From positions 794,336-858,335 of the forward strand of contig NC_019695.1 of assembly GCF_000317125.1 (NCBI RefSeq): a stretch of DNA of 64,000 nucleotides, written 5' to 3'. Positions 1 to 64,000 of the stretch are shown piece after piece. The DNA comes from Chroococcidiopsis thermalis PCC 7203 (GTDB lineage Bacteria; Cyanobacteriota; Cyanobacteriia; Cyanobacteriales; Chroococcidiopsidaceae). The notes under the pieces were generated by a model, which ran no database searches, was not told the origin of the DNA, and saw nothing but the letters and a program-made list of their open reading frames with translations. The stretch's first letter is position 1; every line of letters begins with the position of its first letter. A program made the position numbers and the translations under genes.

Positions 1-1623
1 CAGTCGCATTGCTAAAGCAACAATAGTCAGAGTTGGATTGGCAGCACCCCCAGTAGGAAAAACAGAACTGCCTGCGACGTACAAATTAGCAATGCCATGA
101 ATACAGCAGTTTTCATCGACCACACCTTGTTTGGGATCGACGTGCATTCGCGTTGTTCCCATGTGATGCATTCCACCGTAGTACTTGGGTTTAGTACGTC
201 CGGTCAGTTCGCGCCATGACTGAAACTGACCGAGATCGGCTTGAGCAATTTCTGCTCTAAGGATTTCTTCTACCTGCAAGTTGCTCTGAATTTCTAGCTC
301 GCTCGAATGCCAGCGGATGTGTTGTATTCTCCTGAGTCCCAGGCGATCGCGTTCCTCGCCTAGCGTGACTCGAATGTCTGGATTCGGTATTTGCTCCGTA
401 GCCGCCCAAACTTCAAACGCACCAAATCTTTTTTCATTATTTTGAAAGTACGACCAACCGCCTTCGCTAATGGTATAGGGCGTTTCTTCGATTTTAAAAG
501 TGCGTCTATAAATATGAGACTTAATTTCATCTATCCCATCAATTGCTACTTGCAAATGCGATCGCGCCTCTGGCAATTTGCCCCGTCGTATTGATGAGAG
601 AAAAGGTTTCAGAGACTTGACGGCAGGTGACTCGTATGATAAAGATTTCGGTACGATAATTAGACTCGTATTTAATAATTGCTGCTGGCGCATCACTGCG
701 TCTGTCAGACTCAGTTTGCCCATAATTAAAATGTTATTTGCCCAGCGGAGATCGTATAATGCTGTTGAATTAAATAACTGTCTATCTTTCGGTCGAAACA
801 CGCCAATTTGAAAAATTGGATGTTCCATAAAAAATCTGCCAACCAGATCGTTTTGGTTGCCTAATCCAACATTTTGAGTCTTGTTTGACAGCAGCAACAA
901 GCGAGCATTTTCAATTCCACCCGTGGCAAGAACGAAGATTTTGGCGGCTACCCAAAATTGATTTCCCGACAAACAAGCGACTCGAACGCGAGTTATCGCT
1001 TTAGCCGTATCGTTAGTTTCAATCTCGACAACATTCGCATTGAGATAAGTTGTAATGTTTGGCGATCGCGCAATTTCGCTTTTGAGTTCGTGCGTGAAGA
1101 CGTTGCGCGGTCCAAACTGATACATAGTCGTTTCAAGTCGCCCCTCAGCTAAAGGTAGCCGTGGAGTGCGATCGTCTTCCCAGTCTTCTGCATGGTAAGC
1201 GAAGGGTCGCAGTCGGCATAAGTGTTGAGCGCGTTCGTAAAACGGATCGAGGTGAGATTTGTCAAACGACCAGCCGCTATATGGCAACCAATCTCGCTGT
1301 TCAAAATCGATTTTGTCTAGTGGCAGCAGTCTGACGCTGTAGTGGTTTTCTCCGGTGCGATCTCTCCAGCGGTTAGCAGTGCCACCAAATTGACGACAGC
1401 GAGACCTGTCAAGCTTTTGTTTAATTTCTTCAACTATCCTGCCCTGGGAGAGAGACTGCGTGGCTTCATCCAACTCGGTTCCGCCGCTTTCGAGCAAACA
1501 AACGCGAAAGTTCTGCGATCGCAACTCATGTGCCAGCGTAGTTCCAGCGGGACCAGTACCGATGATGCAAACTTCGCTGTCAATGACTGTATCTTCTGGT
1601 AATGTCCTAGCATCAACAAACAT
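1..1623 (-). CDS. GMC-family FAD-dependent oxidoreductase (3' end beyond window)
   Basis: The frame is open with no stop from the ATG at 1623 to the window edge (541 codons), so the C-terminus is cut off, probably by only 10-30 residues. The N-terminus has the FAD-binding fold: CIIGTGPAG, then LLESGG about 25 residues later. Near the edge it ends in the GMC C-terminal signature NPTLTIVALAMRL, which holds the active-site Asn. Family knowledge: GMC enzymes oxidise alcohols or sugars with FAD. The substrate is unknown. It is a clear but diverged paralogue of the genes at 4817-6511 and 25188-26843. A repeat block (1701-1846) lies just upstream. The next upstream genes encode an acyltransferase and glycosyltransferases, so action on a glycan or acyl-glycan is plausible but inferred. 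Confidence 0.9.
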   Translation of the reverse strand, partial: MFVDARTLPEDTVIDSEVCIIGTGPAGTTLAHELRSQNFRVCLLESGGTELDEATQSLSQGRIVEEIKQKLDRSRCRQFGGTANRWRDRTGENHYSVRLLPLDKIDFEQRDWLPYSGWSFDKSHLDPFYERAQHLCRLRPFAYHAEDWEDDRTPRLPLAEGRLETTMYQFGPRNVFTHELKSEIARSPNITTYLNANVVEIETNDTAKAITRVRVACLSGNQFWVAAKIFVLATGGIENARLLLLSNKTQNVGLGNQNDLVGRFFMEHPIFQIGVFRPKDRQLFNSTALYDLRWANNILIMGKLSLTDAVMRQQQLLNTSLIIVPKSLSYESPAVKSLKPFLSSIRRGKLPEARSHLQVAIDGIDEIKSHIYRRTFKIEETPYTISEGGWSYFQNNEKRFGAFEVWAATEQIPNPDIRVTLGEERDRLGLRRIQHIRWHSSELEIQSNLQVEEILRAEIAQADLGQFQSWRELTGRTKPKYYGGMHHMGTTRMHVDPKQGVVDENCCIHGIANLYVAGSSVFPTGGAANPTLTIVALAMRL

Positions 1624-1700
1624 AATTAATTTGGCGAATCAAATTCGCGGCTACACAGACAAGACCTAATACATTTACGTGTCAGACCAAAGATCTTGGC

Positions 1701-1846
1701 GATCCCCCAACCCCCTTCAAAAGGGGGCAAGAGTTCTTTGGGGACAAGACCAAAGAGCTTGGCGATCCCCCAACCCCCTTCAAAAGGGGGCAAGAGTTCT
1801 TTGGAGGCAAGAGTTCCCACCTTTTTAAGGGGGGTTAGGGGGGATC
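1701..1846. repeat. G/C-run intergenic repeat (GATCCCCCAACCCC family), tandem copies
   Basis: Two near-identical direct copies (about 1690-1743 and 1756-1805) of a unit with GATCCCCCAACCCCCTTC, then AAAAGGGGGC and AAGAGTTCTTTGG, followed by an inverted version ending AGGGGGGATC. The same family recurs at 18437-18504, 25097-25163, 26871-27045 and 35700-35828. The C-run/G-run arms can fold into hairpins. No coding function seen. Confidence 0.85.
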
Positions 1847-1882
1847 TAGTCTTGACTGAAAAGTATTAGGGTTGAATATCTT

Positions 1883-2650
1883 TTAATTGCTGGGGCTGGG
1901 TACGAGATTTGACTCTGCTAAACTACTGCGCAGTTTCACGACACGGGCAGGCACGCCCAAAGCGATCGCGCCTTCCGGTATATCTTGCGTCACAACTGCA
2001 CCAGCACCAATGACAGCACCCTTACCAATGCGTACCCCATCTAGAACGATGACCCCAAAGCCTAACCAGACATCATCTTCGATCGCGATCCCTCCTTTGG
2101 TTTGTAAAGGTTGCTTCGCGATCGGCAGATCTGGCGCGATCGCATGATCGTAGGGATAGAAAGCACAATTGGGGGCAATCAAGACATTGCTGCCAATTTG
2201 AATTGCTGACTTGTAGGCTGAAAACTGGCAGCGGGGTTGAACTGATGTATTCTCTCCGATTTGCAAACTGCCACCATTCCCCGTCTGAATGCAAATATCC
2301 TGATGCAGGCGCACCCGATCGCCTAACTGAACTGAACCACTATTGCGATCCTCAAAAATCAAAACGCGATCGCTAATAAAAACGTTAGCGCCGAGTTTTA
2401 ATTGGGAGTGATACACGGTGGCACTAGGCGCGATATATCCTTTTGAGTTGTATTGAGCTAAACGACGACGCTCGTAGTAAGGTGGAATGAACCAGGTAGC
2501 AAGCCAAGTAGCAAATCGCCCGAAATAGCCTAATCCAGCAAATTTCATCCAAAAGCGCGACCAGATAGTTACGAGAAAGCTGAGTAATTTATCTGGTTGT
2601 CTTATTTTGCCAATTTGAGTCCAGATATTTTGAGTTAAACTGCGATCCAT
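1883..2650 (-). CDS. Hexapeptide-repeat (LbH) acyltransferase
   Basis: A 255-residue protein. After an N-terminal segment of about 80 residues it shows the repeating [LIV]-G-x4 pattern of a left-handed beta-helix (IQIGSNVLIAPN, IEDDVWLGFG, IGKGAVIGAGAVV). It ends in the typical IPEGAIALGVPARVVK. Family knowledge: such WbbJ/LacA-like enzymes O- or N-acetylate sugars using acetyl-CoA. The ATG at 2650 is chosen because a longer TTG start would overlap the upstream gene, whose stop is at 2655; with the ATG the genes are four bases apart. It probably acts with the GT14 gene upstream to acetylate the polysaccharide. The sugar acceptor cannot be read from sequence. Confidence 0.88.
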   Translation of the reverse strand: MDRSLTQNIWTQIGKIRQPDKLLSFLVTIWSRFWMKFAGLGYFGRFATWLATWFIPPYYERRRLAQYNSKGYIAPSATVYHSQLKLGANVFISDRVLIFEDRNSGSVQLGDRVRLHQDICIQTGNGGSLQIGENTSVQPRCQFSAYKSAIQIGSNVLIAPNCAFYPYDHAIAPDLPIAKQPLQTKGGIAIEDDVWLGFGVIVLDGVRIGKGAVIGAGAVVTQDIPEGAIALGVPARVVKLRSSLAESNLVPSPSN

Positions 2651-2654
2651 ATAT

Positions 2655-3614
2655 TCAGTCACAACTGTTACTCTTTTGAATACGTTCGGGTGCAAGTGGA
2701 GAATTATTTAAGGCTTGAGCGTCAAGCAAGTCCAAGATTTCACTATCTATCTCGGCATCAAATTTTCTGGCAAAATGAAAATTACCGTTAGTGACGATCG
2801 GATAGTCTTTAACAGTTAGCAACCTAGCATAACCGCCAAGTTCTAGAGGATAGTCATGATAACGCTTGTCATCATTACAAAGATTGAACTGCTGACTATT
2901 GACTAACACAGTTTGAACTAGAGATTCTTCAGGACCGATCGTTCTTTTGTAATACCTCAATATGTCAGGATGTTCGTTCAAGTAGTTCATTAAAAACTTG
3001 ACACAGGCTTGAGAAAGAGTATTCCAGTGCCATCCTCTGTAACATTTAAAATTGCGATTGAACGGAGTTTTTGTTTTCAGTCCGATCATAGAGTATCGCC
3101 ATTTTACAATCAGCGGTGTGTAGTGTTCAATTTTTCCAGAATACTTTCTTAGCAGCCAAGCGGCTGATTCTGGAAGTTGGATATACTGATTGAAAAATCG
3201 CTGAATACTCTTCTCATTCCAAGCGGACTTTTCTGCCAGCGGATCGTAATAGCGGATAAAGCCATCGTATTCAGTTTGAGCCAGAAATTCCTCAGTTTTA
3301 GATATAGGTTGAGTTGGGTAATCTTGACCGGAAAGACAAACTAACCAATCAAAATCAGATTTACGAGCGAGTAACCAATTAATTGCATCTAAATAAATTT
3401 CTAAAATTGAGGAATTACCTCTTGCAGCCGATTTATTTCTTTTGATTATTTCAACTTCCGAATAATTACCTACATCTCTTATATCTAAGTTAGACACACT
3501 AAAGTCATGATTAACCAAGACTATAGAGTTAGGGCTTTGTTTTTTAATAGTCCGAATTAGACGATAAATTTGCTGTGGATTTCTGTGACTTTGAATAAAG
3601 TAACATACCTTCAT
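2655..3614 (-). CDS. Core-2/I-branching (GT14-like) glycosyltransferase
   Basis: A 319-residue protein starting at an ATG. It begins with VCYFIQSHRNPQQIYRLI and has DWLVCLSGQDYPTQPI around residues 88-104, both characteristic of bacterial Core-2/I-branching beta-1,6-GlcNAc-transferase-like proteins. A GWHWNTLSQACVKF segment and a PEESLVQTVL segment in the C-terminal half fit the GT14 fold. The expected role is adding a branch sugar (GlcNAc- or xylose-type donor) to a growing glycan in the cytoplasm. It sits four bases upstream of the acyltransferase, so the two are probably co-transcribed. Donor and acceptor are unknown. Confidence 0.85.
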   Translation of the reverse strand: MKVCYFIQSHRNPQQIYRLIRTIKKQSPNSIVLVNHDFSVSNLDIRDVGNYSEVEIIKRNKSAARGNSSILEIYLDAINWLLARKSDFDWLVCLSGQDYPTQPISKTEEFLAQTEYDGFIRYYDPLAEKSAWNEKSIQRFFNQYIQLPESAAWLLRKYSGKIEHYTPLIVKWRYSMIGLKTKTPFNRNFKCYRGWHWNTLSQACVKFLMNYLNEHPDILRYYKRTIGPEESLVQTVLVNSQQFNLCNDDKRYHDYPLELGGYARLLTVKDYPIVTNGNFHFARKFDAEIDSEILDLLDAQALNNSPLAPERIQKSNSCD

Positions 3615-3782
3615 TTTTCTGCATGGTTAGATAAGTGAACGATGCAGATTGCCCCCCTGACGTAAGCCAAAATAACTTCGCCTTATTTGTGATTTTCATT
3701 CTTGTTTGTAGATGCTTGCCGTGTAATTAAAATGCTATTTCGATATGTAAAGGCACACAGATGTGCGCCCTTACCCTTTAAA

Positions 3783-4643
3783 CTAAAGGGCTAAAACTTG
3801 ATACTTGATACAACCTTGCAAGCGTCCCCAGCGGCGAGCAAAATGTGCCACCCATTTCATTCGGTTTTGCTGAGAAAAAATTTGCGGAGATTGCTTTAAT
3901 ATGCGCCACCAAGACTTTAAGCCTGCTTTCCAGGAAAGTTTAGGCATCCCTAGCGCTTTGTATTTTTTGTACAGCAGCACGTTGTACTCCCCTGCAAGAC
4001 GCGCCTGACGGTAGATAGCTCTTAAGCGATCGCGCAAGCGGTAATGAACCACTGCTTCTGGGACAAAATGGAGTTTTATGCCAGCAAGTTGCACCCTCCA
4101 GCAATAGTCAGTGTCTTGCACTTTGAGCATAGTTTCATCAAATCCACCAACAGCTTCATGGATCGAGCGCTTGATCCCAAGGTTACTACTAGAAGCATGG
4201 GGTAGATAAGGGGGATGGCTAGTTAGCAACTTATCTACCTGAGTCAGCGGGCGATACGTGAGCGTCCAAGGTTCGTTGAGTTTTGTGTACTCGCGCTTGC
4301 CAGCCACAAAATCGTGCTGGGAGAGCGCTTCGCCCATAGCCGATACCCATCCAGCAGCTACCTCATCATCGGCATCGCAAAATGCCAATGCCTCACCCGC
4401 AGCCACAGATGCACCCACATTTCTAGCGTGTGCCGCACCTTGCCGATCGGATGAGTCCACAATCTGTAGGTTAGGTAATCTTTCCTGATATTGCTCGGCG
4501 ATCGCGACTGTTTCATCTGTCGAACCGTTATCGGAAATAATAATTTCCCAAGGTTGATACCACTGTTGGGTTGTCAGTGCTTCAAGCTGACCGGAAATAG
4601 TGCCAGCTTCGTTGTAAGAGGGAATGATTACACTTAGTTTCAT
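3783..4643 (-). CDS. Family 2 glycosyltransferase (GT-A)
   Basis: A 286-residue protein. The N-terminal motifs are LSVIIPSYNE, IISDNGSTDET and FCDADDE (the DXD metal/nucleotide-sugar site), as expected of GT2. The C-terminal half has the usual acceptor region with TDYCWRVQLAG. The ATG at 4643 puts the first beta strand at the start; an in-frame GTG six codons earlier is less likely. AAGAG lies upstream of the ATG. It probably adds one sugar to an undecaprenyl-linked repeat unit. Lies within the minus-strand EPS region, separated from the GMC gene upstream by a 28-bp palindrome. Confidence 0.9.
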   Translation of the reverse strand: MKLSVIIPSYNEAGTISGQLEALTTQQWYQPWEIIISDNGSTDETVAIAEQYQERLPNLQIVDSSDRQGAAHARNVGASVAAGEALAFCDADDEVAAGWVSAMGEALSQHDFVAGKREYTKLNEPWTLTYRPLTQVDKLLTSHPPYLPHASSSNLGIKRSIHEAVGGFDETMLKVQDTDYCWRVQLAGIKLHFVPEAVVHYRLRDRLRAIYRQARLAGEYNVLLYKKYKALGMPKLSWKAGLKSWWRILKQSPQIFSQQNRMKWVAHFARRWGRLQGCIKYQVLAL

Positions 4644-4734
4644 AACTCTTTTTAGATGCACCCAGTTTGCGTTTGACGTTTAATCTTGTGCTAGGCGACT
4701 TTAAATAGCGATTCTCATTAGATCGCCATAAATC

Positions 4735-4762
4735 GTAGGGGCGCACATCTGTGCGCCCCTAC
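4735..4762. repeat. 28-bp interrupted palindrome, GTAGGGGCGCAC family
   Basis: GTAGGGGCGCAC, four central bases, then GTGCGCCCCTAC: a near-perfect inverted repeat able to form a strong hairpin. The same element occurs at 7703-7730, 9462-9489 and 16919-16946, with partial copies just upstream of the last and a degenerate copy near 3750-3775. All lie between minus-strand genes. Confidence 0.9.
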
Positions 4763-4816
4763 TTGCGGATCTCATCCTATGGAATAAGTCGCCGACACAA
4801 CAGCGGGTCGAGCAAG

Positions 4817-6511
4817 TTATCCGATCGCTCCTGCTGTGGCTTCAGCACGACTCATCTGCTCTTGAATTCGATCTGCTAGCCGAATGGCTAGAGCCACAAT
4901 CGTGAGTGTAGGATTGGAGAGTCCGCTGGTGGGGAAGACGGAACTACCAGCGATATATAAGTTGTGAATTCCATGCACTTGACAATGCTCGTCAACCACA
5001 CCTTCCCTGGGATTGTGACTCATGCGGGTTGTGCCGATGTGGTGGTATGAACCGCGCAGCGATCGCCAGGAAGCGTCATCGTCGCCCATTTCGATTTGCA
5101 TTTTGCCCAGTCCAGAACGCTCGAATTCTGCCGCAATTAATTGCTGCGATCGCTTAATCGTATACTTGTCAATCGGACTCAAACGCCAGTCAAGCTGGAC
5201 GCGATTCATCCCTAATTTATCGCGATCGCGGCTGAGGGTGATTCGGCTATCGGGATTCGGTGCTTGTTCCCCAATTAAGTGAGTTTCGCACAATTGCGGC
5301 TGTTTCGAGGAGCCTTTTTTCAGCAACTTCTGATAGGCTTTAGCCGCAATCCGATCGACATTGGCGATCGCCGTGGTCAGATCTTGAAGTAAAGTCGTGT
5401 CATTGCTGTGCTTGTTACCTTCCTTAATGCTGGGGAAATACTTCCGCCTGTGTTCCTTATGTTCCTGAAGCTTAGGAAAAGCTTGATGTCCTACCGGGCG
5501 CGGTTTACCCAAACGCTTCAATCGCGTCACGGCTCGTACCCATTCTTCCTCGTAAGGTATCAGTCTCGCGGCGAAGTTGAGAATTTGCTCGCGCTCTTGC
5601 ACTTCTTTCGATAGTCCTAGAGCCGTCGCCACAAATGTCTCATCAATCTGACAATTTCTGCCCGTGTATAGGGGGATTTGACGGGAAGGCTGTAGTTTCC
5701 CAGAAATTAAATAGGGATGCTCCATGAAGAATCTGCCCACCAAATCGTATTGGTTGCCGACTCCACCACTTTGCAGCCGGTTGGAAGCTAACAACAAGCG
5801 GGGGTTTTCAATTCCACCCGCTGCCAACACGAAGACTTTTGCTGCTACCGAGAACTGTTTCCCATCGGAGCTTGCTACCCGCAGCCGCGTCACGGCTTGA
5901 GCGCTGTCGTTGGTTTCAATCTCCAGCACATTAGCGTGGAGATAGGTAGTAATATTACTCGCCTGCTCGATCTCGGCGCGATAAGCGTCGCCAAAGCGTA
6001 AGTGTGTTGATGGGATAATCTGCCACAGATAAGTAGCCAGCTCGTCTGTCGAAAAGGGCACTTGTCGCCGTTGCTGTTGCGCTAATCCCTCTTGCCAGTA
6101 TGCCAAATCGTATTCAAACGGACCCAAATGACAAGCAGTTTGCGCCCGTTCGTAGTAGGGGTCTAGCTCCGCTTTGGGAAAACACCAACCGCTATAGGGC
6201 ATCCAAGCACGATGCTCGAAGTCAATCTCATCCATTGGACGACTCCAACCGCCCCAGAGATTGGTCGAACCGCCAAAATAGCGCCCCCGCGCTTCTTTCA
6301 AGGGAAAATAAGGCAGACCTGTATTCTCTCCCGCATACAGCGATTGAATCTGTTCCTCATAGTCGAATCCGCCACTTTCGAGCAAACAAACTTGTTCTTT
6401 GCGATCGCGCAATTCGCGTGCGAGGGTGATTCCTGCCGCACCAGCACCGATAATACAAATGTCTGTTTCTACCAGCGTCTCGGCTGGTAATTTCAAAGCA
6501 TCAACTAACAT
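4817..6511 (-). CDS. GMC-family FAD-dependent oxidoreductase (paralogue A)
   Basis: A 564-residue protein with an ATG start. The FAD dinucleotide-binding motif IGAGAAG is at about residues 21-27 and LLESGG follows. Mid-protein VLAAGGIENPRLLLAS is the GMC signature. The C-terminus carries YHHIGTTRMS (active-site His) and GLSNPTLTIVALAIRLADR (active-site Asn). Family knowledge: flavin-dependent oxidation of an alcohol or sugar hydroxyl. Residues 1-130 differ from paralogue B (25188-26843) at only four positions, but the central part, about 275-410, is strongly diverged. The 3' end of the carrier/thioesterase gene overlaps the start by 11 bases, indicating one transcript. Substrate unknown. Confidence 0.93.
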   Translation of the reverse strand: MLVDALKLPAETLVETDICIIGAGAAGITLARELRDRKEQVCLLESGGFDYEEQIQSLYAGENTGLPYFPLKEARGRYFGGSTNLWGGWSRPMDEIDFEHRAWMPYSGWCFPKAELDPYYERAQTACHLGPFEYDLAYWQEGLAQQQRRQVPFSTDELATYLWQIIPSTHLRFGDAYRAEIEQASNITTYLHANVLEIETNDSAQAVTRLRVASSDGKQFSVAAKVFVLAAGGIENPRLLLASNRLQSGGVGNQYDLVGRFFMEHPYLISGKLQPSRQIPLYTGRNCQIDETFVATALGLSKEVQEREQILNFAARLIPYEEEWVRAVTRLKRLGKPRPVGHQAFPKLQEHKEHRRKYFPSIKEGNKHSNDTTLLQDLTTAIANVDRIAAKAYQKLLKKGSSKQPQLCETHLIGEQAPNPDSRITLSRDRDKLGMNRVQLDWRLSPIDKYTIKRSQQLIAAEFERSGLGKMQIEMGDDDASWRSLRGSYHHIGTTRMSHNPREGVVDEHCQVHGIHNLYIAGSSVFPTSGLSNPTLTIVALAIRLADRIQEQMSRAEATAGAIG

Positions 6512-7667
6512 GATTACTCCCAGTCAATTCTGCTGTATTTAATGCGGCATCTAAGCTAGCTCTTAATTTCTCGGTCAAGCCTGCGACATGAGGTTCTTTG
6601 AGCATTGAGCCGTGATGACCGGAAACGTCGTGGCTTTCCAATTCTCCGACAAGGTTCCCCCAGCCGTATTGCGGATCTCGGTCGTACCAATCATCGGGTG
6701 TGGGAAAATCTCGTCCCATGTAGTACCAACCCATCGGGGGTTCGCTAGCGCGAAACAAAGTTACCTGACCTGGGTAAACTTGCGGTACGTAAGCTTTTAC
6801 TGCACGCCTGATACAAATTCCTATATATCTTCTTTTCCGTTCGTAGGGCCAGTTCAGCCACTTAATTCTGAATAATTGATATAGCCGACAAACATTTTTG
6901 TTGTATACTCTCAGCCATGCACTTCTGAGCATTTTTAAAGGATATTTGGCTCCCAGTCGGAAAAGGTTGCGCCAGTGACGCGCCAGTCTTTCTGAATTTG
7001 ATACTGGTGGGAAACTGCCAGGCACAAAGGTATCAAACAAGCCTAAAAAAGCGACTTGCTCGCCTTCTGCGTGCAACTGCTGGGCGATCTCATACGCCAC
7101 CAAGCCTCCAGAAGAAAAGCCGCCTACAAAGTAAGGTCCTTGCGGCTGGACGGTACGCATTTCTTGAATGTAGAAAGCCGCCATATCTTCAATTCGATCT
7201 AGGGCTGCTTCTTTGCCATCGACTCCGCGTGCTTGCAATCCATAAAAAGGCTGTTCCGTTCCCAAATGGTTAGCTAATTCGTTAAACACAAGCACGTTTG
7301 CGCCATTACCATGAACGCAAAAGAACGGTGGTTTCGAGCCATTTGGTTGAATTGGCACGAGAGAAGACCAAGATGGTGATGTTGTTTCACCGAGAACGCC
7401 TGCTAGTTGTTCCACCGTCGGCGACTGGAGCAAGGTAGATAGGGAAAGACTTTTGCCAAATGTTTGCTCGATTTGCGCAAACAGACGGACGGCGAGTAGC
7501 GAATCTCCCCCAATCTCAAAAAAATTGTCTCTGATGCTGATGGGCGTAATTTCTAAAAGCTGTTCCCAGATCTCGACCAGTTGAGTTTGGGTAGAATTCT
7601 GGGGTGCTACATAGTCTGCTTCTAAATTGGATTGGTCTAATCTAACTGTTTGGGCAGAATGGCTCAT
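6501..7667 (-). CDS. Acyl-carrier-protein/thioesterase didomain protein
   Basis: A 388-residue protein. Residues about 25-95 form a phosphopantetheine carrier domain: FFEIGGDSLLAVRLF contains the modified Ser. From about 105 on there is an alpha/beta-hydrolase thioesterase: FCVHGNGANVLVF (oxyanion region), GGFSSGGLVAYEIA (GxSxG nucleophile) and a terminal SGHHGSMLKEP catalytic His. This didomain order is that of NRPS/PKS termination modules. As a stand-alone protein it could accept an acyl group from the neighbouring ligase and release or transfer it. The ATG at 7667 is chosen over a GTG ten codons upstream. It overlaps the GMC gene downstream. Needs a phosphopantetheinyl transferase, which is not in the window. 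Confidence 0.9.
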   Translation of the reverse strand: MSHSAQTVRLDQSNLEADYVAPQNSTQTQLVEIWEQLLEITPISIRDNFFEIGGDSLLAVRLFAQIEQTFGKSLSLSTLLQSPTVEQLAGVLGETTSPSWSSLVPIQPNGSKPPFFCVHGNGANVLVFNELANHLGTEQPFYGLQARGVDGKEAALDRIEDMAAFYIQEMRTVQPQGPYFVGGFSSGGLVAYEIAQQLHAEGEQVAFLGLFDTFVPGSFPPVSNSERLARHWRNLFRLGAKYPLKMLRSAWLRVYNKNVCRLYQLFRIKWLNWPYERKRRYIGICIRRAVKAYVPQVYPGQVTLFRASEPPMGWYYMGRDFPTPDDWYDRDPQYGWGNLVGELESHDVSGHHGSMLKEPHVAGLTEKLRASLDAALNTAELTGSNHVS

Positions 7668-7702
7668 AATAGCTGTTGGCGATGGGATGAGATACACGAC
7701 TT

Positions 7703-7730
7703 GTAGGGGCGCACGGCTGTGCGCCCCTAC
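7703..7730. repeat. 28-bp palindrome, GTAGGGGCGCAC family
   Basis: GTAGGGGCGCAC, GGCT, GTGCGCCCCTAC. Between the start of the carrier/thioesterase gene and the stop of the ligase gene, inside what looks like one operon. May act as an attenuator or 3'-end stabiliser; that is inference. Confidence 0.9.
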
Positions 7731-7760
7731 AGATGTATGGCAATAATGCGGTTCAGTCGA

Positions 7761-9401
7761 TCAATTTCGGCGTTTGAAAATATTCCCCAACGATTTGAGT
7801 ACGCCGCCGCCGCTTGTATCGTTACTAGGCACTGATGTTGTAGCGACTAAAGGAATTGGTTTGGCGATCGCCCCTACAGCAGCATTGCCTTTTTTCAGCG
7901 CGGCTTCGTTGGCTGCTTCATCGCGCAAAACCCGCTTCAACACTTTGCCTGTGGGGTTTTTGGGAATGGAATCGACAAATTTAATCGTTTTTGGCATCTT
8001 GTAAGCTGCCATTCTTTCGGCGCAGAAGGCAATCATCTGTTTTTCGGTGACGTTACAATCTGGCTTCAGAATGATGTTGGCTTTGACGATTTCGCTTTTT
8101 TCTAAATCGGGTACGCCATAGACAGCAACTTCAGCAACGGCTGGATGTTCGTAGATGACGTTTTCAACTTCCGTGGGATACACCTTAAACCCAGCCACGT
8201 TGATCATGTCCTTAGAGCGATCGACGATGTAAAAGAAGCCATCTTCGTCCATGCGTCCGATATCGCCACTGTAAAACCAACCATTTTTAATCGCTTCGGC
8301 GGTTTCAAACGGACGATTCCAGTAACCGAGCATGACGTTGGGACCCCGAATCGCGATCTCGCCTATCTCCCCTGGCTCGACTTCTTTGCCATTGTTGACA
8401 ATTTTCATTTCCACATTTTCGATCGCCGTCCCAACCGACCCAGGTTTATAGATATAGTCGTGGTTGTAGCTGGCGCAGGGCGATGTTTCGGTTAAACCGT
8501 AGCCTTGATGAACCACCAGCCCGTACTTGTCGTACCACTTCTGAGCCACTTCTGTTGGGAGGGGTGCAGCACCAGAAAAGAAAAACCGCACTGACTTGAG
8601 TTGGTCTTTAGGCAAATCCATATTCAGCAAAACAAGAAAGACTGACGGCACGCCAAAAAACATGGTGATTTGTTCGTCAGTGACAGACTTCAGGATTTTT
8701 GTCAGATCGAAATTGCGGTGTAATACCAGCGTGGCACACGCATTAAGTCCGGCATTCAAAACGGCATTTTGCCCGAAACAATGGAATAGCGGCAGATAGA
8801 GTAAGATCCGATCCTCAGCCTGCATTCCACAACAATGCTGTTGCGAGTAGCTGTTAGAAATTAAATTACCATGAGACAGGGTAGCTCCTTTAGGAAACCC
8901 CGTCGTTCCCGAAGTATAGACGATCGCCGCCGGAGCGTAGCGATCCATTTCTATCCCACGGGCGCTGGGTGAAGCATTCGCCATCAGTTCGGCGAGGCTA
9001 GTTCCCTCAGTAGCCGTACCTTCAGCAATCAGAACGTGTTTGAGCTGCGGTAAGTCTTGTTGGGGAATATTTTTCACCAGATCTGCTGTCGTCACCACAG
9101 CCTTAGCACCGCAATCGTCGAGGATAAACTTGACTTCACTGCTTTTGAGCATGGCATTGAGCGAGACGGCGATCGCGCCCAGTTTCAAAATTCCCAAATA
9201 GGAGATGATAAATTCGGGAATATTGGGCAAAAATAAGGCAATGCGATCGCTACGGTGAACGCCCAATTCTCGCAACCCGTTGGCAACGCGATTAGCTAGC
9301 CGATCTAACTCAGCATAAGTAAAAGTCGTGCCTTCAAAAATCAGTGCAGGTTTATCGGGAAATAAATGACAACCGCGCTCTATGTGCTGTGTGATGTTCA
9401 T
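7761..9401 (-). CDS. AMP-forming acyl-CoA/aryl-CoA ligase (FadD/4CL superfamily)
   Basis: A 546-residue ANL-superfamily enzyme. The P-loop YTSGTTGFPKGA lies at about residues 162-173, with GYGLTETSP, the hinge region YSGDIGRMDEDGFFYIVDR, and the C-terminal catalytic Lys in NPTGKVLKR. It has a 40-residue Ser/Gly-rich tail ending FKRRN. Reaction: carboxylic acid + ATP + CoA (or carrier thiol) gives the acyl thioester. Motifs do not separate fatty-acid from 4-coumarate ligases. An ammonia-lyase on one side and a carrier protein on the other make an aryl acid a real candidate substrate. The ATG at 9401 is chosen; an in-frame TTG 13 codons upstream is unlikely. Confidence 0.9.
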   Translation of the reverse strand: MNITQHIERGCHLFPDKPALIFEGTTFTYAELDRLANRVANGLRELGVHRSDRIALFLPNIPEFIISYLGILKLGAIAVSLNAMLKSSEVKFILDDCGAKAVVTTADLVKNIPQQDLPQLKHVLIAEGTATEGTSLAELMANASPSARGIEMDRYAPAAIVYTSGTTGFPKGATLSHGNLISNSYSQQHCCGMQAEDRILLYLPLFHCFGQNAVLNAGLNACATLVLHRNFDLTKILKSVTDEQITMFFGVPSVFLVLLNMDLPKDQLKSVRFFFSGAAPLPTEVAQKWYDKYGLVVHQGYGLTETSPCASYNHDYIYKPGSVGTAIENVEMKIVNNGKEVEPGEIGEIAIRGPNVMLGYWNRPFETAEAIKNGWFYSGDIGRMDEDGFFYIVDRSKDMINVAGFKVYPTEVENVIYEHPAVAEVAVYGVPDLEKSEIVKANIILKPDCNVTEKQMIAFCAERMAAYKMPKTIKFVDSIPKNPTGKVLKRVLRDEAANEAALKKGNAAVGAIAKPIPLVATTSVPSNDTSGGGVLKSLGNIFKRRN

Positions 9402-9461
9402 GACGCTGGTATATTGACAGTGTTTAATATCCGTTTTCAATCAGACGAGATTCACGATCGT

Positions 9462-9489
9462 GTAGGGGCGCACAGCTGTGCGCCCCTAC
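9462..9489. repeat. 28-bp palindrome, GTAGGGGCGCAC family
   Basis: GTAGGGGCGCAC, AGCT, GTGCGCCCCTAC: fully palindromic. Lies five bases after the ammonia-lyase stop and upstream of the ligase start, so it could be a processing or attenuation hairpin between these two genes. Confidence 0.9.
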
Positions 9490-9493
9490 CAAT

Positions 9494-11188
9494 TTATTTT
9501 TTCAAACTAGACAAAACACTTTGCATTGCTGCCACAATCCGACCACCAGAGGCAATATCAGCGGCAATGCGAGCAATATGATCGTCTAGCGGTTGCTCGT
9601 TATCGTTGCGGATGTAGGGACGATCTGCTGAAGGTGGTACGCCAACGACCTCGCGCACGGCTAGGTACAACTCTCTGGTTGTAGGTGAAACGCACTCGCT
9701 TGCGTCGTAATGGTCTGCAATTAAGTGCGTCCGCAAATCGACAGCTTGAACTCCAAACATCAGCGCCACTGCCATATATTGCTGGAAGATCTCGATCGAT
9801 CGCCGTGCTAAATTGGCGGAAGCAAATCCTTGGCTGTTGATATTTTGGTTGAATTGTTCGGCATGGGTGGGGTAGCGATCGGCGATCGAGTTGCCATAGA
9901 ACGATAATATTGGCATGATCGAGTTGCCAGTAATTTGCAGTGCCTTCAAGCCCATATTGACGCTGCGCTCTCTGTTACCAACTAAAGACGCTGATAGCCC
10001 GTGGTTAAATTCGGGAGCGACCAAAAGCGCAATTTGGACATCGAGATGCTTGGCTAACATCCCCATGTGGTAGCGCAGGCGATCCATTCCCATGCCTACG
10101 TACTGTCCGAGGAAGTTGCCACCGTGGTAGCTAGCTTGTTGCTCGGCATCGATTAGGGGATTGTCAGTCACCGAGTTCATTTCTTGCTCGATTTGAGTCG
10201 TAATCTCTGCCAAACCATCGACGATGGGACCCATATACTGGGGCAAGCAACGCAGGGAATAACGATCTTGGATCGGATCTCCACCGCGATAGTCATGCGA
10301 GCCATTTAACTCATCGCGGATTAACAGCGAACCCACCAAAAGATCGAGCATTTGACTAGCTGCCCACTTTTGCCCAGGATGCGGTTTGCGATCGTGGATA
10401 AACGGGTGGAATGATTGATTCGTCCCGTACAAACCTTGAATCGCAAGGGCGTGCGCTCCCATTGAGAGTGCGAGGAGAACTCTCGCGTCGTAAACGCAAT
10501 TTGCCGCAATCCCCGTCATTACCGAAGTCCCGTTCATCATCGCCAGCCCTTCTTTAGGTAGGAGTGGCAATGGTTGTAATCCCAGTCGATTTAGAGCTGT
10601 GGGAGCATCAACCTCTTCCCCGTTGAAGTCAACTTTATAACAGGTATCGAGTCCGGTAATTGCCCCTGTAATGTATGCCAAAGGCGTGAGATCGCCACTC
10701 GCCCCAATTGAGCCAAATTCATGAACGTGTGGCGTGACATCGGCATTCAAGAAAGTTTCTACGCGCCGGATCAGTTCGAGCCGAATCGCTGACGCTCCAT
10801 ACATATGGGAATTAGCCCGCAAGAGCATCGCCGCTCGTACGTCTGGTTTCGACAACTTTTGTCCCGCGCCTGCTTTGTGATACCAAATCAAGTTATTTTG
10901 CAACAGTTGAGCGGATTCAGGCGAAATTACAACATTCGCCATGCCACCAAAACCAGATGTTACGCCGTAAATTGGCGCTCCCGATGCCACAGCCTCAGCA
11001 ATGTAGTCGCACGATGCCTGAACGCCTTGCAAAACATCTTCGCGATCGCTCAAGCGCACTTTTGCGCCATGCCGTGCCACGCTCACGACATCATCTATGG
11101 TCAGGCTATTATCACCGACAACGACAGTCTTATTCGGATCGTTAACTAAAGGCAGTGACTTGTTTGTTTGGAAATCAACTACGTTCAT
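9494..11188 (-). CDS. Aromatic amino-acid ammonia-lyase (PAL/TAL/HAL family)
   Basis: A 564-residue protein, the length of characterised cyanobacterial PALs (about 567). The MIO cofactor triad Ala-Ser-Gly lies in SIGASGDLTPLAYITG (ASG at about 163-165). The catalytic Tyr is in APIYGVTSGFGG (Tyr74). Other family blocks are GLAMMNGTSVMTG, NSVTDNPLID, QDRYSLRCLPQY and NQNINSQG. Reaction: removal of ammonia from Phe, Tyr or His to give cinnamate, p-coumarate or urocanate. Overall it resembles Anabaena/Nostoc PAL, but the substrate-selectivity pair is Tyr-His (residues 103-104) where I recall Phe-Leu in those PALs; His there favours Tyr. The ATG at 11188 is chosen over a distant upstream start because it matches the family N-terminus. 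Upstream lie a terminator and an RNA-like element. Confidence 0.93.
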   Translation of the reverse strand: MNVVDFQTNKSLPLVNDPNKTVVVGDNSLTIDDVVSVARHGAKVRLSDREDVLQGVQASCDYIAEAVASGAPIYGVTSGFGGMANVVISPESAQLLQNNLIWYHKAGAGQKLSKPDVRAAMLLRANSHMYGASAIRLELIRRVETFLNADVTPHVHEFGSIGASGDLTPLAYITGAITGLDTCYKVDFNGEEVDAPTALNRLGLQPLPLLPKEGLAMMNGTSVMTGIAANCVYDARVLLALSMGAHALAIQGLYGTNQSFHPFIHDRKPHPGQKWAASQMLDLLVGSLLIRDELNGSHDYRGGDPIQDRYSLRCLPQYMGPIVDGLAEITTQIEQEMNSVTDNPLIDAEQQASYHGGNFLGQYVGMGMDRLRYHMGMLAKHLDVQIALLVAPEFNHGLSASLVGNRERSVNMGLKALQITGNSIMPILSFYGNSIADRYPTHAEQFNQNINSQGFASANLARRSIEIFQQYMAVALMFGVQAVDLRTHLIADHYDASECVSPTTRELYLAVREVVGVPPSADRPYIRNDNEQPLDDHIARIAADIASGGRIVAAMQSVLSSLKK

Positions 11189-11414
11189 GTAGAAATTCTC
11201 TGTAGAGGACAAAAGCAATTCGCAATTCGCAATTAAATTCAAGTGCGCTCCGACTGATTTACCCAATCGCGCTGTTTCGACAATCAAATGCAATCAAATG
11301 TTCAACTCGCCCGTTTAAAAAGCTGGTAAAAAGCTGATTCGCTGACCGCGCGGCGCGAGGGAACAGGCAACCCGTTCCCCGCTTACTGCATAACCTGTGC
11401 GAAATTTAGATATG

Positions 11415-11440
11415 CAAAAAAGGCGCGATATTTCGCGCCT
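11415..11440 (-). terminator. Intrinsic terminator-type hairpin with U-run (minus strand)
   Basis: On the minus strand AGGCGCGA-AATA-TCGCGCCT is a perfect 8-bp GC-rich stem with a four-base loop, followed directly by a T-run (TTTTTT). It lies about 230 bases upstream of the ammonia-lyase ATG and downstream of the RNA-like element at 11555-11613. It may end a transcript from the small membrane gene, or form the off-state of a leader controlling the lyase. Confidence 0.8.
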
Positions 11441-11554
11441 TCATACAACTAAATAATAAATATTGTTTGACTCGTGTTGAGGATGGGACTATTATCTGAC
11501 TATCTGACCGAGCAGCTCATTTCCAAAAAGTAACAATACTTCTAACTCACTAGG

Positions 11555-11613
11555 ACTGTTAAACTGCACTCTCGGTGTCGTTTCTAACAACCCACAATGC
11601 CATGCACTGGGAT
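11555..11613 (-). ncRNA. Putative structured RNA element, copy 1
   Basis: Read on the minus strand: CAGTGCATGGCATTG hairpin, then GGGTTGTTAGA, the block GACACCGAGAGTGCA, then TTTAACAG closing a second stem (GTTAGA with TTTAAC). The same order of blocks with compensating changes occurs at 49134-49199, and in both places a strong terminator and a gene follow on the same strand. Not recognised as a known riboswitch or cyanobacterial sRNA family. Strand is inferred from the terminators. Confidence 0.5.
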
Positions 11614-11707
11614 AAGTAAACTAGTAAGTTGTATACGTTACTTATAACGAAAAATACTGCGATTGTCAAACAATTTTCGGATGAATAGACTCACCAGTAA
11701 AGATCGT

Positions 11708-11908
11708 TCATGCGGTTGGATGCTCGATCCGTTGTGACAATACATATTGTTCTGGGTATGGTTCGGGATCGTTCGCAGATGAATCGATCGCGGTAGCACT
11801 CGTAGTATTGTGAAAGGAAAATATACCGCGAGTGTAGTCCCACACGAGAGCGATCGCAAAGATCGTAATTATCAGTAAAAATCCCACTAGCAGTAAAATC
11901 AACAACAT
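11708..11908 (-). CDS. Small single-span membrane protein, unknown function
   Basis: A 66-residue protein. Residues 1-23 are almost purely hydrophobic (MLLILLLVGFLLIITIF) and form one transmembrane span or an uncleaved anchor, followed by a polar, acidic and Pro-rich tail. The start is supported by GAAAGG eight bases before the ATG. Two other short frames overlap it but lack this combination. It lies upstream of the RNA-like element and the ammonia-lyase on the same strand. Function not recognised. Confidence 0.55.
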   Translation of the reverse strand: MLLILLLVGFLLIITIFAIALVWDYTRGIFSFHNTTSATAIDSSANDPEPYPEQYVLSQRIEHPTA

Positions 11909-12007
11909 TATTACGCCCTTTCAGCAAAAATTATGTAACTGAATATACGCAAACAAATCGTCACTCTAAACACTGTATTGTTTTTGACGCTCGAACTTAG
12001 TGAAGAA

Positions 12008-13012
12008 TTAGTAAAGATGTCGATGAAAAAAGTTTTCTAACTGCGCCAGTAGCAAGGGAGAATCAAATTTTTTCCCGTGTCCGCCGCCTTTCACAATTTC
12101 TAATGACACCTCCACTCCCGCCTGCTGTAGCGCCTCAAACAATAATTGACTTTGATTGAGCGGCACTATAAAGTCATCATCTGCATGGAAAATCGCGAAA
12201 GGGGGAGCATCTTCATTGACATAAGCGATCGGGTTTGCCTGCATTGCTTTTTCCTGATTTTCTTCAACAATTCCGCCAATCAGCAATGCTTCGGGAGCAT
12301 CAGCTGCGCTATGGGATATCTGTCGAGGAAAGTCATTTATGCGGCTGAAATCTGTAGGACCAAACCAGTCGCACACAGCTTGGACGCGACTAGAAAAATT
12401 CTCCCAGCCCCCCTCACCTTCCAATTCCTTAACACCAGCAGTTGTCCCCAAAAGCGCTGCTAAATGACCGCCCGCCGACCTACCCCAGACTCCAATGCGA
12501 TCGCAATTTAGATGCAATTCTTTCGCATGAGCGCGCAAAAAACGCACTGCACATTTACAATCTTCAATTTGGGCTGGAAAAATTGCTTCATGACTCAAGC
12601 GATATTCAATGCTAGCGCACAAATATCCTTGGCGAGCAAAGGGCAGTAACAGTTCGATTCCTTGCTCTTTACTTCCTTCCATCCACGCTCCACCATGTAT
12701 CCATATTAGAGCAGGCATGGGCATTTCAGGTAAGATTTTAGGGTGGAGAATGTTCATTTTTAGCGGGCGCTGTCTACCCCGAGTAAATGAGATATCCCGC
12801 CGATAAATTAAGTCATGAGGAATTTTAGTTTTCTGGAATTTGTAGTGAAAAAGATTGAATTTGGGAAGTCGTAGGGGCGGGTTTCTACAGGATATCCCTG
12901 AAACAACCCAGAATTGTGCGGATAAACCCGCCCGTACGGAAGTCGGGAATCGGAAATTGCTTGTTAACTCAGCTTTTATATAATTCATCATTAGTAGGGT
13001 GGGCAATGCCAT
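12008..13012 (-). CDS. Alpha/beta-hydrolase esterase (BD-FAE/lipase-like) with repeat-derived N-terminus
   Basis: A 334-residue frame. The hydrolase domain starts near residue 62: IWIHGGAWMEG (HGG oxyanion motif), GVWGRSAGGHLAALLG (GxSxG nucleophile), FHADDDFIVP (Asp) and GGGHGKKF (His). Family knowledge: hydrolysis of short-chain or aryl esters. That fits removal of acyl or hydroxycinnamoyl groups from the polysaccharide made here, but this is inference. Residues about 25-47 are encoded by a 67-bp MITE-like element (12871-12937) with a 7-bp target duplication. The true start is therefore uncertain. The ATG at 13012 has AAGGG five bases upstream; without the insertion this frame would not join the hydrolase frame. 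Confidence 0.8.
   Translation of the reverse strand: MALPTLLMMNYIKAELTSNFRFPTSVRAGLSAQFWVVSGISCRNPPLRLPKFNLFHYKFQKTKIPHDLIYRRDISFTRGRQRPLKMNILHPKILPEMPMPALIWIHGGAWMEGSKEQGIELLLPFARQGYLCASIEYRLSHEAIFPAQIEDCKCAVRFLRAHAKELHLNCDRIGVWGRSAGGHLAALLGTTAGVKELEGEGGWENFSSRVQAVCDWFGPTDFSRINDFPRQISHSAADAPEALLIGGIVEENQEKAMQANPIAYVNEDAPPFAIFHADDDFIVPLNQSQLLFEALQQAGVEVSLEIVKGGGHGKKFDSPLLLAQLENFFHRHLY
12871..12937. mobile_element. MITE-like element with 14-bp terminal inverted repeats and 7-bp TSD
   Basis: Begins GTAGGGGCGGGTTT and ends AAACCCGCCCGTAC, inverted repeats with one mismatch. It is flanked on both sides by GGAAGTC (12864-12870 and 12938-12944), a 7-bp direct repeat read as a target-site duplication. 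A relative with the same ends is at 58069-58136. It carries no transposase and must have been moved in trans. It lies inside the 5' part of the esterase frame. Confidence 0.75.
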
Positions 13013-13223
13013 GTTACCCTTGTTTACTATGTTTTTGGGTAGGCATCAATTATTTTTAATACTTCAAATTTAACGCTTAAATTTTACTGAATATATATTT
13101 TCAACTTTGTCAAGTCAAACAATATTAGTTTGAATAATATCAATTCATCGAATTAGTAGATGCAGCCCGTGAAAGTGAGCCATCTCAATCATAGTGTTTA
13201 TTGGCTACTGAGCCATCTTCTAT

Positions 13224-14066
13224 TCAATCACGCGGAGCAATATCTTCGTATCTAGCGTTAGCATCTCCAACCCTAACTTCATCAAAATAAAGTTCTCTTT
13301 CGCTAATGGTCGATTTATCTGGGTAGTTTTTCCAATCACCCTTATATATTCCAATTTTGAGATATGGTCCCCTCGCATCATTATAGTTATTCGGTCCATT
13401 TCTGCTCACAACTAATTTGCCATCTTGCCAAACCTCCAATCGACCATTTGAACCACTAGACCACTTAACACGAAACACGAAGTCTGTCCACTTTCCGGTT
13501 TGGTAAAGACCTAAATCTACTACCTCTTTACCTTCTGGAACTACTGTAACTCGTTTTGAGTCCCATTTTCTGTTTAAAATGAATTTACCATCTTTTGTAC
13601 TGAGAGAAAGAGCTGGAGATTTCCATTTTTCTCCTAAGTTCTTATCTGGTAAATCGTGCCATTGAGCGATAATTTCACTAGATGGATCTTGTTGGTAATC
13701 AGAAGGTAAGAAAACACTAAATCCATACCATATTTCTGAATCTGGCGGAACTTCTCCAAGTTTCAATTCGGCACGCTTCACACCATATAGGCGAGCATCC
13801 TCTTTTTTCAGAGTAAACTTAATAGCTTGGTTTCCTGCGCGGATAGGAGAGTTGACAATCTCAGCTGAATAGTTACAGCAAAGTTCTGTTCCCCATTCAG
13901 AGTAACCCGATTCAAAATCACTGAGAAAAACGAGAGTGTCACTTTTGACTTTACTACTCAAAGGCATCAACCAAATTGTTACCAAGACTAGAAGTAACTT
14001 CGTTATCGATCTAAGAAATACAAAATCTATCCACTGTTGATGTCGATCGCGATGATTATTAAACAT
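13224..14066 (-). CDS. Secreted polysaccharide lyase (heparin-lyase-like jelly roll)
   Basis: A 280-residue protein. Residues about 18-42 (FLRSITKLLLVLVTIWLMPL) are a signal peptide or anchor after a charged N-terminus. Then comes a beta-rich domain with FLSDFESGYSEWGTE, KRAELKLGEVP, EIWYGFSVFLPSDY, AQWHDLPD, WTDFVFRVKW and GPYLKIGIYKG, the pattern of the Polysacc_lyase (PF14099) family. Expected role: cleavage of uronic-acid-containing polysaccharide in the periplasm or outside. It is related to, but distinct from, the pair at 34013-34837 and 36515-37324. Next to a uronic-acid-forming dehydrogenase and Kdo genes it probably trims or releases the cell's own polymer. Confidence 0.85.
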   Translation of the reverse strand: MFNNHRDRHQQWIDFVFLRSITKLLLVLVTIWLMPLSSKVKSDTLVFLSDFESGYSEWGTELCCNYSAEIVNSPIRAGNQAIKFTLKKEDARLYGVKRAELKLGEVPPDSEIWYGFSVFLPSDYQQDPSSEIIAQWHDLPDKNLGEKWKSPALSLSTKDGKFILNRKWDSKRVTVVPEGKEVVDLGLYQTGKWTDFVFRVKWSSGSNGRLEVWQDGKLVVSRNGPNNYNDARGPYLKIGIYKGDWKNYPDKSTISERELYFDEVRVGDANARYEDIAPRD

Positions 14067-14186
14067 TCTCTAACCTCTAAATTATGCAAAGTGAATTGAC
14101 TCCACTTTTTCAATGGATTAGTAGAAATGCTGAGGTGATTTGACATAATTCCTCTCCCTGATTTGTAATCGTAGGTTCAAATGCGA

Positions 14187-15422
14187 TTAGACGAGAACGG
14201 AATTTAAGTTTCTAATTTCCTGAATTGTAGATAGGAGATCGGCTTCGTGTTGGCTTCTACTTTCTACATGGTCGGGATAAAAGAATTGTTGTACTATGTC
14301 GCTACCAAAGCCCAGAGTACAACGGGTATCTAAAACAAATTCCAGCGTTAAACAAGCAGAACTAAACGTAAAAACTCTAGGATTTTGCAGATTTTTCAAG
14401 TCTGTGTTTAAGAAAACTTCCATGAAAATTAATTCAAATGGAAGATAAAACAAAAAGTCTTCAGCTAGCAGAATTACATCTGCATAAAGAGCGCTAAGAT
14501 TAGACTTTAATTGCAGTAACTTCTCTCTGGAATTTCTAGGGTGTGGTTTAATTAAGAGAACTTCATCGGGACGAATTCCTCTAGTGACCAAAAACTCTCG
14601 ATAGGCAGCAATTTCATTTTCTGGTGATATTCTACCCGACTCAGAGAAATTACTCGTGAGTAAAATTGACGTGGGAGCAGTTTGGATGCGATCGCGTAGG
14701 TTTTCGATATAACTAATATCGATAAACTCAGATAGCTTGGCGCTTAACTTTTGAAAAGTTTCTCGGTAAACATCCCTGTCAAGAATAATCGTTGGAATTG
14801 CCGGTTCTTGTCCAAAAGCAAATGGCAGCGAGAAATAACCAATGTCTAGCTTTTGTTCGCTCAGCGATCGCTTGCGAGGGAGAAATTCTCTGAGTTTGTC
14901 CTTTGACGACTTATAGATAAAGTCTAGATAATTACGCGAATCTCTCAATAAATTAGCTTTAGGGAAAGCCGATTGTGCCGTGTAAACTCCAATGCCGTTA
15001 CCGTAGCAAATCTTTTCGGCATCTTGATAGAGATTCATCACCAACTGGTCTTCAAAATCGTATTCATGCGCTAGAAAAATCTCATCAAAATGCTGACTCC
15101 CGGTTAATGCATGAACCAAGTCAGTCACTTTAGATAAACCAGACTGCTTCACTTTTTGGGAAATTGCTTGTTTTTGCTCCAAGGGCATATAAGCAACTTT
15201 TTCCCAAGTGCAAATCGACCGAGCCATTTGTTCAATCAAAGCAGCAAATTCCTCACTTTGTCCTTGGGGAGCAAATAGAGGAGTAATTAGCAGGTAGTTT
15301 TCGTACTGCAAATTCTGGTCTTGTCGCGTCTTTTCTCGATAATTCATGACTGACAAAACCGTGACGAGTTGAATGCTACCAAAACATACGACAAGCCGCT
15401 TAATTGTTTTTGATGTTGACAT
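14187..15422 (-). CDS. GT52/polysialyltransferase-like glycosyltransferase
   Basis: A 411-residue protein. The N-terminus KRLVVCFGSIQLVTVLSV matches the first strand of GT52/polysialyltransferase proteins (a C-x-x-x-Q-L pattern). A C-terminal LLIKPHPRNSREKL carries the His-Pro motif that binds CMP-sugar donors in polysialyltransferases and capsular Kdo/sialyl transferases. No signal peptide. Its downstream neighbours on the operon side are kdsC, kdsA, kdsB and kdsD, which make CMP-Kdo. It is therefore a good candidate for the transferase using CMP-Kdo; this is inference from donor class and context. It starts at ATG 15422, 24 bases after kdsC. Confidence 0.65.
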   Translation of the reverse strand: MSTSKTIKRLVVCFGSIQLVTVLSVMNYREKTRQDQNLQYENYLLITPLFAPQGQSEEFAALIEQMARSICTWEKVAYMPLEQKQAISQKVKQSGLSKVTDLVHALTGSQHFDEIFLAHEYDFEDQLVMNLYQDAEKICYGNGIGVYTAQSAFPKANLLRDSRNYLDFIYKSSKDKLREFLPRKRSLSEQKLDIGYFSLPFAFGQEPAIPTIILDRDVYRETFQKLSAKLSEFIDISYIENLRDRIQTAPTSILLTSNFSESGRISPENEIAAYREFLVTRGIRPDEVLLIKPHPRNSREKLLQLKSNLSALYADVILLAEDFLFYLPFELIFMEVFLNTDLKNLQNPRVFTFSSACLTLEFVLDTRCTLGFGSDIVQQFFYPDHVESRSQHEADLLSTIQEIRNLNSVLV

Positions 15423-15445
15423 ACTTGATTTCTATGCGAGTGAAT

Positions 15446-16012
15446 TTATTTCACCGTTTGGAGGGCAACAATAAGATCGCAGATCTCACGAACTGCACCT
15501 TGTCCTCCTGGTAATTTAGTGATGTAAAGAGCGCAGTCTTGATTGGCACGCATGGCATCAGCTACCGTTAAAGGACAGCCAACAACGTGCATGACTTCTA
15601 GATCGTTAATGTCATCACCAACATATGCCACTTGAGACAAAGATATGTCTAAGTTTTGACACAGATGAATTAGAGTCGGTAATTTATCTTTAATCCCCAG
15701 ATAAGCGCGATCAATTCCTAAATCTTTGGCGCGATGAAGAGTGGATGAAAAGGACTTAGCTGTAATAATGGCAACTTCTACGCCAGAGTACATCAATCGC
15801 TTTAATCCTTGACCATCCTTAATGTTAAATCGCTGTTGAACCTCACCGCTTTCGGAGTAGTAAAGACCTCCATCCGTGAGGACACCATCAACATCAAGAA
15901 CTAGTAATTTGACTTGCGACAAGCGTGCATCTCTCTCAGAAATATTGTGCGAATCTCCTTGAAAGCTGCTATGCGATCGCAATTCGGGTTCAAATTCAAA
16001 AATGGTTGTCAT
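15446..16012 (-). CDS. kdsC: 3-deoxy-D-manno-octulosonate-8-phosphate phosphatase
   Basis: A 188-residue HAD-superfamily (C0 type) protein. Motif I LLVLDVDGVLTDGGLYYS supplies the nucleophile Asp, IITAKSF is motif II, and VAYVGDDINDLEVM is motif IV. FNIKDGQGLKRL and the terminal PGGQGAVREICD are typical of KdsC. Reaction: Kdo-8-phosphate + H2O to Kdo + phosphate. The ATG at 16012 starts one base after the kdsA stop, so the pair is translationally coupled; a TTG three codons upstream is less likely. The N-terminal 30 residues before motif I are longer than in E. coli KdsC. Confidence 0.95.
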   Translation of the reverse strand: MTTIFEFEPELRSHSSFQGDSHNISERDARLSQVKLLVLDVDGVLTDGGLYYSESGEVQQRFNIKDGQGLKRLMYSGVEVAIITAKSFSSTLHRAKDLGIDRAYLGIKDKLPTLIHLCQNLDISLSQVAYVGDDINDLEVMHVVGCPLTVADAMRANQDCALYITKLPGGQGAVREICDLIVALQTVK

Positions 16013-16013
16013 G

Positions 16014-16961
<948 letters not shown>

Positions 16962-16964
16962 CTA

Positions 16965-18365
16965 CTACCTAGCAACGGGCGCAACGTCTTTGTTGTTAGC
17001 GCGATCGCTGCCCGCAAATGGCAAGATTTTCTTAGCAGGCTGTTTCTTCTGCCAAGAAATCCCTTCATAGTTAGCCAAGCCTGTAACGGCAGACTCGTTG
17101 CTCAACCGCACCAAGTCGAGAACGGCAACGTGACTCTTGAGTCCTTGTATGTTGGTGAATTCCGGTCGTTTTTGAGTAATGACTAGAGTTTGGCATTCAT
17201 TTAATACGCTATCGATATCCGTGCGCAAAATCCGATCGATTTGCGGTAGCTGGCGTTGCAGGTATTCTAAGTTGCTGCCCAATAGCACCTCTAGATTTAC
17301 GTCTGGATCGTAGACCGATATTTCTAAGCCATCCTGCCACAACTGACGGATGAGGCTGATAACGGGACTTTCGCGCAGATCGTCCGTACCTGCTTTAAAA
17401 CTCAAACCCAAGATACCGACGTGCTTAGCACCAGTTTCGTGAATTTTGATCCGCGCTGCTTCAACTTGCAACGTGTTGCTGGGCAGTACTGAATCTAGAA
17501 TCGGGATTTCAACCCCCAACTGCCGAGCGTTGAAAATGAGAGAGCGCAAGTCTTTTGGTAAACAAGAGCCACCAAAAGCAAATCCAGGCTTGAGATAGGC
17601 AGGGGAGATATTGAGCTTAGTATCGGCACAAACGAGCTGCATCAGGACGTGACTATCTATTCCCAGGCGATCGCAAATCCGACCAATTTCATTACTAAAC
17701 CCGATCTTGAGGGCGTGAAATGTATTGTTAACTACCTTCAACAATTCCGCTTCCTCCAATGCCACGCGATGTAAAGGAGCCTGGATATTGCTATAGAGTT
17801 GAGCGATCGCATCACCCGAGCGTTTGTCTAATTCCCCAATTACGGTATAAGGAGGCGCGTGAAAATCTGTGACTGCTTCCGTCTCGCGCAGAAATTCTGG
17901 ATTGACTACCAAACCAAAGTCCTCGCCAGCAGAACGCAGCGAATGCTGTTCTAGCAATGGTAGGAGAAAATCGCGGGTTACGCCAGGAAAAACCGTACTG
18001 CGGAGAACGACAACGTGATAGCGTTGTGAATGCTTCAACCCGCTACCGATCTGTTGGGCAACTCCTTTTATATAGTTGAGCATTGGACTACCATCCGCCA
18101 TGCTAGGCGTACCAACGCAGATGAGAGAAGCATCAGCCTCAGCAACGTATTGTTCGCCATCCGTTACAGCCCGTAACCGTCCTTGAGCGATTCCTTGCTG
18201 AATTAACTCATCTAAATCGGGTTCTTTCAACGGACTGCGCCCGCTATTAAAAACTTTTACCTTTTCTGGGTTGAGTTCTACACCTATAACATCATGTCCG
18301 GCTTGCGCCAAGCAAGCAGCAACAACTGTACCGACGTAACCTAAACCCCAAACGATAACGCGCAT
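16965..18365 (-). CDS. GDP-mannose 6-dehydrogenase-like nucleotide-sugar dehydrogenase
   Basis: A 466-residue protein. The Rossmann start RVIVWGLGYVGTVVAACLA binds NAD. ICVGTPS, RSTVFPG, NPEFLRE, the catalytic block FAFGGSCLPKDLRSL with its Cys, and GLSFKAGTDDLRESP follow. The pattern VIGELDK and FGGSCLPKD is closer to Pseudomonas AlgD than to UDP-glucose dehydrogenase. Reaction: GDP-mannose (or UDP-glucose) to the uronic acid with 2 NAD. The ATG at 18365 is chosen: the frame is open for 67 more codons upstream, but that part runs through intergenic repeat DNA (18437-18504) and into kdsB. It would supply a uronic acid for the polymer that the lyases cut. Confidence 0.9.
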   Translation of the reverse strand: MRVIVWGLGYVGTVVAACLAQAGHDVIGVELNPEKVKVFNSGRSPLKEPDLDELIQQGIAQGRLRAVTDGEQYVAEADASLICVGTPSMADGSPMLNYIKGVAQQIGSGLKHSQRYHVVVLRSTVFPGVTRDFLLPLLEQHSLRSAGEDFGLVVNPEFLRETEAVTDFHAPPYTVIGELDKRSGDAIAQLYSNIQAPLHRVALEEAELLKVVNNTFHALKIGFSNEIGRICDRLGIDSHVLMQLVCADTKLNISPAYLKPGFAFGGSCLPKDLRSLIFNARQLGVEIPILDSVLPSNTLQVEAARIKIHETGAKHVGILGLSFKAGTDDLRESPVISLIRQLWQDGLEISVYDPDVNLEVLLGSNLEYLQRQLPQIDRILRTDIDSVLNECQTLVITQKRPEFTNIQGLKSHVAVLDLVRLSNESAVTGLANYEGISWQKKQPAKKILPFAGSDRANNKDVAPVAR

Positions 18366-18436
18366 TGTTATTTTCCTATTAATAGTAGTGGTGCGTAGTG
18401 CGTGATTTATTGCCAAATACTTTTTGGTTAAGGCAA

Positions 18437-18504
18437 GATCCCCCCTAACCCCCCTTAAAAAGGGGGGAACAAAAAGCCCCCGATTTGGCGGGGGTTGGGG
18501 GATC
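18437..18504. repeat. GATCCCCCCTAACCCC family repeat hairpin
   Basis: GATCCCCCCTAACCCCCCTT with AAAAAGGGGGG, followed by CCCCCGATTTGGCGGGGG and a closing GGGGGATC. Two nested inverted repeats bounded by GATC. Same family as 1701-1846, 25097-25163, 26871-27045 and 35700-35828. Confidence 0.85.
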
Positions 18505-18540
18505 TCCAAGATCTGCGTTACTAACCGAGATATATTGGAT

Positions 18541-19281
18541 TTACTGCTTAACGACAGTTTGAGCAATTAAGGCTTGCGCCTGTAGCAGATCGCTCGGCGT
18601 GTTGATTTCCAACACGGCTTTTTGAGTTTGACAAACGACGATCGCGTAGCCGTGTTCGAGTACGCGCAACTGTTCTAATCCTTCGCAGTGTTCTAATGGT
18701 GTCGGGGTCAACTGAGCGTATTTGGCAAGAAAATTGCGGCTAAAAGCGTAGAGTCCGAGGTGGTGAAATACTGGTGCAGAACCCGCATTGCGATAGTAAG
18801 GGATGGGGGAGCGGGAGAAATAAAGCGCCCGATCGCGGCGATCGCACAAGACTTTTACGGCGTTGGGGTCGTTGTAGCTCTCTTCATGCAGCGGACAGGC
18901 TAGGGTCGTCATATCGGGTGACTCTCCTTGTAAGTAGGGAGTCACAAGCTGCGTCAGCATATCTGCGGTGACGAAGGGTTGATCGCCTTGAACGTTGGCG
19001 ATCGCCGTCATTTCAGGATATCGTTCTGCGACTTCTGCGACTCGATCCGTACCTGTTTGATGGTCGCTGCGGGTCATTTCTACCACCCCACCAAACCGAC
19101 GCACGCAGTCAGCGATCGCCGTGCTATCTGTCGCCACCACAACTTGACTGAAAGCCGGACAACGTTTAGCCGCTTCATAAACCCATTGCACCATTGGGCG
19201 ATCGTCAATTCTGACGAGTGGTTTGCCAGGAAAGCGTTGCGAGTTGTAGCGCGCTGGAATTACAGCCAAAATATTCATCAT
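18541..19281 (-). CDS. kdsB: 3-deoxy-manno-octulosonate cytidylyltransferase (CMP-Kdo synthetase)
   Basis: A 246-residue protein, usual length. The N-terminal nucleotide-binding motif VIPARYNSQRFPGKPL, VVVATDS, TRSDHQTGTDRVAEV, NVQGDQPF and HLGLYAFSRNFL are diagnostic of KdsB. Reaction: Kdo + CTP to CMP-Kdo + PPi. The start has two consecutive ATG codons. It is part of the kdsD-kdsB-dehydrogenase-kdsA-kdsC run, all on one strand, giving a complete route from ribulose-5-phosphate to CMP-Kdo. Confidence 0.96.
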   Translation of the reverse strand: MMNILAVIPARYNSQRFPGKPLVRIDDRPMVQWVYEAAKRCPAFSQVVVATDSTAIADCVRRFGGVVEMTRSDHQTGTDRVAEVAERYPEMTAIANVQGDQPFVTADMLTQLVTPYLQGESPDMTTLACPLHEESYNDPNAVKVLCDRRDRALYFSRSPIPYYRNAGSAPVFHHLGLYAFSRNFLAKYAQLTPTPLEHCEGLEQLRVLEHGYAIVVCQTQKAVLEINTPSDLLQAQALIAQTVVKQ

Positions 19282-19309
19282 TTTCAGTTATCAATATTGG
19301 GGAACAGAG

Positions 19310-19392
19310 GAGACAATTCAATTCGCAATTCACAATTGAGACAAGAGGGACAACACAACTACCAATTACCAATTACCAACTACCACTCCCAA
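19310..19392. repeat. STRR block (AATTCGCAATTC and ACCAATT units)
   Basis: Tandem short units: AATTCGCAATTCACAATT, then repeated ACCAATT / ACCAACT heptamers up to about 19388. Typical cyanobacterial STRR DNA between kdsB and kdsD. No gene. Confidence 0.8.
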
Positions 19393-20388
19393 TCAAATGC
19401 CGCTGCGAACTATATCGTGTACCCGAATTAAACCGATGCAACGTTGTTCCTCAACTACGGGCAGGATAGAAATTTGGGAAGGGCGATTTTCCATTAATTC
19501 CAAGGCATGGTAGGCAAGTATATCGGGGGAGATCGCAATTGGATTTGCTGTGGCGATCGTTCCTGCTGTCAGCGTTTCCAACTCTTGATGTTTGACTTTT
19601 TGTAGCAATCGTCGCAAATCGCCATCTGTAATAATTCCGACTAAACAACCCAGATCGTCTACGACATTGACAGCACCCAACCCACCTTCGCTAATTGCAC
19701 TCAAGACTTCAATCCAAGCGGCTTCAGGTGAAACAACGGGATTGTGCGCGCCAGCGTGCATTAAATCTCTTACCCTGAGAGTCAAGCGTTTGCCCAATCG
19801 TCCCGCAGGATGGTTAAATGCAAACGCTTCTGGGGTTAAACCTTTAACGTGCATCAGGGCGATCGCCAGCGCGTCTCCAATTGCCAAGGCGACAGTTGTA
19901 CTACTTGTGGGGACTAAATTAAACGGACAAGCCTCGCGATCGACTGCTGCATTGAGACTTACATCAGCATTGTAAGCAAGCGTGGAACGCAGTCTGCCGA
20001 CGATCGCAATAATTGGGATCTGCCGACATTTAAGATAGGGCAACATGGCAACCAATTCATCGGTTTCGCCACTGTTACTCAAGATCACAGCAACGTCACC
20101 TCCAGCCACAATTCCAATATCACCATGCAAGGCATCAGATGGGTGCAGAAAAACCGCTGATGTCCCCGTACTGGTTAGAGTTGCAGCAATTTTCTGGGCG
20201 ATAATTCCTGACTTGCCAACACCCACCAAGACAACCTTACCGTGACAATCAGCCAACAGCTCAACTGCTCGTTCTATACCTTCTGGCTGTAATTGATTTG
20301 CTGTTTTGATAATTGCATCTGCTTCTTGTTTGAGCAGTTCGACAACTTGTAAAACATAAGTTTTAGGCTCTGGCTCTATGCATTGCAT
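19393..20388 (-). CDS. kdsD: Arabinose-5-phosphate isomerase (KpsF/GutQ family)
   Basis: A 331-residue protein. The N-terminal SIS domain has VGVGKSGIIAQKIAATLTSTG and FLHPSDALHGDIG. Two C-terminal CBS repeats (from about residue 210: LRVRDLMHAG and TAGTIATANPIAIS) are the full-length KdsD architecture. Reaction: ribulose-5-phosphate to arabinose-5-phosphate, the first step of Kdo synthesis. EAFAFNHPAGRLGKRL is the conserved linker signature. It starts at ATG 20388 (MQCIEPEPK). Upstream is an STRR-rich gap. Confidence 0.95.
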   Translation of the reverse strand: MQCIEPEPKTYVLQVVELLKQEADAIIKTANQLQPEGIERAVELLADCHGKVVLVGVGKSGIIAQKIAATLTSTGTSAVFLHPSDALHGDIGIVAGGDVAVILSNSGETDELVAMLPYLKCRQIPIIAIVGRLRSTLAYNADVSLNAAVDREACPFNLVPTSSTTVALAIGDALAIALMHVKGLTPEAFAFNHPAGRLGKRLTLRVRDLMHAGAHNPVVSPEAAWIEVLSAISEGGLGAVNVVDDLGCLVGIITDGDLRRLLQKVKHQELETLTAGTIATANPIAISPDILAYHALELMENRPSQISILPVVEEQRCIGLIRVHDIVRSGI

Positions 20389-20399
20389 ATTTTCAATAC

Positions 20400-20585
20400 C
20401 TCGATCGGATGAGTGGCTAGTGGCTGGTGGCTAGTGGAACCAGTGGAAAGTAGTAAATAGGGTGTGGGAAGTGTGGGAAGTGTGGGGTGTGGGAGGACAC
20501 AAGGGAGAATTTTCCAGAGCGCTCTCCCTTGTCCCCCTTGTCTTTCCCTACTCCCTGCTCCCTGCTCCCTGCTCCCTGCTCCCTG
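20400..20585. repeat. STRR block running into the GT4 gene 3' end
   Basis: TGGCTAGTGGCTGGTGGC units, then GTGTGGGAAGTGTGGGAAG units, then repeated CCCTGCT heptamers (about 20552-20585). The last block is inside the 3' end of the GT4 gene and encodes its final residues. Confidence 0.85.
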
Positions 20586-21837
20586 TTAACTGATTTAATG
20601 CTTCGCTCAGAATTTGCCGCCCTTCATTTCGCCATGCTGTATAGGTGGTTAATCCTACATTCGCTGCTTGTCGGCGTGTGTTTGTATCTTGTAAAGCTCT
20701 AAAGGCTGAGACAAATTCCTGCGTACTGTGGCAGGCATAGTAAGCTCCTGGTGTTGGTGGTACGCCGCGAAAAGTCTGAGGTAAACCAATCACAGGCAAG
20801 CCAGAAGCCATTGCTTCTAAAACTTTGATTTTGCATCCCCAACCAATTTCCACTGGCAAACAAGCAATATCAATGTTGTCGCGCATGAAAGCTGACAAAT
20901 CGTCAACAAAATCGTGAATGACGATCGCGTTTGAGGCATACTGGCTTAAATGCTCGGCACAACCCTTGCCGACAAAGTGAAAGCGAAATTGACCGGGCAT
21001 GGCTTGCTCGACTGCCGGAATGACTCGTTGTAGCAGCTGTCTCACTCCCGATAGATGGGTTGGACTGACGTAATTGCTGCTAATGTATACAACATCGAGC
21101 GGTGACTTGTTATCTTTTACCGGAATGCGTTCTCGTTCTAAAAAAGGGACGACCCAATCTTTACGCACAGTCCCACCGTAGAGGCGCGACATAAACTGCA
21201 TGTCGCTGTAAGCATTGAAAAAGATCCGGTCGGAAATTCGATGCATTTGGCGCTCGGAAGCAAAGGATTGGGTTGTTTGTTGTAAGAGTTTTTTGCTCCA
21301 CTTAACGGTTTGTTTAAAAGTGTTTTGGTGCCACCCAGTTTTCCAAGGTCGAGAGGCGATCGCTGTTTCTATGTTGTGCGCTAGTTCAAAATCGTGCGGT
21401 CGAAACCAGAGATGCGCTCCTTTTAAGTCGAGTTGAGAGACTAGCGGTACGAGATCGGAATAATTACACCAAACAACCTGGGGTTTGCAATCGTCAATCA
21501 GCGTTTGTAGCTTGTGCAGATTTTGTGCTGTATGCGGATCTTTCGCTACAGAATAACGAAAACTGCGTTCAAATAGGTGAAATTCTATATCTATTGGTAG
21601 GTCAATTCCAGGTTCACCATCGGCTTTAAAAATTCTCTGTCCGGGCCAATTGTATGCAGCAACAACGACTCGCCAGCCAGTTTGTTTGAAGAACAGAATT
21701 AATCCCCAAATATGAACTCTAGTACCATTGGTTGGAGGGTATGGGAGAGGACAAATGACTAAAATAGTATTTGTCGCAGGCGTGGTAATAGTATTTGTGA
21801 TGTCAGGGGCGAGCTTTTCGGTTTCGCTATAGATCAT
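20548..21837 (-). CDS. Family 4 glycosyltransferase (GT-B)
   Basis: A 429-residue protein. ILVICPLPYPPTNGTRVHIWGL opens the N-terminal Rossmann domain. The C-terminal domain has VVYISSNYVSPTHLSG, FHFVGKG and KVLEAMASGLPVIGLP, the donor-binding E region of GT4. Probably a retaining sugar transferase on the repeat unit. The last 11 residues (GSREQGAGSRE) come from a CCCTGCT-type STRR array, so the native C-terminus was replaced or extended by repeat DNA. It starts at ATG 21837, downstream of the 2OG oxygenase gene. Donor unknown. Confidence 0.88.
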   Translation of the reverse strand: MIYSETEKLAPDITNTITTPATNTILVICPLPYPPTNGTRVHIWGLILFFKQTGWRVVVAAYNWPGQRIFKADGEPGIDLPIDIEFHLFERSFRYSVAKDPHTAQNLHKLQTLIDDCKPQVVWCNYSDLVPLVSQLDLKGAHLWFRPHDFELAHNIETAIASRPWKTGWHQNTFKQTVKWSKKLLQQTTQSFASERQMHRISDRIFFNAYSDMQFMSRLYGGTVRKDWVVPFLERERIPVKDNKSPLDVVYISSNYVSPTHLSGVRQLLQRVIPAVEQAMPGQFRFHFVGKGCAEHLSQYASNAIVIHDFVDDLSAFMRDNIDIACLPVEIGWGCKIKVLEAMASGLPVIGLPQTFRGVPPTPGAYYACHSTQEFVSAFRALQDTNTRRQAANVGLTTYTAWRNEGRQILSEALNQLTGSREQGAGSRE

Positions 21838-21868
21838 GTGCTGAATAAAACCTCTTTATATGAGTCGC

Positions 21869-22735
21869 TTACTTGGCTGCCAGAGCTACTTTTTTGATGG
21901 CGTTTTCTAGTTTTCTGATGTATTTCGTTTTGAACGAAGGTAATTCTTGATATTGCTTAGGATTGAATAAAGGCTGTTTGACTTCGCCAACTAAATTCAC
22001 AAAATATCGAGGCGACTCTGTTAGCGATCGCACGCTGACACCATGTAACGAATAAACTGAGTTCAGGAATAATATAAGAACGTTGCGATCGTACTCAATT
22101 GTTTTTACATGCTTGATATAAGAATCTTCAATTGCACTGCTTCTAAATCCGTAAGGCTTGCCGTTCTTAAATTTATAAATTTCCAGATTGCCTCCTGTCG
22201 ATGTATCTTGCGGATCGCGCAGATAGAATAGTCCGGCGAATAGTTTATCTGGTAAATCTATGTGCGCGCCTCTGACTGCATTTGGTTTAGTAATAACGGG
22301 TGTATTTATACAAATCAGTGCGTCGAGTAACACATCTACACTTTCAAACGTGTCAACTTTTCGCAATCCAGACTTTAGCGTTGCAAACGAGCCATATTTT
22401 TGCTCAAAGTCAGGATACATTTGGACAATATAGTCTTTAAAGATCGTCAGAAACTCTTGAAAGAATGTATCGGATGTATGTAAAGCAATAAACTCTTTCC
22501 AGAAAGGAGTAATTCGCTCGTCATTTAAACTTTCTTGTGCTAAATAATGCAATCTTTTATTGCTGGACAAATCTGTTCCTTTGTTGTCTTCTCCTTGCCT
22601 TAAAATTTCAATATCAGCCCATTCTGATTTCAGCTTTGAGTAGACTTCTTCATCCAAAGCATCTTTAATGACAATATGAGGAAATGGTTCTGAAAAGATA
22701 TCGGTTGGCTTAATTTTAGATAAAAGCGATTTCAT
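21869..22735 (-). CDS. 2-oxoglutarate/Fe(II)-dependent oxygenase (prolyl-hydroxylase-like)
   Basis: A 288-residue protein. The double-stranded beta-helix core has RGAHIDLPDKLFAGLFYLRD (HxD iron ligands), a later LHGVSVRS (third His ligand) and PRYFVNLV (Arg that would hold 2-oxoglutarate). Family knowledge: hydroxylation of a protein side chain, sugar or lipid. The start is well supported: AGAGGAG precedes ATG 22735. It lies between a GT4 and a GT61 gene. Such oxygenases often travel with capsule/O-antigen glycosyltransferases, but the substrate is not known. The iron and 2OG residues all appear intact. Confidence 0.82.
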   Translation of the reverse strand: MKSLLSKIKPTDIFSEPFPHIVIKDALDEEVYSKLKSEWADIEILRQGEDNKGTDLSSNKRLHYLAQESLNDERITPFWKEFIALHTSDTFFQEFLTIFKDYIVQMYPDFEQKYGSFATLKSGLRKVDTFESVDVLLDALICINTPVITKPNAVRGAHIDLPDKLFAGLFYLRDPQDTSTGGNLEIYKFKNGKPYGFRSSAIEDSYIKHVKTIEYDRNVLILFLNSVYSLHGVSVRSLTESPRYFVNLVGEVKQPLFNPKQYQELPSFKTKYIRKLENAIKKVALAAK

Positions 22736-22821
22736 TGCTTGACTCCTCTTAAAACTTGCGACTACAACAATTTAGAGCTAAAAATAAATAGCTTCGTTTC
22801 TAATGTCTATCGGTTACAAGA

Positions 22822-23937
22822 TTAGGTTGGACACATTTCTTGACTAGCTATCATTCTTGCAATCTCTGATACATTAACCACAAAATTGCTGTTTTTGGAT
22901 GTTGCCTGACCGCACCAGTATTCATAATTCTGATTCAGAGATTTTGCTAAGAAGTAAAAATGCGGCAAAATCTCCTGTGTAGGAAATATTTCTAAGACAT
23001 TAACTCCTTCGGCAAAAATAATATTAGCAAGTCCAGCACCATGCGAACCTATAACGTATTCGCTATCACTAAAAAGATCGATTTGATCTTCAATTGATAT
23101 CTGTTCAAGTAGGTATTTCTTGAATCCGTACTTACTCAACATATCAAATAGTTCATCTTCATTCAAAATATGTCGTCCCTTTTTTGAATCTCTTCTAGAG
23201 ATGAAAATACGATTGATTTTCTTTCGCGGTCGTTGCGGCGTTATTTTCTCTGTGAAAAATCTTAAATAATCAGAGGGTAAGTATCCCGCATGACGACGAG
23301 TTAAAAAAGAAGGAAAGATTAGATTTTCGATCGCATAATTTTTATCTGGACTTACCTTGGTAAGTTTTACATTGTTGGGTAGTATTTTTGAGAGCAAAAA
23401 CTCTTCCGATCTAGAAATTTTTGTTGAAGCCAGCAATTTAATTTCTTCTATGTCTTTATATTGCGGTCGATCGAGCAAGAAAATTCGCGGAATGTTATCG
23501 ATTAGCTGGTGATAATAACCATTGGCAAACGAACGAAAAATAGCACAAATACCCGCAATTTTTTCTGTTTTATTGAAATAAGTATTTTCTGCAATATCGT
23601 ATTTATTCTGCTCGATAGTGGTGTTTATGGAATCCGAGATAACTTTGCGCGTTTTTGTCAGCAAAATATCAAATTTTGTACAGTAAATTACGTCATGTAA
23701 AGTAGTCGTGTATATATCTGGAAGAGAATAATTTGCTGCTTGCAAATGCTTAATCTCGCGGAAAAAATTCATTCGTTGAGTTTCTGGTATATAAATATTT
23801 TGACTAGAACATGATAAATTTACTCTTTGAGAATTCTTATAATGCTCCTCAAGTTTGACCTCATGCACCAATAAATTAGTCAGATATTTTCTTGCTGTTA
23901 AATTAGATTTGTGAGAAATTTTTTCTAGAATTCTCAT
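22822..23937 (-). CDS. GT61-family glycosyltransferase (DUF563)
   Basis: A 371-residue protein. GYYHQLIDNIPRIFLL (residues about 133-148), RIFISRRDSKKGRHILNEDEL and YVIGSHGAGLANIIFAEG are the GT61 signatures; the GSHGAGL block is the most conserved. It is more distant from the array at 28177-33870 than those genes are from one another. Expected role: addition of xylose, arabinose, GlcNAc or similar to the polymer. Starts at ATG 23937. A+T-rich compared with the flanking kds genes, like the other GT61 genes here, which hints at a different origin. Confidence 0.85.
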   Translation of the reverse strand: MRILEKISHKSNLTARKYLTNLLVHEVKLEEHYKNSQRVNLSCSSQNIYIPETQRMNFFREIKHLQAANYSLPDIYTTTLHDVIYCTKFDILLTKTRKVISDSINTTIEQNKYDIAENTYFNKTEKIAGICAIFRSFANGYYHQLIDNIPRIFLLDRPQYKDIEEIKLLASTKISRSEEFLLSKILPNNVKLTKVSPDKNYAIENLIFPSFLTRRHAGYLPSDYLRFFTEKITPQRPRKKINRIFISRRDSKKGRHILNEDELFDMLSKYGFKKYLLEQISIEDQIDLFSDSEYVIGSHGAGLANIIFAEGVNVLEIFPTQEILPHFYFLAKSLNQNYEYWCGQATSKNSNFVVNVSEIARMIASQEMCPT

Positions 23938-24076
23938 TTTTTGTAGCCCATCCCGTTTTGAGTATGTCTAACTTCACGAAAGTGATTTAAGACCCTTACC
24001 GTGAGGGTTGCACGCCTGAAACTTAAAGCAAGACGTTATGATTTAATAGATGACCAATCGCTAATGACAGTTATAA

Positions 24077-25051
24077 TCAACTTGATGGAATTTCAGCTTG
24101 GTGTTGTTGTACTAACATCTGGCGATGTTTAGAAAAATAAATAGACCAGACAGATGCCTTAATTAATTCTTTAACTAATTGCTCCCAGTTCTTGTTTTTT
24201 CCTAACCAAGTCCCGAGAACTAAATAGCAACGAATTCGTTCGGATAGGCTGAGAGGTACATCTTTAATAGCACTTAAATAATCTAAGAAAACACTCCATC
24301 TAGGAAAGACAGGTTTTTCTCCTTTGGTATCAGGGTTAAATAACCGCATACGTAGGTAGGGACTATTCATCTCCTTACTAGAAGAACGCTGAGAATGTTC
24401 TCTGTTAAAGAACAAATATTCAGGAACTTCATAATATTTACCTAATAAAGTCATGCGAGCCAGAAAAGGCTTATCCCCACCAGAGTAATCGCCTAAAAGA
24501 GGAGTTGTTGCAGCAACACTATGACGCATGACTCCAAAAAGTTGCTGACCGCGATAACGTCGAGAAAAAGAGTCAATTATCAAATTCCGAAAGCGAATAT
24601 GAGCGTGTGGTGAATTAGTGAGTAGGGGGTTTTCATCGTAGTTTTGCTCCAAAATCGTGCCATGCTCGTTAATTAATTTAGTCTTGGTGTAGCACAATAC
24701 GACATCTGGATTTCGATCTAAAACTTCAACGCATTTTTCAATCCCTTGTGGAGCGCAAATATCATCGTGGGTAGCCCATCTAAAATATTCGCCTGTCGCT
24801 AATTGAAAGGCGCGTCTGTAATTTCGATGAACGCCAATATTGCGATCGTTTCGATAGTATTTGATCCGCCGATCTTTTGCTGCGTATGCTTGACAGATTT
24901 CCTGAGTGCGATCGCTGGAGGCATTGTCTGAAATAATCAGCTCAAAATCTGTATAGGTTTGAGCCAAAATTGCATCTATTGCTTCTATGATATACTGCTC
25001 GGCATTATACACGGGCATACCAATGCTGAGGCGCGGTTGCTGGTGATTCAT
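24077..25051 (-). CDS. Family 2 glycosyltransferase (GT-A)
   Basis: A 324-residue protein. LSIGMPVYNAEQYI, LIISDNASSDRTQEI and the DXD-type WATHDD are the GT2 nucleotide-sugar site. The C-terminal region has SSKEMNSPYLRMRLFNP and a hydrophobic/basic tail (WSIYFSKHRQML). Similar proteins are annotated as rhamnosyl- or mannosyltransferases in EPS loci, but the donor cannot be deduced. Starts at ATG 25051. A repeat block separates it from GMC paralogue B upstream. Confidence 0.88.
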   Translation of the reverse strand: MNHQQPRLSIGMPVYNAEQYIIEAIDAILAQTYTDFELIISDNASSDRTQEICQAYAAKDRRIKYYRNDRNIGVHRNYRRAFQLATGEYFRWATHDDICAPQGIEKCVEVLDRNPDVVLCYTKTKLINEHGTILEQNYDENPLLTNSPHAHIRFRNLIIDSFSRRYRGQQLFGVMRHSVAATTPLLGDYSGGDKPFLARMTLLGKYYEVPEYLFFNREHSQRSSSKEMNSPYLRMRLFNPDTKGEKPVFPRWSVFLDYLSAIKDVPLSLSERIRCYLVLGTWLGKNKNWEQLVKELIKASVWSIYFSKHRQMLVQQHQAEIPSS

Positions 25052-25096
25052 CTGTCAGAATTGTTTAGGGGTTACGGACTGGAAGTTTTAGATCTC

Positions 25097-25163
25097 GATC
25101 CCCCCTAACCCCCCTTAAAAAGGGGGGAATCAGAAGTCCCCTTGAAAATGGGGTTGGGGGATC
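25097..25163. repeat. GATCCCCCCTAACCCC family repeat hairpin
   Basis: Bounded by GATC on both sides, with CCCCCCTAACCCCCCTTAAA paired to AAGGGGGG and a second AATGGGGTTGGGGGATC arm. It lies on the 3' side of GMC paralogue B, whose 5' side carries another copy (26871-27045). Confidence 0.85.
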
Positions 25164-25187
25164 TCTTGTGCAAAATTCACGATTAAA

Positions 25188-26843
25188 CTAAAGAGCCTGA
25201 ACTGCAACTGCTGGACTGATTTCAGCAGAGTTATCCAGGCGATCTTTCAGGCGATCGGCAAGTCGGATCGCTAAAGCGACAATCGTGAGAGTAGGATTGG
25301 AGAGTCCGCTGGTGGGAAAAACCGAGCTACCAGCAACATATAAGTTGTGAATGCCATGCACTTGACAATGCTCGTCAACCACACCTTCCCTGGGGTTGCT
25401 ACTCATGCGGGTTGTGCCGATATGATGATACGAGCCAGCGACCGATCGCCAAGTCGCTTCATCGTCAGTTAGTTCGACGTGAATTTTACCCAGTCCAGAA
25501 CGCTCGAATTCTGCTGCGATTAACTGCTGCGATCGCGCAATTGTATACTTGTCAATCGGACTCAAACGCCAGTCAAGCTGGACGCGATTCATCCCTAATT
25601 TATCGCGATCGCGGCTGAGAGTAACCCGACTATCGGGATTTGGTGCTTGCTCTCCGATTAAATGGGTATCGCAACTGTTGAATTGTCGCGCTGCCATGGA
25701 TTGCTGAAACAGTTTTTTTGTCATTCTGTCAGCAAAACGATCGGGACGGCTAGCGACTTTGATGAAATCCGCAATTGTAGAAGACTTACCTGCGTTCTTC
25801 CGTCCTTCTGCAATGGAAGGAAAAGCTTTATGTCGGACTGACTGTTGAGTTTGCGATCGCAATCGCTTGTAAGCTTCTAACCATTCGTCAATGGCTAATA
25901 ATCTCAAGCCAAAATTCAGAATCTGTTCGCGTTCTTGCACTTCTTTGGACAAGCCTAAGCCTGTTGCCAGAAATGTTTCACCCACGGGAAACTTAATTCG
26001 CGTATATAACTCAGCTGAATTGGACAATTCGGCTTTGCCAGAAATGAGATAGGGATGCTCCATGAAGAATCTGCCTACCAAATCGTGTTGGTTGCCGACT
26101 CCACCACTTTGCACCCGGTTGGAAGCTAGGAGCAAGCGAGGATTTTCAATTCCACCCGCCGCTAGCACGAAGATTTTTGCTGCTACCGAGAACTGTTTGC
26201 CATCCGAGCTTGCCACCCACAGCCGCGTTACGGCTTGAGCGCTGTCGTTGGTTTCAATCTCCAGCACGTTAGCGTGGAGATAGGTAGTAATATTACTCGC
26301 CTGCTCGATTTGGGCGCGATAAGCTTCGCCAAAGCGCAAGTGAGTACATGGGATAATCTGCCATAGATAGGTAGCCAGCTGCTCTGTAGTTGCAGGGACT
26401 TGACATTGTTGCGCTAACGCCTCTTGCCAGTATGCCAAATCGTATTCAAATGCACCCAAATGACAAGCAGTTTGCGCCCGTTCGTAGTAGGGGTCTAGCT
26501 CCGCCTTGGGAAAACACCAACCGCTATAAGGCATCCAGGGACGATGCTCGAAGTCAATTTCATCCATCGGACGACTCCAACCGCCCCACAAGTTGGTCGA
26601 ACCGCCGAAATAGCGCCCGCGTGCTTCTTTCAAGGGAAAATAAGCTAGACCAGTATTCTCTCCCGCATACAGCGATTGAATCTGTTCCTCATAGTCAAAT
26701 CCGCCACTTTCAAGCAAACAAACTTGTTCGGGGCGATCGCGCAATTCTCGTGCTAATGTAATTCCTGCCGCACCAGCACCGATAATACAAATGTCTGTTT
26801 CTACCAGCGTTTCTGCTGGTAATTTCAAAGCATCAACTAACAT
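25188..26843 (-). CDS. GMC-family FAD-dependent oxidoreductase (paralogue B)
   Basis: A 551-residue protein. IGAGAAG, LLESGG, VLAAGGIENPRLLLAS, YHHIGTTRMS and GLSNPTLTIVALAIRLADR are as in paralogue A (4817-6511), and residues 1-130 differ at only four positions (K38P, P67A, A102P, P131A). The segment about 270-400, probably the substrate-binding part, is quite different and shorter, and FNSCDTHLIGEQAPNPDSR resumes the similarity. A flavin oxidase/dehydrogenase for a sugar or alcohol is expected. The gene is bracketed by two copies of the GATCCCCC repeat family. Confidence 0.93.
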   Translation of the reverse strand: MLVDALKLPAETLVETDICIIGAGAAGITLARELRDRPEQVCLLESGGFDYEEQIQSLYAGENTGLAYFPLKEARGRYFGGSTNLWGGWSRPMDEIDFEHRPWMPYSGWCFPKAELDPYYERAQTACHLGAFEYDLAYWQEALAQQCQVPATTEQLATYLWQIIPCTHLRFGEAYRAQIEQASNITTYLHANVLEIETNDSAQAVTRLWVASSDGKQFSVAAKIFVLAAGGIENPRLLLASNRVQSGGVGNQHDLVGRFFMEHPYLISGKAELSNSAELYTRIKFPVGETFLATGLGLSKEVQEREQILNFGLRLLAIDEWLEAYKRLRSQTQQSVRHKAFPSIAEGRKNAGKSSTIADFIKVASRPDRFADRMTKKLFQQSMAARQFNSCDTHLIGEQAPNPDSRVTLSRDRDKLGMNRVQLDWRLSPIDKYTIARSQQLIAAEFERSGLGKIHVELTDDEATWRSVAGSYHHIGTTRMSSNPREGVVDEHCQVHGIHNLYVAGSSVFPTSGLSNPTLTIVALAIRLADRLKDRLDNSAEISPAVAVQAL

Positions 26844-26870
26844 GATTACTCCTCTAACCGATTGAGGTAA

Positions 26871-27045
26871 GATCCCCCCTAACCCCCCTTAAAAAGGAGG
26901 GAAACAACGCTTGCTTTTTCTAGGAAAGCCCCCTTTTTAAGAAGGGAAACAACGCTTGCTTTTTCCAGGAAAGCCCCCTTTTTAAGAAGGGAAACAACGC
27001 TTGCTTTTTCCAGGAAAGCCCCCTTTTTAAGGGGGTTGGGGGATC
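26871..27045. repeat. GATCCCCC family repeat expanded by three 45-bp tandem units
   Basis: GATCCCCCCTAACCCCCCTT and AAAAAGGAGGG open the block and GGGGGTTGGGGGATC closes it. Between them a 45-bp unit (GGGAAACAACGCTTGC, TTTTTCCAGGAAAG, CCCCCTTTTTAAGAA) is repeated three times with one base change (CTAGG/CCAGG). The expansion is internal to the family's usual hairpin. The minus-strand frame through it is an artefact. Confidence 0.85.
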
Positions 27046-27099
27046 TCCAAGATCTTTGCATCACTCATCAAAATGTAGTGGTTTGTCTAGCCGCGATTT

Positions 27100-28134
27100 C
27101 TAATCGCCTAGCTTCTTCCAAAAGAAATCGCGATCGATTTGCTGAGTCTGAATTAAATATTCCAACTGCTTTAACCGAGTAAATCCTCTGAATAAAAACG
27201 TGTCCGCAGTCATATCAATTTGAGTAAATAGATCGAATAATTGTTGAGCGCCGCGTCGTGCATCCCACTCGCATTTGAATCCCGGCAGTACCGTATTAAT
27301 CTTCTCGAAACTGACGCGATAGCTGCGGTTATCCGCCCCGTTTTCGCCAAAGCTCAACTTGCATCCTTTAAAAGTTTCAGCAATGATTTCGGCAACTTGT
27401 TTGACACGATAATTTTGCGCCGTGTCACCCACGTTAAAGATTTGATTGTGAATAATATCGCGCGGAGCTTCCAGCGTACAGGCGATCGCCTTAGCAATAT
27501 CGAGTGCGTGGACTAGGGGTCGCCAGGGCGTACCGTCACTGGTCATTTTAATTTCTTTAGTCGTCCAAGCCAACCCTGCCAGGTTATTTAAGACGATATC
27601 AAAGCGCATTCTGGGGGAAGCACCAAAAGCTGTCGCATTTCGCATGAATGTAGGCGAAAAACTATCATCAGCCATTGTCGTGACATCTCGCTCGACAAGT
27701 GTTTTACACTCGGCATAAGCGGTTTGCGGGTTGACAGGAGATGCTTCAGTCACATCTCCTGCGGTTGCAACTCCGTAGACGCTACAGGAAGACATGTAGA
27801 CAAAGCGCCGTACTCCAGCTGTTTTAGCTAAGGTAGCGAGGCGGACGGAACCTTTATGATTAATGTCGTAGGTAATGTTGGGATAGAGTTGTCCGGCTGG
27901 ATCGTTGGAAAGCTCTGCCATATGGACGATCGCTTCCACCCCCTCTAGATCTTCAGTTGAAATCTGTCGCAGATCTTTATTGAGTGTTTTAGCAGTCAGT
28001 TGAGTGCCGTTGTACAACCAACCAACTTTATAGAATCCAGTGTCTACGCCAATAACTTCATGCCCGCGCTGCATCAAAATTGGAGCTAATAACGAACCGA
28101 GATAGCCTTCCGTACCAGTAACAAGAATTTTCAT
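27100..28134 (-). CDS. NAD-dependent epimerase/dehydratase (extended SDR)
   Basis: A 344-residue protein. VTGTEGYLGSLLAPIL is the GxxGxxG NAD motif; MSSCSVYG supplies the catalytic Ser and YAECK the YxxxK pair. The C-terminal FTRLKQLEYLIQTQQID is seen in SDRs that accompany glucose-1-phosphate cytidylyltransferase genes in EPS loci. Expected reaction: epimerisation, dehydration or reduction at C4 of a nucleotide sugar, perhaps a CDP- or GDP-sugar. It sits upstream of (transcribed after) the GT61 array. Exact substrate is not readable. Confidence 0.88.
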   Translation of the reverse strand: MKILVTGTEGYLGSLLAPILMQRGHEVIGVDTGFYKVGWLYNGTQLTAKTLNKDLRQISTEDLEGVEAIVHMAELSNDPAGQLYPNITYDINHKGSVRLATLAKTAGVRRFVYMSSCSVYGVATAGDVTEASPVNPQTAYAECKTLVERDVTTMADDSFSPTFMRNATAFGASPRMRFDIVLNNLAGLAWTTKEIKMTSDGTPWRPLVHALDIAKAIACTLEAPRDIIHNQIFNVGDTAQNYRVKQVAEIIAETFKGCKLSFGENGADNRSYRVSFEKINTVLPGFKCEWDARRGAQQLFDLFTQIDMTADTFLFRGFTRLKQLEYLIQTQQIDRDFFWKKLGD

Positions 28135-28176
28135 GATTGTAAGCTTGAATTTGTGTATATTGGGCGATCGCTTTCT

Positions 28177-29451
28177 TTAGACGGCACTGTCGCCAGTTAG
28201 AAATAGTGCGTCTTCTACACTGGCAACTTGGCGATCGCTATCTCTAACAGTGAACATTTCTTGCAGTAAAACTTGCAATTTGGCAATATCTACCGTAATC
28301 CCTTTGTACTTTCCAGTTTTATTCTTTGGATCGAAGCCCTCTCCCAGGCAACCGTAGTAAAAACCTAATGCTTGTGCTAAGGCAAAGAAACACGGCGTAC
28401 CAAACGAACCAAACAGATCGATAACAATTAATTTCTGGAGTGCAAAAATTATATTTGTGAGACCAGCACCGTGAGGAGCGACAACTATTTCTGCTTGAGA
28501 AAATAGTCTAATTTCATCTGCAAAACTCAGTTCCTCCATCGTATAAGCGACGAAGCCCAAAGGAGCCAAAATCGCCATAACATCTGCTTCATTAATGATA
28601 TTTCGTCCGGCTGATTTGGGTCGAGAAATATATATTCTAGGCGATAAAGAGATGCTGGTATTATCAGACAGATTGCTCAATAACCGCTGGCGCAACCACT
28701 GACAGGCTGTAGGCGATATGATGTTGTGTTCTCGTCGAAAAGAGGGGACGACTAACTTTTTAACTTTAACGCCGGAGTCGTTCCATTCAATACAATCATC
28801 TGGGTTGTATCCTAAAAGTCTGAGAGACTCTTTTTGCCATTCTTGAGGATTAGCATGAATAATTAGAGTTGGTTTAATTCCAGTTTGTGCTTGATAGTAC
28901 TCAATTCCTTCCAGTCGGGTTAAACAATCGATCAACCAGTGGAAGTAACCGCTATTCCAGTTAGTTAACGAACAAGCCGCTTCTAACTGAGGTGCTGCCC
29001 AGTTAGACAACTTTTCCAAAAGTAAAGTTTGAGCTGGAATATATTTAATGCAGTCTGGATTTCCCGAAATCGTTTCTGCAATTATGTTGCCAGCCTCGTC
29101 AAAACCAATAGCTATAGTTCCAACTAACTTAGCATTTTCCACCTCTATGACAAATGGTTGTGACAAATTATGTTGACCAGTTGTATTTAAAATTTCTCGA
29201 ATCTGGTCAGAACCGTTACAGGGGTGATTAATGACAATTGCTTCTTCGGCATTAAATTGAAGAACTCGATGTTTGATATTTCCCTCAAAAACTTCCTTTC
29301 TCGTGATGACTTTCAAGCCGATCTTTCTAACAAAATGAAATGTTTGTTGCTGAATTGAGCGTCGGATTGCTCCACCAATTGTTCTACGATGAGCAGCCGA
29401 AATCTTTTGCTTGAGCAAATTCCTCAAAGGCGCGACCAAAAAATTTACCAC
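28177..29451 (-). CDS. GT61-family glycosyltransferase (array member 1)
   Basis: A 424-residue protein. The GT61 blocks are present: NSGYFHWLIDCLTRLEGIEYY, RIYISRPKSAGRNIINE, and VVAPHGAGLTNIIFAL. An N-terminal basic, weakly hydrophobic stretch of about 35 residues (LLKQKISAAHRR) is shared with the other array members. The start is a GTG at 29451 with AGGAAAG just upstream; an out-of-frame ATG nearby is not usable. One of four tandem paralogues (28177-33870) on the same strand. Soluble or membrane-peripheral sugar transferase; donor unknown. Confidence 0.88.
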   Translation of the reverse strand: MVNFLVAPLRNLLKQKISAAHRRTIGGAIRRSIQQQTFHFVRKIGLKVITRKEVFEGNIKHRVLQFNAEEAIVINHPCNGSDQIREILNTTGQHNLSQPFVIEVENAKLVGTIAIGFDEAGNIIAETISGNPDCIKYIPAQTLLLEKLSNWAAPQLEAACSLTNWNSGYFHWLIDCLTRLEGIEYYQAQTGIKPTLIIHANPQEWQKESLRLLGYNPDDCIEWNDSGVKVKKLVVPSFRREHNIISPTACQWLRQRLLSNLSDNTSISLSPRIYISRPKSAGRNIINEADVMAILAPLGFVAYTMEELSFADEIRLFSQAEIVVAPHGAGLTNIIFALQKLIVIDLFGSFGTPCFFALAQALGFYYGCLGEGFDPKNKTGKYKGITVDIAKLQVLLQEMFTVRDSDRQVASVEDALFLTGDSAV

Positions 29452-29608
29452 AGCATCTTTCCTGCAAAGATTAGAATTTTTGTTAGTTGGAGTTGAATCA
29501 AATTAATTAAGTACAACAGGATTTATTGCTGTACTCAAGGTAGTGCTGCCTTTCTCTGAATAAAATTGCGATCGCCAAGCAATCTAGTAGCCAGCTAGTT
29601 GTTGCTTG

Positions 29609-30891
29609 TCAATAAGTAGTAATTACAGGTTGGCGATCGCCATATCTGTTGTTTAACATTTCTGCCACCAAAACCCGCAATTTAGGAATGTCAACCATTA
29701 TGTTGTTGTTCTGCTCAAAGGAGTGATTGTTTCTCGAATTGTAGTCTCCTGTAAGACATCCATACTGAAAACCTAGTGATTTCGCTAAAACTAAAAAGCA
29801 CGGAACACCAGTTGAACCGAAAAGTTCGATGACACTCAAGTTCTGGGCAAATATTATATTTACTAGACCAGAACCATGAGGAGCAACAACCATTTCTGCT
29901 TGTGAAAATAGTCTAACCTCGTCTGCAAAGCTCATCTTTTCTGGTGCGTATGCCACAAATCCAAAAGGAGATAGAGCTTCTAATACATCATCTTCATTAA
30001 TTACTTTACGACCTGTTGTTTTGGCGCGGGAAATATAGATTCTTGGTGAAAAAGAACGCTGACTGCTCTCTATATTAGGAAGATTACTCAATAGGCGTTG
30101 ACGAAGCCACTTGCAGGCGGCGGGTGATACAGGGAAGGCTTGCTCGCGTCGAAAAGATGGAACTATTAGTCGGTTGACTTTTATTTTTGAACCCTTCCAA
30201 GGTATACAATCATCTAGTCCATATCCTAAAAGTTTGAGAGACTCTATTTTCCAGGTAGGAGGATTTGATTCAATAATTAAAGCTGGCTTTCTCTTAGTTT
30301 GCTTTTGATAATATTCGAGTCCTTCAAGCCGCAATAAACAATCTACTATCCAATGAGAATAATTCTTAGACCACCAATTAAGTAACGAACAAGCTGTATC
30401 TAGTTGATGAGAGCCGAAGCTAGGTAAATTCTTTAAAATCAAGGTTTGTGCAGGGATGCCATTAGGTAAATATTTTTCTATATTTACTAGATTTTGCATT
30501 ACAGTTTCTGTAATTAAGCCTCCTTCCCGGTCGAATCCAACTGCTGCCGAACCGACAAGCTCGGCGTTTATTACTTCAGCTACAAAAGGCTTGTTTAAAG
30601 TAAATTTGCCAATCGATCCTGTAAGCAAACTTGTAGTTTTAATTAAATTTGGTAGTTCATTTACTCCATTAAACGGCTCATTAACTATAATATTTTCTTC
30701 AGCTCCAAAGGAGAGAATTTGGTATTTATCATTATTTTTAAATAGTTCTTCCCTTGTCAGTATATTAAAACTTTTCTTCTCCTTAAGAAAAGAAAATATC
30801 CACTTACGCAGTGATTTTTTAATTTTTTATAAAGGACTATGCGATGACCAACTAAAATCTTTTTCTTCAGCAGATTCCTTACAGATGCCAT
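29609..30891 (-). pseudogene. GT61-family glycosyltransferase (array member 2), frameshifted near the 5' end
   Basis: Starts at ATG 30891 (MASVRNLLKKKILVG) with AAGGAAAG upstream, the same N-terminus as its paralogues. The frame is lost at a T6-AA-T6 tract (30815-30828; A6-TT-A6 in the gene strand). Aligning with members 3 and 4 shows exactly one missing base: 29 bases instead of 30 lie between HR and LRKW. After the tract the second frame reads KKSLRKWIFSFLKEKKSF and continues unbroken to the stop at 29609, with intact NYSHWIVDCLLRLEG, RIYISRAKTTGRKVINE and VVAPHGSGLVNIIFA. The restored protein would be about 427 residues. It may be a broken gene, a slippage-controlled on/off gene, or a sequencing error in a homopolymer. 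Confidence 0.85.
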
Positions 30892-31098
30892 AAAATCTTT
30901 CCTTAAAAAGCTATGACTTGTTTGTTGCTCGTCATCCAAACATACTGTCGAATTAAGGCTATAAAGTTGAGGTTTCCTTAGAGAGCATTAGTGCTTCACA
31001 CGCAGTCCGCCAGGGTCACTCCTGTTTAGTAGGTAATACTTGCGGTTTTACTTAAGCCATTGGACACCCTGCTGAAGAAATTGCGATCGCCAAGCAAT

Positions 31099-32370
31099 TT
31101 AAGAATCAACTAATTGTTGCTCATCAATTTGTGGCTCATCAATAGATTTAACTAAAGGTTGGCGATCGCTAGACAACATTTCTGCAAGAAGCATTTTTAG
31201 TTTGGCGATGTCTACTGTCATATCAGTGTATCTCTCACTCACCTGGTTTTTTCCTTGAGGATCTGATACTAAGCAAGCATAGTCAAAACCCAGCATTTTA
31301 GATAAGACAAAATAAGCCGCAGTACCATATGAACCAAAAAGTTCGATTACCTTCAAGTTCTCTGCAAACATGATATTTGCCAACCCAGCACCATGAGCAG
31401 CAACCACCATTTCTGCTTGAGAAAATAGTCTAACCTGGTCTGCAAAACTCAATTCTTCTAGCGTGTAACCCACAAATCCCAATTGAGTCAAAATAGACAG
31501 GACTTCCTCTTCATTAGTAATTGTTCGACCTGTTTTTTTGGTACGAACAATGTATATTCTGGAGGAAAAATCGCCTTTTTCACTTCCTTTAACGGGTAAA
31601 TTACTAACTAGACGTTGACGAAGCCAATGACAGCCTGAAGGTGAGATTAGCTGTTGTACGCGACGATAAGATGGAACTACTAATCGATTAACTTTTATTC
31701 TTGAGCCGTTCCATTGTATACAATCTTGCGGTTCATATCCTAAGAGTCTAAGAGATTCTCTTTGCCATCTAGTAGGATGAGAATTAATAATTAATTCAGG
31801 CTTGATCCCAGTTTGTGCTTGATAATATTCTATTCCTTCAAATCGAGTTAAATTTCCCATCCAGGTAAAATATCCCATGCTAGTTGGATTCACCAGCGAG
31901 CAAGCTACATCTATTTGGGGAGTAGTAAAATCAGGCAATTGCTTTAAAACTAAGGTTCGTGCAGGTAATCTGCTTAAACTCTTTAGATTTCCACTGATTA
32001 TTTCTGAAATTATGCTTCCATCTCGATCGAAACCAACAGCAGCAGGTCCAACAAGTTTAGCATTTTCCACTTCAAATACTAGAGGCTCTTCCAAAGTAAA
32101 ACTGCCCATACTTTCAGTTAATTTAGGCATTTCATCTGAACCTTGGCGGGGCTTGTCAATTATAACTGATTCCCCAGAGCTAAAGTTTTGAACATGATAT
32201 TTTTTGCGCTGAGCGAGTAATTCTTTCCTTGTAACTAGATTTAAGCCGAACTTTTCGATCGCCTGAGAAAATATCCACTGGCGCAAGGGTCTTTTTATTA
32301 GCAAAATAGTTTGCCTACGACGACCAACGAGAATTTTTTTCTTGAGCGATTTCACTATAGATGACACCAT
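31099..32370 (-). CDS. GT61-family glycosyltransferase (array member 3)
   Basis: A 423-residue protein with the same N-terminus (SLKKKILVGRRR) and the GT61 blocks MGYFTWMGNLTRFEGIEYY, RIYIVRTKKTGRTITNE and VVAAHGAGLANIMFAEN. Unusually, the HW/HQ motif of the other members (for example FHWIADYLTR) reads TWMGNLTR here, so a conserved His in the first block is missing; activity or acceptor may differ. Starts at ATG 32370 with CAGGGA upstream. Its 3' flank resembles that of member 1/2 (shared GATCGCCAAGCAAT stretch near 31085 and 29570), a trace of tandem duplication. Confidence 0.87.
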   Translation of the reverse strand: MVSSIVKSLKKKILVGRRRQTILLIKRPLRQWIFSQAIEKFGLNLVTRKELLAQRKKYHVQNFSSGESVIIDKPRQGSDEMPKLTESMGSFTLEEPLVFEVENAKLVGPAAVGFDRDGSIISEIISGNLKSLSRLPARTLVLKQLPDFTTPQIDVACSLVNPTSMGYFTWMGNLTRFEGIEYYQAQTGIKPELIINSHPTRWQRESLRLLGYEPQDCIQWNGSRIKVNRLVVPSYRRVQQLISPSGCHWLRQRLVSNLPVKGSEKGDFSSRIYIVRTKKTGRTITNEEEVLSILTQLGFVGYTLEELSFADQVRLFSQAEMVVAAHGAGLANIMFAENLKVIELFGSYGTAAYFVLSKMLGFDYACLVSDPQGKNQVSERYTDMTVDIAKLKMLLAEMLSSDRQPLVKSIDEPQIDEQQLVDS

Positions 32371-32464
32371 GAGATTTTTTCCCTGAATAACTACAACTTG
32401 CTTTTGTTGTAAACTTGATTATATTTATTGACTCAGTTGTCATTTTGCTAGCTCTAGCTCTATG

Positions 32465-32631
32465 GATATCAGGAAGTAGTAATTGTCAGTTGGCGATCGA
32501 CATTAACAGAGAGTCACTTAATGCTTTACGAGCAGCAACCCGAATTTTGTCTCGATCAAATTTGTTGAAAAGCTCGCAAATATCTCTCTTGAAAAAACTA
32601 TTATTTGCTTATCGAACCAATCTAAAAAGAC
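32465..32631 (-). pseudogene. Possible decayed 3' remnant of a GT61 copy
   Basis: In the gap between members 3 and 4, one minus-strand frame ends DRQLTITTS before a stop, matching the DRQPVITT tail of array member 2, and the DNA around it (AAGTAGTAATT...GTTGGCGATCG) is alike. Just upstream another frame reads FKRDICELFNKFDRDK before its stop; I cannot assign this. Best read as leftovers of an earlier duplication. Short and weak evidence. Confidence 0.3.
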
Positions 32632-33870
32632 TTATGAGTTCATACTTAACAACGAGCGATCGCTAGATAGAGATAACATTTCTTCAACGAGAACCTGCAA
32701 TCTAGCTACATCTACTGTTACGCCATTATACTTCTGACTAAACTCATTCTTGCCACTGTATCCTGACGCAAGGCAAGCGTAGCGAAAACCTAAGGCTTTT
32801 GCTAAGAGGAAGAAAGAGGGACTACCATAGGAACCAAAAAATTCGATGACGCTTAAGTTCTGTGCAAAGAGGGTATTTGTGAGTGCAGCACCGTGAGGCG
32901 AAACAACTATTTCAGCTTGAGAAAATAATCTAACTTGATCGGCGAAACTCATTCTCTCCATTGTGTAAGATACAAATCCTAATGGAGCTAAAGCTGCTAA
33001 AACTTCCTCTTCATTGATAACTTGACGACCAGTTGTTTTGGTTCTAGAAATATAAATTCTAGAAGAAAAACTGTCACTTTGACTTTCAACTTTATCTAGA
33101 TTGCTCAGCATACGCTGTCGCATCCACCGACAAACAGAAGGTGGTATGATACGCCGTTCGCGTCGCCAGGAGGGAATGACTAATCGGTCAACTTTTAAGC
33201 TCGCTCCATTCCAGGGTAGACAATTCTCTGGCTCATATCCCAAAAGTCTAAGAGACTCTATCTGCCACTTAGTAGGATTTTTATCTATAATTAAAGTCGG
33301 TCTTCTTCCAGTTTGTTCTTGATAGAATTCAAGTCCCTGAAGCCGAGTTAAATAATCTGCAATCCAGTGAAAATAATTACCGTTACCCATAACTATAGAA
33401 CAGGCTGTATCTACTCGATCTTCCCAAGTAGGGAAGTATTTAAGGATATGAGTACGGGTAGGTATAGCTCTACTTAAATTCAGTGGATTGAGTGTTTCCG
33501 CAAGTAAGTTTCCGGCTGCATCAAATCCTACGGCTGTAGAACCTACTAACCGAGCATTTATAACTTCAAATACGCCAGGTTGGTTTAAGGTATTCGCTTT
33601 ACCAACTCTGCTAGAAATGATGCTGGGAATTTCATTGGGGTTCTTGTTGTAAGGCTCGTCAACTAAGATTGATTCCTCTGCTCCAAATTGAATTAAAGAA
33701 TATTGTTCTTTGTTTTTTAAAATATCTTCCCTAGTTACTATATTTAAGCCCAGCTTTTTTGTAGCGATGGAAAATATCCATTGACGGATTGGAAATCGAA
33801 TCATCCCGATCGCCGATCTCAGACGACCAGTCATAATTTTTTTCTTAAGTATGTTCATAACAAATGACAT
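32632..33870 (-). CDS. GT61-family glycosyltransferase (array member 4)
   Basis: A 412-residue protein. GNYFHWIADYLTRLQGLEFY, RIYISRTKTTGRQVINE and VVSPHGAALTNTLFAQN are the GT61 blocks; the third has Ala where the others have Gly. The ATG at 33870 has a strong AAGGAG ten bases upstream, which decides against the frame's earlier starts. It is first in transcription order of the four-gene array. Shares the basic N-terminus NILKKKIMTGRLR with its paralogues. Nearest paralogues are members 2 and 3. Confidence 0.88.
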   Translation of the reverse strand: MSFVMNILKKKIMTGRLRSAIGMIRFPIRQWIFSIATKKLGLNIVTREDILKNKEQYSLIQFGAEESILVDEPYNKNPNEIPSIISSRVGKANTLNQPGVFEVINARLVGSTAVGFDAAGNLLAETLNPLNLSRAIPTRTHILKYFPTWEDRVDTACSIVMGNGNYFHWIADYLTRLQGLEFYQEQTGRRPTLIIDKNPTKWQIESLRLLGYEPENCLPWNGASLKVDRLVIPSWRRERRIIPPSVCRWMRQRMLSNLDKVESQSDSFSSRIYISRTKTTGRQVINEEEVLAALAPLGFVSYTMERMSFADQVRLFSQAEIVVSPHGAALTNTLFAQNLSVIEFFGSYGSPSFFLLAKALGFRYACLASGYSGKNEFSQKYNGVTVDVARLQVLVEEMLSLSSDRSLLSMNS

Positions 33871-33917
33871 AAAAAATATCTCCTTGAACAACTACCATTC
33901 ACTAGAAAAATTTAAGT

Positions 33918-33942
33918 GTAGGGTGGGCAATGCCCACCTTAC
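33918..33942. repeat. 25-bp palindrome GTAGGGTGGGCAA...
   Basis: GTAGGGTGGGCA pairs with TGCCCACCTTAC (one mismatch). Between a polysaccharide lyase stop and the GT61 array. A half-copy (GTAGGGTGGGCAATGCC) lies at 12994-13010, over the start region of the esterase gene. Confidence 0.75.
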
Positions 33943-34012
33943 GATAAAAACAACTGTTGTTCGTGAATAATTTAGAATTGCCGTAGCAATTAATTTTTAA
34001 GCTGAATTGAAG

Positions 34013-34837
34013 TCATCGTTCGGCTATTTTTTGCTTAGAAAGGCGCGGTACAACCTGCTTAAAGCTGGAATTAGCATCACCCAGGCGATATTCAGCAGTA
34101 TAGAGCGATCGAGGAGCAGGACCTTTAAAGTTAGGATTGCCCTTATACAATCCCATCTTGAAGTACGGTCCCGTACCTTCATCGTTCCAGAAAGTAGCTC
34201 CCTGATGGTTAATCTTTTGAATATATTTACCGTTACCTGTTTTCAACCAAAGTTTGAGGAATCCGTCTTGATTTCCCGTCCATTTCACATGCATGACAAA
34301 ATCAGTCCATTGCCCTCTTAGTTGGGAGACTTTAGCTAAGTTGAATTTGGTACATTCGACATCAACAAAATTACCCTGCCGTTGCAAATCGAAAATAAAG
34401 TTACTACCTTGGCGAGAGATTTTAGAGCCGATCCCACCACACTTGTATCTTCTGCCTTTTTTGGAAGGAAAAGCCCCAAATTGATTTACGATATCGAATC
34501 CTGCATCGGTATCTTTCCAAGTAGAGGGAACGAACATAGACCATCCATACCAATAGGTTTCACCAATCTTAGTTTTTTTCGTTGCCATCTCAGACCGTTC
34601 GCCGCAACGATCTACCCAATGTTTGAAGACCTTCTGTCCGTTCCCTTTTGTAGGGGGAATAGTTGCTAGCTTTTGACAAGCAGAACCCCCTTTACCGATT
34701 TCTGGGCGCTTAACAGTTGTAATCACTGAATCAATAATTTTTGCATCAGATTTATGTACTCCTTCTGGTAAGCACAAGAAGGTCGTACACAACGCTAATA
34801 CACCTATAAAGAAATGATTACACCCTTTAGTATTCAT
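34013..34837 (-). CDS. Secreted polysaccharide lyase (paralogue of 36515-37324)
   Basis: A 274-residue protein. Signal peptide at residues 1-24 (HFFIGVLALCTTFLCLPEG). The mature part has KHWVDRCGERSE, TYWYGWSMFVPSTW, GGIGSKISRQG, RGQWTDFVMHVKW and GPYFKMGLYKGNPN, the heparin-lyase-like jelly-roll (PF14099) pattern. Expected role: eliminative cleavage of a uronate-containing polysaccharide outside the cytoplasm. It lies ten bases downstream of rfbF, so probably co-transcribed with it. The divergent paralogue at 36515-37324 is very similar in the second half (near identical from WTDFVMHVKW to LYKGNPN). Confidence 0.86.
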   Translation of the reverse strand: MNTKGCNHFFIGVLALCTTFLCLPEGVHKSDAKIIDSVITTVKRPEIGKGGSACQKLATIPPTKGNGQKVFKHWVDRCGERSEMATKKTKIGETYWYGWSMFVPSTWKDTDAGFDIVNQFGAFPSKKGRRYKCGGIGSKISRQGSNFIFDLQRQGNFVDVECTKFNLAKVSQLRGQWTDFVMHVKWTGNQDGFLKLWLKTGNGKYIQKINHQGATFWNDEGTGPYFKMGLYKGNPNFKGPAPRSLYTAEYRLGDANSSFKQVVPRLSKQKIAER

Positions 34838-34847
34838 ATTCAGTGTC

Positions 34848-35621
34848 CTACCATACTTTCCAAGGAGCTTTACCGCTCTTCCAAAGATCTTCGAGATAGT
34901 TTTTATCTCTCAAAGTATCCATTGGTTGCCAAAAACCATCATGTTTGTAGGCAGATAATTGCTCGTTATAAGCTAATTTTTCTAATGGTTCGCTTTCCCA
35001 AACCGTGGAGTCATCTGCTATGTAATCAATAACTTCTGGCTCCAAAACAAAGTAACCACCATTAATCCAAGCGCCATCCCCTGTAGGCTTTTCTTGAAAA
35101 GAAGTAATTTTAGTTTGTTCCTGTTCTAGGCAAATTGCACCAAATCTTCCTGGTGGTTGAGTTGCTGTTAAAGTAGCTAAAGTTTTTTGTTGTTTGTGAA
35201 ATTCAATTAGCTGTTTAATATTGACGCTACTTACACCATCACCGTAAGTAAAACAGAAAGTTTCACTACCAATATGCTCTTTGACTCGCTTCAGCCGTCC
35301 GCCAGTCATGGTTTTATCACCCGTATCAACTAGCGTGACTCGCCAAGGTTCGGCATAACCGCAGTGAACGTTCATTTGATTAAAGCGCATATCAAATGTG
35401 ACATCGGACATGTGTAAGAAATAGTTAGCAAAGTACTCTTTAATTACATAGCCTTTGTAGCCACAGCAAATAATAAAATCATTAATGCCATAGGTAGAAT
35501 AAGTCTTCATAATGTGCCAAAGAATTGGTCTACCACCAATTTCAACCATTGGCTTTGGCTTAATGGTAGTTTCTTCACTTAAACGAGTGCCAAGTCCGCC
35601 AGCAAGTAGAACAGCTTTCAT
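34848..35621 (-). CDS. rfbF: Glucose-1-phosphate cytidylyltransferase
   Basis: A 257-residue protein, the exact family length. [19 protein letters not shown] is the nucleotidyl-transfer motif; [60 protein letters not shown] and [14 protein letters not shown] are RfbF/DdhA signatures. Reaction: glucose-1-phosphate + CTP to CDP-glucose + PPi. CDP-glucose usually goes to a 4,6-dehydratase (DdhB/RfbG), which is not in the window, then to CDP-3,6-dideoxyhexoses or branched sugars. The SDR at 27100-28134 is a possible later step. Confidence 0.95.
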
Positions 35622-36514
35622 AGCTTTACCTCTTAGTTTTGTAGTAGTTTAAGCAAATTTGTTTGAGACAGAAGATATACATTTGAAGTTAGCGATTTCG
35701 ATCCCCTAACCCCCTAACAAAGGGGGCATTCATTAGATCTGCATTTGAAGTTAGAGATTTCGATCCCCCAACCCCCTTAAAAAGGGGACTTTAATTTCCC
35801 CCCTTTTTAAGGGGGGTTAGGGGGGATCTTTCGCGTAACTCCTGCAAGAATTAGCTAGTACCAGTGTTTTTACTGAGTCATAGCTAAATCGTCGATTTGA
35901 GGATGTTTGAGTCTTAGTCATAAGAGATGAATTTCGTAGTTTGAGTTAACTCAAGTCTCCGTTTTTCTACCGATCGCGTCCTAAATTTCAGTAGAATTAT
36001 TTAACAAAAATCGCACTAAATTACTAGTATTTCTGCTTTTACCGATATAACAGACGAGAATTGAGTCTTTGAGCAGCGATTAGTTGAAATTAACAACATT
36101 GTTCATCCAAATTCAGCGATCGCTTGCCAGGGATAGTTTGAGAGGAAATCGTTAATCGATAGATAATTGAACTCTCAAATCTCGAACTAATTTTTTAAAG
36201 TGTTCACGCATTGGTTAGTCCCTTTATTTGCAGCATTAGTTAGATTCACCAACGTATTTTTACAGAAGTTATAGCTACACAAAAAAATCGGTGAAATTAC
36301 GGTTTTCAGAAAAATCAGTGTTTTTTCTCCTAGAAATAGCTGGGAGCAAGCATTAACTTGAGTTCACCGCTGATTTGTAGGAAAACAACGTGCAGTTAAA
36401 CTCTGCCAATTGATTCAGTTCGAGTCATTCATTTGAGAAGTATTTAGATGTTTTGACTCGATAGGAATTACTCAAATTAGCGTTAAAAATTCTGCATCTA
36501 CGGAGAACTTAAAT
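35622..36514. other. 893-bp gene-free divergent intergenic region
   Basis: Between divergently transcribed rfbF and the plus-strand lyase. Holds the repeat block at 35700-35828 and about 680 bases of A+T-rich DNA with no credible gene on either strand. GGAGAAC just before ATG 36515 is the lyase ribosome-binding site. Promoters for both directions must lie here but no clear -10/-35 pair was picked out. Confidence 0.7.
35700..35828. repeat. GATCCCCC family repeat, two diverged copies
   Basis: Two copies opening GATCCCCTAACCCCC and GATCCCCCAACCCCC, each preceded by a shared flank (GCATTTGAAGTTAG and CGATTTCGATC-like), the second with a long AAAAAGGGG/CCCCTTTTTAAGGGGGG hairpin closing in GGGGGATC. 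Duplicated flank indicates tandem duplication of the element with neighbouring DNA. Confidence 0.85.
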
Positions 36515-37324
36515 ATGACCGTTGAGAATTGCAATAAGTTTGCCAAAGTTTGGAAACGGCGATCGCTACGCACGGCTTTAGGCACGATATTCTTGGGTAC
36601 GGCTTTGTTTGCTTCAGTAGGAATACATCAATCCCATGCCGGAATTATTGAGTCATCGACTGAAATTACGCAGTCTAGAAACAAAGGCTGCTCGGGAATG
36701 GAGCCTTCCTACAACATTAAGAGAGCTGGACAGACAGCTTTCAAACATTGGGTAAACCGTTGCGGCGAACGATCTGAAATCGAAAAGAATAAAACCAAAA
36801 TTGGTGAAACTTATTGGTATGGGTGGTCTATATTCATCCCCACGGACTGGAAAGATAATGACGCAGGATTTGATATTTTGAATCAATTTGGGGCTTATCC
36901 CACCAAAAAAGGCAGAAAACATCCCTGTGGTGGCATTGGTTCCAAAATTTCTCGCAAAGGCGATTCCGTTGGATTCGATCTTCAACGCAGCGGTGGTTCT
37001 GTTGATGCCGTATGTACTCGATTTAACATAGCCAAGGTTGCGGAACTACGAGGGCAGTGGACTGATTTTGTCATGCATGTGAAATGGACGGGAAATCAAG
37101 ACGGATTCCTCAAACTTTGGTTGAAAACAGGCAACGGCAACTACGTTCAAAAAATTAACCATCAAGGAGCTACTTTCTGGAACGATGAAGGCACGGGACC
37201 GTACTTCAAGATGGGTTTGTATAAAGGCAATCCTAACTTTCAGGGTCCTGCTCCTAGAGTTGTCTATACTGACGAATATCGCCTGGGAGATGCTAATTCC
37301 GGCTTTGGACAAGTTGCACCATAA
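36515..37324 (+). CDS. Secreted polysaccharide lyase (paralogue of 34013-34837)
   Basis: A 269-residue protein, the only plus-strand gene in the EPS region. A basic start (KRRSLRTALGTIFLGTAL) and hydrophobic core form a signal peptide ending near SHA-G (about residue 42). Mature motifs: KHWVNRCGERSE, TYWYGWSIFIPTDW, GGIGSKISRKG, WTDFVMHVKWTGNQDG and FWNDEGTGPYFKMG. It differs from its paralogue mainly in the first third. Its own long upstream region and opposite direction suggest separate regulation from the rfbF-linked copy. Expected to cut a uronate-rich polymer, perhaps the one exported here. Confidence 0.87.
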   Translation: MTVENCNKFAKVWKRRSLRTALGTIFLGTALFASVGIHQSHAGIIESSTEITQSRNKGCSGMEPSYNIKRAGQTAFKHWVNRCGERSEIEKNKTKIGETYWYGWSIFIPTDWKDNDAGFDILNQFGAYPTKKGRKHPCGGIGSKISRKGDSVGFDLQRSGGSVDAVCTRFNIAKVAELRGQWTDFVMHVKWTGNQDGFLKLWLKTGNGNYVQKINHQGATFWNDEGTGPYFKMGLYKGNPNFQGPAPRVVYTDEYRLGDANSGFGQVAP

Positions 37325-37334
37325 GCAGCGCCGC

Positions 37335-37826
37335 TTATTTCTGAAGTTCCAAACTTCTATATCGTTCAATTAGATGCATCACGAGTGAAGGAGCGTTAAA
37401 TAATTTTCCTTGAAAGGGAGAAGGACGCTCCTTTACATATTCAAGTAACTGCTGAAGTTCGATACAGTGTTGTATGCCATATTTCTCTACAGCACGAGCG
37501 AATAAGAGTTGATGGTCGTCTACATGTTCTCCATAACATTTCAGCCTTGGGAGCAGAACAAAACAAGCACCCATTTCTGCTAGCATTCGTGTAGAACCTT
37601 GCCCTGCATGTGAAATAACTAATGAAGCCTGCTGTGCCGCTGCATACATTTCATGGCGACTGAGTGAAGGCACGCTAGTTAACAGGGGATGGTTCAACCG
37701 AGTCGATGTCGCACCATGCTGAAGTAATACTGGTTCGACAATGATTTCTTGTTCGAGTAGTATTTGCAACCAATCAACAGCGCGATCGAAAGGAAAAAAG
37801 ATAGTTCCAAGCGTGTAAACAATCAT
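37335..37826 (-). CDS. Alg13/PssE-like glycosyltransferase subunit (GT28 C-terminal type)
   Basis: A 163-residue protein. IVYTLGTIFFPFDRAVDWL is the N-terminal strand-helix; LVISHAGQGSTRMLAEMGACFVLLPR is the donor-binding block of MurG/Alg13-type enzymes (usual HAG.G). HVDDHQ follows, as in EpsE/PssE/Alg13. It is the catalytic half that pairs with an Alg14-like membrane half, encoded just upstream (37857-38306). Together they add the second sugar to a polyprenyl-linked sugar. The ATG at 37826 is chosen; a TTG three codons earlier is less likely. Confidence 0.85.
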   Translation of the reverse strand: MIVYTLGTIFFPFDRAVDWLQILLEQEIIVEPVLLQHGATSTRLNHPLLTSVPSLSRHEMYAAAQQASLVISHAGQGSTRMLAEMGACFVLLPRLKCYGEHVDDHQLLFARAVEKYGIQHCIELQQLLEYVKERPSPFQGKLFNAPSLVMHLIERYRSLELQK

Positions 37827-37856
37827 TGAAATCAACCTTCGTAAGCTTGGAGAAAA

Positions 37857-38306
37857 TTACACAACTACACCTTTGTATTGAGCCTTGGGATAGCGTTCTA
37901 CACACTCGGGCCATTGGACGTAAAATTCATCTACTAAGTGATAAACAATTCTGCCAGTGAGGCTTAAATTACCCGAGCGCGAGATACTCTCAATAAAAAC
38001 TGTTTTAATGCCATACAATTTGCTAGCTATGATAAATGGTACGGCTATGCTAGCTCCCGTGGAGAGGACTAAATCGGGTTTGCTTTGGCGCAAAACAACT
38101 AAGGCTTTAAAGAAGTTGATAAATGCTCTAACTAACATCCGAGCTTCCTGCATGGCTACCCAATAAACCCGTTCTTTTTCGCTTAATTTTTGCGTGTCAT
38201 AATGCCGATAAGTCACCCACTCTCTTTCGTAGGTAGACCAAAAGCTTTTCAAACCCATCATGGTAGAAAAATGACCCCCTGGATTGCAGACCAATAATAA
38301 TTTCAT
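37857..38306 (-). CDS. Alg14/PssD-like glycosyltransferase subunit
   Basis: A 149-residue protein. KLLLVCNPGGHFSTMMGL is the Alg14/PssD N-terminus (GGH motif), LVLSTGASIAVPFIIASKLYG and VFIESISRSGNLSLTGRIVY complete the acceptor-binding half. Family knowledge: Alg14-type proteins anchor and complete the Alg13-type subunit at the membrane. Start ATG 38306 is chosen because it matches the family start; the frame extends 21 codons further through repeat-like DNA. The gene pair order (Alg14-like then Alg13-like) is the usual one. Confidence 0.87.
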   Translation of the reverse strand: MKLLLVCNPGGHFSTMMGLKSFWSTYEREWVTYRHYDTQKLSEKERVYWVAMQEARMLVRAFINFFKALVVLRQSKPDLVLSTGASIAVPFIIASKLYGIKTVFIESISRSGNLSLTGRIVYHLVDEFYVQWPECVERYPKAQYKGVVV

Positions 38307-38395
38307 TGCGTTGAACTCCGGTGTGTGTGAGGAGAGGTGAGAGGCAAGAGGTGAGAGATCGCAAGTCACAAGTCACAATTAACCGATCGCTTTGA

Positions 38396-38419
38396 AGAGA
38401 CGTTACATGTAACGTCTCT
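38396..38419. repeat. Perfect 24-bp palindrome
   Basis: AGAGACGTTACA followed by its exact reverse complement TGTAACGTCTCT. In the gap between the GT4 stop and the Alg14-like start. A common kind of cyanobacterial dispersed palindrome; could also be a regulatory hairpin. Confidence 0.85.
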
Positions 38420-38439
38420 ACACTGATAACTGGTCACTG

Positions 38440-39657
38440 TCACTGATTATTGCTATATAGCGATCGGTGCAGAGGTTTGCGTTCTGCTAATTCCTTACCC
38501 CTGCTACCAAGCCGTTCGCGTAACTGTCGGTCTTGACACAAACGCAGTAGAGCATTAGCAAGTTCTGTGGAAGAATTTGGGTCTACGAGCAAACCATTTT
38601 CTTCGTGGCGAACTGCATCTGCTACTCCACCCAGCCGCGCCGCGATCGCGGGTTTACCAAAGTATCCAGCTTCGAGGTAAACAATCCCAAAACCTTCGAT
38701 ACTTTTGGCTGCGGCATCAAAAAAGGTTGGCATGACAAATAAATCGCAGGCTGCATAGTAGCTAGCCAATCGCTCGTCAGGAACGTATCCGGTAAAGAAC
38801 ACGCGGCGATCCACACCCAATCGAGTTGCGAGGGACTTTAGCTCGGACTCCATTGGACCTCGACCGCAGATGAAATAGTAGACATCGATGCCTTCAGCCA
38901 CCAGTGCGGGCAAATTCTCGATCGCCCGATCGAATCCTTTACGACGAACCAGCCGCCCCACAGAGAGAAGGACTACCGCTGTTTCAGGAATGCCGTGCTG
39001 AGCGCGCAACTCGGCGCGAAGGCTGGGAACGCGGTCGAGATTGCCAAACTTCTCAACTCCGATCGCGGGATTGATAATATATGTAGGCGTATTCAACTGA
39101 CAGCGATCTTTTAAGTAGTCCTGGGTAAAACGACTATTGCAAACAATACCCTGCGCCCGCTGGAGCGTGTGCTGGAATAAAGCCTGAAAAATGGGATTGC
39201 TTAAAGGACAGAGCAGATCGTTTCCATGTAAATAGATAAAAAACCGGATCGGTAGCAAATAACTCAGCAGTAATAGCACGGGAAAATCGAAGCCGTGAAA
39301 CCATTCAATATATCGATAGCGATAGCGACGATAGAGTAAGAGGGCAACAATAAACGACTCGATCGCGTAGAGCAGCTGCTTGAGGACACCACCCAACCAA
39401 CCAGCGCGATCGAAAAAAGTGTGGAGAAATCCAGGCACTAACCAACGATGGACTGGAAATGGTTGCAGGCGATCGAATTCCTTGTCTCCTGGGTGAGCGG
39501 CGGTTAAAACGATCGCGCGATCGGGGTCTTGCAAACAACGATTGTAGGTGTAATCTTGAATTCCGCCTGGATCGGGGGGAAAAACGCGAGAGACAATCAA
39601 AATATCTGGTGCTTGACTGGCTGACGCAGCATCTAGAGCAAGACTTTGTGTAGTCAT
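38440..39657 (-). CDS. Family 4 glycosyltransferase (GT-B)
   Basis: A 405-residue protein. ILIVSRVFPPDPGGIQDYTYN (glycine-rich acceptor loop), LLSVGRLVRRKGFDRAIE and EGFGIVYLEAGYFGKPAIAARLGG (the EX7E donor site) make it a complete GT4 enzyme. Residues about 80-135 are hydrophobic, suggesting membrane association. The ATG at 39657 avoids overlap with the upstream gene's stop at 39669. Part of the continuous Wzc-Wzy-GT4-GT2-GT4-Alg14-Alg13 order. Probably a mannosyl- or glucosyltransferase; not determined. Confidence 0.9.
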   Translation of the reverse strand: MTTQSLALDAASASQAPDILIVSRVFPPDPGGIQDYTYNRCLQDPDRAIVLTAAHPGDKEFDRLQPFPVHRWLVPGFLHTFFDRAGWLGGVLKQLLYAIESFIVALLLYRRYRYRYIEWFHGFDFPVLLLLSYLLPIRFFIYLHGNDLLCPLSNPIFQALFQHTLQRAQGIVCNSRFTQDYLKDRCQLNTPTYIINPAIGVEKFGNLDRVPSLRAELRAQHGIPETAVVLLSVGRLVRRKGFDRAIENLPALVAEGIDVYYFICGRGPMESELKSLATRLGVDRRVFFTGYVPDERLASYYAACDLFVMPTFFDAAAKSIEGFGIVYLEAGYFGKPAIAARLGGVADAVRHEENGLLVDPNSSTELANALLRLCQDRQLRERLGSRGKELAERKPLHRSLYSNNQ

Positions 39658-39668
39658 TGGGGTTTGCT

Positions 39669-40703
39669 TTATGTTTTTGGTGCTTGACCCAAGAATTTCC
39701 AACGCACGTAACCGCGCAACCCATATCGCAGCAGCAAGATACCCTGCTGTGGAAATAGAGTGCAGGTACTACGAAACACTAACCTGACGAGGGTATCCTT
39801 CATACTCCGCCCGATTGCCTGACTTTCTTGCCAGGACAACCACGCGACTTGCAATGCTCCGATCCAACTGCCTTTACCTCGCTCGATAGCTTTGAAACTG
39901 CGATAGTCTACATCCCGCTGGAGATTGGAGCGCTCGACGAGTCCGACTGTGGCAGCTGCGCGATCGACATAGGCAGCAGTTAACTCGCGCTGATGCAGCA
40001 TCCGCGACCAGTTACCGCTGTGGGCTTGTCGATTTTTGCCGTGAATGCGATAGAACATGAGTGGTTCGTTAATACTACCCACTTCGCCATAAAAGGGAAC
40101 GGTTGCTGTCAAATAAGTATCTGCTGCTTCAGTTCGTTGTGTCGGAATCGGCAGGACTTGCTGGAGAACCGTACGGCGATAGGCTAGGGCAGACGTAATT
40201 GCCGTGGCGTATCTTCCCCATTGCAATAATAAATTGCGGACATCTCCTTGGTTGAGAATACTAGAAGTGCTGCTGCCAATTGGGACTCCCTCAGCATCTA
40301 CAGAAGTCCAGCAGTGACCGAGCTGCACCCATTCAGGATGCTCGGCAAAAGTGGCGACGACTCTTGTTATCTTTTCGGGGTGAAAGAAGTCATCAGCATC
40401 TAGAAAACAAATAATTTCGCCTTTAGCTCTGGCAATTCCGGCATTCAATGCCGTTCCTTGCCCGGAATTTTCCTGAAAAATCGCGATGAGGCGATCGCCA
40501 TAGGACTCAATAACTTGCCGCGAATTATCCGTAGAACCATCATCAACGACGATTAATTCAACATTTTTGTATGTTTGCTCCAAAACGCTATCAATTGCTT
40601 TAGCAACAAAACGTCCGTAGTTGTAGTTATTGATGATGACACTGACGAGCGGAGATGTTTCCATCTGGCTAGAACGCTCGTGCCGTTGCAGATCGGTTAT
40701 CAT
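39669..40703 (-). CDS. Family 2 glycosyltransferase (GT-A)
   Basis: A 344-residue protein. VSVIINNYNYGRFVAKAIDS, LIVVDDGSTDNSRQV and FLDADDFFHPEK (DXD) are GT2 motifs. The ATG at 40703 overlaps the TGA of the upstream GT4 gene in an ATGA arrangement, supporting this start and coupled translation. A second ATG 13 codons later is possible. The C-terminus (FPQQGILLLRYGLRGYVRW) is basic and amphipathic, likely membrane-facing. Adds one sugar of the repeat unit; donor unknown. Confidence 0.9.
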   Translation of the reverse strand: MITDLQRHERSSQMETSPLVSVIINNYNYGRFVAKAIDSVLEQTYKNVELIVVDDGSTDNSRQVIESYGDRLIAIFQENSGQGTALNAGIARAKGEIICFLDADDFFHPEKITRVVATFAEHPEWVQLGHCWTSVDAEGVPIGSSTSSILNQGDVRNLLLQWGRYATAITSALAYRRTVLQQVLPIPTQRTEAADTYLTATVPFYGEVGSINEPLMFYRIHGKNRQAHSGNWSRMLHQRELTAAYVDRAAATVGLVERSNLQRDVDYRSFKAIERGKGSWIGALQVAWLSWQESQAIGRSMKDTLVRLVFRSTCTLFPQQGILLLRYGLRGYVRWKFLGQAPKT

Positions 40704-41908
40704 ATCCCAGAGGTTGGGGCTAAAAAACAATTGTCATCGCCGGAGCGCAAGCGATCGCTTGCATTTAAGGGGACTAAACCCGTAATTCTGGCGATCGCGC
40801 GGGCGTATCCCACCGCACTACAGTAAGTTTCCACCCAACGCCTGCCCTGAACGAGCGTAGTTGGAGTATTGAGGTCGGCAGTCAGGCGCACGATCGCCTC
40901 AGCCGCAGCGACAGGATCGTTAGGATCGACAGCCCATTCGGGCGCGAAGTTCTGTAAAATTTCGCCGATGCCACCAGTATTGCTACCCACGACTGGTACG
41001 CCACAGGCGATCGCCTCTACCACCGTGCGACCAAAAGGCTCTCGCGGCGCAAGCGTGACGACGACATCGGCATACTTGTAGTAGTCCTCGATCGCAAATG
41101 TAGCTGGTAAAACCGTGAAGCGGTCTGCCACTCCTAAGCTTTCGGCGCGATCGAGCAGAGCGCGGGTCAGCGACTGACCTGGGGATGCATCCTCGCCAAT
41201 GACAACTCCGTGGTAGTTGTGACCGAGAGTTTTGAGCTGAGCCAAGACCAGAGGTAGCGATCGCAGATTTTTGTCGTTCACCTGCTCGGGTGCGGTAATT
41301 CGCGAAGGTGTCAGCATCAGCCGCGCTCCTGAATTGAGGATAGGCTGTAAATTTGCTGGCGGCGAGCTAGTCGCGGGGCTATCGTTAAACCGCTGTGGAT
41401 CGATTGGCGGATAGAGGATTTCCTGAATCTCGGACACTAAACTCTTAACGTGCGCCGCCGTGAAGTGTGAATTACAGATGGCGCGGGGAGAGAGGCAGGC
41501 AAAAGCTAACTTTCTAGCCAAGTTACCCAGTAATTTAGGCGATCGGGTTTGGTCGCGGAAGACATGGTAAACCGGACGACCGCTCAAACGCAATGCGGGT
41601 GCAGCCAGGATCAAGCTTGGCAAAATCTTCCGCACGACACAGTTTTCCAGTAACAGGGGATAATCTTTGGGTTGCTGGCTCACCCAATGCAGCGCGTGCT
41701 TCATAAACTCCCGTTCTTGAATGATTTGCAGATAAGATGCTTGACCGACTTGCCGCAAATACCGCTCCATCAACGAGTTAGATTTGACCAGGACACACAA
41801 CTGCTCGGAGATGCCACATTGTTCAAATCCCTTGAGCATTAAAGATAGGGAAACTGTCGTACCCCCTAAGGTGTTTTGACATCCTGGTAGAACTAAGAGC
41901 TTAGCCAC
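40700..41908 (-). CDS. Family 4 glycosyltransferase (GT-B)
   Basis: A 402-residue protein. LLVLPGCQNTLGGTTVSLSLM at the N-terminus, ICNSHFTAAHVKS mid-protein, and EPFGRTVVEAIACGVPVVGSNTGGIGE (EX7E donor site) at about residues 300-326 are typical of GT4. It starts at a GTG (41908) that overlaps the 3' end of the wzy-like gene by 16 bases, and its stop overlaps the next GT2 start, so the genes are one translationally coupled operon. Donor unknown. Confidence 0.9.
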   Translation of the reverse strand: MAKLLVLPGCQNTLGGTTVSLSLMLKGFEQCGISEQLCVLVKSNSLMERYLRQVGQASYLQIIQEREFMKHALHWVSQQPKDYPLLLENCVVRKILPSLILAAPALRLSGRPVYHVFRDQTRSPKLLGNLARKLAFACLSPRAICNSHFTAAHVKSLVSEIQEILYPPIDPQRFNDSPATSSPPANLQPILNSGARLMLTPSRITAPEQVNDKNLRSLPLVLAQLKTLGHNYHGVVIGEDASPGQSLTRALLDRAESLGVADRFTVLPATFAIEDYYKYADVVVTLAPREPFGRTVVEAIACGVPVVGSNTGGIGEILQNFAPEWAVDPNDPVAAAEAIVRLTADLNTPTTLVQGRRWVETYCSAVGYARAIARITGLVPLNASDRLRSGDDNCFLAPTSGI

Positions 41909-43251
41909 GATCGCACCTCTCCAGCAGGTTTGAGTTTAGGTTGCCGGATGGCAATGCATAGCAACAGAGCCAGCGCTGGAAAAGGTGAAAACCACATTGC
42001 TCCTAACGTAGCAGCGGCAAGGGTAAACATGATCATCACGCAAAAAACTGTTAGAGGTCTTCCCGAGCGGGTCTTGTACAACCACGCAAACAAAGATATC
42101 CAGAAAACTGCAAAAATTCCCGTACCGACTAAGCCGTTGCCATACAACAGGTTACCTAAAATGACGCTGTGGGAGCCGACGACGTTTGCCTCGCCGCCAG
42201 CCATACTGACGGGTTGCCCCTTGCCGATTTGACCCCAGATCGGCTCTTCTAGAAATGCCTCCCAAGTCTGTCTGTAAATCTCGGCACGCCATTCAGTGGA
42301 TGCTGCCCGAAACTGAGAAACGTGGGCGGTGATGTCTGTATAGCTACTGACTAAAAAGTGCGTGAATGGCGCAATTGATAATATAGTGAAACTGGCTATA
42401 GCCATCACTGCAAACAAGATGAGACGATTTCGAGGTTGACTGTAGGCGCTAAAGAGGTAGCGAAACCAAATAGCGATCGGAAAAGCTATCCATATACCCC
42501 GACTCAGACTGATAACGATGAGGAAAACACTGCCTAAAAGTAACAGCAGCGACCAAATCCGATTTTTGATTTCCAAGGCAATTAAGCCAATACATCCTAC
42601 AATCAAAGCAAAAAGTTGTGCGGAGACAAAAAATAAGCTCGGACGGTAGTACCCCGATATATCGCCCTGATAGGGAGCTAAGAGGTTTTCTCCTGCTGCT
42701 TTACCCGTAACCAATCCAAACAAGTTAGGTATGCTAGGAGGCTGGAAAAGGCTGATTGGCAAGACATATTGCAGCAACAACCAAAACCCAAGCATTTGCA
42801 CTATGCTGACCGTACAAGCCCAGGCGATCGGTTCTAAGCGCAATCTCACGTTATTGCTTTGAATGTACCACAGCAGCAATGCGTAGCTAAACCATGTAAT
42901 CAGGAGACCAGATATGCTGCCTTTGTTGGGAGCATCAAAATTGATCAGCATTTGGGCTATTCGATAGATGCAGAAGATAAACACGGCAACGACTGCCGTA
43001 ATCGGGGGCTTGAGACGTATTTCTCCATGCTTCCACCATTCATAAACAGCAATGCATACGATCAGGAGAGATGTCATGTACTTGTAAATGCCTACTACCC
43101 ACAGCACTGGTATGAGAATGATAAAGGCACAGACAAAACGTTCTCCTGCTGTTAAAGCTTCCCAGCGCATCCAGCCCCAGAAAAACAGCTGGCGATCTGA
43201 TGCTGATACCGTTGTCGCGATCGTGGATTTAGGTCTGTACAGCTGAGTCAT
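41893..43251 (-). CDS. O-antigen polymerase/ligase-like membrane protein (Wzy/WaaL type)
   Basis: A 452-residue protein with about 10-12 hydrophobic spans (for example FVCAFIILIPVLWVVGIY, LLLLLGSVFLIVISLS, FCVMIMFTLAAATLGAMWF). A long periplasmic-type loop near residues 295-365 carries WRAEIYRQTWEAFLEEPIWGQ and GSHSVILGNLLYGNGLVG, the Wzy_C (PF04932) pattern. Expected role: polymerisation of lipid-linked repeat units at the periplasmic face. Directly between the Wzc-like kinase and glycosyltransferases. GGAG lies just upstream of ATG 43251. Confidence 0.88.
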   Translation of the reverse strand: MTQLYRPKSTIATTVSASDRQLFFWGWMRWEALTAGERFVCAFIILIPVLWVVGIYKYMTSLLIVCIAVYEWWKHGEIRLKPPITAVVAVFIFCIYRIAQMLINFDAPNKGSISGLLITWFSYALLLWYIQSNNVRLRLEPIAWACTVSIVQMLGFWLLLQYVLPISLFQPPSIPNLFGLVTGKAAGENLLAPYQGDISGYYRPSLFFVSAQLFALIVGCIGLIALEIKNRIWSLLLLLGSVFLIVISLSRGIWIAFPIAIWFRYLFSAYSQPRNRLILFAVMAIASFTILSIAPFTHFLVSSYTDITAHVSQFRAASTEWRAEIYRQTWEAFLEEPIWGQIGKGQPVSMAGGEANVVGSHSVILGNLLYGNGLVGTGIFAVFWISLFAWLYKTRSGRPLTVFCVMIMFTLAAATLGAMWFSPFPALALLLCIAIRQPKLKPAGEVRSWLSS

Positions 43252-43265
43252 GATCTCCGCAACAC

Positions 43266-45335
43266 CTAAGCTTCGTGTTCTAGTAATTCTCGTTGTCGTC
43301 CGTACCCGTAGCGGTAAACTGAGGTATGGGAGTCCGATCCGTTGACTACCAGACCCATAATCCGCGCGTTATACCGCGTCAGTTGTTCCAAGCTATTCAT
43401 CACGGGATAGCGATCGCTCGTGCCAGAACGCAAAACAAACAAGACGTTGCATACCACTGCGCTCATTAAATTCGTCTCGCTGGCTAGCCCGACTGGAGGG
43501 CTGTCTACTAATACGTAATCGTAGCCACCGGACTCGCGCAGGGCTTTGATATTGCGCTCAAAACTACCACGGGCAAAGAATTCAGGAATTTTCTGCTTGG
43601 GGATAGATAACGCTGGTAGCAAGTCAAAACCTGGGGAAACGGAAACTGGCATTGGAGGACTAGCATTTGCTGCGCTCTTGATCCGATTTTTCCCTAAGCG
43701 CCGACTCATTTCTGCCTTGCGCAGATCGCCATCGATTACCAACACCCGAAAGCCGAAGTTCACTAAGGCTAGAGCCAGCCCCAGAGTCACCGTGGTCTTA
43801 CCCTCGCCAGCAGTGGCGCTAGTCACCATCAAACACGGGTGTTCCAGCATCAAGATAGATGAAGCCAAGCGCTGAAACTCGATATCGATTTCGGCTGCTA
43901 AATTTCGTTCCATGCTGGGTTGTTTGAGATGGGGAATGCTACCCAAAACTGGGAGTTCCACTTGCTGTAAATCTTTTGGTTTGAGCAATGGGTTGCGATT
44001 TTCTAGGAAGAAAATTAGAGCCATGCTGCCGAAAATAGCAGCGAGTATACCGCCAGTGGTAATCAGCCTTAAGTTAGGTATGGATGGTCTGGGGTCGATG
44101 GTTGGTTCGTTTAGCGTCTGCACGTTTGGATAGGCGTTAAAAGGATTGGTCTTTGACTGCTCGCTTTGAGCAATAATGCCTTTGTATACGCCTTCGGCAA
44201 TCTCGTATTTGCGCTGGAGGTCTAACAACTGTGCTTGATTTTTCGTGATGAAGCTGAGTTCGGTATTGAGTTTGTCGATTTGCTTTTGGATTTGCTTCGC
44301 TTGTTGCTGCGTTCCCTGAGCTAGGGTCTGATTTCGGATTAACTCTACCATCAGTTCTAGGCGGCTATCGTTAGGTCCATTACCCAGAGTTGTATCTATT
44401 TGCGCGGCGTTAGCACCAGGAATTGCCACGGCAATTTGCTGATTGAGTTGGCGGAGTAACTGTTGGCGCTGCTGTAATAAAGATTGCACCTGCGGGCTAT
44501 CATCTCTATACTTACTGCGGGTGACTGCCATAGTTGACTCTAATTGCGAGAGTTGAGTGCGGGTGGCTTGATACTCTTTGTTCTCGCCCAAACGCAGAGA
44601 ATTCATTGCTTGTTGGGGCGTAATCCCGAGACTGACTGCCGCAGCTTGAGCTTGCGTGGCATTGGCTTGTCCCTGGGCAATCAGCGTTGCCTGCGTCGTT
44701 TTGAGATTGTTAATTGCTGAAATCAACCCCCCGGATTGTTCGGGACTGTTGACTAGTCCGGTGGAGCGCTGAAAATTCGATAAATTCGCTTGCGCTTGGT
44801 TGAGATTGAGGCGAGCTTGTTCCAGCTCTTCTTGGGTATACTGCACGCGGACTTCTGCATCTTTGCGACGCAGTTCGTTCAGGCGTTGTTGATAGACCTC
44901 AAGAAAGGTAAACAATCGCTTGTAAGCTATATCGGGGCGACTACCCTGAGCTTCCACTTCTATCAGCGTTGTTGCTGGCTGTGGGGTGACGACAAATAAC
45001 TGGCTGAAGCTACTCACCTTCGAGTACAAGCTTTTTTCGGGGTCAACTGCCTGCACGCGCTTCATCACGGCATCGCTAGTTAAAATAGCTAACTGCACGT
45101 CCAAAGGGCTGACATCTTTAAAGTTGAGCGCTGTGGTTTGAGTGCTACCTAAAGGACCGAGATTCGCACTTAAACCGCCTGTTTGGGGAAGATTTAACTT
45201 GGCATTAGCTGTCCAGACTGGAGGAATGCTCGTGCTGGCATAGAACGCTGCATAAATTGTGGCAGCAAGCACGGCAGTGTTAAATCCAAGCAGTGGCAAC
45301 CAGTGCTTGCGGGCAATACTGAATATCTGTTTCAT
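43266..45335 (-). CDS. Wzz/Wzc-type polysaccharide co-polymerase with BY-kinase domain
   Basis: A 689-residue protein. First membrane span near residues 12-35 (LLGFNTAVLAATIYAAFYA), then a coiled-coil periplasmic domain rich in Gln/Leu (about 170-390), a second span near 420-440 (GGILAAIFGSMALIFFLE) preceded by the PxxP-type PRPSIPNL. The cytoplasmic kinase has Walker A TSATAGEGKTTV (about 505-516), Walker A' VIDGDLRKAE (about 528) and YVLVDSPP. A short Tyr cluster (VYRYGYGRQ) ends the protein. It controls chain length and export by autophosphorylation. Starts at ATG 45335; the first gene of the assembly operon. Confidence 0.93.
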   Translation of the reverse strand: MKQIFSIARKHWLPLLGFNTAVLAATIYAAFYASTSIPPVWTANAKLNLPQTGGLSANLGPLGSTQTTALNFKDVSPLDVQLAILTSDAVMKRVQAVDPEKSLYSKVSSFSQLFVVTPQPATTLIEVEAQGSRPDIAYKRLFTFLEVYQQRLNELRRKDAEVRVQYTQEELEQARLNLNQAQANLSNFQRSTGLVNSPEQSGGLISAINNLKTTQATLIAQGQANATQAQAAAVSLGITPQQAMNSLRLGENKEYQATRTQLSQLESTMAVTRSKYRDDSPQVQSLLQQRQQLLRQLNQQIAVAIPGANAAQIDTTLGNGPNDSRLELMVELIRNQTLAQGTQQQAKQIQKQIDKLNTELSFITKNQAQLLDLQRKYEIAEGVYKGIIAQSEQSKTNPFNAYPNVQTLNEPTIDPRPSIPNLRLITTGGILAAIFGSMALIFFLENRNPLLKPKDLQQVELPVLGSIPHLKQPSMERNLAAEIDIEFQRLASSILMLEHPCLMVTSATAGEGKTTVTLGLALALVNFGFRVLVIDGDLRKAEMSRRLGKNRIKSAANASPPMPVSVSPGFDLLPALSIPKQKIPEFFARGSFERNIKALRESGGYDYVLVDSPPVGLASETNLMSAVVCNVLFVLRSGTSDRYPVMNSLEQLTRYNARIMGLVVNGSDSHTSVYRYGYGRQRELLEHEA

Positions 45336-45662
45336 ACTTGAATCTCGTTCTAGTTTGGTAGTGGAAGTAACAAAAGTATCAATGCTTGACAATAGCTGAC
45401 AATTATTTGCCTAAGACTAGAGTTTCTCTTGTTGCAACCGAGGTTTGACTTAATAACTTGCAAAGAAGTAAATAGGTCAACTAATAAAGTTGAAGAGCAA
45501 ATTTGTCGGGTGAGATTAATTACACTCTTGTCCCAAGCCTACCTGTACTCTGATATCTTCTGTTTTAATCTCAACAGATGTTTTTCAAGTTACAAATATG
45601 TCTCAACAATATGTCTCAACACACCCTTGACTAAAATTTGAACTAGAACTGATAGCAATTAG

Positions 45663-45869
45663 CTATGAATTTGTCGAAAAACTGCTGTAGGTTGGTAATT
45701 GCCTAATTGTTTCTCGCAGTACGTTTGTTTTACTTCTTTGAGCCTGCTGGCAGTAAGTTTCAAGGGCTTGCATTTCTAGTTCAGAAACTTTGAAGGTAAT
45801 CCATTGTTTCTGGCGAGTATATTGTTGATTTTGAGTCAATATGAGCTGTTCAATAGAAATAGGTTTCAT
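45663..45869 (-). CDS. Small ribbon-helix-helix-like protein (paralogue 1)
   Basis: A 68-residue protein. The core KQWITFKVSELEMQALETYCQQAQRSKTNVLRETIR has an alternating beta strand (WITFKV) and two helices, the layout of CopG/RHH DNA-binding domains. The same core is in the gene at 46027-46323. Starts at ATG 45869. It lies between the Wzc-like gene and the second copy. Probably a dimeric transcription regulator; whether it controls the EPS operon next door is an open question. Confidence 0.6.
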   Translation of the reverse strand: MKPISIEQLILTQNQQYTRQKQWITFKVSELEMQALETYCQQAQRSKTNVLRETIRQLPTYSSFSTNS

Positions 45870-46026
45870 TGGTCACGGTAAAGTTAAGTGGTAGCTTCAA
45901 TTCCTTTGCTGAAAGCAATAATAACCCTGAACACTATGAGGGTTAACCACAAAAATCCCCTAAAAACAGAAATTTTGCCCTGGCAACCGAGCAAAATCTT
46001 GATGATAGTTTTCCTAAGATTTGAAT

Positions 46027-46323
46027 TTAGAAATTGGGGTCTTCTTCAGGGTGGGGAGGTTGGTTGAGATTAAAGCCTCTGGTTGCGGAACGCGAGTTAG
46101 TATAGGTTGGTAAACCTCGAATTAAATCTCTCAAAACATCTGTTTTTGTGCGTTGAGTTTGTTGACAATAAGCTTCGAGGGCTTGCATTTCTAACTCCGA
46201 AACTTTAAAGGTAATCCATTGTTTCTTTTTTGTAGACACAAGCTGCCATATGGGTAAAAGGTGGTGGATAAAAATTGTAGATTTACCCTGTGAAAGTTCG
46301 TACTCTTGCCAGTCTGCATCCAA
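46027..46323 (-). CDS. Small ribbon-helix-helix-like protein (paralogue 2)
   Basis: The core KKQWITFKVSELEMQALEAY with QQTQRTKTDVLRDLIRGLP matches paralogue 1 almost residue for residue, then a polar, Pro-rich tail ends HPEEDPNF. Start uncertain: the 98-codon frame opens with a TTG, and a GTG at 46239 would give a 70-residue protein close to the paralogue's length. No clear ribosome-binding site for either. Probable DNA-binding protein by fold only. Confidence 0.55.
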   Translation of the reverse strand: MDADWQEYELSQGKSTIFIHHLLPIWQLVSTKKKQWITFKVSELEMQALEAYCQQTQRTKTDVLRDLIRGLPTYTNSRSATRGFNLNQPPHPEEDPNF

Positions 46324-46946
46324 ACATTTAAATGTCAGGTTGAATAATCAACTACTCACTGTCATGCGATCGCCCGCTATTAGCGATCGCGATTTGTAAT
46401 ACCAACAAAATATAGCCATATTGAAGTAAACCCATAATAGTACTTATAACTAAATGCTTATCACTGAAGAAAGATTTATATATAAGTGCTATCTTGTAAC
46501 GTGGTCAAGAGCAATATTGAATGAACTGCAATTTCTGTTTGGGATTCGTTCAAAAATACTGAATAAGGCAGTATTTTTGAGAACGAAGTTTTTAGCAAAA
46601 ATTGTCGCTAATGCACGATTTGAATCAAATTTTCAAAGGAGTAGCAGGATATAAGCTAGCACTGAGCGTGTTATCATCAGAGGCTAGCACTCTTTCAGAT
46701 TCATAGGGATGAGGTTAGAAAATATTCTCGATCTAGTATCGAGCGATGCACTGGGAGGACAGCCTCTCAACCGAAGGTGAGGTGAAAACTCTTCTTTGAA
46801 TGAGTGAATTCCATGCCAGTCTCAAAGTTTTGATTGACAGATACGCAGCGCTTAGTTTAGGATTTACGGACTTGAATTGTCAATTTATCAATAGGAAAGT
46901 GCGTATCGCTAGAAGGTAAAGAGCTATTTTTGCGGACAGAGGATAG
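46324..46946. other. 623-bp gene-free region
   Basis: No convincing gene. It contains a repeated GCTAGCACT (near 46656 and 46688) but not the inverted spacing of a CIRCE element. AGAGGATAG directly precedes ATG 46947, so the promoter of that gene probably lies in the last 200 bases. Confidence 0.55.
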
Positions 46947-47873
46947 ATGCAGCAAAACTTACCCCATAAGCTAGATAAGAGAATTACTTTACCACTCGTC
47001 CACTTACTCGATAAGACGGAGCCTGCCTTCAGTCATGCTTTTCTCCATGCCGCTCGCACTTTACATAGCTACCTGCAAGAAATTCAGTCTGCAATTGCAT
47101 TAGTTGTCAGTTCAGAGAGCGAACCTTACACTATAGCTATAGTCGGTTTGTTTTCTAAGCTGATTCGCACTTACAACTCTTACGTTTTACTAGAAATTCA
47201 TTACGATGACGCTGGCAGTCAATTTCTGGTAGAAGAGTTATGGGACACGGCAGTGACGCTGACTTATTTATTAGAAACTGCCGAGCGAGAAACTTTTACC
47301 GATTATATTGCTGCCTCTGTCTACCAGGCTCGCCTGCTGCTGCAAGAAGTCGAAACGCAATTAGTGCACCTCCCCCAGAATTTAGATCTGCTCGTGTTGC
47401 GCGATCGCCTGAAAGCTTTTATTTCCGAACAAAAACAGCCAGCAACCGATCGAACGCTGACAAACTTAGCGGCAGATACGTGGGGTATGGAGACAGCCAA
47501 TACAACTGCTAAGCGTGCTAGATTATTAGGATTGAATTTTCTCAGCAATCCAGCACAGCGCATAGCACAAAAAATTACGCCGGCTAGTTTGCTGGACGTA
47601 CATCTGAATTATATTAATTCTGCTGCTCGTGACTTGCCAGCGTCAGACTCGCAGAAAATTGATTTTCGGCAGTTACGGGATGCCAGCCACCTTTGCTTGC
47701 ACGCAACTAAAGCTTTGCTAGAAGAATTCGTGCAGACCTCAGATGCGGGTCAGGTTAAAATTCAACAGCAAGAGTTAAACGAATTTTTTGAATGGTTTTA
47801 CCAAGCCTATCAAGCCTATAGTAGCGATCGCGATGCATCCCTAAAGTCGAACAAGAATGGAGGCAGGCGTTGA
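46947..47873 (+). CDS. Hypothetical all-helical protein
   Basis: A 308-residue protein with AGAGGATAG as ribosome-binding site right before its ATG. Sequence is strongly helical and rich in Leu, Ala, Gln. Central blocks: YNSYVLLEIHYDDAGSQFLV, ELWDTAVTLTYLLE and LLDVHLNYINSAARDL. The combination of EELWDTAVTLTYLL with a later helical pair resembles DUF5677-like uncharacterised proteins, but I do not claim the match. No signal peptide or membrane span. Convergent with 47888-48301. Function unknown. Confidence 0.7.
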   Translation: MQQNLPHKLDKRITLPLVHLLDKTEPAFSHAFLHAARTLHSYLQEIQSAIALVVSSESEPYTIAIVGLFSKLIRTYNSYVLLEIHYDDAGSQFLVEELWDTAVTLTYLLETAERETFTDYIAASVYQARLLLQEVETQLVHLPQNLDLLVLRDRLKAFISEQKQPATDRTLTNLAADTWGMETANTTAKRARLLGLNFLSNPAQRIAQKITPASLLDVHLNYINSAARDLPASDSQKIDFRQLRDASHLCLHATKALLEEFVQTSDAGQVKIQQQELNEFFEWFYQAYQAYSSDRDASLKSNKNGGRR

Positions 47874-47887
47874 TAGATGGCAGCGAT

Positions 47888-48301
47888 TTATCTCCTGCAA
47901 TAGGAGAGCCTACCACTTGGCGCTCGACTCATGCGATAACTATATTCACTCACTGAAGGGTTTGGCACTTCTGGATTAATCGTTTGAGTTGATTGCTGCC
48001 AATCTTTACTTGTAGCTATTTGCGAAGTTAATTGACCTGCTGGATTACGGTTGAGTTTCAGCCACAGCTTACCATGTTCGCCGCAAAAAAATTCTTCAAT
48101 CCAGGAATTGCGATCGACATAAGCACCTTGACTAGCAAGCAAAGCGGCGCTTTTGTGAGACACATTTACATATTGTCGGATTTGAGCTGCTTCTGTATAG
48201 AACAAAAAGTGTTTTGTGCTACCTGCTCGCCATAAACGGCGATCGCAGTAAGGACAGCAAAAATGCTGTATTTGTTTGCGGCTGCTACGTTTTCCAGGCA
48301 T
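47888..48301 (-). CDS. Hypothetical protein with N-terminal zinc-ribbon-like motif
   Basis: A 137-residue protein. CCPYCDRRLWRAGS near residues 15-28 and FFCGEHGKLWLKL near 71-83 give a CxxC...CxxH arrangement that could bind zinc. A basic N-terminus (MPGKRSSRKQ) precedes it and a Ser/Arg-rich tail follows. Starts at ATG 48301. Its 3' end is 14 bases from the convergent gene's end. Role not recognised; nucleic-acid binding would be guesswork. Confidence 0.55.
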   Translation of the reverse strand: MPGKRSSRKQIQHFCCPYCDRRLWRAGSTKHFLFYTEAAQIRQYVNVSHKSAALLASQGAYVDRNSWIEEFFCGEHGKLWLKLNRNPAGQLTSQIATSKDWQQSTQTINPEVPNPSVSEYSYRMSRAPSGRLSYCRR

Positions 48302-48473
48302 TGGAAATCCCTTTGAATCACTACAAAAATACCATCCGCCAGAACATCTTTTCTGTCACTCAAAACTCATGCTTAACTAGAATCTTGCTCCAATATAACT
48401 TTGCTGGAATCAATCTAAAATTTACCGAATTTCAACCACAAAATCTGATGACGCTCGGAGGTAAGTTGGTGAA

Positions 48474-48857
48474 TCAACTCGCGTGCGCCATTAGCTGTAA
48501 ATCTGGCAGCGCAGTCTCTACCTCATTGGTACTCACTACAAAAGCTGTGGGAATGGGAATGCAACTCGGTAAATCGTCGCTATCGTGGACTTTGAGCGTC
48601 AAGCGTTGCACCTTTGGAAACATTTCTCTGACTAATTGTAGAAGATCGGCAGCGACTATTTGAAAGGTTTTTTGTTCTACGATTAATAGAGTTAGCGTAT
48701 CGCTAGACGACTGCGAATCTTTCAATTTTTTTAATGTTTCTAATGGAGAATTCGCATATAATATTCTCAGTTTTTGATGAGAACGCTGCAAATCTTTCTT
48801 AATCTCTCCTATAAGTTCGGGTTTTGGATCGATAACCATCACTACAGGTTGACTCAT
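48474..48857 (-). CDS. Degenerate receiver-like protein
   Basis: A 127-residue protein. VVMVIDPKPELIGEIKKDL is the first strand and helix of a response-regulator receiver, and TLTLLIVEQ is where the phospho-acceptor Asp strand should be, but that Asp is missing (Glu/Gln instead). RLTLKVHDSDDLP and AFVVSTNEVETAL would be strands 4-5. So it is a pseudo-receiver or small alpha/beta protein, probably not phosphorylated. The ATG at 48857 with AAGGAAG upstream is chosen over an earlier start. A terminator (48976-49017) and an RNA-like element (49134-49199) precede it on the same strand. Confidence 0.55.
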   Translation of the reverse strand: MSQPVVMVIDPKPELIGEIKKDLQRSHQKLRILYANSPLETLKKLKDSQSSSDTLTLLIVEQKTFQIVAADLLQLVREMFPKVQRLTLKVHDSDDLPSCIPIPTAFVVSTNEVETALPDLQLMAHAS

Positions 48858-48975
48858 AAAATTTACTACTTCCTTTTTAACTCTTTTTTTGGTTTTCTTA
48901 CCAATTAAGAACAACAAATTTACGAAAACTAGAATGAGCGAGTTTCTCGCTTATTTATAAGCGAGATTTACCCAT

Positions 48976-49017
48976 AAAAAAAGCTGTTAGAGTTGATTAG
49001 CTTTCACTCCTAACAGC
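48976..49017 (-). terminator. Intrinsic terminator-type hairpin with U-run (minus strand)
   Basis: On the minus strand GCTGTTAG pairs perfectly with CTAACAGC across a loop of about 19 bases, followed at once by a seven-T run. Lies 120 bases before ATG 48857 and about 117 bases after the RNA-like element, the same order as at 11415-11613. Confidence 0.75.
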
Positions 49018-49068
49018 CTCAAGTTTATTCTCATTCAAAAATAATTAAACTCCTGGCAGACTTACAAG

Positions 49069-49092
49069 TTATCGATAATAAATTATCGATAA
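49069..49092. promoter_or_regulatory. Paired TTATCGATAA palindromes
   Basis: Two perfect 10-bp palindromes TTATCGATAA at 49069-49078 and 49083-49092, 14 bases apart start to start, inside the leader between the RNA-like element and the terminator. Could be a repressor/activator site or part of RNA folding. No factor is identified. Confidence 0.45.
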
Positions 49093-49133
49093 TAATTCGT
49101 CCACCTAAAGAGTACGCATACTCTTTTTATGGA

Positions 49134-49199
49134 AGTTGTAAAAGTGCACTCCTCGGTGTCTTCTCTTACAACCTACAGCGCCACATGCGCTGAATACCT
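49134..49199 (-). ncRNA. Putative structured RNA element, copy 2
   Basis: On the minus strand: CAGCGC-ATGTG-GCGCTG hairpin (perfect 6-bp stem), then GTAG, then GTTGTAA...TTACAAC (perfect 7-bp stem) enclosing GACACCGAGGAGTGCA. Next comes a perfect palindromic hairpin AAAGAGTATG/CGTACTCTTT (49107-49126). The blocks match copy 1 (11555-11613). Not a family I can name; possible riboswitch-like leader or sRNA. Confidence 0.55.
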
Positions 49200-50508
49200 C
49201 TTGCATATTCCTAATTAATTTCTATTGTAAATTCAAGCCATAAATACTCAGAAAATTCATTAAATATTTGCTGGCTTTTCAATACTAAAAAAATAACAGA
49301 ATTTATTGGTATTTGTCAAATGCTTTTTTCAATTTTTTTCAAGTTCTATTTTTGAAGATAAATTTAACTGCACTGTTGCGATCGCGCTCTTGATTCCTCT
49401 TCAGTTGTTCGGAGCGATCGCTACATTTAGGTACTGTTAGCTTTTAGAAAGATGTATAACCTCTCCTGGCTCAACTATTAATATTCCTCTATATTGTCTG
49501 GTTTAGAAAATCACAGCACGCTCGCTTTGGAGTAGAGTTTATCTATCGATTTCGGCTTTTAAGCTCGCTTGCAGAGACAATATATCTATATTTTATGGAT
49601 TATTTCTGCACTTTATTAGCATACCTATACTGAGAAAATTTATAATGTATCTCCATATACAAGTTTACAAATTTTTTCATACAACCACAGATTCTTGGCG
49701 ATTGCTTACCCAGCGGTCATTTCTCAGGTAATGGGCAGGAGCTTTTTCGGCGTTTCCGTCTTTGCATAACCTCTCGCTAGTGGTATTTACCAATTATTAC
49801 TTACGAATTCTCAGCTTAATGTAAGAAAATGATGCAGACATCCGTATCAAGGATGAGATAACTGTCTTATATTGGCGTTCGAGAATGTATGAAGTATCAC
49901 AAGCTGAAAGCAAGTCATATCAGCATTTAAGAGTGTATGAAGTATCACCAACTAAAAACAGATAATCTTGACATGCAAAAATGTATGAAGTAACACAAGA
50001 CAAGAGCAAATCAACGTTGAAATACTTATCTTGCCGCTCGCGCTCTCGCTCTATCGCTCAACATCTAAAAGAGTCAATGAGATTGAGAAAATTGCCTGTA
50101 GAATCTCTATGTCCGTGAACGAGAAGCTCCAAATTTCCAATTTAGAATCTAGAGTTGTACCGCTGCTTACTTCAAGTATAGACTAATCCCCACGATTGAC
50201 AGGGCAAGCAGAATCGTTACATTCGCTACGTAGCAAACGATTGCATTAAGAAAAACTTATTATTTTTTCAGTTTTACAGATCGATGATTAGAATTAATGA
50301 CCTCATGGTAATATTTTTTAACTTTTCAAGAACATGTGCGATTTTGAAACAATAAAATATAGATAAATTTGCAAATCAATATACTTCGGTCAAAATATTT
50401 TGAATTATTCTGCCGCGAACTCAACTGCGCCTGCACTCTACAATTGGCATTACAGGTAATGAAGTAGCTAGATGTCAATAGTTTCTTGCCCCTTATGTTT
50501 CCCAACCT
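49200..50508. other. 1.3-kb gene-free region
   Basis: A+T-rich DNA with no supported gene on either strand. It contains the three ~48-bp-period repeats (49884-49999), and further scattered GCGATCGC sites. Promoters for the leader on the minus strand and the methyltransferase on the plus strand should lie here. Confidence 0.6.
49884..49999. repeat. Three direct repeats with ~48-bp period
   Basis: Core TGTATGAAGTATCACAA at about 49885, TGTATGAAGTATCACCA at 49934 and TGTATGAAGTAACACAA at 49982, each followed by an A/G-rich tail (CTGAAAGCAAG, CTAAAAACAG, GACAAGAGCAA). Regular spacing of 48-49 bases. Not CRISPR (three short units, repeated part continues into the spacer). Confidence 0.75.
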
Positions 50509-51294
50509 ATGTCTGAGCAAAATACATCTAATTTAGATGCAACACCTTTGTATGCGATGAATCCAGTCGATCGATTTTCCGATCGCGTGGGGGATTATGT
50601 AAAATATCGTCCGAGTTATCCTCAAGCGGCAATCGAGCGAGTCTTAGCGGGATTATCGCCATCACAACTAATTGCCGCAGATATAGGTGCGGGAACGGGA
50701 ATTGCAGCGCGATTGCTAGCAGAAAAGGGAGTGCGAGTCATAGCAATCGAACCAAATGCACCAATGAGGCAAGCAGCTGCACCCCATGCTTTAGTAGAAT
50801 TTCGAGACGGGACTGCTGAAACAACAGGTTTAGCTGATGCTGCTGTAGATTTGGTAACGTGCTTTCAGTCTTTCCATTGGTTCGATCCAGAACCGACGCT
50901 GCTAGAGTTTCGCCGGATCTTAACAGAAGAAGGAAGATTGGCTGTAGTGTGGAACGAACGCGATCGCCATGACAAGTTTACAGCAGAGTATACTCATCTG
51001 ATTAAAGTTGCTTCTGGCTATCATCCTGCCGAACAGCGGCGGATGGCGATTGAGCCTTTACTCAGGAGTAGCTTGTTTGCTGATGTCCAGCAGTATAGAT
51101 TTGCCTATCAACAGCGACTCGATTTTGATGGGGTAGTCGGTCGGGCAATGAGTACATCGTACATCCCCCGCGCTGGTACAGCCTACGAGCGATTGATTGC
51201 AGATTTACGGCAGTTGTATGCTAAAAATCGTAACGATGACGGTTTTGTGACTTTAGTGTATACGACAAGCGTATTTCTAACGCAGATTAGATAG
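50509..51294 (+). CDS. SAM-dependent class I methyltransferase
   Basis: A 261-residue protein. AADIGAGTGIAARLLAEKG is motif I (SAM binding), VIAIEPNAPM is the acidic-loop motif II, and DLVTCFQSFHWFDP is motif post-II, the Methyltransf_11 pattern. The FQSFHWF block is frequent in small-molecule/trans-aconitate-type methyltransferases. Methyl acceptor unknown. Stands alone; the following 51296-51401 repeat and a convergent gene mark its 3' side. No ribosome-binding site is obvious (CCCAACCT before ATG). Confidence 0.88.
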   Translation: MSEQNTSNLDATPLYAMNPVDRFSDRVGDYVKYRPSYPQAAIERVLAGLSPSQLIAADIGAGTGIAARLLAEKGVRVIAIEPNAPMRQAAAPHALVEFRDGTAETTGLADAAVDLVTCFQSFHWFDPEPTLLEFRRILTEEGRLAVVWNERDRHDKFTAEYTHLIKVASGYHPAEQRRMAIEPLLRSSLFADVQQYRFAYQQRLDFDGVVGRAMSTSYIPRAGTAYERLIADLRQLYAKNRNDDGFVTLVYTTSVFLTQIR

Positions 51295-51295
51295 T

Positions 51296-51401
51296 TTGTC
51301 ATCTGTCATTGGGTAGATATTTGCAGACATAAACTTGCGATCGCATTTTGTCATCTGTCATTGGGTAGATATTTGCAGACATAAACTTGCGATCGCATTT
51401 T
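51296..51401. repeat. 52-bp perfect tandem duplication
   Basis: GTCATCTGTCATTGGGTAGA through AACTTGCGATCGCATTTT occurs twice back to back (starts 51298 and 51350), identical within the repeat. It directly follows the methyltransferase stop. A recent duplication, possibly by slippage. Confidence 0.88.
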
Positions 51402-51451
51402 AGTAGGATGGCGATCGCTCTGTCTGTACGATTTCCGTAAAGGTGGGTTTG

Positions 51452-52765
51452 TTATGCTTCTACTGTGGCTGTCGATTCATCTCTAGCTTGGAAATACCAG
51501 TAGAGGTTAGCAATAGTCATATGGGAGGCTTGTTGTAAATTGGCTGGTACTAATGCTTTATATCCAGATAGCGGTGCTTGCAGGGAAATATATGTTTCTG
51601 CTTCTCGACGCAATTCTGTTTGCATCATAAATCTTAACTGGTCGCGTAAAGATAGAGGATGAGATTTTTGTTTCAGTTCCTCGTAGATTTTTTGTTCTGG
51701 AGGCAGTGGAGAAGTGCCTATTTTTTGATTATTTTCTGTATTATATGTATCTGAATCGCTAAAATTTGCGCTTGATAATAATTTTTCCTCTTCTGGGGAA
51801 AGCGATCGCCTCCAGTCTACATGATGTTGCCAAGAATTGAGTACTACTAAATCGTGGTCGTGCAGGCGTTTGATTTCAGGGAAGATAAAATCAAGCTTGT
51901 CCTCAGTTTCACAAGCATCAATTATATTTACAGTATCGTGACGGATTTGATTTTGTAAATTGGCAAGGCGATCGCTAACTACTTCATAAGCACCCTGAAT
52001 CTGATATGTTGTTGTAATTGCTTGATCGATCGCCCAAGCACATTCCTTTCTACGAAGCTGTCCAACTGGACAAGTCTGTTCGTATAGCAATGGATTATTG
52101 TAATCTGCTAAGGCTTGTAGTAACATTCCTCGTGCGCTGACAATATCTGCATTTCTCATATTTATATCGACTAATTTTAGCGCGTCTCTAATACAGATCA
52201 GTGCTTGGACAAATCGCCCATAAGCTTGAACTAAAATTGTCCGATGATGTCTATATTCTACATTTTGAGCAACCTGCTCAATTTGTTGGATTATTTCAGC
52301 ACTCTGGTTTTTTAAAACCTGCTTCAAATCGATAAAACCATCCCGAACTTCTAGCCTTAGTTGTTTTACATCTTCTCGTAATTTCAAAGTTTGGTATAAG
52401 TTGACTGCTGATATTGCTAAATTTGCTGCTACACCAACACCAATTACAGCAGTAGTTGCTTGCAATACTCCTACACTAGTTTGTAGAGTATTTAATCCAG
52501 CTTGCACAGCCGAAAATCCTTGATGCATCTGGTACATTTGTGCAGCACCCATAGCAAATTCAGAAGCATTTACTAGTGGTGATAAAGGACTGTTATTGAC
52601 AACAGCACCAACAGCATGAGCAACAAAGCGTCCGGTTGCAGAGTTTCTCACCATTCCTAATGGTATGCTACCAGATCTGTATACTTGCACGTACTTACCA
52701 GCTTCGATACCAGCTTGAATCTGTGATGAGAATATGTATTGGATAGGAGTTATGATTTGAATCAT
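51452..52765 (-). CDS. Hypothetical protein with hydrophobic hairpin and coiled coils, partner of the dynamin-like GTPase
   Basis: A 437-residue protein. Residues about 75-125 form a small-residue hydrophobic stretch (LQATTAVIGVGVAANLAISA) flanked by helices, followed by heptad-like coil (LREDVKQLRLEVRDGFIDL, QSAEIIQQIEQVAQNVEY). The second half is helical with ECAWAIDQAITTTYQIQGAY and a Glu/Asp-rich linker. This layout fits a membrane-inserting or membrane-bending helical protein. It is divergent from 52908-54803 with a 142-bp shared gap, suggesting one functional unit. No named family recognised. Confidence 0.7.
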   Translation of the reverse strand: MIQIITPIQYIFSSQIQAGIEAGKYVQVYRSGSIPLGMVRNSATGRFVAHAVGAVVNNSPLSPLVNASEFAMGAAQMYQMHQGFSAVQAGLNTLQTSVGVLQATTAVIGVGVAANLAISAVNLYQTLKLREDVKQLRLEVRDGFIDLKQVLKNQSAEIIQQIEQVAQNVEYRHHRTILVQAYGRFVQALICIRDALKLVDINMRNADIVSARGMLLQALADYNNPLLYEQTCPVGQLRRKECAWAIDQAITTTYQIQGAYEVVSDRLANLQNQIRHDTVNIIDACETEDKLDFIFPEIKRLHDHDLVVLNSWQHHVDWRRSLSPEEEKLLSSANFSDSDTYNTENNQKIGTSPLPPEQKIYEELKQKSHPLSLRDQLRFMMQTELRREAETYISLQAPLSGYKALVPANLQQASHMTIANLYWYFQARDESTATVEA

Positions 52766-52907
52766 TTTTGTTTTTGCTAATTAATAATTCATTTATACGA
52801 GCCTAACTAGTTTTCTCGGATATAGATAACCGTATTTACTCGGTACTCGTTAAAGATGAGTATCAAGCATATTAGAGAATAGTTAGCTACCCCTGCTTAG
52901 AAACTTT
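52766..52907. promoter_or_regulatory. Divergent intergenic region shared by the hairpin-protein and GTPase genes
   Basis: 142 bases of A+T-rich DNA between two divergent starts (52765 minus, 52908 plus). Both promoters must fit here, so the genes could share regulation. No specific operator identified. Confidence 0.4.
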
Positions 52908-54803
52908 ATGAATACTTCATCTGAATACGGAACACATAACAACACTTCTTCAACTTCTTACGAGAAATTTCAGATGTTTCAGAAATATCGTCAGTGGTTG
53001 TATAGTTTATGCGATCGCCTCGCACAAATAATCTATAATCCAAGCAATCAATACTATCAGAAAGATACTTCTTTACTAAATCAGCTAAAAGACATATCTG
53101 AGAAACTGCGATCGCAACGTTTTCGAGTGGCAGTTATAGGAGATTTTAGTCAAGGAAAATCTACTTTAATTAATGCATTAGTCAAGAAAGAAATTCAACC
53201 AATAAGAGCGATCGCGTGTAGCAGAACGCTAACAGTTTTAAAAGATGGGACACAACAGCGGATTCTTGGTCAATATAAAGATGGGCGTATAGAGGAAATT
53301 TCCTACGAACAATATCGAGTTTTATCGACTATTACCAAAGATGCAGCGCGTCAGTATCACTCTGATGAATTTTATCATCCTAACATTGAAGAAATTATCT
53401 TTGAGCATCCCGACTTTGATTTATGTCAAAACGGGGTAGAAATTGTAGACTCTCCTGGTTTGAACGAACATCCAGCACGAGCCGAAATTACACGTAAACT
53501 CATAAAAGATGCCGATGCATTAATTTTTATCACCGATGCTTCTCAAGCTTTAACTCAAACAGAACGTCAGTTAATTGATGATATCCGTCGTCAAATTAAC
53601 GAAGGGAAAGAAGATAAACCTCTAGCAAATATATTCTTAGTAGTTAATAAAATAGATAATTTAGATTCTGAAGAAGACTTACAAGACGTGCAAGCTGTAG
53701 TCAATGAATTTGCATATGGTAAAAATCCTATGCTTGCCGGAGAACATCGCGTTCATTATATTTCTGCTAAATCTGTTTTGAAAGCTCTGAGTAACAATAA
53801 TCAAAATGAGTACTTGTATAGTTTTCAAAAATTTGTTCAAGCTTTGGAAAACTTTTTAGCGAACGAGCGTGGTTCTTTAAAAATTCAGAATGCTATTACA
53901 GCGATTAGCAAAGTTTCTCAAAAATACATTGCAAACTGGAACGTTACAATTGAAGACACTGAAAAAGCAAAAAACGACATATTAGAAGAAATTGGAGTAT
54001 TGAGCGGGCATTCTGTGAGAATAGAAAATTCACTGATTAAAAAAGTAGAACTAGCTGCATCTCAATTGAGTGAAAATATGAGAGTAGACTGGCATCATTG
54101 GATTAATTTATTAGGATTGAAAGCAATTTTAAATGAAAAGTCTAAAAATTGGTATAGTGGACGTGATGTTGTTTGGGATCAGCATGGAATTATTAAGGAC
54201 TATGTTGACTTATGCATCAAAGATTCAGAGATTGTAATCAATTTATGGATAAACGAAAAAATTCAAGTTTTAGTAGAAAAAGGCATAAAAAATATAGAAG
54301 AAAAATTCTTCTCTGAGTTAAATAGTATAGATAAAAATAAGCTTTATAACGAGCAATTTAGACAGCAACAAATAAAAAATAATACATGTCAGTTTGAAAA
54401 GTTTAAGTTTGATGTCGGTCAAAAAGGTGGATATGGGGATTTATGGCGTTGGATAACTTGTATACTATTTGTGGGCTATTTTTTTGGAAGTGCTGATGAA
54501 ATAGTTAGACAAATGAAAGAAAAAGTTGTTGAAGTAGGTATAAATGAGTTACGCGAACATCCGCCTCAAGTTCTTGAAGATATTCATCAAGAGATACTAA
54601 TAATTCTAAAAGATCGTATTTCAATCGTAGATAATTTTTTCATACCCATGTTATCGAATTGTACGAAAACTTTAGAATGCAAGGAATCAGAGTATATAAA
54701 AATTTTAGAAAAACAAGAAGAGGAAATTACTTCAATTACTCAATATCAACAAGAGCTGGAAGAATTAAAGCAGCAAGTCAAACTATATTTTAATCAATAT
54801 TAA
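52908..54803 (+). CDS. Dynamin-like GTPase
   Basis: A 631-residue protein. G1 GDFSQGKST at residues 78-86, G2 Thr near 107, G3 DSPG at 181-184 and G4 NKID at 247-250: a complete dynamin-family GTPase. The C-terminal half is helical with a short hydrophobic span (WITCILFVGYFFG, about 515-527) as a membrane-insertion paddle and a terminal coiled coil (QQELEELKQQVKLYF). Expected role: GTP-driven membrane remodelling, repair or, as for some bacterial dynamin pairs, phage defence. It is markedly A+T-rich compared with its neighbours, a possible sign of transfer. Divergent partner: 51452-52765. Confidence 0.88.
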   Translation: MNTSSEYGTHNNTSSTSYEKFQMFQKYRQWLYSLCDRLAQIIYNPSNQYYQKDTSLLNQLKDISEKLRSQRFRVAVIGDFSQGKSTLINALVKKEIQPIRAIACSRTLTVLKDGTQQRILGQYKDGRIEEISYEQYRVLSTITKDAARQYHSDEFYHPNIEEIIFEHPDFDLCQNGVEIVDSPGLNEHPARAEITRKLIKDADALIFITDASQALTQTERQLIDDIRRQINEGKEDKPLANIFLVVNKIDNLDSEEDLQDVQAVVNEFAYGKNPMLAGEHRVHYISAKSVLKALSNNNQNEYLYSFQKFVQALENFLANERGSLKIQNAITAISKVSQKYIANWNVTIEDTEKAKNDILEEIGVLSGHSVRIENSLIKKVELAASQLSENMRVDWHHWINLLGLKAILNEKSKNWYSGRDVVWDQHGIIKDYVDLCIKDSEIVINLWINEKIQVLVEKGIKNIEEKFFSELNSIDKNKLYNEQFRQQQIKNNTCQFEKFKFDVGQKGGYGDLWRWITCILFVGYFFGSADEIVRQMKEKVVEVGINELREHPPQVLEDIHQEILIILKDRISIVDNFFIPMLSNCTKTLECKESEYIKILEKQEEEITSITQYQQELEELKQQVKLYFNQY

Positions 54804-54871
54804 AATAGCGATCGCCTCATTCTATCCTAAATGCGATCGCGTGCTTATTAAAAGTAAGAATGCGATCGCTC

Positions 54872-55102
54872 TTATTTACTATCCTTTTCTTCTATCTGTT
54901 TTTGTAAAAGCTCCTCTAACAAAATATTTCCCTTCCCGCGACGGTAAACATTGATTGGGTTATTTCGATTTTCTGCCTTAACTTGGGCAATTAGCTCGTC
55001 AAGTAACATAATTTGAGCGTCAAACATTAAGCAGATTTCACGCATCCTAGCAGCTCTTTGCTTGACTTTTTCAGGATCGGGAAACTTTAATGACTGATTC
55101 AT
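54872..55102 (-). CDS. Small hypothetical protein linked to a Uma2 nuclease
   Basis: A 76-residue protein of mostly helical, charged sequence (KVKQRAARMREICLMFDAQI, LLEELLQKQIEEKDSK). Directly downstream of the Uma2 gene with an 11-base gap, so they are likely co-transcribed. No motif recognised. Could be a small partner or antitoxin-like protein, which is only a guess. Confidence 0.5.
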   Translation of the reverse strand: MNQSLKFPDPEKVKQRAARMREICLMFDAQIMLLDELIAQVKAENRNNPINVYRRGKGNILLEELLQKQIEEKDSK

Positions 55103-55113
55103 GTTAAAGTCCT

Positions 55114-55689
55114 CTAAGTAAAAATTCGCCGTAAATTGAGCGTAAAACCTGGCAATACATCCTCGCCAGACAAAGTAAAAGGATTTTGTAAAGTTTCTAC
55201 TTGTTGCCCTTGACGATATATTTCTACTTGACGATCTTGAGGATTAATCAGCCAACCCAAACGCGCCCCATTATCCATATATTCTCGCATCTTGGCTTGT
55301 AGTTGTTCAAGGCGATCGGTAGGAGACCGCAACTCTACTACAAAATCTGGACACAGGGGTACATAACCGTCCTGTTGCTGTTGAGTTAAAGCATCCCAGC
55401 GTTCTCGCTGTACCCAACTTGCATCGGGTGAGCGTTTAGCGCCATTAGGTAAAATAAACAGAGTTGAAGAATCAAATCCTTCACCTTTATCTAAGTTCTC
55501 TTCCACCCAATTGCCAAATTGCCTAGATAGACTTAAATTTTTCTTTCCTGATGTTCCTCCAGTAGGTGGCACTATAACTAAATCTCCTGCTGCTGTTTGT
55601 TCAAAATTCCACTCTGGGTTTGCTCGAACGACTTGCTCGAATTCGGCATCATCAAGCTTCAATGCACGTACAGTTAGGCTACCGTTCAT
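55114..55689 (-). CDS. Uma2-family endonuclease (DUF820)
   Basis: A 191-residue protein, family length. RSPDASWVQRERWDAL, CPDFVVELRSPTD, KMREYMDNGARLGWLINPQ and EIYRQGQQVETL are Uma2 signatures; the acidic residues in PDA and VELRS form the PD-(D/E)xK-like site. The family is greatly expanded in cyanobacteria; its natural role is unclear. Divergent from the protease gene at 55750. Starts at ATG 55689. Confidence 0.9.
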   Translation of the reverse strand: MNGSLTVRALKLDDAEFEQVVRANPEWNFEQTAAGDLVIVPPTGGTSGKKNLSLSRQFGNWVEENLDKGEGFDSSTLFILPNGAKRSPDASWVQRERWDALTQQQQDGYVPLCPDFVVELRSPTDRLEQLQAKMREYMDNGARLGWLINPQDRQVEIYRQGQQVETLQNPFTLSGEDVLPGFTLNLRRIFT

Positions 55690-55749
55690 TTTTCAATCTC
55701 CATTCGCGAGATAATAAGAGAAATAACTGTAGTTATATTTATCTTAAGC

Positions 55750-57998
<2,249 letters not shown>

Positions 57999-58003
57999 AA
58001 CTT

Positions 58004-58037
58004 AGTAGTTGGTAATTGGTAATTGGTAGTTGGTAAT
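58004..58037. repeat. STRR array (TTGGTAA/TTGGTAG)
   Basis: Heptamer units TTGGTAA and TTGGTAG immediately upstream of the cobB ATG. Same family as the insert in cobB. Confidence 0.85.
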
Positions 58038-58068
58038 TGAACTTTCAAAAGCATTCATTTTGACTTTT

Positions 58069-58136
58069 GTACGGGCGGGTTTAGCAAATAGGTTGACAAC
58101 CTTAAGTGAAAATTTTTGGTCAAAACCCGCCCCTAC
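58069..58136. mobile_element. MITE-like element, relative of 12871-12937
   Basis: Begins GTACGGGCGGGTTT and ends AAACCCGCCCCTAC: 14-bp terminal inverted repeats with one mismatch, matching those of the element at 12871-12937, with a different 40-bp interior. No clear target duplication. Intergenic between cobB and opcA. Confidence 0.65.
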
Positions 58137-58142
58137 GTCTTC

Positions 58143-58195
58143 TCATTACCCATTACCCATTACCCATTACCCATTACCCATTACCCATTACCCAA
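58143..58195. repeat. Heptamer array (CATTACC) at the opcA 3' end
   Basis: About seven copies of CATTACC, running into opcA. On the gene strand the unit GGGTAAT supplies the last residues (LGNG) and the TAA stop. Confidence 0.88.
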
Positions 58196-59545
58196 TTTCA
58201 ACATCTGTACTGTCACTGCCAGACTTTCTTCAAATAGTACGTCTCGTCCCCAGCGTTGTAGTTGCTGCGAGAGCAACTCTTCAGCACTTTGATCGGCAAG
58301 GGATGTCACTTGGTTGACGATTCCAGCTTGAGCGCCGCCGTGTGCCTCCATCCGCATACAGCCAGAGGTTTCGGAACACAAAACGGTAGAACAGTTGGCA
58401 GCTGGATTCGTAGAGGTTAAGCGTAAAGCAATCAAATCTCCAGCTACGTCACCGTCGCTAGCAGTTGGAACGCCAGCAATTTCTGCTTCGACTTCGCGAT
58501 CGCCTTCTGCCATGAAGTAAAAGCGTTTAATGTCGTAGTCTCCCGTTTCTGTAGTCACTTTAGTCGGTCGCCAGTTCAATCGACTTGCCAACCAGCCTAA
58601 AAACATCAAGGCTTGGGCAGAATTGCCTTTTTCATAGTCTATAGTGACGCGATCGACTTCCCCTAATGCAGCGCGGCGCTGGGGTGGATCGAAAGCTTCT
58701 GCCGTCAACTCTTGCCAAGCAGCTAGCCGACTCCAGTTGACATCGAAAATTGTCATGCCTGCATCGATCAATTCTTGCAGCCGGATGAGATTGGTTTCAA
58801 CTTGTGTAAAACTGTTGGAGTCGAAGATGACAGAGTTGCAAGAGGCTACCAAACGCTTGAAGATCGGGTGATCGGGTTCTGGAGTAGCTTTCCACCAGAG
58901 AAACTTCGGCAAGCCACCAATTAATAAATCTGGAACCATGCCTACCACTCTTTCGAGGGCTTCAACCGTTCCCGTCAGGGTGATGTATTCGCAACAGATC
59001 AAAGTTGTAGCGGACTGCTTTTGGATCGGGCAGTATGCCGAAACTTGTGCCTTTACGCCCTCGTCTTCTCCGGTGACTGGACATAAAGCAATAATTCGGC
59101 AAGGATTGCGGCTGGCGATCGCATCAGCAACAGCGGGACTGCGGGTATCCATTGCGTAAGCTGTCGTTGCTGCGCTGCTATCTACTACACCACGGCGTTT
59201 GCTTTGTTCTTCTCTAAGTTTGATGAGTAACTCTGGGCTAGATTTCCCCGTTTTTTCTAGTCCAAATACTTTTTGGGCTTCGCGAATTGCGGAGGCGGTG
59301 CGTGGTCCTGGGATGCCGTCGATTGGACCGCTGTAATATCCCAAAGCTGCCAGCAATTGTTGAGTTTCTTCTGGTTCGTAAACGATCAAAGTAAAGGTTT
59401 TGGCGCGAGTGGCGGCGGGCAGTCCCCCATCCTCACCAGCCACGCCATAACTTTGCCAAATCTGATTGAGTTCGGCTTCAATCTCGCTAACTGAGATATC
59501 CTTGGGAGCCTGAAGTGAGAAAATTGGAGCAGATTGAGTCACCAT
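58181..59545 (-). CDS. opcA: Glucose-6-phosphate dehydrogenase assembly protein
   Basis: A 454-residue protein of the OpcA family. It contains an N-terminal peptidoglycan-binding-like segment (LLAALGYYSGPIDGIPGPRT) and the OpcA core (FLWWKATPEPDHPIFKRLV, LIRLQELIDAGMTIFDVNWSRL, ERVVGMVPDLLIGGLPKFLWW). Known in cyanobacteria as the redox-linked activator of Zwf. It is downstream of zwf on the same strand. The C-terminus ends in STRR-derived residues LGNG. Confidence 0.95.
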   Translation of the reverse strand: MVTQSAPIFSLQAPKDISVSEIEAELNQIWQSYGVAGEDGGLPAATRAKTFTLIVYEPEETQQLLAALGYYSGPIDGIPGPRTASAIREAQKVFGLEKTGKSSPELLIKLREEQSKRRGVVDSSAATTAYAMDTRSPAVADAIASRNPCRIIALCPVTGEDEGVKAQVSAYCPIQKQSATTLICCEYITLTGTVEALERVVGMVPDLLIGGLPKFLWWKATPEPDHPIFKRLVASCNSVIFDSNSFTQVETNLIRLQELIDAGMTIFDVNWSRLAAWQELTAEAFDPPQRRAALGEVDRVTIDYEKGNSAQALMFLGWLASRLNWRPTKVTTETGDYDIKRFYFMAEGDREVEAEIAGVPTASDGDVAGDLIALRLTSTNPAANCSTVLCSETSGCMRMEAHGGAQAGIVNQVTSLADQSAEELLSQQLQRWGRDVLFEESLAVTVQMLKLGNG

Positions 59546-59688
59546 AGGACAGGATGAAAGATGAAGGATGAAGGATGAAACTAGCTATTAGCAATAGAGC
59601 GATCGCCACCTTTACCATCATTCCCGTAAATTGGTATTTGTAACAGATAGCCTGTATACAGATTGAGTGCCGATCGGTTCATTGCTAT

Positions 59689-61218
59689 TTACAACCTACG
59701 CCAGCGACGACCATCTCGATCGATCAGTAATTCCGCCTCGGTTGGTTCCCATGTCCCTGCTTCGTATTGCGGAATTGTCGCGGGATCGGTAGGCGAATCC
59801 CAAACTGAGAGGGCTGGAGTCACTAATTGCCATGCAGCTTCTACTTCGTCGGCTCTAGTGAATAGCGTTTGGTCGCCCATCATGCAATCGAGTAAGAGGC
59901 GATCGTATGCGTCGGAAGTTGCTTGTAAGCCAAAGGAACCATAGGTAAAGTCCATATCTACAGAACGAGTTCGTAAAGTTCCCCCTGGCATTTTTACCTC
60001 AAAACGCAACGAGATTCCCTCGTTTGGTTGAATTCGCAGCGCCAAGATATTAGCGTTCATCTGCTGTGCTGCCGACTGAAATAACAAATTCGGCACTTCG
60101 CGGAAATGAATTGAAATCTCCGAGACTTTTTTGGGCAAGCGCTTACCCGTCCGCAGATAAAAAGGCACTCCCTTCCAACGCCAGTTGTCGATCAAAAACT
60201 TCATGGCAACAAACGTAGGAGTTGTAGACTGGGGATTCACCCCTGGTTCTTCTCGATAACCAGGGACGCGCTTGCCTTTCATCCACCCCGCACTATATTG
60301 TCCTCGTACTGCCGCACGTTCCAAATTCTGAATATCTGCTAGGCGAGTCGCTTGAATCGCCTTCATTTTCTCCGTACGGATTGAATCGGCATCTAGGGAA
60401 TTAGGTGCTTCCATTGCTGTGAAGGCAAACAGTTGCATCAAGTGGTTTTGCAACATATCCCGCAATGCCCCAGAGCTTTCATAATATCCCGCTCTGTCTT
60501 CTACCCCGACTGTCTCGGCAACTGTAATTTGGACGTGATCGACAAACTGGCGGTTCCACAATGGTTCAAAGATGGCATTCCCAAAGCGAAATACCAGCAA
60601 ATTTTGGACTGTTTCTTTGCCCAGATAGTGGTCGATCCGGTAGACTTGTTCTTCTTTACAAACTTGCTGCACGACGCGGTTGAGCGATCGCGCCGTTCCC
60701 AAATCCCGACCGAAAGGCTTTTCAATCATCAAACGGGTTTTGAGCGGATCTTTGAGCATTTCTGCTTTGCCCAACTGCTGGATGGCTTCTGCAAAAAATT
60801 TGGGCGATACGGATAAGTAAAATACGCGGTTGCCTCTGGTTCCCCGCTTTTCATCTAACTCTGCCAAAAAGTTTTTTAGCTTTTGATAGCTTTCGGGATT
60901 GTCAATATCTCCGGGGCAATAAAATATACCCTGAGAAAACTCTTGCCATAGGTCTTCCGAACCAATACCGTCAGAAAACTGCTCGATCCCCTCCCGCATT
61001 TGTTCGCGGAAGTAATCGTGACTCCATTCTCTGCGTGCTACGCCTACAATTGTAAATTCGGGTGGTAGGCGGCGTTCCCGTCTGAGTTTGTAGAGTGCTG
61101 GAACGAGTTTGCGCTGAGTCAGATCTCCCGACGCACCAAAAATGACTAAGATTTGCGGTTCGGGAACTCTCTGTTGTTGCAGCCCCACTCGTAAGGGATT
61201 TTCTAGCAACGTGACCAT
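59689..61218 (-). CDS. zwf: Glucose-6-phosphate 1-dehydrogenase
   Basis: A 509-residue protein, the family length. [18 protein letters not shown] binds [23 protein letters not shown] holds the substrate/active site (IDHYLGKE), and [18 protein letters not shown] follows. Reaction: glucose-6-phosphate + NADP to 6-phosphogluconolactone. First committed step of the oxidative pentose phosphate pathway, used in the dark and by nitrogen-fixing cells. Neighbours tal upstream, opcA downstream. Confidence 0.97.
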
Positions 61219-61221
61219 ATG

Positions 61222-61285
61222 AGGGTTAAGGGGTAAGGGGTAAGGGGAAGAAGAGAGCTGAGGAAGCTGAGGAAGCTGAGGGAGC
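61222..61285. repeat. STRR arrays (GGGGTAA and GAAGCTGAG units)
   Basis: GGGGTAAGGGGTAAGGGG and then GAGGAAGCTGAGGAAGCTGA. Short tandem arrays in the zwf-tal gap, immediately upstream of zwf. Confidence 0.85.
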
Positions 61286-61351
61286 GTCGAAAGAATTTAA
61301 TTATGAATTGCGAATTCAATTGACTCCCTATCTCCTCGCTCCTCGCTCCTC

Positions 61352-62497
61352 CTATACAGGTGACAGCTTAGCAACCTTCTCTTCCAAAGACTGCATCAGC
61401 GATTCAAAGGGTTTAATGAATTTGTCGATCCCTTCTACGAGTAATTCGTCCATCACTTGGTCGATATCGATCGCCACATCTGGATCTTTTAAGTTTTCAA
61501 TTAACTTGTATGCTTCCTCGACATTTGACTCGACGCGATTTGCTACGTCGCAGTGGTCGGCACACGCATCAATCGTATTGGGTGGTAATGTATTGACTGT
61601 TTCAGGACCGATCAATTCGTCAACGTACATGACATCGCTGTAGTTAGGGTCTTTGGTACTGGTGCTAGCCCACAGCAATCTCTGAACGTTTGCGCCTTTG
61701 GCTGCTAATGCTTGCCAGCGATCGCTTTGAATAATTTTCTTGTATTCTTGATAAGCAATCTTAGCGTTGGCGATCGCGACTTTCCCTTTCACGGCTCTTA
61801 ATTTTGCTTCTTTCTCAATCCGGTCTACGCCTGCTTTGAGGGCATCATCAATTTTCCCGTCAATATTAGAATCGATCCGCGACAGGAAGAAGCTAGCCAC
61901 AGAAGAAATCTTACTAATATCCTTTCCTTCTGCCGCGCGTTTTTCTAAACCGCGAATATATGCCCAGGCTGTTTCGATGTAACTTTGAACTGAGAACAAC
62001 AGCGTTACGTTGACATTAATCCCCTCAGAAATGACCTGTTCTACCGCTGGTAAACCTGCATCAGTCCCAGGAATCTTAATCATTACGTTATCCCGCCCGA
62101 TCTCTTGATAGTAACGACGGGCTTCATTAATTGTCGCCTGGGTATCGTGGGCGATCGTGGGAGGAACTTCAATGCTGACATATCCATCTAGTCCGCCGGA
62201 AGCGTCATATACAGGACGCAAGATATCGCAAGCATCGCGGATATCTTTAAAGACTAGGGATTCATAAATTTTGTAAGTTGGCAACCCCGCCCGAATCCCT
62301 GCTTCGATGTCAGCATCGTAGATCGCATTACCCGCGATCGCTTTTTCAAAAATCGCTGGGTTAGAGGTGATCCCGCAAATACCTTGATTCTCAACTAAAT
62401 TCTTCAGCTCTCCAGACTGAACTAAGTCACGGGTCAAATTATCCATCCAAATGCTTTGACCGTATTCTTTGATCTCTAGTAAATGATTTGTTGCCAT
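61352..62497 (-). CDS. tal: Transaldolase
   Basis: A 381-residue protein of the long TalB-II class used by cyanobacteria. SIWMDNLTRDLVQSG, GICGITSNPAIFEKAI, NVMIKIPGTDAGLPAVEQ (Schiff-base Lys) and NVTLLFSVQSYIETAWAYI are signatures. Reaction: transfer of a dihydroxyacetone unit between sedoheptulose-7-phosphate and glyceraldehyde-3-phosphate. The ATG at 62497 is chosen; a TTG six codons upstream is unlikely. Between fbp and zwf. Confidence 0.96.
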   Translation of the reverse strand: MATNHLLEIKEYGQSIWMDNLTRDLVQSGELKNLVENQGICGITSNPAIFEKAIAGNAIYDADIEAGIRAGLPTYKIYESLVFKDIRDACDILRPVYDASGGLDGYVSIEVPPTIAHDTQATINEARRYYQEIGRDNVMIKIPGTDAGLPAVEQVISEGINVNVTLLFSVQSYIETAWAYIRGLEKRAAEGKDISKISSVASFFLSRIDSNIDGKIDDALKAGVDRIEKEAKLRAVKGKVAIANAKIAYQEYKKIIQSDRWQALAAKGANVQRLLWASTSTKDPNYSDVMYVDELIGPETVNTLPPNTIDACADHCDVANRVESNVEEAYKLIENLKDPDVAIDIDQVMDELLVEGIDKFIKPFESLMQSLEEKVAKLSPV

Positions 62498-62531
62498 AAT
62501 ATTTGTATTTCTCAACTCTTCATTGGTTTGC

Positions 62532-62655
62532 TAGATGGGGAGCGAGGAGCGAGGAGCGAGAGATAAGAGAGCGGGTGATGGGTGGCTGGAATGTCTCCTT
62601 GTCTCCCTTGTCTTCCTTGTCCTTTCCCTAACCCCTAGCCCCTAACTCCTCATCC
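62532..62655. repeat. STRR arrays in the fbp-tal gap
   Basis: GAGCGAGGAGCGAGGAGCGA units, then CCTTGTCTCCCTTGTCTTCC units, then CCCTAACCCCTAGCCCCTAA units, up to the fbp stop. Every gap of this operon carries a different STRR array. Confidence 0.85.
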
Positions 62656-62658
62656 CTC

Positions 62659-63741
62659 TCATTGTGGTATGCGTGCCTGCGCCCGAATATTCTTTTCCTC
62701 TTGGGCTTGGGCGTGTCGCTGAATAAAGGACTCAACTAATGCCACGTCATCTTTACTACCAATAATCAACGGAGTGCGTTGATGCAGTTTTTCTGGCACG
62801 ACATCCATGATGTCTTGGGTTCCCGTAATTGCTCTGCCTCCTGCTTGCTCGACCAAAAATGCTAAGGGAGCAGATTCATACAGTAGGCGAATTTTACCTT
62901 CTGGTTTTTTCACCGTGCCAGGGTAAAGGAACACGCCACCTTGCACTAAAATCCGATGAATGTCACCTACCATAGCTCCACTGTAGCGTGCGGTATAGCC
63001 TTCTGTGCGGTGGACGTAACGAATGTATTCTCGGATCGATTCGTCCCATTGCCAGAAGTTGCCTTCGTTGACGCTGTAGACCGAACCGTGTTGCGGCAGT
63101 TGAATATTTTCTTCTGAAAGTATGAATTCTCCGAGGCTGGGATCGAGGGTAAAAGAATGTACGCCCTTGCCGATGGAATACACCAAGATGGTGCTAGGAC
63201 CGTAGAGGATATATCCTGCCGCAATTTGTTTGCTTCCCAATTGCAGTAAGTCTTTTGCCTCTCCATCTAGATCGTTGCCTTCCTGCTGTCGGATGGCGAA
63301 GATCGATCCCAGACTCATATTAATATCTGTATTGGATGAACCATCGATTGGGTCGTAAAGCAAGGTATAACGACCAATCGGACAGTTTTCAGGAATGTAA
63401 TATGGCTTTTCCATTTCTTCGGAAGCCAAGCGACAGACTAAACCACTCTGCTTGAAAACCGAGATAAAGACATCGTTGGCGTAGACATCCAACTTTTTGA
63501 CTGATTCCCCCTGTACGTTCACGTCTCCGGTAAATCCCAGTACGCCTTCCATCAATCCCGCACGACTGAGGTGACGCGAGATTAACTTGCCAGCGAGGGC
63601 AATGCGACTCATTAAGGCGCTCAGATCTTGGGCATCAGCAGAAAAACTTTGCAACTGTTGTAGGACGTGTCGAGACAGTGTTGTACAATCCCGACCGAGT
63701 GCAGATTCGTAATCTATTGAGTGTTGGACAGCTTCAGCCAT
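62659..63741 (-). CDS. fbp: Fructose-1,6-bisphosphatase, class I
   Basis: A 360-residue protein. [21 protein letters not shown] is the metal/phosphate site (DPIDGSSN), [18 protein letters not shown] and [12 protein letters not shown] complete the family. Reaction: fructose-1,6-bisphosphate to fructose-6-phosphate. The ATG at 63741 fits family length and start; one 10 codons upstream (63771) is also open. First gene of the fbp-tal-zwf-opcA order. Confidence 0.96.
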
Positions 63742-63878
63742 AACGATCGCTCTCTCTGTAGATGAGGGCATGTTGCAAGATTTACCAATAAGGCAGCACC
63801 CTGCACTACTATCTTAGGAACTGAATCTAATAGTGGAATCTGACTTTAGATAAACTATAGAAATCACTGCACCTTGCC
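63742..63878. promoter_or_regulatory. Upstream region of fbp, divergent from a plus-strand frame
   Basis: 137 bases between the fbp start and a plus-strand ATG at 63879. Promoter of the fbp operon must lie here; no clear NtcA-type GTA-N8-TAC site was recognised. Confidence 0.4.
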
Positions 63879-64000
63879 ATGCGCGATCGCCACAATCGTG
63901 TTGCTGAGCGATTACGAAATACTGCGATCGCAGCTCGATCTTTAGAGTCTTATTCTCAAACAATGCCGTCAAGCCATCAGTCTAGTTCTTGCCAAGAGCG
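63879..64000 (+). CDS. Possible 5' end of a gene running off the window
   Basis: An open frame of 40 codons from ATG 63879 to the edge (RDRHNRVAERLRNTAIA...), divergent from fbp. No ribosome-binding site and no recognisable motif; could be chance. Confidence 0.25.
   Translation, partial: MRDRHNRVAERLRNTAIAARSLESYSQTMPSSHQSSSCQE

Follow-up and report, generated by a model that had tools for sequence, protein, structure and literature searches.

A candidate hydroxycinnamoylation cassette in a polysaccharide locus of Chroococcidiopsis thermalis and its relatives

Introduction

The Chroococcidiopsidaceae are familiar from dry and UV-exposed habitats. What might an aromatic ammonia-lyase, an AMP-forming ligase and a carrier-thioesterase be doing among the polysaccharide genes of one of its members? 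The question is raised by a 64,000-nucleotide stretch of Chroococcidiopsis thermalis PCC 7203 (NC_019695.1, positions 794,336 to 858,335; hereafter the window). We propose, with a probability of roughly 0.4, that coumarate, a UV-absorbing acid of the kind known from plants, is made here and loaded onto the carrier, from which the thioesterase (TE) hands it to a sugar of the polysaccharide, which would make these genes a hydroxycinnamoylation cassette within a sheath or capsular locus.

The locus and its setting

A previous sequence-only reading of this DNA described a lyase, a ligase, a carrier-thioesterase and a GMC oxidoreductase, followed by glycosyltransferases and an acyltransferase, in an exopolysaccharide locus. 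Coordinates and Pfam matches confirm the places and order of these genes (Table 1), together with the 11-base overlap between the carrier-thioesterase and GMC frames. The locus assignment is borne out by a Wzy_C-domain protein, a KpsF-family isomerase, KdsA and KdsB (both above their cut-offs), many glycosyltransferases and a Wzc-like protein (TIGR01007, score under its cut-off). Absent from that reading were two more GMC paralogues within the same locus and, upstream of the lyase, a BD-FAE esterase gene that forms part of the cassette.

Table 1. Cassette genes and their neighbours in the window; all lie on the minus strand.
Feature	Coordinates	Strand	Evidence
Aromatic ammonia-lyase, predicted tyrosine type	9494..11188	-	PF00221 491 bits; Trp-Tyr-His motif; MIO triad Ala-Ser-Gly
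AMP-forming hydroxycinnamate ligase (predicted)	7761..9401	-	PF00501 + PF13193; basic C-terminal tail of ~40 residues
Free-standing peptidyl-carrier-protein / type I thioesterase didomain	6501..7697	-	PF00550 + PF00975
GMC oxidoreductase; polysaccharide locus, outside conserved cassette	4817..6511	-	PF05199
GT2 glycosyltransferase; polysaccharide-locus context	3783..4661	-	PF00535
Core-2/I-branching-type glycosyltransferase; context	2655..3614	-	PF02485
Hexapeptide-repeat acyltransferase; context, not cassette-specific	1883..2695	-	PF00132
BD-FAE-family alpha/beta-hydrolase (feruloyl/acetyl-xylan esterase family)	12008..13012	-	PF20434 220.7 bits

Gaps of 92 bp and 63 bp separate lyase from ligase and ligase from carrier gene. 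Both gaps contain a dispersed 28-bp palindrome, so that transcription as one unit is not certain. Scans of positions 1-13300 found no excess of promoters (22, against a shuffle mean of 19.8) or terminators (13, against 14.2), and the window holds no tRNA and no structured RNA matching Rfam at gathering scores. A candidate DAHP synthase at 16014-16850 was rejected, the gene being a KDO-8-phosphate synthase, and a search of the 819-bp gap that precedes the lyase revealed no trace of a DAHP synthase gene.

A conserved unit of four genes

Of 19 family genomes, nine encode the lyase, and precisely these nine encode the ligase and the BD-FAE esterase too. They also share the free-standing carrier-thioesterase, matched at E below 1e-130. 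All four genes lie on one strand and in the same order in every lyase-bearing genome (9/9), with gene calls outside annotated records being mechanical open frames. The conserved shared unit is thus the esterase, lyase, ligase and carrier-thioesterase, to which the esterase belongs by co-occurrence. The order and strand of the last three are kept in 9/9 genomes across three genera, a conservation beyond this genome that had been named as a check on the original proposal; the one exception to their close succession is locus L139, where a GT61 gene stands between ligase and carrier-thioesterase. Because the comparison sets three genera with the cassette against four without it in one family, the co-occurrence reflects few independent events.

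The module first proposed had a different fourth member. Its lyase-ligase-carrier-thioesterase core stands, and its GMC oxidoreductase is ruled out by distribution: a GMC gene is present in 12 of the 19 genomes, three of which have no lyase (G161, G174 and G206, the match in G206 spanning residues 1-324 only). It adjoins the carrier-thioesterase only in the three members of the window's genus, and lies elsewhere in the locus in all six sister-genus genomes. A wider conservation across cyanobacteria was not supported either: no free-standing carrier-thioesterase appeared outside the family in the genomes drawn from the order and the phylum.

In 9/9 genomes the cassette sits in a polysaccharide locus, and it has been retained while neighbouring genes were reshuffled between genera. 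Pfam assignments made on one member per neighbour group show GT2 in all six of the 20-kb sister-genus stretches, GT4 and ABC-exporter groups in five each, a rhamnose-epimerase-type group in five, an initiating sugar transferase group in four and a pyruvyl transferase group in two. A Gloeocapsopsis contig is among these sister loci. A DAHP synthase adjoins the lyase in 4/9 cassette loci, with 66-72% identity to those beside lyases in other genomes, and is missing from the other five, including all three of the window's genus.

One genome provides a natural comparison. G161 has an orthologous polysaccharide locus (L164) with no match to the lyase, ligase, carrier-thioesterase or BD-FAE esterase, yet its GMC (74% identity), GT2 (70%), branching glycosyltransferase (67%), hexapeptide transferase (70%) and PolyST-like protein (57%) correspond to those of the window. 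Consequently, the hexapeptide transferase and these glycosyltransferases are not specific to the cassette, within which the candidates for acyl transfer are the two alpha/beta-hydrolases.

Supply and activation of coumarate

The window lyase is the sole PF00221 match in its genome. Its closest solved chains are 2nyf and 2nyn, which we take to be NpPAL and AvPAL. The MIO triad Ala-Ser-Gly and a Tyr-His selectivity pair are present in 9/9 cassette lyases. All six Herpetosiphonaceae rows have the same pair; two of these come from H. aurantiacus DSM 785, and the tyrosine ammonia-lyase HaTAL1 is from that species. AvPAL, NpPAL and 6/6 rows from polyketide synthase (PKS)-type loci have Phe-Leu. Having its histidine at the second position, the cassette pair follows the Herpetosiphon pattern and not that of RsTAL, whose His89 presumably aligns with the first. 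His89 is described as the selectivity histidine of RsTAL (PMC9002059). Taken together, these residues indicate that the lyase is very probably a tyrosine ammonia-lyase.

In a tree of 84 of 87 lyase rows (dropped were two lyase frames of more than 700 residues and L009, presumed from its equal length to be one contig with L134), the window lyase and six sister lyases are not firmly united (support 72). The ligase tree does unite them: its 63 of 64 rows (L009 again dropped, ligases cut to about 505-520 residues) include a seven-row cassette clade with support 100/100, nested in a larger clade of 30 rows (99/94), 17 of them furanolide-type. G148 and G186, whose lyases are 98-100% identical to that of the window, were left out of both trees. 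A plasmid search with the lyase returned 852 records, all below 60% identity.

The place of the cassette ligases in this tree points to the cyanobacterin-type furanolide clusters, whose CybB and CybC are reported to convert tyrosine to 4-coumaric acid and then to 4-coumaroyl-CoA (PMC13288894, PMC12395478). The likeness consists of a homologous lyase and ligase, on the same strand and with the same substrate logic. The sequence-only reading knew of no described system like this one, a claim that fails for its lyase-ligase half. It had further let tyrosine or phenylalanine lead to a thioester; by homology to CybB and CybC the tyrosine branch, through coumarate, holds up, and the Phe-Leu pair of phenylalanine lyases is not present. 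Furanolide-type loci, recognised here by TPP-dependent and KAS III-like neighbours and not by deposited CybB/CybC sequences, have the TPP-dependent CybE and the KAS III-like furanolide synthase CybF. No counterpart of either turned up here: three representatives each (E 1e-5) gave no TPP, KAS III-like, P450 or chorismate mutase match in the window and 18 other fetched loci. Furanolide synthesis in the window is rejected on the first two of these grounds. The cassette further differs from furanolide clusters in its free-standing carrier-thioesterase, BD-FAE esterase, polysaccharide locus and extra conserved ligase tail.

The cassette might nevertheless serve specialised metabolism, its product being a coumaroyl ester or amide that is small and diffusible and its position in a polysaccharide locus incidental. 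The same lyase-ligase pair does occur elsewhere in furanolide-type and PKS-type neighbourhoods, and carrier-thioesterase didomains are ordinary ends of NRPSs: in the order draw, all 15 remaining matches lay inside frames of at least 860 residues. PKS-type loci (L021, L033 and L034 were scanned) share the lyase and ligase families with the cassette, but they have Phe-Leu lyases, a carrier domain fused to the ligase, a PKS downstream and no full-length carrier-thioesterase match. Against a diffusible product stand the constant polysaccharide setting amid reshuffled neighbours, the existence of that setting without the cassette in G161, and the lack, in the window and the 18 other fetched loci, of matches to the P450, chorismate mutase, TPP and KAS III-like proteins of other lyase loci. 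We regard such a product as rather unlikely.

The ligase could in principle activate fatty acids, with the carrier-thioesterase lipidating the polysaccharide and the lyase being unrelated. It passes the cut-off of an NCBIfam long-chain-fatty-acid-CoA ligase subfamily (501.7 bits against 476), and FadD13 is its closest solved chain. Feruloyl-CoA synthetase and 4CL2 follow closely, however, and 59 of 80 lyase loci have a ligase relative no more than 5 kb away on the same strand. CybC, also named a long-chain acyl-CoA synthetase, is described as converting coumaric acid (PMC12395478). With the furanolide-type place in the tree, the near solved chains make a preference for long fatty acids unlikely and the lipidation reading as a whole very improbable. 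The ligase is, in all likelihood, a coumarate ligase.

Two features may connect this ligase to a carrier. All nine cassette ligases end in a conserved basic tail, about 40 residues long; of 57 ligases of named loci, L009 alone has it, and L009 belongs to the cassette ligases. Further, a fused carrier domain was found in all four scanned members, out of seven long ones, of the same ligase family, so that carrier loading appears natural to the family.

The carrier-thioesterase and the fate of the acyl group

The carrier-thioesterase frame opens with GTG and has an ATG some 10 codons further on. The GGDS carrier serine, the GFSSGG serine and the G(H/N)H histidine motif are intact in 9/9 proteins, and Ser195, Asp222 and His362 are invariant in a four-sequence alignment that includes two distant relatives. 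An AlphaFold model (mean pLDDT 73, four sequences) confirmed the fold only. Its fold neighbours are EntF and the Pks13 TE, and across carrier and TE the top NCBIfam model is Pks13 (97.9 bits), followed by EntF (95.4). The Pks13 score compares with a curated cut-off of 2100, and the protein has no ketosynthase or acyltransferase domain; it is not a member of the Pks13 family proper and may work like one. In such comparisons EntF-type TEs come close to Pks13 or surpass it, and the TE sequence gives no means of telling hydrolysis, cyclisation, oligomerisation and transfer apart.

Mycobacterial FadD32/Pks13 offers a parallel for sugar acylation. The Pks13 TE, fed by the acyl-AMP ligase FadD32, is described as releasing its product on polyols, preferably trehalose (PMC9210659). 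The cassette likewise pairs an AMP-forming ligase that would feed a carrier with a carrier-TE didomain of the same fold, whereas its predicted substrate is an aromatic and not a fatty acid, and ketosynthase and acyltransferase domains are lacking. Delivery of an acyl group to a sugar is known for the Pks13 TE and only proposed for that of the cassette.

We suggest the following route. The lyase would deaminate L-tyrosine to p-coumarate and the ligase would convert this to coumaroyl-AMP, two predicted steps of supply and activation that are well supported by homology. The free-standing carrier would receive the coumaroyl group on its phosphopantetheine arm, a step in which its acidic N-terminus and the ligase's basic tail may assist; such loading we consider likely. 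In the weakest step, the acyl group would be taken up by the TE serine and delivered to a hydroxyl, whether on a sugar, on a lipid-linked repeat unit or on the polysaccharide chain during its growth, on the model of Pks13 transfer to trehalose. That a polysaccharide sugar is the acceptor we infer, and we rate coumaroyl transfer to the polysaccharide at slightly below even odds. The BD-FAE-type esterase may trim, edit or move coumaroyl esters, and the GMC enzyme, outside the cassette, would probably oxidise a sugar of the same polysaccharide. The expected product would be a polysaccharide bearing p-coumaroyl esters, UV-absorbing and cross-linkable.

Another transferase of the locus could instead acylate the sugar from coumaroyl-CoA, leaving the carrier-thioesterase to edit or regulate. 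CybC, the closest studied ligase known to us, is reported to make a CoA thioester (PMC12395478), so the carrier could be bypassed, and transferases are at hand in the hexapeptide acyltransferase of the window and the GDSL enzymes of sister loci. Both kinds of enzyme are also found in the cassette-less G161 locus, and the carrier-thioesterase motifs are kept throughout the nine genomes, which makes a CoA donor unlikely.

EntF-type TEs build ester oligomers. The cassette didomain shares the two-domain architecture and fold of EntF-type NRPSs, among its closest relatives in fold and sequence, while being free-standing, with neither condensation nor adenylation domains. The TE could thus oligomerise p-coumaroyl units, which bring their own nucleophile, by joining the 4-hydroxyl of one to the next carboxyl; an aromatic polyester or dimer would be exported into the sheath and sugars would not be acylated. 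No sequence feature singles out oligomerisation, and the co-conserved BD-FAE protein, of a family of carbohydrate ester esterases (PMC8165983), better fits sugar esters. This outcome is quite improbable.

The esterase matches BD-FAE, the bifunctional feruloyl/acetyl-xylan esterase, in its PF20434 domain and its serine motif GxSxG, present in 9/9 proteins. BD-FAE has deacetylase activity too. Among solved structures, the one named Lip_vut4 is nearest to the cassette esterase, whose true start is probably later than called and in which no export signal is evident by eye. The BD-FAE enzyme described in PMC8165983 is encoded in polysaccharide utilisation loci, whereas the cassette esterase lies in a biosynthetic one.

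Implications

If correct, our reading provides a genetic route to bacterial polysaccharides decorated with phenolic esters, and a testable set of genes through which sheaths might gain aromatic UV screening or cross-links. It would show the re-use of a furanolide-type lyase-ligase pair, identify the carrier-thioesterase as an enzyme for acylating sugars with hydroxycinnamates, and explain one use of AvPAL/NpPAL-type lyases in cyanobacteria. More tentatively, the cassette could give bacteria an equivalent of the feruloylated cell walls of plants, in which a TE moves carrier-bound p-coumaroyl onto sheath polysaccharide by way of the re-routed pair. Judged by title and the opening of the abstract, none of the papers listed in the literature searched, which left most subscription journals outside its scope and so leaves absence unproven, describes a gene system for hydroxycinnamates in bacterial or cyanobacterial polysaccharide. 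Phenolics are reported from the polysaccharide of Leptolyngbya, where excerpts of the report describe methanol extraction and hold no evidence of covalent linkage (PMC5153682).

A further extension concerns the pigment gloeocapsin, for whose proposed structures Lara et al. 2022 is reportedly the cited source. Gloeocapsin is a UV-screening pigment of unsettled structure from Gloeocapsa (Chroococcidiopsidaceae), with a coumarin or flavonoid nature among the proposals (PMC10359912). That aromatic esters or coupling products of this cassette contribute to it is a remote speculation. The order and phylum draws, which may not include producers, hold no free-standing carrier-thioesterase outside the family, and the pigment has been reported from other lineages too.

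A cassette within a polysaccharide locus

The window, 64 kb of a 6.69 Mb genome in three contigs, carries at 4817-11188 the genes that the sequence-only reading had proposed, in that order and all on the minus strand, and the carrier-thioesterase and GMC frames share the 11-base overlap that it had noted. Their surroundings are a polysaccharide locus, encoding a Wzy_C-domain protein, a Wzc-like protein (a TIGR01007 match below cut-off), KdsA, KdsB, a KpsF-family isomerase and many glycosyltransferases, together with a probable KdsC (a HAD protein). The lyase-ligase pair, the carrier-thioesterase and the polysaccharide locus are already known as parts; the portions of the literature searched yielded no description of their combination.

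Features of the locus (window positions)
Feature	Position	Strand
Lyase	9494-11188	minus
AMP-forming ligase	7761-9401	minus
Carrier-thioesterase	6501-7697	minus
GMC oxidoreductase	4817-6511	minus
GT2, branching GT, hexapeptide acyltransferase	after GMC gene	minus
GMC paralogue, left edge	1-1623	
GMC paralogue, second	25188-26843	
PF14099-type polysaccharide lyase	13224-14066	
Proteins resembling PF14099-type lyase	34013-34837, 36515-37324	
KDO genes	15446-20388	
Row of four GT61-like proteins	28177-33891	
28-bp palindrome	4735-4762, 7703-7730, 9462-9489, 16919-16946	

Within Chroococcidiopsidaceae, the lyase (E 1e-100), the ligase (E 1e-80) and a BD-FAE esterase (the bifunctional feruloyl/acetyl-xylan esterase family, PF20434; E 1e-30) occur in the same nine of 19 genomes. 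The carrier-thioesterase query matches 17 of the 19 at E 1e-60, and a free-standing copy at E <1e-130 is found only in those nine. Conservation of gene order, which had been suggested as a check, holds for BD-FAE, lyase, ligase and carrier-thioesterase, whose order and strand are kept in all nine loci (in one, L139, a GT61 gene separates the ligase from the carrier-thioesterase), but GMC adjacency is seen only in the window's genus. In an order-level draw of 291 genomes, the lyase (E 1e-120) was found in 35 and the carrier-thioesterase (E 1e-90, with at most six candidates scored per genome) in 22; its 24 matches comprise the nine free-standing family copies and 15 in frames of at least 860 residues. 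A phylum-level draw of 386 genomes, with at most four candidates scored, placed the carrier-thioesterase (E 1e-110) in two, both Chroococcidiopsidaceae. Thus, the triad of lyase, ligase and carrier-thioesterase looks confined to this family within the genomes searched.

Cassette and polysaccharide locus can be separated. A family genome of another genus, G161, has an orthologous locus (GMC 74%, GT2 70%, branching GT 67%, hexapeptide transferase 70%, PolyST-like protein 57%), 18 kb of which lack any lyase, ligase, carrier-thioesterase or BD-FAE match; the whole genome has no lyase (E 1e-100), ligase (E 1e-80) or BD-FAE (E 1e-30). The GMC oxidoreductase, originally taken as a member of the module, proved otherwise. 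It is present in 12 of 19 family genomes, including three without the lyase (G161, G174 and, as a partial match, G206), and lies ~7-14 kb from the lyase in six sister-genus genomes. GMC thus belongs to the polysaccharide genes and came to adjoin the cassette in the window's genus, where it directly follows the carrier-thioesterase in all three members. The window locus holds three GMC paralogues; the second is 80% identical to the one beside the cassette, and that at the left edge 44%.

An old lyase-ligase partnership

Lyase and ligase are old partners. Among the best 80 of 157 confirmed lyase loci in named genomes, 59 have a ligase relative on the lyase's strand (49 within 1 kb, 10 at 1-5 kb); the other 21 have none in the DNA examined, which in six spans <600 bases beyond the lyase. 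Other neighbours vary, including polyketide synthases (PKS) and the TPP enzyme and KAS III-like protein that mark furanolide-type (cyanobacterin-like) loci. A DAHP synthase group occurs in 28 of these 80 loci. One also lies beside the lyase in four of six sister loci and none of the three genus loci; the sister-locus enzymes, which share 66-72% identity with their counterparts in lyase loci L014, L021 and L033, are read as aromatic supply.

The ligase tree places the seven cassette ligases together in a 100/100 clade within those of furanolide loci. The lyase tree has a firm clade of the six sister sequences, which the window lyase joins with support of 72 only. In the cyanobacterin pathway, CybB converts L-tyrosine to 4-coumaric acid and CybC forms 4-coumaroyl-CoA (PMC13288894). 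CybC is itself named a long-chain acyl-CoA synthetase (PMC12395478), so the similar label of the window ligase is no strong objection.

Two further locus types were observed. In six loci of Nostoc and relatives (L032, L034, L035, L081, L021, L033), a Phe-Leu-type lyase precedes a ligase and a PKS, and each of the three ligases scanned (L021, L033, L034) bears a fused carrier domain; aromatic-starter polyketides are possible products. In L008, L010, L011, L013, L014 and L072, the pair precedes two conserved proteins of ~230 and ~260 residues, of which L008:8224-8919 and L014:14408-15196, the members tested, match nothing in Pfam at E 1e-5.

Predicted substrate and carrier loading

Among solved lyases, 2nyf (from Nostoc punctiforme) and 2nyn (AvPAL) are close relatives of the window enzyme. 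At two aromatic-ring positions the window lyase has Tyr-His, versus Phe-Leu in both. We aligned 87 lyases (the window, 80 loci and six sister-family loci; L009 and L134 are one contig, and L080 is cut at the ring positions). Phe-Leu occurs in 6/6 PKS-linked and 5/6 'c19-type' loci, furanolide-type loci are mixed, and Tyr-His occurs in 6/6 Herpetosiphonaceae rows, of which H. aurantiacus DSM 785 supplies two. HaTAL1, an H. aurantiacus enzyme, is among the tyrosine ammonia-lyases giving 4-coumarate without considerable cinnamate (PMC10360455). All nine cassette lyases keep Tyr-His and the Ala-Ser-Gly MIO triad; the ring pair and its Herpetosiphonaceae likeness argue for tyrosine as the predicted substrate.

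The carrier serine, thioesterase GFSSGG and histidine motifs are kept in 9/9 carrier-thioesterases, and the model (pLDDT 73) matches the AB3403 and EntF NRPS ends and the Pks13 and human FAS thioesterases. Cassette ligases share a conserved basic C-terminal tail of ~40 residues, with G-V-x-K-(A/S)-L-G-N-(L/I)-F-K near its end; among 57 ligases of named loci it occurs only in L009, itself a cassette ligase. Since in 9/9 the last 30 ligase residues carry a net charge of +3 to +5 and the carrier N-terminus -2 to -6, we infer that the two may dock. Seven ligase-family members are long (645-664 residues), and all four scanned have a fused carrier domain, so carrier loading is in keeping with this family.

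A possible polysaccharide acceptor

The lyase ring pair and the relation to CybB and CybC support the first part of the proposed logic, in which the lyase would convert tyrosine to coumarate and the ligase would activate it. The thioesterase would then pass the coumaroyl group to the polysaccharide, a tentative reading (probability about 0.4) for which the case is one of analogy and elimination. Where the cassette is absent, the hexapeptide transferase, a GDSL enzyme and the compared glycosyltransferases are still present; the first candidates for acyl transfer are therefore the cassette's own alpha/beta-hydrolases, the thioesterase and BD-FAE. The analogy is with Pks13, whose carrier-thioesterase can offload an acyl group onto a sugar and is fed by an acyl-AMP ligase (PMC9210659). 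BD-FAE is named for an enzyme that strips ferulate and acetate off xylan (PMC8165983). That enzyme is also a deacetylase, however, and among solved chains the window esterase comes nearest to one called Lip_vut4.

In methanol extracts of Leptolyngbya capsular and released polysaccharides, p-coumaric acid is the main hydroxycinnamic acid; the sections of that study consulted give no evidence of linkage and no genes (PMC5153682). Gloeocapsin, reported from Gloeocapsa in Chroococcidiopsidaceae, is a dark pigment that screens UV; proposals for its unsettled structure include a coumarin or flavonoid (PMC10359912). For the cassette this is a lead, not evidence.

Other features of the locus

The KDO genes (KdsA, KdsB, isomerase and HAD protein) of this cyanobacterium lie near a PF07388 polysialyltransferase-like protein, and several genes of the region are also kept in sister loci. 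Four similar proteins in a row are judged GT61-like because a PF04577 protein (L139:13042-14328) matches the last at 52%. A PF14099-type polysaccharide lyase lies inside this biosynthetic locus, as do two more proteins resembling it by eye. A 28-bp palindrome, with core GTAGGGGCGCAC-NNN-TGTGCGCCCCTAC, occupies the gaps after the GMC, ligase and lyase genes and a fourth site upstream of KdsA. It is a dispersed repeat, with 90 forward and 89 reverse matches genome-wide and three copies in L132, the locus of family genome G148.
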